Source: Lysobacter antibioticus HS124
GTDB lineage: Bacteria; Pseudomonadota; Gammaproteobacteria; Xanthomonadales; Xanthomonadaceae
Length of the DNA stretch: 36,312 bases
Assembly: GCF_000336385.2 (NCBI RefSeq)
Contig: NZ_HG424495.1
Location: 1 to 36,312, forward strand
Reading direction: 5' to 3'
Both the position numbers and the translations under genes were made by a program. Positions within the stretch are counted from its first letter, which is position 1, and every line of letters starts with the position of its first letter. Shown piece by piece: positions 1 through 36,312 of the stretch. Under the pieces are notes generated by a model. That model was given only the letters and a program-made list of their open reading frames with translations, did not search any database and was not told the origin of the DNA.

Positions 1-213
1 ACGCCGATACGCATTGCAGTCTCCAGTGCGGCCCAGAAAAAACGCCGCATGCGCAGCGCTTGGGCCGGTTCGTCTAAGTGGTGGTTTCGTGTAGTGAACG
101 CGCCGATGAGTAATACAGGCGACGGCGCACGCCTTTGAACCGCGCTTCGTCTCTCGAGGATTCCCGAAAGCGGGGCGCCGCAGCCGCGACGCCCCACTTC
201 GTTGTCGCAACGA
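1..213. other. Left-edge non-coding segment
   Basis: No convincing coding region is visible. The only structure seen is a GC-rich hairpin near the end of the segment, listed separately, downstream of the leftmost collagenase. Any gene to the left lies outside the window. Confidence 0.5.
172..195 (-). terminator. Hairpin downstream of collagenase 1
   Basis: GGGGCG (172-177) pairs with CGCCCC (190-195) across a 12-nt loop, 18 bases beyond the stop of the 214-3063 gene. No clear U-tract follows on the minus strand, so termination is plausible but not certain. Confidence 0.4.
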
Positions 214-3063
214 TCAGTCAGTAACGAACTGCGAGGTGATGGTCATACCGCTCGCCACGCCGGTGCTGAACACCGCTAAGGTATGCATGCCAGGCACAGG
301 CCGGTCGATCAGGATCGATTCGCCGTTGCCTGGCTTGATGGAACGGTACATATACTCGGTCTGGCTTACCCAGTTGCCGGAAGACGGGTAGATGGAAGAC
401 GGCCCCAAGGCATAGAGGTCCGCCTCGCCGGTTCCGCCGCCGAGCGTGATGCGCAGCTGCTTGATGCCTGCGGGAACAGTCACATAGAACGGCGCCCGGT
501 AAGTACCGCTCCACGGAACCGTGGTCGCAGTCCGCCTGCAGTTCTGGCCCAAGCGCCGTGTATCCGGATCCGTGCAAGCGGGCAACTCCGAAACCGTCAC
601 TGATCCCTTCATACTGCGAGAACCGCCGTTGTCGTCGACGACCGTAAGCGTTACTCCATAGGTTCCCGCTGCGGCGAATCGCTTAACGGGCAACAGGCCG
701 GATGCGGTGGTGCCATCGCTGAAAGACCAGGCCTGAGAAGCGATGCTTCCGTCGACATCGGTCGAATAGTCCATGAACTGAGCCGTCAAGCCGCTGCCAA
801 TCCATCGGAACCCCGCGGTCGGAAGCTGATTTCCCGGGCAGCCCGATGCGTTAACCGATCCGACACAAGTCAGCCAATTCTTGAAGTCGACATCGAGCGA
901 GGTGCCGATGTTGTTCATGAAACTGGTGTAACCGCTGTAATTGCCAGGGCGCAGGTAGGACAGAATGGACGTTACCTGTCCAGGCCGCTTCTCGAACATA
1001 TAGCGCACGGCAAGATAGCCCCAGCTATAAACCCGCACATTTCCGCTCTTATAGTCGTTCTGGAAAATGGCGCTCAGCGGATACGTACCCAGCTTGGCTT
1101 CTGCAATTCCTCCGGGCGACCCAACCTTCATGTACTCACGGGACACGTACTCGGCCAAACCCTCGATCCACCATACCGTTTTATATGCCGTAGATGCGCT
1201 GAAGTCACCGTACCGATTGAAACGCCCGTCCAAATAATGGACGTACTCGTGGTTCAGGTTCCATATCGAGAACTTCGGCAGGTCCCATTGCGCTTCGTGC
1301 GCGTAGAAGCGAGCCTGGTTCCCAGAAGCTGAGGGGTCTCCCTCCATCATGAGGCCGCCGTTACTGGTATCGATTTTGAACAGCGGGCCGCCGTAGGTGT
1401 CGTATTGCCTCTTGCTATTGAAGACGATGACCTCTAACGCGCTGTTGTTGTCGTCGGCCACCGGCACGTTGTTCGTCTTCAGCTTGGAATGGAAAAAACT
1501 CTCCTCCCCGGCCAGTTCGGCGCAGGTCGCGGCCAGCTCGGACGCAAGCATCGACTGCGCCCGAATCTTCAAGGTGGGGCTGCATACATGAGTACTGGGG
1601 AGAACCTCGGCCGCTACGATTTCCTTATAGTTACAGGTGCTATACGCGGAGCAATTGGCGGCGTCGTAGTAGCCTACCGCAGCAGCTAACTCCAGCCAGA
1701 TTCCGGCACTCGCCGACCCCGTCGCTGGCGACGATTTCGCCAACAGGCTTTTCACCCGGGACGCTGCTTCGGCCTCGGCAGCGCCGCTGTGCTGCATGAA
1801 GCGCGCCATCTCCCTCGTCGCACTCTGCATCAGATAGTAATAGCTATTGTTATAGAGAACGACGAAATTTCGATCGATCATGCCGTGAAGCGAGGTAATG
1901 ATCGAGGTATCGGTCTGAACGTACTGCCCTAGCTCGCTGCCAGTCTTGTTCCTCTTGAACAAGACTAAGAAGGTGCGGTAGAGCGCATCTCGCATCTTCG
2001 GGTATTGATTCCATGCGTTGCCGTACCGCGCATACATGTCCTTGAAGCTCGCGAGCTTGTACGTTACGGAGTTCGAGCTATCGATCAGGATGAAGTACTT
2101 TTCGAGCACTTCGCCATTGGCATCGTCTACTTTCTTGAAGTTGGCGTTGGCCGAGAACTTATCCAACGCGCTACGAATGGCCGCGGTCAAGCCGGCCCCG
2201 TACTCCCCGACCGAAGGCTTCTGGTAGAACTGCACGTAGTACCCAGCCTGCATGAAGTGCATCAGGTTCAGGATGCCGGTGCTGTTGGTCCCGTCATACC
2301 CGGCCGAATCGCTCGCGATCGCGTTGGCGACAGTCACCATCTTCGATTCCGGGAAGGTCGCTCCCGCAGCCGTTCCGGTCAGGTTGAACAAGGTACTTAA
2401 GCAGTCGATGCTGGTAGCCTTGATCCGCGACACCAGTTCACTGCCGCTTGCGTTTGAGAACTGCGCCGAATCGCAGGTTTCGGTGGCGGTCGTGGTCGCG
2501 GCCAGCTCTGCTCCGGCTCCCGCTGGGCCTTCGGCCCGTTCCGATTCGGCCCGGGCCGCCTCTTCAAGCAGCTTCGAAGGGCGCGAGCGCAGCTCCTGCC
2601 CCGGTTGTAACGGGTGATTGTAGTCGGAAGCCAACCGCACCAGTTCCGGATCCACCAGCGGCCCACGGTCCGTCAGCTCCGTGGTTTCGCGATGGCTGTG
2701 CATCATGCTCAGCTCCATCTCCAACGTGCCTGTCGGGCCGCGGCGAGGATCGAAACGCGCCCGGTCGGGATCGTGCGACGCCCTTTCGCCCGGACCGGTT
2801 CCGTCGCCGGACATACCGTCGCGACGGGGATTCTTTCCAGCGCTTGCGTAAACGGGCCGGTCGGCAGCGTGATGGCTGGGCGCACTATCGACCGTACCAA
2901 CCGACCCTGCGTCGCGCCCCGTCAGCGCTGCGGTTGCGCGCGAAATTGCTGCTATCAGCGCATTGCTTTCGCCGGACGCCCCGCCCCCCATCGTCGAGAG
3001 CGCGGCCACCGCGATTATCGCGGTGCAGGCCGCCACTCTGCCCTTCGTTTTCCCAACTGACAT
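214..3063 (-). CDS. Secreted M9 family collagenase with PKD and PPC domains (copy 1)
   Basis: A zinc metalloprotease of 949 aa predicted to cleave collagen or gelatin outside the cell. A basic, hydrophobic signal peptide covers about residues 1-31. A Ser/Asp/Arg-rich pro-region runs to about 190, then an M9N-type activator region (about 195-480) and the catalytic domain. The zinc motif HEYVH is at 605-609, and the third ligand is most likely E634 in WWIEG, matching the EG glutamate of clostridial ColG/ColH. A PKD fold (about 750-825) and a PPC beta-sandwich (about 850-947) follow; both usually help substrate binding or secretion. The start is fixed by a strong GAGGTGA Shine-Dalgarno just before the ATG. 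It is the last of three tandem paralogues in the same orientation, 270 bp beyond copy 2. Family and active site are clear; substrate range (collagen types, gelatin) is inferred. Confidence 0.93.
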   Translation of the reverse strand: MSVGKTKGRVAACTAIIAVAALSTMGGGASGESNALIAAISRATAALTGRDAGSVGTVDSAPSHHAADRPVYASAGKNPRRDGMSGDGTGPGERASHDPDRARFDPRRGPTGTLEMELSMMHSHRETTELTDRGPLVDPELVRLASDYNHPLQPGQELRSRPSKLLEEAARAESERAEGPAGAGAELAATTTATETCDSAQFSNASGSELVSRIKATSIDCLSTLFNLTGTAAGATFPESKMVTVANAIASDSAGYDGTNSTGILNLMHFMQAGYYVQFYQKPSVGEYGAGLTAAIRSALDKFSANANFKKVDDANGEVLEKYFILIDSSNSVTYKLASFKDMYARYGNAWNQYPKMRDALYRTFLVLFKRNKTGSELGQYVQTDTSIITSLHGMIDRNFVVLYNNSYYYLMQSATREMARFMQHSGAAEAEAASRVKSLLAKSSPATGSASAGIWLELAAAVGYYDAANCSAYSTCNYKEIVAAEVLPSTHVCSPTLKIRAQSMLASELAATCAELAGEESFFHSKLKTNNVPVADDNNSALEVIVFNSKRQYDTYGGPLFKIDTSNGGLMMEGDPSASGNQARFYAHEAQWDLPKFSIWNLNHEYVHYLDGRFNRYGDFSASTAYKTVWWIEGLAEYVSREYMKVGSPGGIAEAKLGTYPLSAIFQNDYKSGNVRVYSWGYLAVRYMFEKRPGQVTSILSYLRPGNYSGYTSFMNNIGTSLDVDFKNWLTCVGSVNASGCPGNQLPTAGFRWIGSGLTAQFMDYSTDVDGSIASQAWSFSDGTTASGLLPVKRFAAAGTYGVTLTVVDDNGGSRSMKGSVTVSELPACTDPDTRRLGQNCRRTATTVPWSGTYRAPFYVTVPAGIKQLRITLGGGTGEADLYALGPSSIYPSSGNWVSQTEYMYRSIKPGNGESILIDRPVPGMHTLAVFSTGVASGMTITSQFVTD

Positions 3064-3089
3064 GAATCACCTCATATCAACGACTGCTG

Positions 3090-3101
3090 CTGTGATGCGG
3101 C
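3090..3101 (-). promoter_or_regulatory. Shared leader motif upstream of collagenase 1
   Basis: The plus-strand sequence CTGTGATGCGGC begins 27 nt upstream of the ATG. Close copies lie at 6203-6214 (CGGCGATACGGC) and 9306-9317 (CGGTGATGCGGC) before the two other collagenases, and a looser one at 17701-17713 before the TonB receptor. The function is unknown; it may be a relic of gene duplication. Confidence 0.35.
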
Positions 3102-3294
3102 ACTGGCTGCTCGACGTCCTTGCTCGTACCGTTCGGCTTAGCTGCCTATAACGCGCTCGGGCCGCGACTCGTTTCGCGTTCGCGAATAAGCGGATCCCAC
3201 CCGCCAGAATCGAAAGGGATACACTCACAGGCTTCGATGGCGATGCTTAGCTTGTAAAGCGCGCAGCCCCGCCCCTACCCATGTGACGCCGCGG

Positions 3295-3314
3295 GCGAGG
3301 CATCGTCGCCTCGC
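3295..3314 (-). terminator. Hairpin downstream of collagenase 2
   Basis: GCGAGGC (3295-3301) and GCCTCGC (3308-3314) form a perfect 7-bp stem with a 6-nt loop, about 20 bases after the stop of the 3334-6180 gene. No U-tract follows on the minus strand. A short T-run on the plus side has no gene to serve. Confidence 0.4.
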
Positions 3315-3333
3315 TCGTTTTCGTGCGGTCTTT

Positions 3334-6180
3334 TCAGTTCATCAAAAACTGCGCAGTAATAACGCCGGCCACCGGCGTTGATGGGGTAACCGAGTTGTTA
3401 TGGATCATCACCGTGTGGTCGCCCACGGCTGGACGATCGATCAGGATCGCTTCGCCGCTGCCGTCCATGACGGATTTGTGCATGAACCTGTACTGGCTGG
3501 CCCAGGGCCCATTGTTAGGAGGCATGACGTAAAGATCGGCATTTCCCGCTTCGCCGCTCACCGTGAGGCGGACCTGCTTAACGCCCGCCGGAACTTTCAC
3601 ATAGAAATAGGCGCCCCCTGGATTCGTAACGAAGCTGCGTTCGCAGTCCTGGCTGAAACGCCGGACGTCCGCGTCGGGGCAAGACGGGAGAGCCGATACC
3701 GTGACGGTTCCCGTAGTGCTGCGCTTGCCTCCGTTATCGTCCTCGACGGTCAGGCTGACCTCGTACGTGCCCGCAACGGCAAACCGCTTGACCGGCCGCG
3801 GCCCTTTGGCCGTCGTTCCGTCGCTGAAGAACCAGGTCCGAGAGGCGATGTGGCCGTCGGCGTCGGTGGAATAGTCCATGAACTGAACCGTCAGCCCGCT
3901 GGAAACCTTTCGAAAAGCGACGCTCGGCAACTGATTGCCTGCGCACCCTTCGGCGTCGACCGTGCCCACGCAGGTCAACCACGAACGGAAGTCGGCATCG
4001 TTGCTGGTGCCGATGCTGGTCATGAAATTCGTGTAACCGGCATACTTGCCGGGACGCAGGTAGGACAGAATCGAATCCACCGAGGGGCGTTGCCGCTCGA
4101 ACATATAGCGTGCCGCCAGATATCCCCAGCCGTACACCCGGGCGTCCCCTACGCCATAAACGTTCTGATATATCGTGCTGATCGGATAGGTCGCCAGCTT
4201 CGCTTCCGCTACCGCCAGCGACGACCCGACCTTGGTGTAGTCGTGATACATGTATTCGGCCAAACCTTCGGTCCACCACACTGTCTTTGCGGTTGTGCCG
4301 AGCGCGTAATTGCCATACATGTCGAATCGCCCATCCAAGTAATGAACGTATTCGTGATAGAGATTCCAAATATCGAACTTCGGCCTCTCTTCCGGCCGCA
4401 CATTCTCATAAGCGTGGAATCTGGCTTGGTTGCCCGGTCTCGCAGGATCTCCCTCCAAGTAGATGCCGCCATTGTTCGTGGGGGCGCTGTACAGAACGCC
4501 GGCATAGGTGGTGTACATACGCCGGCTGTCGTACACGACCAACTCCAGCACGGCATTGTTATCGTCCGTTACCGGAACCTTCCCGGTCCTGAGCCTGTCG
4601 TGGAAGTAGCTCTCGATGCCTGCAAGCTGCGCGCAGGTCTCAGCCAACTCGGACGGAAGCATGGATTGCGCGCGGATCTTCAGCGTCGGGCTGCAGATAT
4701 GGACCGGCTGAAACACCTGGGCGATGACGGATTCACGGAAATTGCAGACCCCGTATGCGGAGCAGTTGGCCCTGTCGCTTTCCTCCACTGATCGAGCAGA
4801 AACCAGCCACAGCTTTGCGGTCGCCGAACCGAATGCGGGCGATGAACGCCCAATCAGCTGCTTGATCCGAGCCGATGACTCCGTCCTGGCGGCACCGCTG
4901 TATTTCAGGAACCTGACCATTTCCAGCGCCGCATTTTCGACCACGTAGTACTTGTCCGAGTACAGCGCGGCGAAGTTCCGGTGGACAAAATCGTAAAGCG
5001 CGTTGACGATCGAGGCATCCGTCTGAGCCAGCGAAGCCATCTCACTGGCTTCGAACAGATGCACGCGACTCAACGCGCCGAACGTTACGTCGACCGCCCG
5101 CTGCATCCAGGCATAGTTGGCCCAAGCGCTGGCATTGGACTGACTCCCCCAAATCCCGGTGTAACGAGAGTACAGATCCTTGTACACAGCAAGCTTGTAA
5201 GTCACCTCGTGCGCATTGTCGATCAGCACCATGTACTCAGTCAGGATCTCGCCATGAGCATCGTTGACCAGAGTGAAATTAGCGTTGCCGGAAAACCGGT
5301 CCAGCGCCGACCTGAAGGCCGTCTTCAGCTCAGGCCCATATACCCCTACCGGCCTGTTGTAGTGCTTGAGGTAATAACCAGTATGCAAGAAGGTCATCAG
5401 ATTCAAGATGCCGCTGCTGTTGGTTCCGTCGTAGCCGACCGCCTCGCCAGCCATGGCATTCGCCACGGCCATCATCTTCGACTCTGGGAACGTCGCACTG
5501 ATGTTCGAATCGCTGAGTTGTTGCAGCCGTCCCAGGCATTTAATGGTGGTGGCCTTGATCCGGGCCACAAGCTCGCCTCCGCTCAGGCTCGCGAACTGGG
5601 TCGGATCGCAAGCCTCTTCCTCCCCGGCGGCTGCGGCGCCTTCGGCGCCAGGCGCTCCGTCGACGGAGGCCGCCTTTTCGAGTTGACGCGAGGGGCGCGG
5701 ATAGATGTCCTGATCCGGCGACAAGGGATTGCTGTAGTCCGAAGCCAGAGCGATCAGCGTCGGGTCCAATTGCGGCTCCATGTCATCCAACGTCGCTGCG
5801 GGATCGCGACGCGAATGCAGCGCACTCAGCTCTGCCGCCAATGTTGGCGGCGGAAGCGAGCTCGCCCGCCTCCCGCCCCGTTGCGCCAACGCATAGGCCA
5901 TCGGGGCGGACTGCCCCTCGCCTGTTTTCAATCCGCTTGCATGATCGAAGTCGCCAGCGGTATCGGCGACTTCTCGCGCCTTGCGCGACTGCGTGTGCGC
6001 TTCGGCCGACTCTGCGCCCGAATCGTCGCCGAGACCCACGAGCGTGCCGGCAGCGTGCACAATGGCCTTGGCGATTCCGGTTCGCTCGTCCGCGACGCCC
6101 GCCCCCAGCATCGAAAGCGCAACCACGGCCACGGCAACGCCGCCAGCCGACAATTTCCTACCCGAGCCTGTCCACGACAT
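3334..6180 (-). CDS. Secreted M9 family collagenase with PKD and PPC domains (copy 2)
   Basis: A 948-aa paralogue with the same order of parts: signal peptide (about 1-31), variable pro-region, M9N region (about 190-480), catalytic domain with HEYVH at 609-613 and probable third zinc ligand E638 in WWTEG, PKD (about 750-825), and C-terminal PPC domain ending in QFLMN. It carries a few inserted residues near 347-355 compared with its neighbours, and HNNSV near the C-terminus. A purine-rich GGGGGGT Shine-Dalgarno precedes the ATG. The flanking gaps of 270 and 264 bp would allow independent transcription. All catalytic residues are present, so it looks active. Divergence among the three copies is concentrated in the pro-region and spread through the activator region, suggesting old duplications and possibly different substrate preferences. 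Confidence 0.93.
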   Translation of the reverse strand: MSWTGSGRKLSAGGVAVAVVALSMLGAGVADERTGIAKAIVHAAGTLVGLGDDSGAESAEAHTQSRKAREVADTAGDFDHASGLKTGEGQSAPMAYALAQRGGRRASSLPPPTLAAELSALHSRRDPAATLDDMEPQLDPTLIALASDYSNPLSPDQDIYPRPSRQLEKAASVDGAPGAEGAAAAGEEEACDPTQFASLSGGELVARIKATTIKCLGRLQQLSDSNISATFPESKMMAVANAMAGEAVGYDGTNSSGILNLMTFLHTGYYLKHYNRPVGVYGPELKTAFRSALDRFSGNANFTLVNDAHGEILTEYMVLIDNAHEVTYKLAVYKDLYSRYTGIWGSQSNASAWANYAWMQRAVDVTFGALSRVHLFEASEMASLAQTDASIVNALYDFVHRNFAALYSDKYYVVENAALEMVRFLKYSGAARTESSARIKQLIGRSSPAFGSATAKLWLVSARSVEESDRANCSAYGVCNFRESVIAQVFQPVHICSPTLKIRAQSMLPSELAETCAQLAGIESYFHDRLRTGKVPVTDDNNAVLELVVYDSRRMYTTYAGVLYSAPTNNGGIYLEGDPARPGNQARFHAYENVRPEERPKFDIWNLYHEYVHYLDGRFDMYGNYALGTTAKTVWWTEGLAEYMYHDYTKVGSSLAVAEAKLATYPISTIYQNVYGVGDARVYGWGYLAARYMFERQRPSVDSILSYLRPGKYAGYTNFMTSIGTSNDADFRSWLTCVGTVDAEGCAGNQLPSVAFRKVSSGLTVQFMDYSTDADGHIASRTWFFSDGTTAKGPRPVKRFAVAGTYEVSLTVEDDNGGKRSTTGTVTVSALPSCPDADVRRFSQDCERSFVTNPGGAYFYVKVPAGVKQVRLTVSGEAGNADLYVMPPNNGPWASQYRFMHKSVMDGSGEAILIDRPAVGDHTVMIHNNSVTPSTPVAGVITAQFLMN

Positions 6181-6202
6181 GACTTACCCCCCATTTCAAC
6201 AA

Positions 6203-6214
6203 CGGCGATACGGC
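6203..6214 (-). promoter_or_regulatory. Shared leader motif upstream of collagenase 2
   Basis: The plus-strand sequence CGGCGATACGGC begins 23 nt upstream of the ATG. It is the most divergent of the three collagenase copies of this motif, which are otherwise at 3090-3101 and 9306-9317. Confidence 0.3.
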
Positions 6215-6379
6215 CGGTTGCGCAAATTTCGTTCGGCGCACCTGTTTCGCTGATTGCCAAGCGCATAGACCGCGACGATTGCAGCGGACCGCGACAGAAG
6301 AAGCGACGCGATGCCCCGCGGAATAGGCACCATGCCGTGTATCGGACGATGAACTGGACCCTTGAAAAGAGCCGTTTCC

Positions 6380-6439
6380 GCACCCGTCGCTTGCGCCGGG
6401 TGCGATAAACGGACGGGGGCGACTCAACGCCCCCATCCG
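6380..6439 (-). terminator. Tandem hairpins downstream of collagenase 3
   Basis: GGGGGCG (6415-6421) and CGCCCCC (6428-6434) form a 7-bp stem with a 6-nt loop, extended by CGGA/TCCG outside one mismatch. A second hairpin follows on the minus strand, GCACCC (6380-6385) with GGGTGC (6398-6403). A short TTTAT lies between them. This is a probable transcription end for the 6445-9279 gene. Confidence 0.55.
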
Positions 6440-6444
6440 ACAGC

Positions 6445-9279
6445 TCAATTCATTACGAACTGGGACGTAATCGTCGCCCCCATGGCTGCGACCGACGCAC
6501 CGTTGCGCACCATCAACGCGACATCGCCGGGCATGGGACGGTCGATCAGAATCGACTCGCCATTCCCCTGATTGGTCGATCGATGCGTATACGCACTCGG
6601 TCCTGCCCACGTCGTCGAAAGCGGGGCCATCGCGAATAGGTCCACATCCCCGGTTCCATCGGCGAGCGTAATCCGCAGCTGTTTGACCCCTTTCGGAACC
6701 GTCACGTAGAAGTACGCTGCGCTAGGATTGGTCGCCACGGTCCGTTTGCAATCCTGACGCATACGCCGCACGTCCGGGTCGGCGCAGGTCGGCAGCTCAG
6801 CGACGGTAATCGACTGCGTCTTGCTCTGCGCCATACCGTTGTCGTCGACGACGGTCAAAGTGACGCTGTAGGAACCCGGCAATGCGAAGCGCTTGATGGG
6901 CATCGGTCCGCTTGCCGAGGTACCGTCGCTGAACGACCACGACTGCGAGGCAATGTGGCCGTCGACATCGGTGGAGTAGTCCATGAACTGGACCGTGAGG
7001 CCGCTGTCGATCGACTTGAAGTCCGCCACCGGCGCCTTGTTTCCGGCGCAGCGGGACGCCGTCACATCGGCGACACAACCCAGCCACCAACGGAAATCGT
7101 AGTCGTAGTCGTAGTTCGCGTTGGTTCTGATGCCGTCCATGAGGACCGCATAGCCCGCGTAGTCTCCAGGCCGAAAGTACGACAAGATCGAAGTGACTGA
7201 GCCACGCTGCCGCTCGAACATGTAGCGCGCTGCCAAGTATCCCCAGCTATAGACCCGGTTGTTGCCGCTCGCGTAGTCGTTCTGGAAGATCGTGCTGACC
7301 GGATAGGTCGCAAGCTTGGCTTCCGCGATCGCCTTGGGCGACCCGGTCTTCATGTATTCGTGCGAGATGTACTCTGCCAAGCCTTCGATCCACCAAACGG
7401 TCTTGTACTTGACACTGAGCCCGTAGTCTCCGTAGCGATCGAAACGGCCGTCCAGGTAGTGGACGTACTCATGGTTGAGATTCCAAATCGAGAACTTCGG
7501 CTTTTCCCACTGCGCCTCGTGAGCGAAGAAACGCGCCTGATTTCCGGCGGCGGACGGGTTCCCCTCGATATAGATGCCTCCGTTTCTTGTGTCGATACCA
7601 AACATCGCCCCGGCATAAGTCGTGTAGGCGCGATAGTCGTTGAACACCACGAGCTCCAGCGACGCGTTGTTGTCGCCAGCCACAGGAACGTTTCTCGTGT
7701 ATAGCTTTCCGTGGAAGAAGCTCTCTTGCCCCGTCAACTCCGAGCAGGTCGCTTCCAGCTCGGCTGCCAGCATCGACTGCGCTCGGATCTTCAGGGTCGG
7801 GCTGCACACATGCGTACTCGGCAGAACTTCAGCCATCAGCCTTTCCTTCATGTTGCATGTGACATATGCCGAGCAATTGGCGGCGTCAAACCAAGACACA
7901 AATTGGGCTACCCCCACCCAGATTCCGGCCGTAGGGGACCCGACAGCTGGCGATGATTTGGCGACAAGTTCCTTGATTCCTGACGAGGCTTCCGACTTGG
8001 CGGCGCCGCTGTACTGTAGGAAACGCGCCATTTCCCGCGCGGCGTTTTCCACCTTGTAGTAGTCCTCGTTGTAGAGGTTGGCGAAATTTCGGTTGGCGAA
8101 GCTTCTCAAATCCGAAATGATCGAGGTGTCCGATTGAATCATCGACACCAACGCATTCTTCTCATCGGTATGGGCGCGCCAAAGCGCGAGGAATGTCGTG
8201 TCGACCGCCCAACTCATCCACTCGTACTGCCTCCAGCTTATGGAGTAGCGCGCGTACAAGTCCTTGTATACGCCGATCTTGTAGACGGTCTGATCGGAAG
8301 CTTCGATAAGATTGAGGTATTGGCTCAGGATTTCGCCGTGCTCGTTGTTCACCAGGGCGAAATTGGCACCGGCCGAGAACGCATCGAGGGCCGCACGAAG
8401 AGCGTTCGTCGTCTCCTGGCCGTACGGACCCACCGGCCGCCCCTGGAACTTGACGAAGTATCCAGTGTTCAGGAACCTCATCAACCCCAGTATGCCGCTG
8501 CTATTGGTCCCGTCGTAGTTGACCGCTTCGGCCGCCATCGCATTCGCCACGGCAACCATCTTCGACTCGGCGAATGTCGCACTTGTATCCGAATCGCTCA
8601 AGCCCGTCAGCATGTTGTAGCAACGCAGGCCATAAGCTTTAACGCGAGAGACCAGTTCGTCACCATCGACGCTTACGAACTGCGTCGGATCGCCGCACTC
8701 CGACTCGGCCTGGATCGTTGCGCTCCCATCGGCGCCGGCGGCCCCTTCGATGCTCCCTGACGTGGCCGAAGCGCCCTCTTCAAAGCGACGGGAAGGACGC
8801 GGAAACACTTCCTGCCCCGGCTGCAGGGGATTGTTGTAGTCGGTGGCCAACCGGATCAGCGCGGGATCGATTTGCGGCGCGATCTGCGCCGGGTCGGTGA
8901 TCACACCGCTCTGGCCGTGCAGCGAGCTCAGTTGCATCTCGGGCGTCAAAGGCGACAGGCGCGCCGCTTCCATCCTTCTGCGCCAAGCCTGCGCTTGATC
9001 GGAGGCCCCATCGCCTGTACCGGCCGGGCGAACGCCCGTTCGATCGTCTCCTCCGACGGTCGCTGCCGTAGCGCGCTGTCCTGATGTCTTTGCCCTGTCC
9101 ATCGACGATGCAGCGGCCAACTGTTCACCGCTGCGATTCAGAGTCTCGGCGATGCGCGAAAAGACCGATCCGACGCCCCCCACTCCTCCGTCCGCTTCGG
9201 CGCCGAGCAGCGATATCGCCGCCACGGCGGCTATCGCGGTGCAAACCAGCCCCTTTCTTCTGATACGTTCAAGCGACAT
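6445..9279 (-). CDS. Secreted M9 family collagenase with PKD and PPC domains (copy 3)
   Basis: A 944-aa zinc collagenase and the first of the three tandem copies in the direction of transcription. The signal peptide is about residues 1-30. A long pro-region ends near a conserved stretch (about 140-165) shared by all three copies: D-P-x-L-I-x-L-A, then DYNNPL and RPS. The M9N region is about 195-480. HEYVH is at 603-607, and E632 in WWIEG is the likely third zinc ligand. PKD (about 750-825) and PPC domains complete it. The start is supported by AAGGGGTGA immediately before the ATG. Its 5' side faces a 724-bp non-coding region that carries a GTATA-N3-TATAC inverted repeat, so a control region for the collagenase block could lie there. 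Family assignment is firm; actual collagenolysis is inferred. Confidence 0.93.
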   Translation of the reverse strand: MSLERIRRKGLVCTAIAAVAAISLLGAEADGGVGGVGSVFSRIAETLNRSGEQLAAASSMDRAKTSGQRATAATVGGDDRTGVRPAGTGDGASDQAQAWRRRMEAARLSPLTPEMQLSSLHGQSGVITDPAQIAPQIDPALIRLATDYNNPLQPGQEVFPRPSRRFEEGASATSGSIEGAAGADGSATIQAESECGDPTQFVSVDGDELVSRVKAYGLRCYNMLTGLSDSDTSATFAESKMVAVANAMAAEAVNYDGTNSSGILGLMRFLNTGYFVKFQGRPVGPYGQETTNALRAALDAFSAGANFALVNNEHGEILSQYLNLIEASDQTVYKIGVYKDLYARYSISWRQYEWMSWAVDTTFLALWRAHTDEKNALVSMIQSDTSIISDLRSFANRNFANLYNEDYYKVENAAREMARFLQYSGAAKSEASSGIKELVAKSSPAVGSPTAGIWVGVAQFVSWFDAANCSAYVTCNMKERLMAEVLPSTHVCSPTLKIRAQSMLAAELEATCSELTGQESFFHGKLYTRNVPVAGDNNASLELVVFNDYRAYTTYAGAMFGIDTRNGGIYIEGNPSAAGNQARFFAHEAQWEKPKFSIWNLNHEYVHYLDGRFDRYGDYGLSVKYKTVWWIEGLAEYISHEYMKTGSPKAIAEAKLATYPVSTIFQNDYASGNNRVYSWGYLAARYMFERQRGSVTSILSYFRPGDYAGYAVLMDGIRTNANYDYDYDFRWWLGCVADVTASRCAGNKAPVADFKSIDSGLTVQFMDYSTDVDGHIASQSWSFSDGTSASGPMPIKRFALPGSYSVTLTVVDDNGMAQSKTQSITVAELPTCADPDVRRMRQDCKRTVATNPSAAYFYVTVPKGVKQLRITLADGTGDVDLFAMAPLSTTWAGPSAYTHRSTNQGNGESILIDRPMPGDVALMVRNGASVAAMGATITSQFVMN

Positions 9280-9305
9280 GTTTCACCCCTTACATGCTTC
9301 TGCAA

Positions 9306-9317
9306 CGGTGATGCGGC
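9306..9317 (-). promoter_or_regulatory. Shared leader motif upstream of collagenase 3
   Basis: The plus-strand sequence CGGTGATGCGGC begins 27 nt upstream of the ATG, the same distance as the copy in front of collagenase 1, from which it differs at one of 12 positions. Confidence 0.35.
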
Positions 9318-9823
9318 TTCGAATGCGCAACTTCCATGCGTAACGTGTTTCGGTCGGTTCCATGGCGCTTGAAAACCGCAGTGATTGCGATCGATCGCAC
9401 CAGGCCTTATCGGCTACTCGTCGGCGCGATCGCTGCAGGAACGCTCATCGTCGATAGGCAATGGCCTCCTTCCAGATGCGCGTGAGGAAACCGCCGCGGC
9501 AGCGGCGCCGCCCCAACGGAGGCGAACAGCGGCCAAGTCCCTGGGCGCAGCCACGGACAGCAGTGAGCGGCCGGTATCGGAGCAAGCCATCGCGTGCGCC
9601 ACCGGTTCCAGGCGCCGCAACGTCCGCGCGTTTTCCGACCGGCATCGACTCCACGGAGCATCCGTCCGCCGCGCCCGCAAACGGACGTCTTCTGGAGCGA
9701 CTGCCGCTGCTGCGGATCGGCAAAGCATCGGAGCTATGTTCCGGCCGCCCCCACGTCATCCGCCCCGCCGATGTCCGATGTGCCATGCCGCCCCCTCAAA
9801 TTCCGGCGACCGAGTCGCCATTC

Positions 9824-9836
9824 GTATAACGTATAC
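9824..9836. promoter_or_regulatory. Candidate GntR-type operator GTATA-N3-TATAC
   Basis: A perfect inverted repeat, GTATA-ACG-TATAC, overlapping the palindrome ACGTATACGT (9829-9838). The same arms and spacing occur at 19285-19297 across the -10 box of the DapA-family gene. It lies about 545 bp upstream of collagenase 3 and about 170 bp past the end of the beta-helix gene. The local AT-rich patch stands out from its GC-rich surroundings. Operator function is inferred. Confidence 0.45.
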
Positions 9837-10003
9837 GTATCGATATCAGGCACGTCCCGAGTGCTGCAAGACACACTCGAAACCTCCCTCATCGCACCGT
9901 GTCTCCGACCAGGTACCGAGGCCGGCGACCTCGCGCCAAGTCGTCGAATCGCTTCCGTGCTTTCGTCCTGGCGGCCGCCCTGCGCCGCGGGCTGCCGCCG
10001 GGC

Positions 10004-11845
10004 TCAGTTGACCGTGCACGACAAGGTCACCGTTACGCTTGCGCCGGCGACCAGCGTCCCGAGCGCGATGCCGGCATCGAGCGCTGCCAGAGAAATAGGC
10101 GAGACCGGACAGGCGGCACCGCTGCATACGGGAGGCGTCGTACATGTCAGCCCCGTGCGGCTCGCCGCCGGATCGCGCAGTACCGCAGCGATGACCGAAT
10201 TCGTACCGGCGTTGGTCACCACGATGCTGTAGGTGGTGCTTTGGCCGCGGTTGAGCGTGTCGCCTGCCAGATCGCTCGCCCCCGAGGCGGGCGTATTGGT
10301 CTTGCTGATGCGCAGATCGACGGAGGTCGGGCCGCTCAACTCCGAGGTCGCGCCGAACGAGGTGGTGGCGGTCTCCGCGCAGCCTGCATTCTGGCAACGC
10401 GTTGCGGTCATCCGCAGGGTAGCGGGCGCGACTCCGGCGATCGTGCAGCTGCTTGGGATCGTGGCGCTGGGACTGGCGACCGAACACGAGCCCAGCCAAA
10501 CCTGGGCTTCTCCGAACCCCGTGGGGTCCAAGCCACCCGGGTTGTTGTAGAAGTCGATGCGATAGCCATTGGCGTTCGCGGCCGTGTCCAAGGTGAAGTG
10601 CACGGTGGAGCCGACGATCCCAGCCAGTACCGGGAAGTTCTGCAACTGATTCGGCCCCGTGTCCGCGTCGCCGGCATCGTTGGGAGTGACGCCGTTGGCG
10701 CCCAGATCGATGCCGAGCCCACCGTTCCCGGAGAGATTGGTGTTGGCGACGATCGCGTTGTTCCCGGCGGTGGCGCCGGTTGCCTGGACGCCCGCGCCTG
10801 TGTTTCCGGTGATGGTGTTCGCTGTGATGGTGTTCTGAACGACCGACCCCAATGCGGTCCCCACCATCGTTATGCCAGCGCCGCCGTTGTTCGAAATCGT
10901 GTTGTTCTCTATGCGGTTGGCGGCGACTTGAGTGGCGACCGCCAAGTTTCCTCCGTCCATAACGATGCCTGCGCCGAGATTTGCGCTGATCGTGTTGTTG
11001 GAAATCGTGTTGTTCTGCGTGAAGCCCCCCGCTCCGCCGAACTGCGGAATCAATCGGATACCGGCGAGCCTGCTGCCCGAGATGTCGTTGGAACTCACCG
11101 TTACGTTGGAGACGCTGGCCAGGCCGATGCCGAAGTTCGAGCCTCGGATCACGTTGCCGCTTACCGTCGCGTTGTAGCCCGCGATAGAACCGGTGTTATA
11201 GATGCTGATTCCGTAGTTGCCGTTGGTTATCGTGTTGTTCGTCACCGTGCAGTTGTCGCTGTCGAGGCAACGAATGGCGTCGAAACCAGTGCCGGGGCTG
11301 GAAATATCGTTGCCGCTGATGACCATATTGGTCACGCCGCTAGCCGTCACGGCGGGCTGAGCGAAGTTGGTAACGCCGATGTTCAGCAACTGGCTGTTCG
11401 CGGCCGTCGCCGAAAATGAAAGGCCAACGAAGCTCCCCCCGCCTCCGTTCAAGACGATGTCGCCGCCTCCGTTTATCACTACCGTGTCGGTGATGGCCGG
11501 CAGTCCGGGGGCGGTGACGTTGACCGTGCCGGATCCGCTGAAGACGATGGTGTCGTCCACCGTCGTGGTCAGATTCGCGGCCAAGATCGCCGCCCGCAGC
11601 GTCGTGCAGCTGAAGTTGGGGCTGGTGCCCGAACAGGTTCCGGCGACATCGCTCAAGCCTGTGACCGTATAGGTCGCAGCCAGCGCCGCCCCCGCCCAGA
11701 GCGAAAGCGGAATGATCGCCGCCCCGATGCAGACGCCGCGGAAGCAACGGCGACCACGGGAGGAGCCACCGGCGCAAACGTCGGCGCCGTCGCTTACGGT
11801 TGCCGAGCGACGAGTGAGAGAAGCGGGCCGCAAGCGAAAAAACAT
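10004..11845 (-). CDS. Secreted right-handed beta-helix protein with DUF11-like C-terminus
   Basis: A 613-aa exported protein of unknown precise function. The ATG at 11845 is chosen over an in-frame GTG at 11869 because AAGGGAT lies 5-10 nt ahead of it. A long basic N-terminus leads to a hydrophobic segment and an AlaLeuAla-Ala type cleavage site (about residue 53). The mature start TYTVTGLSD, followed by CTTLRAAILAAN, matches the CSLREA-type N-cap of surface beta-helix proteins. The middle (about 100-400) is rich in NNTIS, GNDIS and SNVTVS repeats, typical of PbH1 coils. The last 110 residues resemble a DUF11 module (SKTNTP, TYSIVVTNAG, VTVTLSCTVN). Such proteins can be adhesins or polysaccharide lyases; no lyase active site was recognised. 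It is flanked by peptidase and collagenase genes on the same strand. Confidence 0.85.
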   Translation of the reverse strand: MFFRLRPASLTRRSATVSDGADVCAGGSSRGRRCFRGVCIGAAIIPLSLWAGAALAATYTVTGLSDVAGTCSGTSPNFSCTTLRAAILAANLTTTVDDTIVFSGSGTVNVTAPGLPAITDTVVINGGGDIVLNGGGGSFVGLSFSATAANSQLLNIGVTNFAQPAVTASGVTNMVISGNDISSPGTGFDAIRCLDSDNCTVTNNTITNGNYGISIYNTGSIAGYNATVSGNVIRGSNFGIGLASVSNVTVSSNDISGSRLAGIRLIPQFGGAGGFTQNNTISNNTISANLGAGIVMDGGNLAVATQVAANRIENNTISNNGGAGITMVGTALGSVVQNTITANTITGNTGAGVQATGATAGNNAIVANTNLSGNGGLGIDLGANGVTPNDAGDADTGPNQLQNFPVLAGIVGSTVHFTLDTAANANGYRIDFYNNPGGLDPTGFGEAQVWLGSCSVASPSATIPSSCTIAGVAPATLRMTATRCQNAGCAETATTSFGATSELSGPTSVDLRISKTNTPASGASDLAGDTLNRGQSTTYSIVVTNAGTNSVIAAVLRDPAASRTGLTCTTPPVCSGAACPVSPISLAALDAGIALGTLVAGASVTVTLSCTVN

Positions 11846-12215
11846 ATCGATATCCCTTGGAAAGGCCACAGACCGGCGCTCTAAGCCCGGGCAGCGTGAC
11901 TCCCCGAAGAAGCACTGGCCGGCGCCGACGTCGGTCCGACGCAGTGCTGTTGAATGGACAATAGAAATGCCTGTGACGGGCCGGCCGGCTCGATTAAGCC
12001 AACGTTAAGCTTGGTGAGATTGCCGCTCTGCGGGCCCGTACAGCAGCTAAAGACGGGCTCTGTCCCCTGTCGGCACGAGTGCGAACCACCGCAGGCCGCC
12101 CGGCAAGCGAGGCGACGCCGGAAACCGTTTTCGAGGCAGAACCGGGCGGCGCAGGCGCGCGGCCGCAAAGGAATCCGACGACTCCACGCATGCCGAGCCT
12201 TCGCATAACCTGCCC
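11846..12215. other. Intergenic region upstream of the beta-helix gene
   Basis: A 370-bp gap after the S9 peptidase. It contains GGCCGGCC and AACGTT/AAGCTT palindromes near 11980-12012, but no -35/-10 pair or terminator that I would defend, and no coding region. Confidence 0.4.
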
Positions 12216-14513
12216 TTACATGGATCGATCCCGTTCTTGCCTTGCGGCCCGACCATCGGGCTCCGGATCCAACAACTCTCTCTTGAAGAAGCTCCGGACC
12301 AGATCGTTGAATGCCGGGCCCGTGATCTGGTGTCCGACGTTGGGCAAAACCACGGTCTCGTGCGCCTTCCCAGCGCGGTCCAATGCGCGCGAGAGCGCCA
12401 GCGTGCTCTCCAACGGAACGTTGTCGTCGATGTCGCCATGCACGAGCAGCAGTTTTCCTTGCAGCTTGTCGGCATAAGTGAGATTGGAGTTGCGGGCCCA
12501 ATCGGCATCGTCCGCCAGCCCCATCCAGGCCTCCGGCCACCAGGCCTTGTCCAGCCGCAGGTCGTGGTTCCCGGACTGGGAAACGCCGACTTTGAATACG
12601 TCCGGACGATGGGCCATGAACCGGAACGCATCGTAGCCGCCGGCCGATCCGCCGATGACCCCGACCCGATCCAGATCGAGATAGGGATATTTGTCGCGCA
12701 TCGCCCTCAAGACGCGCACGTGATCTTCGATGCCCACCCCGGTAAGGTTCCTGTAAGAGGGCAAGCGGAATGCACGGCCCCGCTGCGACGTTCCGCGTGC
12801 GTCGATGGTGACCACCACCGCGCCCAGCTGGGCGAGCGCCGTCGCCATGCCCGACACATTGCGTTCGTAGTTCTCGCGGAACCGGTGCGTGTTCGGACCG
12901 GTGTAGAGATGATCGATCACCGGATAACGGCGGCTTGGATCGAACCGGCTGGGCCGGTAGATCATCGCGTACAGCGTGGTCTTGCCGTCTCCGGCCAGGG
13001 TTTCGAATACCTCCGGCGGCGTGAACCCGCTGGCCGTCATCGCGCTCGGATCGGCGCGTCCAAGCTCCATCGCTATCCGCCCATCCGCCGTACTGCGCAG
13101 CAAGGTCCGGGTCGGCTGAGTCGGACTCGACATCCGGTCGATGAACCAGCGCCCGTCTTCGGACACGGTCACTCGATGATCGAGAGGCTCGGGCGTCAGA
13201 TTGACGATCGAGCCGTCCAGCCCCACCCGATACAGCATTCTGAAATAGGGATTCACGCCGGTCTCGCGACCGACGCCGCTCACCAGCACGTCGTCGTCGG
13301 AGACGTGCAACACCTCGCTCACTTCCCAGGCGCCCTGGGTAAGGCGCCTGCCGCCCTCGACCGGGTCGCCGTTCCGGATCAGGTACAGTTGGGCCCAGCC
13401 GCTGCGCTCGGAGATCAGCAGCGCACCGCCCAACGCGGGCGCCGACCGGATCGAAGTGGCGGTCGCAGTCACGTTCGGCTGCATCGCCTCACGGATGCGA
13501 GTCACGGCCTTGCCGCTGGCCGGGTCCACCTCGATCAGCTTCAATTCGCCGTAGCCTCGTCGCGTCCACTGGTAGTGAACACGACCGCCTTGCCAACTCA
13601 GAGACGGCGATATCGGAAACAACAATTCCTGTGCCGGCACATCGAGCAGCTTCGTGGTCCGGGACGCGACATCGATCAGAAGCGGACGGAACAGGGGCAA
13701 TTTCGCCGCGCCAGCGGTCGGATAGACGTAACGGAATCGCTTGGGGCCGCCGCCGCCCGGCGGCCGAGGCTGTACGCCTTCGTGCAAAGTCGCCTGGTTG
13801 CGGTCGAGACGGTGGGTCAACAGGGTCGACGAATCCTGCGACCAGTACGCCTCGACCGTCATCGGCGGCGACTCCATGCCCGCCTTCACTTGATAGCCCA
13901 GTCGCGGATAATTAATTCCGTATCTGCGGTCATGGCTGCCGTCGGAGGTCAGGGGCACTTCCCGCCCTGAGCCCGTGTCCACCAGCACCAGGTTGAAGTC
14001 CCGCGAGATCACGCGAAACCTCCCATCCGGCGAGAGCACGCCTTGAACGCGGGCATCGGGCTCCCTGGATGCTTTTCCGCTCGCCAGGTCGTATCTCCAG
14101 CGCTTGTCGCCTACCGAGACTATCAACGCACCGCTTTTGCCGAGATAGTCCTGGATGCCGACAGCCTCGTTCCTGTCGGAGAAGGCTCCGGCCGCGGCGA
14201 GGGACGCGCGCAGCGCGCCGTCGCCGACCAGCACCCTGCTCGACTGCGTCTGCGGACTCGCCAGCCGGACTTCGCCACTGCGCTTGGGCCCTTTGTGGAA
14301 GACGACGTCGCTGCCGCCGCCGGCAAAAATCGCGCCCATGTCCAGATCGACGATCCATTCCCCTTCCCGCTCGGGCACGTATTTGTCGAACTCGGCATAG
14401 CGCAGCGCCCAGGCGTCGGCATCGCCCGGAGTTCCGGCGGATACGGGCGACAGGGCGAGCAACGCAAGCGCCGCGGCTACGGACCTCGGGTCGAAGCTGG
14501 CGATGAATCGCAT
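12216..14513 (-). CDS. Secreted S9 family prolyl-oligopeptidase/DPP-IV-like peptidase
   Basis: A 765-aa serine peptidase, probably exported to the periplasm or outside the cell. The ATG at 14513 is preferred over one 60 nt upstream because GAGGA lies about 8 nt ahead of it and a signal peptide (about 1-26, ending SPVSAGTPG) begins there. A beta-propeller of DPP-IV N-terminal type fills about 60-500. The alpha/beta-hydrolase domain follows, with nucleophile Ser623 in GGSAGGYDAF, Asp696 in HGDIDDNV and His728 in NVGHQ. DPP-IV-like enzymes remove Xaa-Pro dipeptides or cut after proline, which suits collagen fragments. It lies 153 bp behind the TonB receptor on the same strand, with a large hairpin between them. 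A broader S9 specificity, such as acyl-aminoacyl peptidase, is not excluded. Confidence 0.9.
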   Translation of the reverse strand: MRFIASFDPRSVAAALALLALSPVSAGTPGDADAWALRYAEFDKYVPEREGEWIVDLDMGAIFAGGGSDVVFHKGPKRSGEVRLASPQTQSSRVLVGDGALRASLAAAGAFSDRNEAVGIQDYLGKSGALIVSVGDKRWRYDLASGKASREPDARVQGVLSPDGRFRVISRDFNLVLVDTGSGREVPLTSDGSHDRRYGINYPRLGYQVKAGMESPPMTVEAYWSQDSSTLLTHRLDRNQATLHEGVQPRPPGGGGPKRFRYVYPTAGAAKLPLFRPLLIDVASRTTKLLDVPAQELLFPISPSLSWQGGRVHYQWTRRGYGELKLIEVDPASGKAVTRIREAMQPNVTATATSIRSAPALGGALLISERSGWAQLYLIRNGDPVEGGRRLTQGAWEVSEVLHVSDDDVLVSGVGRETGVNPYFRMLYRVGLDGSIVNLTPEPLDHRVTVSEDGRWFIDRMSSPTQPTRTLLRSTADGRIAMELGRADPSAMTASGFTPPEVFETLAGDGKTTLYAMIYRPSRFDPSRRYPVIDHLYTGPNTHRFRENYERNVSGMATALAQLGAVVVTIDARGTSQRGRAFRLPSYRNLTGVGIEDHVRVLRAMRDKYPYLDLDRVGVIGGSAGGYDAFRFMAHRPDVFKVGVSQSGNHDLRLDKAWWPEAWMGLADDADWARNSNLTYADKLQGKLLLVHGDIDDNVPLESTLALSRALDRAGKAHETVVLPNVGHQITGPAFNDLVRSFFKRELLDPEPDGRAARQERDRSM

Positions 14514-14608
14514 TGACGGACGTTCCTCAGCTATTGGATTGCTTCGGCCGACTCGCAGCACGAAAGCGCTCATGCGCTCCGGTGAACTGAGAACGGCCCC
14601 ACGAGACT

Positions 14609-14651
14609 GCCGTTCCGCAAGGAGGCTCGGAACGCCTCCCCGCGGAACGGC
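14609..14651 (-). terminator. Large compound hairpin between TonB receptor and S9 peptidase genes
   Basis: GCCGTTCCGC (14609-14618) pairs perfectly with GCGGAACGGC (14642-14651). Inside, GGAGGC (14621-14626) pairs with GCCTCC (14634-14639), with 2-nt bulges on both sides. It begins 16 nt after the receptor stop codon. There is no U-tract, so it may terminate in part or protect the 3' end of the upstream message and set unequal expression of the two genes. Confidence 0.6.
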
Positions 14652-14666
14652 CGAGCTTTCGCTCGC

Positions 14667-17600
14667 TCAGAACCTCTGGGTGTACTTCAGGTAGACGAAG
14701 CGACCGACATCGAAGCCGCCGTAGTAGGAAACGTTCGAGCTCGGCTGCGTGTACATGACCGGTCCATAGCGCTTGAAGACGTTGTTGACGCCCAGTGCGA
14801 CCGATGCGTCCCAGGGGGTGTTCCAGCGGAACTGGACATCGTTGAAAGTCGTCGACCCGTGGCGGTTCCGGCGCTGGATCTGCGTGACCGTCCCCTGCCC
14901 CGGCAGGCTCCCGGTCGGCGCCAGGCGGATTTCGCTGCATTCCAAGTGGGGATCGCTCACGCCGGCGATGAAGTAAGTGCAGCCTTCCTTCATGGAGGAG
15001 TAATAGCGGGCGGACCAGCTGATTCCGAAGTGACCCCAATCCCAACCGATGTTCAGGTTGGAGCGAACCCGGAACGTGCTGGTGACGCCGACGTCCGAGA
15101 TAGGAATGCGCGGGTTGTCCGTGCTGACGAAGTAATCGCGCGACGTATAGGTGCTGTTGGACGTGACGACGAAGTCGCCGTATCCGGTCTTCTTGCGATA
15201 GGTGACATCGACATCGAACCCTTCGACCTTGCGGAAGCCGGCGTTGATGCTGGAGAACTTCAAGCTATTGACGTACCCCAGCGCCGGGTCGCGGGTGAAC
15301 GACGAACCCGCGGACGCTTCGCAGCGGCTCTGGATGCCCAGAACGTAGCAGTCCGCCAGCATGTTGGTCGGGCTGTCGGCGACGATCGTCTGCGAAATAC
15401 GCATCTTCCACCAGTCCACCGCGATGTTCAGCCCGTCGAGGAAATCCGGGCTCCATACCGCCCCGATCGTCTGCGACTTCGACACCTCCGGGGTCAAGCC
15501 GGGGTTCGACTCCGACCTGAACGCCACCGGCGTCTGCGCATTCGGCGCTCCCGCCGGCACCAGCCCCTGCGCGAGCTGGCGGAAGGTATTGGCCTTCGCG
15601 CCCATGTCGCGAACGCAATTGGCGCGTGTGGTCGGGTTGCTGCTCGAGCTGCCGAAACTGGTGTCGCAGGGATCGGTGAAAGCCGAGAACGTGTCCGACC
15701 CGCCACCGTACAGGTCGGCGATGGTCGGGGCGCGGAAGCCGTCGTTCACGGTCGCACGCAGCAGCAACGACGCCACCGGGCGCCACTTCAAACCGAACTT
15801 GTTGTTGGTGGTCTGGCCGAAGGTATCGTAGTCGGAGAAGCGGGTGGCGATATTGAGCGTCAACTCCTTGGCGAAAGGCTTGTCGGCCAGAATCGGAATC
15901 TCCGTTTCGGCGTAGAACTCATTCACGCTGTACCGTCCGCCGGTGGGGCCGGCCGCCAGCGCGGTCGTCGTTCCCGCGATCGCCGCCGCCGAGGGCGTGA
16001 AGGTGCCGGACTCCACCCGGCGTTCGATGCCCGCGGCCAGCCCGACCGGGCCGGCAGGCAGGTCGAACACGGTGGTTGAGACGTTGGCCGATACCACCTT
16101 GGTCTTGGTCTCGCCGCGCGCGGTCTCCGGCTGCGACAGGAACGCCTGCAGTTCCGGATTCCCGGTCAGACCGCCTTCGCCGATCACGCCGTATCCCAGG
16201 AACGGGTTGAACGGCACGCAATCGCTGAACGGGATCGGCGCGGCCGCCGTGCCGCACTGGACTCGCCCCTGCGCGTTGAGGAACGAAGGACCCACCGCCA
16301 TCTGCGTGTTGGGCGTATTGAGGTTCCCGTAGCCCACATGGCGCGACTTGTTGTCGTTGTACAGAACGCCGACATCCCAATCCACATAGCGATCGCGCCA
16401 TTGGAAGCTGCCCTCCAATGCGCTCGAAACCCGCAGCGTCTTCAGGTTGCCTTCGGTGATCCGGGGCATTTCCCACGTGCGGCGCCACCAGCTCCTGATG
16501 GGCGCGGAGGTCGGGTTGAAGTAGCTCTGGGCCGACATGCCGGGCACCGTCGGAGCGAACGACGCGGCCTGCATGGGCATGCCGGCGGTGCTGCGGGCGT
16601 TGTCCCGCTCGCCGTACAACAGGTTGGTCCGCCAGCTGAGGCTGTCGCTGAAGCGGTACCGGCCGTCGACGAAGAGCGACTTGGACTTCAACGGGGTCCG
16701 CAGATCCGTCTGGGCGTTCGGATTGCTCTTGTGCCGGCTCGATCCGGGCACGCACCCGTTGATCGAGGCGCCAGCCGATACGGCGCAGCTGCCGGTGTTT
16801 ACGTCTTGACGAATATAGTCCGCCGGCGTGCGCGGATTGCCGCCGTCGCGCAGGACCACCCGAGTCCCGTTGGGAATGCCCGGGATGCGGTTGGTGGCCG
16901 AGGTCACGAAACCGCCGCCGGCGCTGACGGTAGACCAACCGTCCGTTGGATGCAGATTGGAACGAGGATACGCGCTGAATTCCCGGTCGCTAGCAGCCAC
17001 CCTGTCCTCGTCGCGGATTTCGCCCCCCACTGCAATCGAGAAGCGCTCGCCGGTATGCCCATAGGAGAAGTTGGCGTTGGTGATTCCGCCATCGCCCTGG
17101 CTGTATTGGCCGATGTATCCGCCAATGCTGGCGCCGTTGAAGTCGGCGCGGGTGATGATGTTGATGACGCCGGAAATCGCATCGGAGCCGTAGATGGAGG
17201 ACGCGCCGTCCTTGAGCACTTCGATGCGTTCCACCATCGCCGCCGGAATCGACGAGATGTCGGCCAAGCCCCCGGTGGTCACGCCCAAGCGTCGACCGTT
17301 GAGCAAGACCAAAGTACGCGCCGCGCCGAGATTGCGCAGACTCACGTACGACCCGCCGACCGCTTCGCCCGACAACAGCGGAGAGGCTCGACTCGCCGGC
17401 GGCGCGCCGGTCGCCGACACCGCCTGGAGAATGTCCGACACCGATTGGAAGCCCTGCTTCTCGATACTCTGCCTGTCGATGACGGTCACCGGCTGCGCCG
17501 TCTCCATGTCGACTTGCCGCAATCGGGTCCCGGTCACCTCCACTCGATTGACCGTCACCGGCGCCTTTTCGGCTTCTACGCCGCTGTTTCCGCCTTGCTC

Positions 17601-17690
17601 GGCTGCGTAACCCACGCAGGAGAAGACGGAAACGCCCGAGGCCAGCGCGACTACGATGGCGTCGCGGAGCGGATTGGTTTGCATGAACAT
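14667..17690 (-). CDS. TonB-dependent outer-membrane receptor (peptide-locus copy)
   Basis: A 1007-aa outer-membrane active transporter. The signal peptide covers about residues 1-29 (cleavage after GYA). The plug domain (about 50-175) contains RVEVTGTRL, SLRNLG, LVLLNGRRL and the SIYGSDAISGVINIIT core. A 22-strand barrel follows and ends in the aromatic YTQRF, as needed for BAM-dependent assembly. AGGGGGT lies just before the ATG. Long Xanthomonad receptors of this type often sit beside peptidase genes, and this one precedes an S9 peptidase in the same orientation, which suggests import of proline-rich peptides. The substrate cannot be read from the sequence. No sigma/anti-sigma pair of the FecI/FecR type is next to it. 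Confidence 0.92.
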   Translation of the reverse strand: MFMQTNPLRDAIVVALASGVSVFSCVGYAAEQGGNSGVEAEKAPVTVNRVEVTGTRLRQVDMETAQPVTVIDRQSIEKQGFQSVSDILQAVSATGAPPASRASPLLSGEAVGGSYVSLRNLGAARTLVLLNGRRLGVTTGGLADISSIPAAMVERIEVLKDGASSIYGSDAISGVINIITRADFNGASIGGYIGQYSQGDGGITNANFSYGHTGERFSIAVGGEIRDEDRVAASDREFSAYPRSNLHPTDGWSTVSAGGGFVTSATNRIPGIPNGTRVVLRDGGNPRTPADYIRQDVNTGSCAVSAGASINGCVPGSSRHKSNPNAQTDLRTPLKSKSLFVDGRYRFSDSLSWRTNLLYGERDNARSTAGMPMQAASFAPTVPGMSAQSYFNPTSAPIRSWWRRTWEMPRITEGNLKTLRVSSALEGSFQWRDRYVDWDVGVLYNDNKSRHVGYGNLNTPNTQMAVGPSFLNAQGRVQCGTAAAPIPFSDCVPFNPFLGYGVIGEGGLTGNPELQAFLSQPETARGETKTKVVSANVSTTVFDLPAGPVGLAAGIERRVESGTFTPSAAAIAGTTTALAAGPTGGRYSVNEFYAETEIPILADKPFAKELTLNIATRFSDYDTFGQTTNNKFGLKWRPVASLLLRATVNDGFRAPTIADLYGGGSDTFSAFTDPCDTSFGSSSSNPTTRANCVRDMGAKANTFRQLAQGLVPAGAPNAQTPVAFRSESNPGLTPEVSKSQTIGAVWSPDFLDGLNIAVDWWKMRISQTIVADSPTNMLADCYVLGIQSRCEASAGSSFTRDPALGYVNSLKFSSINAGFRKVEGFDVDVTYRKKTGYGDFVVTSNSTYTSRDYFVSTDNPRIPISDVGVTSTFRVRSNLNIGWDWGHFGISWSARYYSSMKEGCTYFIAGVSDPHLECSEIRLAPTGSLPGQGTVTQIQRRNRHGSTTFNDVQFRWNTPWDASVALGVNNVFKRYGPVMYTQPSSNVSYYGGFDVGRFVYLKYTQRF

Positions 17691-18112
17691 CGTTTACCCC
17701 CTGTGATACCGGCCCCGCATCCGGAGCCTGTGATGGAGTGGATCGAAAGGCGGGTTTCCGACCTCTTGCAGCGGTACGTCCTGCGCCGTGCGGTTGAAAA
17801 CGGATCGCCACGTCGGCCAGGGGCGCGACATGACGACCGGAGAAACCCGGGTACACCGGTAGAGGCCGGCCGCGATCGCCGCGACCGCCCTCTTTCCGTC
17901 TGATGACCGTCCATGGGCGAATTGCTCGCTTTCCGCATGTCTTTCGGTTATGCGCGCAACTCCCAGCCCTCGTTCGCGGCCGCCGTGACGGATTCCGCGG
18001 AGCACGCTCGCGTCCGACGATGCGATCCGGCGCCTCGGCGCCGGCCCGAGCCGATTGCGGCCCGGTCGTATCCGCGAAGCTGGCGATAACTTAGGCACGG
18101 CGGTTCTCGTCC
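17691..18112. other. Intergenic region upstream of the peptide-locus TonB receptor
   Basis: A 422-bp gap that presumably carries the promoter of the receptor-peptidase pair. A looser version of the collagenase leader motif (CTGTGATACCGGC, 17701-17713) lies 11 nt from the ATG. Nothing else is recognisable; short open frames here lack ribosome sites and family resemblance. Confidence 0.4.
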
Positions 18113-19075
18113 TTAATTCGGACTTGCCGGCACGCGCGCGACTCGGCGCGACTTGGCCGCCGATCGCAGCAGCAGCAGGGCCGTGTACAGCGCCACCGAG
18201 ACCACGCCCCAGCGCAGTGCCGCCAACGGCAGTTGCTTGACCACGTACGCCGCCAGCATCACGGCGGGAACGCCGCCGATCGCCAGCCCAATCACCACTT
18301 TCAGATCGATGCGCCGGGAGCGGACGAATCCCATGCCACTGATCGGCATCAGGAAGGCGCAGGCTCCCATCATCACGGGGAAGGCGGCAGTCGGGCTCAG
18401 CCCGAGCAGGCTCAGAATCACCAGCGAAGGCGCGTACAGGCCGATGCCGAAGCTCATCAGCATGCCCAGTACGAGATGCGCCATCACGGCGACCGCGAAC
18501 TTCGCGCCGCCGAGAGCGAACGCGTCGCCGCCGGCCGGCAACAGATCGAGATTGGTCGCCGCATACAGAGCCGCGGCGATCAGCATCGCCAGGCCGACCA
18601 TCCATTGCACATGACGCGTAGCCACTTTGGTGGCCAGCTGCGTACCGATCAGCGCACCGTTCACGGCCGCTGCGATGCAACCCAGAAGCAGCAGCGGGTC
18701 GATGTATATCAAATGGATGAAGACCAGCGCCTGCACCAGCGTCGGCAACGCATGGCCGGCGTTGAGGACGGCAGGCATGTAGCTGTCGGGCACGAGCTTG
18801 CGCAGCTTCAGATACGCCGTCGTCGGCGCGAAGGAGCCGATGCCCAGCGTATCGAAGAAGTTCGTCGCCGCGCCCAATCCGATCGCTTCATAGTTCGGGC
18901 GCAGTTCGGATCGTTGATAAGCGGTCGCCGTCAAGACGATCAGGAACAATACGGCCAGCAAGCCCAGCGCAGCGAACAGAAGGATCGTCGTCACGGCCCA
19001 GCTCCGGCGCTCGCCGAGCGCATGCCCGGACCAGGAGCGCAGCCACGCCGAAGCGGCGACTTCCGCAACCGCCAT
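18113..19075 (-). CDS. TSUP family (TauE/SafE) membrane permease
   Basis: A polytopic inner-membrane protein of 320 aa with about eight hydrophobic segments and the family signature TNFFDTLGIGSFAPTTA, repeated in degenerate form in the second half (AFPVMMGACAFLMPISGMGF). TSUP members move sulfite, sulfonates or small organic acids; this one cannot be assigned. The ATG at 19075 has no good Shine-Dalgarno and adds 27 residues without family resemblance. A GTG at 18994, behind GGAG at proper spacing and directly before the first membrane helix (TTILLFAALG), is the better start. It diverges from the DapA-family gene; the shared upstream region suggests co-regulation, perhaps for uptake or export of a metabolite of that pathway. 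Confidence 0.85.
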   Translation of the reverse strand: MAVAEVAASAWLRSWSGHALGERRSWAVTTILLFAALGLLAVLFLIVLTATAYQRSELRPNYEAIGLGAATNFFDTLGIGSFAPTTAYLKLRKLVPDSYMPAVLNAGHALPTLVQALVFIHLIYIDPLLLLGCIAAAVNGALIGTQLATKVATRHVQWMVGLAMLIAAALYAATNLDLLPAGGDAFALGGAKFAVAVMAHLVLGMLMSFGIGLYAPSLVILSLLGLSPTAAFPVMMGACAFLMPISGMGFVRSRRIDLKVVIGLAIGGVPAVMLAAYVVKQLPLAALRWGVVSVALYTALLLLRSAAKSRRVARVPASPN

Positions 19076-19262
19076 GACGGTTGCGGCAGGTGATCGAGCG
19101 CGATCGAACCCAGCCTGCGCTCGCGCTTACCGTCGCACGTCGACGGATTCCGGCCGCGTGCGTGGCGGAGCGATGTCCCCCCCGGCACCAGGCGTACAGC
19201 CTCGTGCTTGGCCAGAACCGATTCCCCTTCACGGATACGCAAAGTGAGCCCCTCGCCGACGC

Positions 19263-19291
19263 TTGACACTAAAATTTGTATCTTGTATACG
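19263..19291 (+). promoter_or_regulatory. Sigma-70 type promoter of the DapA-family gene
   Basis: A perfect -35 box TTGACA (19263-19268), 17-bp spacer, and -10 box TATACG (19286-19291, four of six consensus). The expected start of transcription is near 19298, giving a leader of about 30 nt before the ATG at 19327. Confidence 0.7.
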
Positions 19292-19297
19292 ATATAC
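19285..19297. promoter_or_regulatory. Candidate GntR/FCD operator overlapping the -10 box
   Basis: The perfect inverted repeat GTATA-CGA-TATAC covers the -10 element, a position suited to repression. TTGTATAC-type sites are common for FCD-subfamily GntR regulators, and such a regulator is encoded one gene downstream. The same 13-bp pattern is found at 9824-9836. Confidence 0.6.
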
Positions 19298-19299
19298 CG

Positions 19300-19311
19300 T
19301 GACAGCTGTCA
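19300..19311. promoter_or_regulatory. Perfect palindrome TGACAGCTGTCA in the DapA-family leader
   Basis: A 12-bp perfect palindrome between the predicted transcription start and the AAAAGG ribosome site (19314-19319). It could be a second operator, possibly for a different regulator, or a small RNA stem. Confidence 0.4.
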
Positions 19312-19326
19312 ACAAAAGGCCCGCAG

Positions 19327-20247
19327 ATGATTCGCGATGTCTCTCTATGGCGCGGCGTGGTGCCCGCGGCGACGACTCAGTTCGCCACGGACATGTCGGT
19401 CGATATCGACGCCACGCAACGCGTCCAAGACGCGTTGATCCGCGACGGCGTCCACGGGCTGATAGCGATCGGTACGGTCGGAGAGAACAACTCGCTGGAA
19501 CCGGACGAGAAAATCGCGGTTCTCGCAGCGGCGGTAGAAGTGGCCGCCGGGCGGGTGCCCGTCATCGCAGGCGTCTGCGAACTGACCACGGCACGTGCGG
19601 TCGCATTCGCCCGGGCCGCCGAGGACATAGGCGTATCGGGACTGATGGTCTTGCCGGCGATGGTCTACGTACCGACGGAAGCCGAACTGGTCGCGCACTT
19701 CCGCGCGGTGGCGACCAGCACCTACTTGCCGGTCATGCTCTACAACAATCCCCCGGCCTATCGGGCCGAGGTCACGATGCGCACCCTGGCCGCCCTCGCG
19801 GACCTAAAGAACGTCGTCGCGCTGAAGGAAAGCACGCCGGACCCTCGTCGCTTTACCGATATACACAACGCCTTCGGCGATCGTTACGCGCTGTTCGCCG
19901 GACTGGACGACATCGCCCTGGAGGGGCTGCTGCTGGGCGCCCGCGGCTGGGTTTCCGGGCTGACCAACGCGTTCCCGCAAGAATCGCTGGCGCTGTGGAA
20001 AGCGGTGCAACGCGGCGACCTGGCTCAAGCCTTGATCATCTACCGCTGGTTCATGCCCCTGCTCCATCTCGATGCGGCGCACGACTTGGTGCAGGCCATC
20101 AAGCTCGCCGAAACCATCATGGGCCGCGGCAGCGAGCGGGTACGCATGCCGCGCATGCCGTTGACGGGAGCGCGCTACAACGAAGTCAAGCGCTTGGTGG
20201 AAACGGCCGCGGCGACGCGCGCCTGCCTGTCCGATGTCGTGGCCTGA
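19327..20247 (+). CDS. Dihydrodipicolinate synthase (DapA) superfamily lyase/deaminase
   Basis: A 306-aa class I aldolase-type TIM barrel that forms a Schiff base with its substrate. Seen: GTVGENNSL (49-57) in place of the GTTGE loop, Tyr139 in MLYNNPPAY and catalytic Lys167 in VALKEST. AAAAGG lies 7 nt before the ATG. True DapA is normally encoded apart from collagenases and lacks a GntR partner. In proteobacterial hydroxyproline gene clusters a DapA-family enzyme is the 1-pyrroline-4-hydroxy-2-carboxylate deaminase, typically beside a GntR/FCD regulator. That role fits a collagen-degrading locus, but the other pathway enzymes (epimerase, D-hydroxyproline dehydrogenase, semialdehyde dehydrogenase) are not in the window. 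Alternatives are N-acetylneuraminate lyase-like, keto-deoxy-sugar acid aldolase or dehydratase enzymes. Confidence 0.9.
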   Translation: MIRDVSLWRGVVPAATTQFATDMSVDIDATQRVQDALIRDGVHGLIAIGTVGENNSLEPDEKIAVLAAAVEVAAGRVPVIAGVCELTTARAVAFARAAEDIGVSGLMVLPAMVYVPTEAELVAHFRAVATSTYLPVMLYNNPPAYRAEVTMRTLAALADLKNVVALKESTPDPRRFTDIHNAFGDRYALFAGLDDIALEGLLLGARGWVSGLTNAFPQESLALWKAVQRGDLAQALIIYRWFMPLLHLDAAHDLVQAIKLAETIMGRGSERVRMPRMPLTGARYNEVKRLVETAAATRACLSDVVA

Positions 20248-20318
20248 TCTGTCCATCGGCGCGGGATGTCCGCGGCCTGGCCTGGCCACCGCACGCAGCG
20301 AAAAACGCGCCGCATGTT

Positions 20319-20332
20319 CGGCCGTACGGCCG
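20319..20332 (+). terminator. GC-rich palindrome after the DapA-family gene
   Basis: CGGCCGTACGGCCG is a perfect 14-bp palindrome about 70 bp past the stop, followed by a second CCGG-cggaa-CCGG repeat. There is no U-tract. It may reduce read-through into the regulator gene, which seems to have its own promoter. Confidence 0.3.
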
Positions 20333-20381
20333 GCGGAACCGGCCGGAGCCGAGCGCGGATTTTCGGACAAAGACTCTGCGC

Positions 20382-20387
20382 TAGACT
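20382..20387 (+). promoter_or_regulatory. -10 box of a probably leaderless GntR transcript
   Basis: TAGACT ends 6 nt before the A of the ATG at 20394, so transcription would be expected to start at or next to the start codon. The sequence before the ATG has no real Shine-Dalgarno (only GGGT at close range), which agrees with a leaderless message. The -35 region (TTTTCG about 16 bp upstream) is weak. Confidence 0.45.
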
Positions 20388-20393
20388 GGGTGC

Positions 20394-21083
20394 ATGACCA
20401 TTGTGAACCGCACTCTTTCCGAGCAGGCTTTCCAGATCATCCGCGAGCGGATCCTGTCGAATCGAATGCCGCCGCTGACCCTGCTCCGGCAGGAGGCGCT
20501 GGCGGCCGAACTCGGCATCAGCAAGATTCCCCTGCGCGAGGCGCTGACCCGATTGGAGCAATACGGATTGCTTCGCTCTAGCATCAATCGCGGTTACTAC
20601 GTTCCGCCCTTGACGATCGCGGAAGCCGAGGAGGTTTTCGCTCTGCGGGTGAAGATCGAGCCCGAGGCCGCGGCTCAAGCCTGCCTGGAAGCCAGCGACG
20701 ACGAGAGCGAGACGGCGAAAACCGCTTTGGCGGCGCTGGAGGCCATATCCGGGGTCGATCCCCAGCAGACCGTGGCCTTCAATCGCGCATTCCATTTGGC
20801 GTTGGTTCGGCCGGGAAACCGCCAGGTCACGTATTTGCTGGTGGAACGCCTGCACGTGTTGGCCGAGCGCTATGTTCATATGCATCTCGAGCCCGTCGGA
20901 CGCGACGCCAGGGCCCTGCGCGAGCATAGGGACTTGTTGGCCGCCTGGCTGGCGCGCGACGCCAGGAACGTAAGCCTTCAGCTGACCCAGCACATCGTGC
21001 TTACTCTCCACGACCTTCGCCAGCAATTGCTCGAGAACGAAACCATTATCAAGTCGAGCGTGCCGCCCAGACCGAACGATTGA
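20394..21083 (+). CDS. GntR family transcriptional regulator, FCD subfamily
   Basis: A 229-aa DNA-binding regulator. The winged helix (about 5-70) shows the GntR signature: LSEQAFQIIRERILSNRM, then LRQEALAAELGISKIPLREAL and GYYVPP. The all-helical FCD effector domain (about 80-212) keeps the metal- or ligand-binding histidines in FNRAFH, EHRDLL and LTQHIV. FCD regulators usually respond to organic acids and repress a neighbouring catabolic gene. Here the neighbour is the DapA-family gene 146 bp upstream, whose promoter is overlapped by a GTATA-N3-TATAC repeat. The same repeat near the collagenases suggests a wider regulon. The ligand may be a hydroxyproline-pathway intermediate, an inference only. 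Confidence 0.92.
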   Translation: MTIVNRTLSEQAFQIIRERILSNRMPPLTLLRQEALAAELGISKIPLREALTRLEQYGLLRSSINRGYYVPPLTIAEAEEVFALRVKIEPEAAAQACLEASDDESETAKTALAALEAISGVDPQQTVAFNRAFHLALVRPGNRQVTYLLVERLHVLAERYVHMHLEPVGRDARALREHRDLLAAWLARDARNVSLQLTQHIVLTLHDLRQQLLENETIIKSSVPPRPND

Positions 21084-21202
21084 ACCCTGGCGTAGCTTGC
21101 CTTCTGCATTCCGGTGCGGGCGCGCTTGGTTTCGGCGTCACGATGAATTCGCGATCGCGGGGAGCTCGTGGATTACGGCTTGCGCATCCAAAGGATAACT
21201 CC

Positions 21203-21658
21203 ATGCCGCCGACCGGAACCTCACCGCTTATGCCACCGTCATACCTGACCGACGCGCAATGGACCGCAGTGTTGGATAACCTTCCTAGGCGCCTTGGCAT
21301 ACGCGCCCGCAACCGGAGCGCCGACTATCGGCGGTTCGTCGACTCCATCATCTGGGTATCGGTCGACGATCGGCCGTGGACCAACGTATCGGCCAACCAA
21401 TTCAGGGCCAGGCAGATCTATGCCAGATTCCTTCGTTGGCGCAACGCTGGCGCGTGGAACGCCGTCGCCGACGCTATCGGCGCCGACTCAGACCTGTCTT
21501 CGGCGTTGAAGCGGCGTGTGCGGCTGCACATAGAACACAGCTCCAAGCTCCGCAATCGCAAGGCCGACCTGGTGCAGCGTTATCGCGCGCAATCGAGCCC
21601 GGAAGAGGCACTCCCCACCACCGCATGGGCCAACGCATCGCCAAGCCAGGGCATGTAA
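21203..21658 (+). CDS. Solitary DUF4096 (IS5-type transposase N-terminal) domain protein
   Basis: A 151-aa protein. The ATG at 21203 is chosen because AAGGA lies 8-12 nt ahead of it. Residues about 15-90 (LTDAQWTAVLDNLPRR, YRRFVDSIIWV, PWTNV, ARFLRWRNAGAWNAVADAI) match the DUF4096 helix-turn-helix segment that begins IS5-family transposases. The DDE catalytic part does not follow in any frame, and the C-terminal 60 residues are basic and unlike a transposase. It could be the remnant of an insertion sequence or a domesticated DNA-binding protein; the intact frame and ribosome site favour an expressed gene. No terminal inverted repeats or target duplication were found by eye. Confidence 0.65.
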   Translation: MPPTGTSPLMPPSYLTDAQWTAVLDNLPRRLGIRARNRSADYRRFVDSIIWVSVDDRPWTNVSANQFRARQIYARFLRWRNAGAWNAVADAIGADSDLSSALKRRVRLHIEHSSKLRNRKADLVQRYRAQSSPEEALPTTAWANASPSQGM

Positions 21659-22043
21659 CGGCTACAACGCAGTCCGCCGCGGGCCGGCGCACCATCGCAT
21701 CGAGCTTGGGTTCGTCTGTCGCGATAGCGGAACGGGACAGCGGCTGCACGAAGATCGACGCTGTCGGCTCGGTGGCGGTCAGGCCGCAGCGGACGGCTTG
21801 CGGCCGCCTGAACGACCAGCGGTGCGATCGCTACTGGCCGAGACGAGTAAACCGCGTTGTCGCGTTGCGTTCCACCGGCGCATCGACGGGTAGCTCGCGC
21901 AGTGACGCTAGGCCGTTGGAAGTCCGTTCGCCATCGGCGCGCTCCGGCATCGAAGCGGCCCTGTCCTTCCAGTTCGGCTCCCATCCGCAGGACAGCCTCG
22001 TGCCGCACGACCGCGCCGGCGACAGCCGGCGCGGTCGGTCCCG
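21659..22043. other. Intergenic region at the compositional boundary
   Basis: A 385-bp gap between converging genes. Apart from the hairpin at 22009-22036 nothing is recognised; it may contain decayed insertion-sequence DNA. The GC content of coding sequence rises markedly to the right of it. Confidence 0.4.
22009..22036 (-). terminator. Perfect hairpin downstream of the GalNAc-locus TonB receptor
   Basis: GACCGCGCCGGC (22009-22020) pairs perfectly with GCCGGCGCGGTC (22025-22036) across a GACA loop, 8 nt after the receptor stop codon. The 12-bp GC stem is strong, but no U-tract follows. Confidence 0.6.
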
Positions 22044-25000
22044 TCAGAACTTGTAGCCGACGGTGAAGCTGTAGCTGCGGCCGAAGATGCTGGCGTAGTC
22101 GCTGGAATCGCCAAGGAAGCTGTTCGGGTCGTAGAACGGCTGACGGTCGAACAGGTTCTTGACCGTGACGCCGAGGTTGAGCTTCTCGGTCGGGCGCCAG
22201 GCCAGGCTCAGGTTGGCCGTCCACCACGACGGCACACCGTCGCATTGCGCCTCGGGCAGGGCAAGGTGGCCGGCGGTGCAGGTCTCCTCGTTGTTGTCCT
22301 CGGCGTCGATGCGGTCCCAGCCCCACTTGGTGTGGCCGACGTAATTGACGAAGAAACTGGTGGTGAACTGGCGGTAGTTCCAGTCGGCGTTGACCGTGGC
22401 GCGCAGGCGCGGATTGCCGTAGTAGCCGATGGTGTTGCCGTAGTACCAGCCGTTCTCATCGTCGAGATAGGCCTGCTTGCGGCGCGCGATGGTGGCGGCC
22501 AGGCCGATGTTCAGGCTGCCCCACTCGCCCAGCGAGAAACGGCTGCGCGCATCGATGTCGAAACCGTCGACCAGGGTGCGGCCCTTGTTCTTGTACTGGC
22601 CGACGACGCTGGCGACGTTGCCGACGCTGTAGCCCGGCAGCGTGCCCGGACAGCGCACGCCGCTGGCCGGGTCGGCGCACATCGCCGCCACTGCCGCCAC
22701 CGCGGCGCGGTCGGAATCGGTGATCGGCGAACGGGTCGAGGACAGGATGTCCTCGGCCTTGCTGTAGTCCGGCGCGGCGATCTCGTTGCGACGGTAGATG
22801 AACCAGTAGTCGGCCGACACCGACAGCCAGTCCAGCGGCTCGAACACAAAGCCCAGGGTGGCGATCTTGGCCTTCTCCGGCTTGAGGTCCTGGTTGGGCT
22901 GGGTCATGCGCGCCACAGTGCGGCTGCAGTCGGCGTTGAGCAGCGAGTTGCCCAGGTCGACGTCGCCGCTGCGACGCGACTGGCGCAACAGGTTGGCGAT
23001 GGCATTGGTCTCGGCGCAGCGGACTTCGTCGCGATAGCCGCCGAGCTGGGCGAACACGCCGCCGGTGCCGGCTTCGGCCAGGCTCGGAGCGCGGAAGCCT
23101 TCCGAATAGGTGCCGCGCAGCAGCAGCTCCGGCAGCACCTGATACTTCAGGCCGATCTTCGGCGCCAGGTTGGCATTGAAGTTCGGGTACTTGTCGATGC
23201 GCAGCGCGGCGTCGAGTTCGAGCTTGTCGGTCAGCGGCGCGACGGTTTCGGCGAACAGCGCGTAGGTGTTGCGCTTGCCGTCGAACCAGGATCCGCCCTG
23301 CTGGGTGATCAGGCCGTTGGCGGCGTCCTCGTTGCCCGGGGTATAGAAGGTCTCGCGGCTGATGTTGAAGCCGAACGCGGCTCGCATTTCGCCGCCCGGC
23401 AGATTGGCCAGCGGGCCTTCGATCTTGCCGTCCAGGGTGTGCAGGCGGGTCCAAGACTGGATATCGAAGGTCGGATACGCCTCGCGCAGCAAGGCCGCGT
23501 TGGCCTCGCTGATCTCGCCGAACTTGTACGCGGGATGATCGGAGATGATCACGCGGCCGGTGCCGGGATCGATGGTGAACGGGCCGAACGCCTTGCGAAA
23601 ACCTTCCAGGTTGACGTTGACGGTCTGGTAGGTGACCGAGTGGGTGCCGGCGGTGGCGAACGCGGTCTCCCAGTTCCAGTCGCCGAAGCTGCCGCGCAGG
23701 CCGGCCAGGCCGCGGTAGCTCTTGTCGGTGTTGCGCTGGCCGAAGTAGTTGCCGCCGGCGTCCTGCAGCAAGTACTGCAAGCCGACCACGCCGCCCATCA
23801 ACGCCTTCAGCTCGGGGCTGGCGCGGTTGTACTCGTTGTTCGGGCCGAGGAAGGGATAGCGGAACTGGTTGACCGTGGTGCCGGTGTCGCGCGAGAACCA
23901 ACTGGTCGGGTTCCCGGTGGTGGTGCTGAAGGCGCGCGGCGTGCCGCCGTTGGCGCGCAGGTCGATGTCGGTATAGGTCAGCTCGGCGAAGGCTTCGGTG
24001 GTCTCGCCGAGCAGGAAGTGAGCGTTGACGTAACCGGTCATGCGCTCGGTCTGCGCGCCGGCGTCGATCTCGTTGTTCATCCAGGTCTGCCAAATACAAC
24101 GCGGGCCGGCGGCTTCGCCGGTGAGCACGTTGTTGCAGCCCGGTGCGGCTTCCTGCACCCGTGCGCCGGTCCGGGGGTTGAAGGCGAAATAAGTGCCGGG
24201 GTTGAACTCGCCCGGCTTGCTGCCGGTGCCCAGGCGCAGGTTCTTCAGATAGTTGGGGTTGTTGACGTAGTACTGATCGGGCCGCTTGTCGTAGAAGTCG
24301 CTCAGCGGGATCGCATCGCGGCGATAGAAGTTGAACGAACCGTAGACGTTATAGCGGTCTTCGTTGAGATCGCCGAAGCCGGCGGTGATGCTGGCCTGAT
24401 GCTCGCCGTAGGAATCGATGCGCGAGGACATGTCGGTGGTGGCGCTGACCTCCGCCCCCTGATAATTGCGCTTGGTGATGACGTTGATCACGCCGGCGAC
24501 CGCGTCGGTGCCGTACACCGCCGACGCGCCGTCGGTCAGCACTTCCATGCGTTCGATCGCCGCGGCGGGGATCGCGTCGATGTTGACGAACTGGGTCTGG
24601 AACCCGGCCGGCGCGCCGTAGTAGGACAGGCGACGGCCGTTCAACAGCACCAGCGTGCCCTGCGCGCCGAGGCCGCGCAGGTTGGCCTGCGAGGCGCCGT
24701 CCGAGCCGGTGAACAGCGAGCGCGAGTCCTGCTGCGCCGGACGCGCGGCCGGCAGATTGTCGAGCACCTGCAGCAGGGTGCGCGCGCCCATGTTCTCGAT
24801 GTCCTGCTTGCTGATGACCTGCACCGGCGAGGCGGTTTCCACATCGAGACGACGGATATTGGAGCCGGTCACTTCGACCCGCGACAGTTCGGTGGTCTTG
24901 TCCGAGCCGCCGGCGCTGTCGACGTCGGCCGATCCGTCCTGTGCGGCTGCGAACGAAGCGTGGCCCAACAGCGCGGCGGCCAAGGCCAGCGACAACGGGG

Positions 25001-25064
25001 TGGCGGAATAGCGGGATGGACGGTCGGCGCGTTGACGGCGCGGGCGGCGGCTAGCGGGCAACAT
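22044..25064 (-). CDS. TonB-dependent outer-membrane receptor (GalNAc-locus copy)
   Basis: A 1006-aa outer-membrane transporter. A long basic N-terminus leads to a signal peptide ending ASFAAA (about residue 41). The plug domain (about 60-180) has RVEVTGSNIRRLD, LRGLG, LVLLNGRRLSYYG and AVYGTDAVAGVINVITK. The barrel ends in SFTVGYKF. AGGAG lies 10 nt ahead of the ATG. It follows the GH31 gene by 140 bp on the same strand, and both back onto the aga operon, so it probably imports GalNAc or GalNAc-containing oligosaccharides or glycopeptides released by that enzyme. GalNAc loci of other proteobacteria also include such receptors. It is related to, but clearly diverged from, the receptor at 14667-17690. 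Confidence 0.93.
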   Translation of the reverse strand: MLPASRRPRRQRADRPSRYSATPLSLALAAALLGHASFAAAQDGSADVDSAGGSDKTTELSRVEVTGSNIRRLDVETASPVQVISKQDIENMGARTLLQVLDNLPAARPAQQDSRSLFTGSDGASQANLRGLGAQGTLVLLNGRRLSYYGAPAGFQTQFVNIDAIPAAAIERMEVLTDGASAVYGTDAVAGVINVITKRNYQGAEVSATTDMSSRIDSYGEHQASITAGFGDLNEDRYNVYGSFNFYRRDAIPLSDFYDKRPDQYYVNNPNYLKNLRLGTGSKPGEFNPGTYFAFNPRTGARVQEAAPGCNNVLTGEAAGPRCIWQTWMNNEIDAGAQTERMTGYVNAHFLLGETTEAFAELTYTDIDLRANGGTPRAFSTTTGNPTSWFSRDTGTTVNQFRYPFLGPNNEYNRASPELKALMGGVVGLQYLLQDAGGNYFGQRNTDKSYRGLAGLRGSFGDWNWETAFATAGTHSVTYQTVNVNLEGFRKAFGPFTIDPGTGRVIISDHPAYKFGEISEANAALLREAYPTFDIQSWTRLHTLDGKIEGPLANLPGGEMRAAFGFNISRETFYTPGNEDAANGLITQQGGSWFDGKRNTYALFAETVAPLTDKLELDAALRIDKYPNFNANLAPKIGLKYQVLPELLLRGTYSEGFRAPSLAEAGTGGVFAQLGGYRDEVRCAETNAIANLLRQSRRSGDVDLGNSLLNADCSRTVARMTQPNQDLKPEKAKIATLGFVFEPLDWLSVSADYWFIYRRNEIAAPDYSKAEDILSSTRSPITDSDRAAVAAVAAMCADPASGVRCPGTLPGYSVGNVASVVGQYKNKGRTLVDGFDIDARSRFSLGEWGSLNIGLAATIARRKQAYLDDENGWYYGNTIGYYGNPRLRATVNADWNYRQFTTSFFVNYVGHTKWGWDRIDAEDNNEETCTAGHLALPEAQCDGVPSWWTANLSLAWRPTEKLNLGVTVKNLFDRQPFYDPNSFLGDSSDYASIFGRSYSFTVGYKF

Positions 25065-25204
25065 CGGAACTCTCCTGGCAGGATCTGCGGCGCGGATGGC
25101 GGACGAAAGGCAACAGCGATCCCGGGCCGCGGCCGGACGGCCGCAGTCGGTATGGCGGGGGGAGGAGCGGTGTTACGTTTTCGGTGCGGCGGGGTCGAGT
25201 GGGT

Positions 25205-28200
25205 TCATGGCGCGAGGATGCTGGCCGTATCGCCCTCCTGGCCGATCAGCACGGCGTTGGCCCAGTTGGCGCAGACCTGGGCGGGTTGGTTGCCCTGCGC
25301 GCCGAGCGTGCGCAGGCTGAGGGAAGACAGGCCGCGGATGTCCAGTTCCGGCTTGACCACGCCCGGCGCTTTCACCAGGCCGCTGTCGTAGAGCAGGCGT
25401 CCGTCGCCCCAGACCTGGAATTGCAGGCCGCCGGCGGCGCGGCAGGCATCGTCGATGCCGAGGTCGGCGCGCAGCAGGCGCCACTGCCCTTGCAGGCGCA
25501 GGTCGATGCGGCTGGCCGGGCCGACGCCGAGGCCGCGGCGGAACAGCAGGCCGTTCATGCGCAACGCATCGTCGCCGCGGAAGGCGCGGTCGCTGCGCAC
25601 GGTGTGGGCCAGCGCGGCCGGCAACGGCAGCTCGGAGAGGTAGCGTTGCTGTGCCGGCCGCTCCGGTTCTTGATGTTCGAGGATGTGGAAGCTCGACAAC
25701 GCGATCGGGCCGACGTCGCGCGGCTGCAAGGCATCGACCGCGCGCGCCGCGCCGCCCTGGGCGGCAACGACCATCGGGTCGGCGCCGGAGGCGCCGTCGC
25801 CGTCGGGGTTCTGCACGCTGAGCACACGGAAGCGCAGCAGGCGGCCGGCGCGCGCCGGGAACTCGATGCGCTGCGGTTCCTGCTTGAGCTGCAGGCGGCC
25901 GCGCGCGATCGGCTCGCCCCATTCGCCGTTGCTGTCGCCCAGGTAGATCTCGTAGTCGCGGACCTGGCCGTGCTTCCAGTGCTGGTCGTTGCGCGGCGCC
26001 AGCTCGATGCCGTCGATCAGCTTGCGCTCGCCGAAGCCGATCGTCCATTCGTGCGCGCCGGTGCGCACGGCCTGGTTGCGCACGCTGCGGAACCAGGTCT
26101 TGGGGTCCTCGTCGAAGGCGTTTTCCAGCGCATGGCCGGGTTCTTCGGCGGGGCGATTGACCACCAGCAGGCTGTCGGCCGGCAGCGCGCGGCCCAGCGC
26201 CGGCGCGGCCGGGTAGGCATCGTCGGCGACCGCCGCCGCGACGGGAATGTCGAGCACGACCTGCAGCGGCTTGCGGATATCGACCGCGGCGGTGCGTACG
26301 TGCACGCTGCCCTTGCGCTCGGCCGGATCGAAGTACCAGCCCTCGGACGCGGCCTGCCACGCGGCGGCATCGGCCAGCTTCGGCAGTGCGCGGCCGTCCT
26401 GCGACACCGCGCGCGGCGCCTGCCGAGTGAGCACGCGCAAGCCGTAGCGGCGTTGCGGCAACTGGCCTTGATACTGGCCTTGCACCGCGTCGATGCGCAC
26501 CGTCACCGGACCGCTGCCCTGCGCCGGCGCGCTCATCCGCACCCATTGAGTGCTCGACTCGCCCTGCTCGAAACGGCGGGTATTGCCGTCGTCCTCGTAC
26601 AACGCGTACTGCGATTCGCCCTGCGGATACAGATCGAAGGTGATTTCGTCGAGCGGCTTCTCGCCGTCGTAGAGCATCGCCGGATGCATCGGCACGATCG
26701 CGCCGGCGCGCACGAACAACGGCAGCGTGGCGAGGTCGACCTGCCGGTCCAGCTCGCGCCCGGCGGCGCCGGCCTGCACGCTGCGCCCGTCCCAATAGTC
26801 GATCCAGCGCCCGGCCGGCACGTGGATGCCGCGCCGCCAGCCGCGGCTGGCGGCCTGGCTGCGATAGACCGGCGCCACCAACAGATCGCGGCCGAGCAGG
26901 AACTGATACTTGTAGGCCTCGTCCTGCGCGTGCGGGTCCCGCGGGTAGTCCCACATCAGCCCGCGCACCGGCGGCGCGCCGGTCTGCGCCGCCTCATGGG
27001 CCAGGCCGTACATGTACGGGGTCAGCCGCATCTTCAATTTCAGGTAATCGCGGTTGATGCTGCGGTAGGGCTCGTCGAACCACCACGGATGCTTGCGCGC
27101 GTTCGACGACCAGCCCGACATGCCCATCAGCACCGGAGTGAAGGCCTTCCACTGCAGATCGCGGGTGTAGGTCTCGGCGCTGCCGCCGAAGATCGCATCG
27201 ACGTCGCCGGTGGCGTAGGCCATGCCCGATAGGCCCGAGCCGATCAAGGTCGGCACGTGCCAGCGGATGTAGTCCCAACTCGCGCTCTGGTCGCCGGTCC
27301 AGGCCACCGCGTAGCGCTGGATGCCGGCCCAGCCCATCACCGTCCACAGGAAGGGACGCGAATCGGAGTTGTGCAGGATGCCGTTGAACGCCGACTGGTT
27401 GGCGTCCATCGCGAACTGATAACCCTTGCCGGTCCAAGCCACGTCGAGCTTCTGCACCCGGCTGCCGGCGGTACCGACTTCCCAGGCGATCTTGTCGACC
27501 CCGTTCTCGGTCCACAGGCCGGTGCGGAAACCGTACTTGGCCAGCCCCTTCACCGTCTCCGGCAGTTGCTTGTAACCGCAGCCGTAGCCGTCGTTGGGCA
27601 GGATCCAGCCGCCGGGCATGTCGTGCTCGCGGTACTGGCGCGCCACGCTTTCGACCACGTCGGGCGTGGTGCCGGTGGCGCCGTCGCGCCAGCCTTCCGG
27701 CACGGTGCCGGGCTTTTTGCCGTTGTCGCCGTCGTTGTAGCAGTCCGCGTCGCCGTAAGACAACGCCCAGCGCGGCAGCAGGCCGGGGCGGCCGGTCAGG
27801 CGAGTGTAGCGTTCGAGCAAGCGCGGCAGCTCGCCGACGAAGTAGTAGGCGTCGAAGCGATCCTCGCGATGCAGCAAGGTGGCCTGGTCGGGCTGGCGCA
27901 AGTCGTAACTGCCGTCGCTCCAGGTGTTGCGCAACATGCCCCAGCCGCGCGAGCTGAGCAGCATGGGCGCCGGGCTGGGCCGATCGCCCTCTTCCCAGCC
28001 GCCGGAATAAGAAACCTCCAGTTCGCGGCCCTTGAACTGGTAGCGGCCGTTCTGCTGGCCGCCGCCGTAGAAAGCCTCGTCGGCCTGCGACGACAACACT
28101 TGCACGCTCTGGGCCGCGTCCAGATCCAGCGGTTGCAGCTCCTGCCACAGCGGCACGCGGCGCTCGCCGTCGATCCGCTCCAGGCGCAGCTTCAGCGGCT

Positions 28201-28558
28201 GCCGTTGCACGTGCAGCACCAGTGCGCCGGTACGCACGCGCAATTCGCTCGCATCGTCTTCCAGGGTCGCCGCGATCGTGGCCGCCGGCTGCGGCAGCAC
28301 GATCGGCGCGGCCTTGTCGCCGGCCGGCGCCAGCTTGCCGCGGCGTCCGGCCTGCACCCGCACGATGTCGTCGGCCAGCACCTCGATGCGCAGCACGCTG
28401 CCGGTGTCGGTGCTCAACTCCCAACTCGAGGTCGCGCCGGTGGCGGCGCGCACGGCGCGCAGGTTGCCGACCGGCTCGGCCGCGGCCGGAAGGGTCGAGG
28501 CCATCAGCGCCGTCAGGATCGCAGTCGACAGTCGCGGACGACGCACGCGGAATTCCAC
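25205..28558 (-). CDS. Secreted GH31 glycosidase, probable alpha-N-acetylgalactosaminidase, with F5/8C and NPCBM modules
   Basis: A 1117-aa exported glycoside hydrolase. The signal peptide ends PAAA-EP (about 27). An N-terminal GH31 beta-sandwich covers about 40-245 and the catalytic barrel about 255-600. The nucleophile is probably Asp372 in KLDVAWTG and the acid/base Asp423 in WTGDQSASW. Ordinary alpha-glucosidases have DMNE at the nucleophile; the LDVAW form is that of the GH31 alpha-N-acetylgalactosaminidase subfamily, as in the Enterococcus faecalis enzyme. An F5/8 type C-like domain (about 800-912) and an NPCBM domain (about 970-1110, ending CANWANAVL) suggest glycan or mucin binding. 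It is divergent from a GalNAc operon. The first GTG is at 28558; a GTG at 28546 behind AAGGTGG is the better-supported start. Probable substrate: GalNAc-alpha-Ser/Thr or related O-glycans. Confidence 0.9.
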   Translation of the reverse strand: MEFRVRRPRLSTAILTALMASTLPAAAEPVGNLRAVRAATGATSSWELSTDTGSVLRIEVLADDIVRVQAGRRGKLAPAGDKAAPIVLPQPAATIAATLEDDASELRVRTGALVLHVQRQPLKLRLERIDGERRVPLWQELQPLDLDAAQSVQVLSSQADEAFYGGGQQNGRYQFKGRELEVSYSGGWEEGDRPSPAPMLLSSRGWGMLRNTWSDGSYDLRQPDQATLLHREDRFDAYYFVGELPRLLERYTRLTGRPGLLPRWALSYGDADCYNDGDNGKKPGTVPEGWRDGATGTTPDVVESVARQYREHDMPGGWILPNDGYGCGYKQLPETVKGLAKYGFRTGLWTENGVDKIAWEVGTAGSRVQKLDVAWTGKGYQFAMDANQSAFNGILHNSDSRPFLWTVMGWAGIQRYAVAWTGDQSASWDYIRWHVPTLIGSGLSGMAYATGDVDAIFGGSAETYTRDLQWKAFTPVLMGMSGWSSNARKHPWWFDEPYRSINRDYLKLKMRLTPYMYGLAHEAAQTGAPPVRGLMWDYPRDPHAQDEAYKYQFLLGRDLLVAPVYRSQAASRGWRRGIHVPAGRWIDYWDGRSVQAGAAGRELDRQVDLATLPLFVRAGAIVPMHPAMLYDGEKPLDEITFDLYPQGESQYALYEDDGNTRRFEQGESSTQWVRMSAPAQGSGPVTVRIDAVQGQYQGQLPQRRYGLRVLTRQAPRAVSQDGRALPKLADAAAWQAASEGWYFDPAERKGSVHVRTAAVDIRKPLQVVLDIPVAAAVADDAYPAAPALGRALPADSLLVVNRPAEEPGHALENAFDEDPKTWFRSVRNQAVRTGAHEWTIGFGERKLIDGIELAPRNDQHWKHGQVRDYEIYLGDSNGEWGEPIARGRLQLKQEPQRIEFPARAGRLLRFRVLSVQNPDGDGASGADPMVVAAQGGAARAVDALQPRDVGPIALSSFHILEHQEPERPAQQRYLSELPLPAALAHTVRSDRAFRGDDALRMNGLLFRRGLGVGPASRIDLRLQGQWRLLRADLGIDDACRAAGGLQFQVWGDGRLLYDSGLVKAPGVVKPELDIRGLSSLSLRTLGAQGNQPAQVCANWANAVLIGQEGDTASILAP

Positions 28559-28606
28559 CTTGCCCCCAGCGCCCGCTCGGCGGGCCTTCGTAATGTGTTG
28601 CGACCG

Positions 28607-28636
28607 ACTCTAGGGCAGGGTTTTGAAACCTGTCAA
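28607..28636 (-). promoter_or_regulatory. Promoter of the GH31-receptor operon
   Basis: On the minus strand TTGACA (28631-28636) is followed after 18 bp by TAGAGT (28607-28612, four of six consensus). The expected start is near 28600. A GAAAG pentamer (28643-28647) lies 6 bp upstream of the -35 box. Confidence 0.6.
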
Positions 28637-28642
28637 TAAACT

Positions 28643-28842
28643 GAAAGCAAAAAGGAAGAATTTTTACATTGAAACGAAAGATTGTGCATTGCAATACTTT
28701 CTAATAATCCTCAAAACCCCTGTTAAGCCCGCCACGAAAGCCGAATCCGCCTTAACTTTCGCTTTTGTCCCCGGGCCGGCCGCAACGAAGCCCAACCCGA
28801 CGTTTTCTTTTGTTTTACTTTCGATAATTGACTTTTCGAAAG
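28643..28842. promoter_or_regulatory. AgaR operator array: seven CTTTC/GAAAG pentamers
   Basis: GAAAG at 28643, 28676, 28736 and 28838; CTTTC at 28697, 28756 and 28818 (first base of each). Six form inverted pairs with start-to-start spacing of 21, 20 and 20 bp (28676/28697, 28736/28756, 28818/28838), about two helical turns. Multiple CTTTC copies in varied arrangements are the known pattern for AgaR of GalNAc regulons in proteobacteria, and an AgaR-like DeoR regulator is encoded at 32341-33123. Confidence 0.75.
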
Positions 28843-28856
28843 AAAACACAGATCGT
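28828..28856 (+). promoter_or_regulatory. Candidate promoter of the aga operon
   Basis: TTGACT (28828-28833) with a 17-bp spacer to GATCGT (28851-28856), a poor -10 match. The GAAAG at 28838-28842 sits inside the spacer, so a bound repressor would block it. The exact -10 is uncertain. Confidence 0.4.
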
Positions 28857-28881
28857 ACCCTCGCTTCGACAGGAACCCTCC

Positions 28882-30036
28882 ATGGACCTCACTCCGCTTC
28901 CCGACTCGTCCGCCTGGCAACGCCTGGGCGGGGCCGACACCGCTGCCGAGATCGCCCAACAACCGGCCTTGTGGGACCGGCTGGCCGAGGATCTGGCGCA
29001 GGCGCGCGAACGCGTGCAAGCCTTCCTCGGCGACCGTCTGAACGATCCGCGTCAACGCGTGCTGTTCACCGGCGCCGGCAGTTCCGGCTTCATCGCCGAC
29101 ATGGTCGCCGACCGCATCAATGCGCAGTGGCCGGCCGACGTGCGCGCCGTGCATACCACCAGCCTGCTGACTCATCCGGGGTTGTACCTGCAGCGCGACC
29201 GCCCGACTCTGCTGGTGTCGTTCGCCCGCAGCGGTTCCAGTCCGGAAAGCGTGGCGGCGGTCGAGCTGCTGCGCGCCCAGGTCGACGACGCGCGCTTCCT
29301 CGACATCACCTGCAATCCCGATGGCGAATTGGCTCGTCGCGGCGCCGATCGCGAAGACACTTGCACCCTGCTGATGCCGGCCGCCAGTTGCGACCGCGCC
29401 TTCGCCATGACCAGCAGTCTCAGCTGCATGCTGCTGGCGGCGCTGAGCGTGTTCGACGCCGCGCCGTGGCCGCAGCGCGGCGAACGCCTGCGGCAATTGG
29501 CCGTGCTGGCGCGCGAAGGCCTGGCGCAGTGGGATGCGCCCGCCGGCGCCCTGGCGCAACGCCCCTTCGATCGCGTGATCTACCTAGCCAGCGGCCCGCT
29601 GGAAGCGCTGGCGCGCGAAGCGGCGCTGAAGGTGCTCGAACTCACCGCCGGGCAAGTGCTGGCCCTGGCCAACACCCCGTTGGGCTTCCGCCACGGGCCC
29701 AAGTCCACCCTCAACGGCGACACGCTGGTGGTGGTGATGCGCAGCGCCCAGGCGCTGGCGCGCCGTTACGAGCAGGATCTGCTCGACGAACTGCGCCGCG
29801 ACGGCGTCGCCGGCCGGGTGCTGGCGATCGGTCCGCATTCCGACATCGGCAGCGACGACGACCACAGCCTGCGCGCACCGCCGCTGGACGACGCCTGGCT
29901 GGCGCCGGTGTGGCTGATCTTCGCCCAGTTGTATGCGCTGCAACGCTCGGCCGCGCTCGGCCTGACGCCGGACAACCCGTTCCCGGACGGCACCGTCAAC
30001 CGGGTGGTCAAGGGCGTTACCATCCACCATGGCTGA
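28882..30036 (+). CDS. agaS: D-galactosamine-6-phosphate deaminase/isomerase AgaS (SIS family)
   Basis: Converts galactosamine-6-phosphate to tagatose-6-phosphate with loss of ammonia in the cytoplasm. The 384 aa equal the length usual for AgaS. Two SIS folds are visible: the first (about 45-215) with FTGAGSSGF and SFARSGSSPES, the second (about 225-375) with YLASGPLEALAREAALKVLELTAGQ and FRHGPKS (269-275), a family signature. The ATG at 28882 is chosen because AGGA lies about 8 nt upstream; an upstream TTG frame overlaps the operator DNA and is unlikely. It is the first gene of a tight operon, and its stop overlaps the start of the kinase gene by 8 bp. A glucosamine-specific SIS enzyme (GlmS-like) is less likely given GalNAc-type partners. 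Confidence 0.9.
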   Translation: MDLTPLPDSSAWQRLGGADTAAEIAQQPALWDRLAEDLAQARERVQAFLGDRLNDPRQRVLFTGAGSSGFIADMVADRINAQWPADVRAVHTTSLLTHPGLYLQRDRPTLLVSFARSGSSPESVAAVELLRAQVDDARFLDITCNPDGELARRGADREDTCTLLMPAASCDRAFAMTSSLSCMLLAALSVFDAAPWPQRGERLRQLAVLAREGLAQWDAPAGALAQRPFDRVIYLASGPLEALAREAALKVLELTAGQVLALANTPLGFRHGPKSTLNGDTLVVVMRSAQALARRYEQDLLDELRRDGVAGRVLAIGPHSDIGSDDDHSLRAPPLDDAWLAPVWLIFAQLYALQRSAALGLTPDNPFPDGTVNRVVKGVTIHHG

Positions 30037-30970
30037 CGCCCCGCATCCCGAAATTCGCTACGGCATCGACATCGGCGGCACCAAGATCGAACTGGTCGCC
30101 TGCGATGCCGCGTTGGAGGTGCGCTACCGCCGGCGCATAGCCACGCCGCAGGGCGACTACGCCGGCTTCCTGGCCGCGTTGCAGGCGCTGGCGGCCGACG
30201 CCGACGCCGAACTCGGGCAAACCGATACGGCGATCGGCATCGCCCTGCCCGGCGTGCGCGATCGCCGCAGCGGCCGGCAGCTCAGCGCCAACGTTCCCGC
30301 CCTGACCGGACACAGCGTCGCCGCCGACCTGCGGGCGCGGCTGTGCCGGCCGCTGCACTTCGGCAACGACCTGCAGTGCTTCGCCTTGTCGGAAGCGCAC
30401 GGTGGCGCCGCCGAAGGCTACCCGAGCATGTTCGGCGCGATCCTCGGCACCGGCGCCGGCGGCGGCTACTGCCTGCACGGCCAACTGGTCGCGGGCTTCA
30501 ACGGCCTGGCCGGCGAATGGGGCCATTGGAGCGTGCCGGCGCACCTGCTGCAGCGCTACGAACTGCCGGTGCTGGATTGCGCCTGCGGCCTGCGCGGCTG
30601 CGTCGAACGTTATGTCTCCGGCAGCGGCCTGGTCGCGCTGCATCGCCATCTGCACGGCGAAGCCGCCGACGCCGGCGCGGTGATCGCGCAGGCCGAGGCC
30701 GGCGACGCGCGCGCGCGCCGGGCCCTGGCGATCCATCTGGATCTGCTCGGCCACAGCCTGGCCGCGCTGGTGCTGCTGCTGGATCCGCACGTGATCGTGC
30801 TCGGCGGCGGTCTGTCGCAGCATGCCCCCTTGTACGCCGCCTTGCCGGCGGCGGTCGCCGCGCACCTGTTCGACGGAGTGCAGGTGCCGCCGGTCGTGCC
30901 GCCGCGTTTCGGCGATGCCGGCGGCGCCCGCGGCGCCGCCCTGCTGGCCTGGCGGCCGGCCCTGTCCTGA
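30029..30970 (+). CDS. agaK: ROK family kinase, probable N-acetylgalactosamine kinase AgaK
   Basis: A 313-aa sugar kinase predicted to phosphorylate GalNAc at O6 with ATP in the cytoplasm. The N-terminal phosphate-binding loop is DIGGTKIE (14-21); the catalytic base is Asp114 in FGNDLQ; GTGAGGG (141-147) binds nucleotide. The ROK zinc site consists of His166 in GEWGHW and Cys184, Cys186 and Cys191 in CACGLRGCVE. The ATG overlaps the agaS stop (ATGGCTGA), a sign of translational coupling. In proteobacteria that import free GalNAc instead of using a phosphotransferase system, a ROK-type AgaK does this step. GlcNAc or N-acetylmannosamine kinase activity is an alternative, but the operon argues for GalNAc. 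Confidence 0.85.
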   Translation: MADAPHPEIRYGIDIGGTKIELVACDAALEVRYRRRIATPQGDYAGFLAALQALAADADAELGQTDTAIGIALPGVRDRRSGRQLSANVPALTGHSVAADLRARLCRPLHFGNDLQCFALSEAHGGAAEGYPSMFGAILGTGAGGGYCLHGQLVAGFNGLAGEWGHWSVPAHLLQRYELPVLDCACGLRGCVERYVSGSGLVALHRHLHGEAADAGAVIAQAEAGDARARRALAIHLDLLGHSLAALVLLLDPHVIVLGGGLSQHAPLYAALPAAVAAHLFDGVQVPPVVPPRFGDAGGARGAALLAWRPALS

Positions 30971-30989
30971 ATCTCGTCGGAGCTGCCCC

Positions 30990-32312
30990 ATGTCGCCCGT
31001 GCAATCGCTGATCGCCTCCCACCGTCAGGGCCGCAACGTCGGCCTGTACAGCGTGTGCTGCAGCAACGAGCTGGTGTTACGCGCGGCCATGGACGTGGCC
31101 CGCCGCCACGACACCCTGCTGCTGATCGAAGCGACGTCCAACCAGGTCGACCAGTTCGGCGGCTACACCGGCATGACCCCGCCGCAGTACCGCGACTACG
31201 TGTTGTCGCTGGCGCGCGAGGAAAACTTCCCGGTCGACCGGTTGGTGCTCGGCGGCGATCACCTCGGCCCCAATGCCTGGCAAAAGCGCCCGGCGGAGGA
31301 GGCCATGGCGAACGCGCGGGTGCTGATCGAAGCCTACGTCGCCGCGGGCTTCCACAAGATCCACCTCGATTGCAGCATGTCCTGCGCCGACGACCCCACG
31401 CCCTTGCCCGACGCGGTCGTCGCCGCGCGCTCGGCCGAGCTGGCGCGCATCGCCGAACGCACCGCCGCCGCGCACGGACTGGCGCCGCCGGTCTACGTGA
31501 TCGGCACCGAGGTGCCGGTGCCCGGCGGCGAGGCTTCGCTGGCCGGCGGCCTGGCGGTGACCACGCCGCAGGCGGCCGAGCAGACGCTGGCCATCCATCG
31601 GCAGGCGTTCTGCGCGCCCGACCTGGCTGCGGCGTGGGAACGGGTGATCGCGATGGTGGTGCAGCCCGGGGTCGACTTCGATCACAGCAGCGTGCACGAC
31701 TACGACCCGGCCGCAGCCCGCGCCCTGGCCGACTTCCTGGAACGCCAGCCGCGCATCGTGTTCGAAGCGCATTCCACCGACTACCAGCGCGAACAGGGAC
31801 TGCACGAACTGGTGCGCGACCACTTCGCCATTCTCAAGGTCGGCCCAGCCGCGACCTTCGCCTACCGCGAAGCGCTGTTCGCGCTGGCCGCGATCGAAGC
31901 CGAGCTGCTGCCGGCCGAACGGCGTTCGAATCTGCCGCAGGTGCTGGAGCGCTGCATGCTCGACAACCCGCGCCATTGGCAGCAGCACTATCATGGCGAC
32001 GAGCGCGAGCTGCACCTGCTGCGCCTGTACGCGCTCAGCGACCGCTGCCGCTATTACTGGGGCGAACCGGCCCTGGTGGCCGCGGTGCAGCGCCTGTTCG
32101 ACAACCTGAGCACGCATGCGCCGCCGGCCTACCTGCTCAGCCAGTATTTGCCCGAGCAGTACCGGGCACTGCGCGCCGGCACCCTGGCCGACACGCCGCA
32201 GGCCTGGGTCCGCCACCGCATCGGCCTGTGCCTGGACGAGTACGCCCGCGCCTGCGCGGCCAATGTCGCCGGCCTTCGCGAGCACGGCGCCCGCGCCGCG
32301 GCGAACGGCTAA
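30990..32312 (+). CDS. agaZ: AgaZ/GatZ/KbaZ family protein (tagatose-phosphate metabolism)
   Basis: A 440-aa protein of the GatZ/KbaZ family. Recognised stretches are LLIEATSNQVDQFGGYTGM (about 39-57), LGGDHLGPNAW (about 86-96), HLDCSMSCADDP (about 125-136) and IGTEVPVPGG (about 171-180). Start: GGAG 7 nt before the ATG at 30990, 19 bp after agaK. In E. coli GatZ/KbaZ is the non-catalytic partner of tagatose-1,6-bisphosphate aldolase, but the GatY/KbaY subunit and a tagatose-6-phosphate kinase are both missing here. AgaZ of some GalNAc loci has been annotated as tagatose-6-phosphate kinase, and other family members are described as fructose-6-phosphate/tagatose-6-phosphate 4-epimerases. An epimerase would feed fructose-6-phosphate directly to glycolysis. 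The family is certain; the reaction is open. Confidence 0.88.
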   Translation: MSPVQSLIASHRQGRNVGLYSVCCSNELVLRAAMDVARRHDTLLLIEATSNQVDQFGGYTGMTPPQYRDYVLSLAREENFPVDRLVLGGDHLGPNAWQKRPAEEAMANARVLIEAYVAAGFHKIHLDCSMSCADDPTPLPDAVVAARSAELARIAERTAAAHGLAPPVYVIGTEVPVPGGEASLAGGLAVTTPQAAEQTLAIHRQAFCAPDLAAAWERVIAMVVQPGVDFDHSSVHDYDPAAARALADFLERQPRIVFEAHSTDYQREQGLHELVRDHFAILKVGPAATFAYREALFALAAIEAELLPAERRSNLPQVLERCMLDNPRHWQQHYHGDERELHLLRLYALSDRCRYYWGEPALVAAVQRLFDNLSTHAPPAYLLSQYLPEQYRALRAGTLADTPQAWVRHRIGLCLDEYARACAANVAGLREHGARAAANG

Positions 32313-32340
32313 TCTTCAGGCTTTCAGCGCGGATCGACAC

Positions 32341-33123
32341 ATGGCCATGCGCAACACCCGCTCCCGCCGGCAGCAGATCCTGCAATGCCTGATCGAGCAG
32401 GGCTCGGTGCAGGTCGCCGAGCTGGTCGAACGCTTCGGCGTCTCGGCCGTGACCGTGCGCGCCGACCTCAGCCACATCGAGTCCCAGGGCCTGGCCACCC
32501 GCACCCACGGCGGCGCCACCCTGGTGCGCACCCCGCCGCGCGAACAGGACATCCACGAGAAGGACGCGCTCAACCTGCCGCTGAAGGAGCGCATCGGCGC
32601 CCGCGCCGCGCAGTTGGTGCAGGGCGGCGACAACATCATCATCGATTCGGGTTCCACCACCATGACCCTGGCCCGCCACCTGCGCGGCCACCGCGAGGTC
32701 ACGGTGATGACCAACGGCCTCAACATCGCCTGGGAGCTGGCCAACGCGCCGGGCGTGGAGGTGCTGCTCAGCGGCGGCCTGCTGCGCAAGCAGTCGCTGT
32801 CGCTGCAGGGCAGCCAGGCCGAGGCCAGCCTCAACGCTTACAGCTTCGACACCCTGTTCCTGGGCGTGGACGGCCTGGACCTGCAGTTCGGCCTGACCAC
32901 CCACGACGAAGCCGAAGCCCGCCTCAACCACCGCATGGTCGAGCGCGCGCGCCGGATCGTGGTGCTGACCGACGCCTCCAAGTTCGGCCGGGTCAGCCTG
33001 CACCGCATCGCCCGCCTCGACCAAGTCCACGCCATCATCACCGACGCCGGCATCGACGACCGCTACCGCGAGGGTCTGCAACGGCTGGGCATCGAGGTGA
33101 TCATCGCCGAGCCCTTGCCGTGA
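32341..33123 (+). CDS. agaR: DeoR family repressor AgaR
   Basis: A 260-aa regulator, the likely repressor of the GalNAc locus. The N-terminal DeoR helix-turn-helix (about 8-62) reads RRQQILQCLIEQGSVQVAELVERFGVSAVTVRADLSHIE (split here only by domain), ending with THGGATL. The sugar-phosphate sensor domain (about 78-238) has IIDSGSTTMTLA, TNGLN, LSGGLLRKQ and FLGVDGLD. Such domains bind a phosphorylated sugar (galactosamine-6-phosphate or similar), which lifts repression. It lies 28 bp after agaZ; the ATG at 32341 has only a weak GGA site, and an ATG two codons later is also possible. The seven CTTTC/GAAAG pentamers at 28643-28842 are its probable binding sites. Confidence 0.9.
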   Translation: MAMRNTRSRRQQILQCLIEQGSVQVAELVERFGVSAVTVRADLSHIESQGLATRTHGGATLVRTPPREQDIHEKDALNLPLKERIGARAAQLVQGGDNIIIDSGSTTMTLARHLRGHREVTVMTNGLNIAWELANAPGVEVLLSGGLLRKQSLSLQGSQAEASLNAYSFDTLFLGVDGLDLQFGLTTHDEAEARLNHRMVERARRIVVLTDASKFGRVSLHRIARLDQVHAIITDAGIDDRYREGLQRLGIEVIIAEPLP

Positions 33124-34226
33124 CCGACCTGCACTCCCTGCAAGGCCGCATCCTGACCCCCGCCGGCTGGCGCCGCGGGCGCATCGTCTTCGACGATCGC
33201 ATCCGCGGCATCGAGGATGCCGAAGGCGACGAGGGCACCGACGCCATCGTCCTGCCCGGCTTCATCGACTTGCACGTGCACGGCGCCGCCGGCGTCGACC
33301 TGATGCAGGGCGGCGACGCCGCGCGCACTGTGGCGCGCGCGCACGTGCGCCACGGCACCACCGCCCTGCTCGGCACCACCATGACCGCCGCCGAGGCCGA
33401 CATCGCCCACGCGTTGCGCGGCCTGGCCAACGCCATCGCAGAGCCCGATCCACAGGCGGCGCGCGTGCTCGGCGTGCATCTGGAAGGGCCGTTCATCAGC
33501 CCACAGCGGCTCGGCGCGCAACCGCCGCTGACCGTGGAAGCCACGCTGGAATCGGTACAGCGCCTGCACGCGCTGGCGCCGATCCGGGTGTTGACCCTGG
33601 CGCCGGAAATCGGCCGTCACACCGAATTGATCCCATCGTTGAACGCGATGGGCATCCGGGTGCAGATCGGCCACAGCGCCGGCACCTACGAGGACGGGCT
33701 GGCGGCGCTGCGCGCCGGCGCATCCGGTTTCACTCATCTGTTCAACGGCATGACCGGGGTCGATCACTACCGACCCGGCATCGCTGCGGCCGCCCTCGCT
33801 CACGCCGAGTACGCCGAGCTGATTCCCGACCTGCAACACGTGCACCCCGGCGCGATCCGCCTCGCGCTGCGCGCCATTCCGCGCTTGTACGCGGTCACCG
33901 ACGCCACCGCCGCCACCGGCATGCCCGACGGCGAGTACGCGCTGGGCTCCCAGCGCGTGCACAAGTGCCTGGGCTGCGTGCGCCTGGTCAGCGGCTCCCT
34001 GGCCGGCAGCGCCCTGACCATGGACCAGGCCCTGCGCAACCTGGTCGACGTCGGCCTGGACTTGGCCGATGCCGCGCAACGCGTCTCCACCTTCCCGGCC
34101 GATTACCTGGGCCTGAGCGACCGCGGCCGCCTGCAACCCGGCGCCTGCGCCGACCTGGTCGTCCTCGATCCGCAATTGCGCATCGCCCAGGTGCATGTCG
34201 CCGGCCGCGCGGTTGATCTGAGCTGA
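33120..34226 (+). CDS. agaA: N-acetylgalactosamine-6-phosphate deacetylase (NagA/AgaA family)
   Basis: Removes acetate from GalNAc-6-phosphate to give galactosamine-6-phosphate, the AgaS substrate. It has 368 aa and the amidohydrolase fold of NagA. Metal and catalytic residues seen are His52 and His54 in LHVHG, Glu122 in HLEGPF, His185 in IGHS, His206 in THLFNGM and Asp261 in VTDA; SGSLAGSALTMDQALRN follows, as in the family. The start is a GTG whose bases overlap the agaR stop (GTGA), indicating translational coupling; the frame is open further upstream, but that part is a shadow of agaR. It is the last gene of the operon, about 100 bp before a strong terminator. GlcNAc-6-phosphate activity is possible too. 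Confidence 0.9.
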   Translation: MTDLHSLQGRILTPAGWRRGRIVFDDRIRGIEDAEGDEGTDAIVLPGFIDLHVHGAAGVDLMQGGDAARTVARAHVRHGTTALLGTTMTAAEADIAHALRGLANAIAEPDPQAARVLGVHLEGPFISPQRLGAQPPLTVEATLESVQRLHALAPIRVLTLAPEIGRHTELIPSLNAMGIRVQIGHSAGTYEDGLAALRAGASGFTHLFNGMTGVDHYRPGIAAAALAHAEYAELIPDLQHVHPGAIRLALRAIPRLYAVTDATAATGMPDGEYALGSQRVHKCLGCVRLVSGSLAGSALTMDQALRNLVDVGLDLADAAQRVSTFPADYLGLSDRGRLQPGACADLVVLDPQLRIAQVHVAGRAVDLS

Positions 34227-34330
34227 GTCCGCGGCCCGGCTCCCGCGATGGCCTTCGCCGGCCTTCTGCGGCGCCGCCGGGTCGCGCCGGATGCCCCCCG
34301 ACGCCTCGCTCGCCCTTCGTTCTGACAACG

Positions 34331-34358
34331 AAAAAGCCCTCCGTGCGGAGGGCTTTTT
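34331..34358. terminator. Bidirectional intrinsic terminator between agaA and ssb
   Basis: AAAAAGCCCTCCG and CGGAGGGCTTTTT form a perfect 13-bp stem with a 2-nt loop. A-tracts and T-tracts on both sides make it work for the aga operon on plus and for ssb on minus. Confidence 0.93.
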
Positions 34359-34376
34359 CCTGGATTCTGCGTCCGC

Positions 34377-34928
34377 TCAGAACGGAATGTCGTCGTCGGC
34401 AAAATCGTCGCCGAAATCGTTCGACTTGGCCGGGGGCGCTTCGCGGCGCGGCGCGGACTCCTGACGACCGCCGCCGTAACCGCCACCGCCACCGCCACCG
34501 TACTGACGCGCCGGACGGTCGCCGCCGCCGCCGCCGCGGAACTCGCCACGACCGCCGCCTTCGGAGCGTCCACCACCACCGCCGCCACCGCCTTCGCCGC
34601 CGCCGAGCATCTGCATCTCATCGGCGATGATGTCGGTGAAGTACTTCTCGACGCCGTCCTGGCCGGTGAACTTGTCGTAACGGATCGAGCCTTCGATGTA
34701 GACCTGACGGCCCTTGCGCAGGTACTCGCCGGCGATCTCGCCGAGCTTGCCGAACAGCTTGACCCGGTGCCATTCGGTGCGCTCCTGGTTGTTACCGTCG
34801 CGATCCTTGCGGACGCTGGTCGTCGCCAGGCTGATCGTGGTCACGGCCATGCCGCCCTGGGTGTATTTGGTCTCAGGATCGTTGCCGAGGTTGCCGACCA
34901 GGATGACCTTGTTGATGCCGCGTGCCAT
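34377..34928 (-). CDS. ssb: Single-stranded DNA-binding protein
   Basis: A 183-aa protein that coats single-stranded DNA in replication, repair and recombination. The OB-fold (about 1-107) starts [19 protein letters not shown] and contains [21 protein letters not shown] (shown in part by family). A long glycine-rich disordered linker (about 108-155) leads to an acidic tip ending DDDIPF, which recruits partner proteins. The ATG at 34928 is the conserved start; AAGGA lies 11 nt upstream. The frame remains open further upstream but that part is unlike SSB. It is convergent with the aga operon across a shared terminator and divergent from ispB. Confidence 0.97.
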
Positions 34929-35237
34929 GGGATTGCGTGTCCTTCTAGATGCCGGGGGTATGGCCTGACGATGGATTATAGCCGCCGCCCCGTCCACCGG
35001 CGGCCGCCCCGCGGCCGGGTAGGACAGCTCCGAAACCGCCGTCGGGGCTTGCCCCGGGCGCAGCCGGGGCCGTCCGAGGCCGCCCGGGCCCGTCCTCGGG
35101 GCACCCCTGGCCGGCCGGGCACGGCGGTACGAGACCGCCCCGGCCCCGCGAACGGACCGCCGCCGCACTTTGCCGCAACCGGCCTGCCAAACGTGACGCA
35201 ACCCTTATAATTTCGTTTCCTACGAGCCGACCTGCCC
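34929..35237. promoter_or_regulatory. Divergent ssb-ispB intergenic region
   Basis: 309 bp, extremely GC-rich in the middle. A TATAAT -10 box for ssb lies on the minus strand at 34975-34980, and one for ispB on plus at 35206-35211 (weak -35 CTGCCA at 35184-35189). No coding region is seen. Confidence 0.55.
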
Positions 35238-36236
35238 ATGCCTTCCAGCGCCACGACCTTGTCCGCCGCCGACCTGGCGAGCATCCAATCCCTGGCCCGC
35301 GACGACATGGGAGCGGTCGATGCGCTGATCCGGCGGCGCCTGGCCTCCGATGTGGTGCTGATCAACCAGGTCGCGGAGTACATCGTCGGCGCCGGCGGCA
35401 AGCGCCTGCGGCCGATGCTGCTGTTGCTGGCGGCCGGCGCCCTCAACCACCGCGGCCCCGACGCCCACCAGCTGGCGGCGGTGGTCGAATTCATCCATAC
35501 CGCGACCCTGCTCCACGACGACGTGGTCGACGAGTCCGACCTGCGCCGCGGCCGCAAGACCGCCAATGCCGTGTGGGGCAACGCCGCCAGCGTCCTGGTC
35601 GGCGACTTCCTGTACTCGCGCAGCTTCCAGCTGATGGTCGAGCTGGACCGGCTGGAAGTCATGAAGATCCTCGCCGACACCACCAACCAGATCGCCGAGG
35701 GCGAGGTGCTGCAGTTGCTGCACGTGCGCAACCCGGACACCGACGAGGCCGCCTACCTGCGGGTGATCGAACGCAAGACTGCGGTGCTGTTCGCCGCCGC
35801 GACCCGCCTGGGCGCGGTCCTGGCCGGCGCGCCGCCGCAAATCCAGCAGCGCATGCACGATTACGGCCTGGCCCTGGGCTATGCCTTCCAGATCGCCGAC
35901 GACGTGCTCGACTACGCCTCCGACGCGCAGACCCTGGGCAAGAACCTCGGCGACGATCTCGCCGAGGGCAAGGCCACCCTGCCGCTGATCCACGCCATCG
36001 CCCACAGCGACGACGCCACCCGCGCCCGCCTGCGCGCTGCGGTCGAACACGGCGATACCGACGCCATGCCCGACGTGCTGGCCGCGATCCACGCCACCGG
36101 CGGCCTGGACTACAGCCGCCGGCGCGCCTGCGATTACGCCGACGCCGCCGAAGCGGCGCTGGACGCGATCGAGGACAACGACTACACCGCGGCGCTGCGC
36201 GGGCTGGCGCGGTACGCGGTGAGCCGGGATCACTGA
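35238..36236 (+). CDS. ispB: Octaprenyl (polyprenyl) diphosphate synthase
   Basis: A 332-aa trans-prenyltransferase that elongates farnesyl diphosphate with isopentenyl diphosphate units to make the ubiquinone side chain. Seen: GGKRLRP (53-59), first aspartate-rich motif DDVVD (94-98) within LLHDDVVDESDLRRG, and second motif DDVLD (221-225) within FQIADDVLDY. The length matches IspB rather than the shorter IspA. The ATG at 35238 lies 26 bp after a TATAAT box and has little Shine-Dalgarno sequence. It is monocistronic in this window. Chain length cannot be read directly; Xanthomonads use ubiquinone-8, which would make it octaprenyl. Confidence 0.95.
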   Translation: MPSSATTLSAADLASIQSLARDDMGAVDALIRRRLASDVVLINQVAEYIVGAGGKRLRPMLLLLAAGALNHRGPDAHQLAAVVEFIHTATLLHDDVVDESDLRRGRKTANAVWGNAASVLVGDFLYSRSFQLMVELDRLEVMKILADTTNQIAEGEVLQLLHVRNPDTDEAAYLRVIERKTAVLFAAATRLGAVLAGAPPQIQQRMHDYGLALGYAFQIADDVLDYASDAQTLGKNLGDDLAEGKATLPLIHAIAHSDDATRARLRAAVEHGDTDAMPDVLAAIHATGGLDYSRRRACDYADAAEAALDAIEDNDYTAALRGLARYAVSRDH

Positions 36237-36268
36237 TCCGCGAATCCGCTTGCGTGCACCGCTTCGAT

Positions 36269-36294
36269 GGTCGCGGCTCACGCCGCTCCTACAA
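36269..36294. repeat. Xanthomonad-type palindromic repeat (REP-like)
   Basis: The core GCGGC-TCAC-GCCGC (36273-36286), followed by TCCTACAA, matches the GTAGGAGCGGCGTGAGCCGC family that I know as dispersed intergenic repeats in Lysobacter and relatives. It lies 33 bp after ispB. Only one copy is seen in the window. Confidence 0.6.
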
Positions 36295-36312
36295 GGGCGG
36301 CGCATCGCTTCC

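What the first reader, a model, noticed from the sequence alone, without database searches (positions are those of the whole stretch)
9824..19297. The same 13-bp inverted repeat sits on the DapA-family promoter and upstream of the collagenases
GTATA-CGA-TATAC at 19285-19297 covers the -10 box of a promoter with a perfect TTGACA. GTATA-ACG-TATAC at 9824-9836 lies in the 724-bp non-coding region before the collagenase trio. Both have identical 5-bp arms and 3-bp spacing in GC-rich DNA, and a GntR/FCD regulator is encoded next to the first site. This would tie extracellular proteolysis and a catabolic step to one effector.
Basis: partly seen in the sequence, partly recalled or inferred. Interest (0 to 1): 0.7.

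Follow-up and report, generated by a model that had tools for sequence, protein, structure and literature searches.

The report
Hydroxyproline-regulator operators at collagenase genes
The two short DNA palindromes are most likely binding sites of a hydroxyproline-sensing (HypR-type) repressor through which a Lysobacter soil bacterium would switch on secreted collagenases together with an enzyme for using hydroxyproline, the signature amino acid of collagen.

Summary
Exact GTATA-N3-TATAC occurs 4 times in the 5.14-Mb genome. The host is a Lysobacter. In each of the 13 other congeners (of 18 searched) that hold the GntR/FCD regulator it occurs exactly once, between the regulator and a divergent M9 collagenase; the 5 without the regulator lack the site and any M9 collagenase over the Pfam cut-off.

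The operator is better described as a 16-bp dyad, ATAtCGTATACGaTAT, centred on GTATAC; the 13-mer is an off-centre part of it. The dyad core lies within 200 bp upstream of dapA in 49 of 49 loci where a regulator orthologue stands near a dapA at least 60% like the window's; 47 of these also hold Pro_racemase and DAO genes. A matrix trained without Lysobacteraceae ranks 19277 and 9823 first and second in the window.

So the regulator is HypR-type, the DapA-family gene very probably hypD, and the collagenase-trio site a weaker HypR operator. Collagenases in HypR regulons are already known (predicted in Shewanella, shown in Streptomyces). New here: in Lysobacter a HypR paralogue stands with a collagenase while the core hyp cluster lies beside an AraC-type gene, and in this species the operator lies before all four collagenase units. 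Binding, effector and direction of control are inferred.

The parts
19280..19295 (.). HypR-type operator (16-bp dyad) at the hypD promoter; the reported 13-mer is 19285-19297
   Evidence: 25.1 bits, best position of the window, with a matrix from 45 non-Lysobacteraceae sites; same place before dapA in 49 of 49 relatives' loci
9826..9841 (.). Probable HypR-type operator upstream of the collagenase trio; the reported 13-mer is 9824-9836
   Evidence: 16.4 bits, second best position of the window; 13-mer identical to the one between R1 and its collagenase on C22; kept in the conspecific genome
19263..19291 (+). Promoter-like TTGACA, 17 bp, TATACG; the -10 lies inside the operator
   Evidence: not listed by the consensus scan
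19327..20247 (+). DapA-family gene, probably hypD (1-pyrroline-4-hydroxy-2-carboxylate deaminase)
   Evidence: PF00701; below the dapA equivalog cut-off; 60% or more identical genes stand with Pro_racemase and DAO in 47 of 49 loci
20394..21083 (+). GntR/FCD regulator R2, HypR-type
   Evidence: PF00392 and PF07729; tree; 68% identical to R1 on C22
6445..9279 (-). M9 collagenase, first of the trio (nearest to the operator)
   Evidence: PF01752 and PF08453
3334..6180 (-). M9 collagenase, second of the trio
   Evidence: PF01752; no operator-like site in the 264-bp gap before it
214..3063 (-). M9 collagenase, third of the trio
   Evidence: PF01752; no operator-like site in the 270-bp gap before it
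18113..19075 (-). TauE/SafE-like membrane protein, divergent from hypD across the operator; possible regulon member
   Evidence: PF01925; position only
14667..17690 (-). TonB-dependent receptor downstream of the divergent gene; possible peptide uptake
   Evidence: PF00593, PF07715; function inferred
12216..14573 (-). S9 peptidase, DPP-IV-like; possible X-Pro peptide cleavage
   Evidence: PF00326, PF00930; function inferred

Best explanation
Both sites are operators of HypR-type GntR/FCD regulators. Shown by sequence: this regulator family, the dyad ATAtCGTATACGaTAT, hydroxyproline-catabolism genes and, in Lysobacteraceae, M9 collagenases go together. Inferred: without hydroxyproline the regulator sits on the -10 of the hypD-hypR unit and upstream of the collagenases and keeps them low. 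When hydroxyproline or a product of it enters the cell the FCD domain lets go of the DNA, collagenases are made, collagen is cut, and its peptides feed the hydroxyproline pathway, a self-reinforcing loop. In the genus one HypR paralogue (R1) stands with a collagenase; the window species also has a second one (R2) with hypD, and the operator lies before all four of its collagenase units.
For: Exact site once per genome and at the R1-collagenase gap in 13 of 13 congeners with the regulator, 0 in 5 of 5 without; M9 over the cut-off in the same 15 of 20 genomes. Dyad core within 200 bp upstream of dapA in 49 of 49 loci, 0.03 expected; 47 of 49 also have Pro_racemase and DAO. Matrix from 45 non-Lysobacteraceae sites puts 19277 and 9823 first and second in the window; best site reached 16.4 bits in 33 of 1000 Markov windows, second best in 0 of 1000. 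Sequence model of 41 of those sites: best hit in 13 of 13 congeners is the R1 site, none in the 5 without. All four collagenase units of the genome have a site of 16.2 bits or more. Regulators of Lysobacteraceae are sister to those of Alteromonas and Shewanella (92/85). HypR regulons with collagenases are in print (PMC5343134 section 11; PMC6608401 passages).
Against: The model did not list either window site at E up to 10. The trio site has 3 mismatches to the dyad, a class with 30 places in the genome (36 in all against 18 for the control). At 1 mismatch the 13-mer is no more frequent than its control in 18 of 18 congeners. Two second collagenases (G017, G005) have no site. Five of the 31 regulator loci without dapA show no site of 15 bits or more. 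The core hyp cluster of the genome has no site. In the tree collagenase-side regulators do not form one group. No binding data.
Confidence: 0.8

Rival explanations
1. The hypD site is a real operator, but the trio site is a chance or decayed match in a region of lower G+C and has no role.
For: 16.4 bits only; best site of a random 36-kb window reaches this in 33 of 1000; outer right half does not fit the dyad; 544 bp from the start codon; no promoter listed there.
Against: Its 13-mer equals that of the R1-collagenase gap, only 4 exact copies exist in the genome, it lies in the one gap upstream of the trio, and R1 sites are also far from their collagenase start (379-444 bp in the 5 loci where the start was read). 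Kept in the conspecific genome, which is weak evidence as the strains are close.
Confidence: 0.2
2. The regulator answers to proline or proline-containing peptides rather than hydroxyproline, so the regulon is one of general proline-rich protein use.
For: HypR regulons of other Proteobacteria include putA and proline peptidases (PMC5343134, section 11); a DPP-IV-like S9 peptidase lies near hypD in the window.
Against: 47 of 49 dapA loci carry the Pro_racemase and DAO expected of hydroxyproline use; 4-hydroxy-L-proline is the inducer in Sinorhizobium (stated in PMC5343134).
Confidence: 0.12
3. A different, unlinked regulator with a similar GTATAC-centred operator binds the sites, and the adjacency to this regulator is incidental.
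For: FCD regulators often use short GT/AC palindromes (the TKGT/ACMA motif quoted in PMC6608401).
Against: Regulator and exact site are together present in 15 and together absent in 5 of 20 genus genomes, and the dyad follows regulator orthologues across other families.
Confidence: 0.05

Closest known systems
HypR regulon of Shewanella and other Alteromonadales (Leyn et al. 2016, PMC5343134; passages and section 11 read)
   Same: GntR-family HypR, hyp genes, autoregulation in many genomes, and three secreted collagenases (colA1-3) predicted in the regulon; a Shewanella orthologue found here (L156, 54% identical) has the same dyad core before dapA
   Different: Collagenases there are part of the hyp regulon; in Lysobacter R1 stands with a collagenase and the core hyp cluster has no site. 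Their motif drawings could not be seen, so sameness of the operator is not checked against print
HypR of Streptomyces coelicolor (PMC6608401; abstract and passages read)
   Same: FCD repressor of hyp genes including a DapA-like deaminase and Pro_racemase, and of an M9 collagenase; its own site covers a -10 region; three metal-site histidines with the same spacing as H134, H178, H200 here
   Different: Motif CTNTGC(A/C)ATGTCAC, unlike ATATCGTATACGATAT; no clear symmetry; distant organism
HypR of Sinorhizobium meliloti (White et al. 2012, known only through PMC5343134)
   Same: GntR-family repressor of hyp genes with 4-hydroxy-L-proline as inducer
   Different: No collagenase mentioned in what I read

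Membership tests
HypR (GntR/FCD regulator of hydroxyproline use) | GntR winged helix plus FCD domain | tested here: met
   PF00392 and PF07729 over cut-off
HypR (GntR/FCD regulator of hydroxyproline use) | Orthology with regulators of hyp clusters | tested here: met
   Lysobacteraceae clade 100/96, sister to Alteromonas and Shewanella 92/85; R2 unresolved inside the clade
HypR (GntR/FCD regulator of hydroxyproline use) | Operator before hypD | tested here: met
   25.1 bits at 19277; 49 of 49 relatives' loci
HypR (GntR/FCD regulator of hydroxyproline use) | Full hyp set (epimerase, oxidase, deaminase, dehydrogenase) in the neighbourhood | tested here: not met
   Window has only the deaminase-type gene; tblastn with Pro_racemase and Aldedh of L135 gave no convincing match. 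Relatives have the set. Leyn et al. note that operon layout varies
HypR (GntR/FCD regulator of hydroxyproline use) | Release from DNA by hydroxyproline | not testable with these tools
   needs protein
HypD (1-pyrroline-4-hydroxy-2-carboxylate deaminase) | DHDPS fold family with Schiff-base Lys and Tyr motif | tested here: met
   PF00701; YNN.P and KES stretches kept in 6 of 6 correctly framed rows; the roles of these residues are recalled
HypD (1-pyrroline-4-hydroxy-2-carboxylate deaminase) | Substrate and activity | not testable with these tools
   needs assay
DapA (lysine biosynthesis) | NCBIfam equivalog cut-off | tested here: not met
   TIGR00674 177.7 bits, cut-off 206.15
M9 collagenase | M9 and M9_N domains, HExxH and downstream Glu | tested here: met
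   H586, E587, H590 and E615, E619 invariant in the 6 collagenases of the genome. Collagen cleavage not tested

The most novel reading that the evidence does not exclude
In Lysobacter a HypR paralogue has been split off from hydroxyproline catabolism and made a dedicated collagenase switch with one strong operator in most genomes, while the hyp pathway itself passed to an AraC/PAS-type regulator. In the window species this switch, joined by a second HypR with hypD, has spread to a dispersed collagen-degradation regulon: all four M9 units, a distant M9-like secreted protein without a Pfam family, and a 524-aa protein with an HEGYPGHH motif.
Probability: 0.55. Interest if true: 0.55.

Novelty: new variant of a known kind. 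Interest (0 to 1): 0.45.

Why it matters
It turns a hunch about two repeats into a testable regulon, with one operator rule that predicts which secreted proteases of Lysobacter should respond to collagen breakdown. It proposes a function (HypR) for a regulator that NCBIfam models match only below cut-off and a function (hypD) for a DapA-family gene. It also suggests how a catabolic regulator can become a switch for an extracellular enzyme.

Tried and rejected
Considered and rejected: chance repeat. A dispersed repeat element, since the flanks of the four own sites differ. A terminator, since the scan lists none at either site. The 5-3-5 repeat as the binding unit, since columns outside it that were not used to choose the sites are also conserved (14 to 16 of 17 rows at positions 14, 16, 17 and 18) and the 16-bp dyad fits relatives. 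Lysine-biosynthetic DapA (below cut-off).

Led nowhere: the first genome-contig scan with one protein found no relative. No relic of a lost Aldedh or Pro_racemase gene was found in the window. Profile comparison of the 976-aa M9-like protein with collagenases gave only a weak match over 84 columns (probability 39, E 3e-4); no Pfam match and no PDB match at E up to 0.1. My gene caller used G+C by codon position, so gene edges outside the window are approximate. In one search the row for the C10 DapA was read in a wrong frame and is ignored. PWM and model were trained on overlapping sets (45 sites; 41 distinct), so searches are not independent of each other.
Full report
Observation. Exact GTATA-N3-TATAC occurs 4 times in the 5,144,029-base genome, its reversed control 0 times. 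The other two places are C22:7610 and C28:33161. The conspecific genome G100 also has four exact sites, three of them within 27.2 kb, including the counterparts of both window sites.

Where the other copies are. The window regulator (R2) has a 68% identical paralogue R1 at C22:7837-8478, 214 bp from the C22 site. On the other side of that site, divergent, is an M9 collagenase. The C22 13-mer is identical to the one before the collagenase trio.

Host genus. 

Footprint in the genus. Of 20 genus genomes (own and conspecific included) 15 have an exact site. The 13 that are neither own nor conspecific have exactly one each, between the regulator and a divergent M9 collagenase. The 5 without the regulator at E 1e-30 (G010, G011, G012, G013, G015) have none. 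The reversed control occurs once in each of 4 of the 20 genomes. M9 matches over the Pfam cut-off occur in the same 15 genomes; four of the other 5 have only matches below it and one has none. At up to one mismatch the pattern exceeds its control in the own and conspecific genomes (8 to 3, 7 to 4) but in none of the 18 others, so in congeners only the exact form carries a signal.

What the operator is. Seventeen site contexts (13 congeners, 4 own) show conserved columns beyond the 13-mer, giving ATAnCGTATACGnTAT. A scan of named genomes with the regulator alignment found 132 relatives and kept the best 80, from Lysobacter, Sphingomonas and relatives, Caulobacter, Alteromonas, Shewanella, Duganella and others (five of the 80 are G genomes already counted). 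In 49 of 80 there is a dapA at least 60% identical to the window's; 49 of 49 have GTATAC within 200 bp upstream of its extrapolated start, 47 of them at 29 to 54 bp (the others 99 and 132), against 0.03 expected per locus; the window site is at 42 bp. 47 of the 49 also have Pro_racemase and DAO matches. Of the other 31 loci, 7 have an M9 collagenase, 11 none of the genes sought, and 26 a matrix score of 17 or more somewhere in the locus; five (L154, L170, L172, L185, L200) do not reach 15.

Test with a foreign matrix. A matrix from the 45 non-Lysobacteraceae sites (41 distinct) gives, in the window, 19277 first (25.1 bits) and 9823 second (16.4). In 1000 Markov windows the best site reached 25.1 in 0 and 16.4 in 33; the second best reached 16.4 in 0. 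A sequence model of the 41, run over the 20 genus genomes (in 11 of them only 150 of the first-look candidates were scored), has the R1-collagenase site as best hit in 13 of 13 congeners with regulator and no hit in the 5 without. In the own genome it listed the C3 and C44 sites but neither window site up to E 10. The plain dyad pattern with up to 3 mismatches finds 36 places in the own genome (1 exact, 5 with two, 30 with three) against 18 for the control; the trio site is among the 30. So the trio site rests on its exact 13-mer and its position rather than on the dyad alone.

Identity of the genes. In G061, of another family of the order, DAO, DapA (70% identical to the window's) and Pro_racemase stand near GntR/FCD (41%) and DUF885, and the matrix gives 27.0 bits at L061:3388 beside the dapA start. 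Lysobacter psychrotolerans L135 has DAO, site, dapA (80%), Pro_racemase, Aldedh, GntR/FCD, and L144 of the same strain has a second regulator beside a collagenase, as here. These are hydroxyproline-catabolism genes as named in PMC6608401. The window keeps only the hypD-type gene and hypR. The only Pro_racemase of the genome over the cut-off is on C10, with DAO, Pyr_redox, Aldedh, a 45% DapA and an AraC/PAS gene, and no site there within 2 mismatches of the 13-mer.

Tree. 97 regulator rows: 27 Lysobacteraceae rows form one clade (100/96), sister to ten Alteromonas and Shewanella rows (92/85). R1 falls in an 18-row clade of genus regulators (97/93; some rows duplicate each other). R2 is unresolved. 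Collagenase-side regulators are not one group: L134 and L143 group with the hyp-cluster regulators L135-L137 and L140 (95/94), and L144 stands alone. The pairing with collagenases therefore arose more than once, or the hyp link was lost more than once.

Reach in this species. Six M9 genes, taken as four units with the trio as one (gaps 264 and 270 bp without a site). Sites: C22 19.2 bits; C1 21.4, 238 bp from the ATG; trio 16.4, 544 bp; C39 16.2, about 230 bp. Further: C28 22.0 before a 524-aa protein with HEGYPGHH; C3 26.8 before a 976-aa secreted protein with HEMAH and EGLAE; C44 23.9 before an X-Tfes-type gene. In G017 and G005 such a site lies between a homologue of the 976-aa protein (80%) and an X-Tfes-type gene, in G008 between a C1-type collagenase and an X-Tfes-type gene. 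Over the 20 genus genomes 22 of 24 M9 units have a site of 16 bits or more (18 of 20 with one strain of the own species); the two without are second collagenases of G017 and G005. In 443 kb of Lysobacter DNA scanned no score of 15 or more lies elsewhere, but much of it was fetched because of a hit.

Mechanism. At hypD the dyad covers the -10 of TTGACA-17-TATACG, as expected of a repressor. At R1 loci the site is 157-315 bp from the regulator start in 12 of 13 congeners (1033 in G001) and 379-444 bp from the collagenase start in the 5 loci where it was read, so collagenase promoters may lie far upstream, or control may differ. Repression, hydroxyproline as signal and collagen as source are inferred from known HypR proteins.

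Known or new. HypR regulons with collagenases are predicted in Alteromonadales (PMC5343134, passages and section 11 read), and a collagenase is repressed by HypR in Streptomyces (PMC6608401, passages read); Shewanella HypR also in PMC3223726 (passages read). I found no paper on a Lysobacter case: Lysobacter+collagenase+GntR 0 papers; Lysobacter+collagenase+hydroxyproline 2, judged unrelated from the listing; collagenase+hydroxyproline catabolism+GntR 2, the two above; ATCGTATACGAT 0. RegPrecise could not be consulted, so the operator may already be recorded there. Verdict: a new variant of a known kind.

Noticed in passing
L125:2652-5582 (own C3); homologues L233:6660-9605, L236:6900-9845: Secreted 976-aa protein with HEMAH and EGLAE, weakly like the M9 N-terminal region, no Pfam family, with a strong operator upstream; a possible distant collagenase relative.
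   Followed up: partly
L043:9470-11044 (own C28): 524-aa lipoprotein-like protein with HEGYPGHH, no Pfam family over cut-off and no PDB match, about 300 bp downstream of an exact site.
   Followed up: partly
L232:5208-6452, L233:4769-5995, L234:7010-8140, L236:5162-6427: X-Tfes-type (type IV secretion effector-like) genes stand beside HypR-like sites in four genomes; whether they belong to the regulon is open.
   Followed up: no
window 19300-19311: TGACAGCTGTCA, a perfect 12-bp palindrome between the operator and the hypD start codon; perhaps a second regulatory site.
   Followed up: no
window 22044-34226: TonB receptor, GH31 with NPCBM and F5/8C domains, SIS, GatZ/KbaZ-like and amidohydrolase genes: looks like an amino-sugar (perhaps GalNAc) utilisation cluster; the substrate is a guess.
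   Followed up: no
L050 (G001 C1): In this congener the site is 1033 bp from the regulator start instead of 157-315 bp.
   Followed up: no
L043 and L044, left of the window in the genome: StcE-like/reprolysin metalloprotease, beta-helix protein (67-69% like window 10004-11869) and M61 peptidase genes around the C28 site; with the window they form a long protease-rich region.
   Followed up: partly
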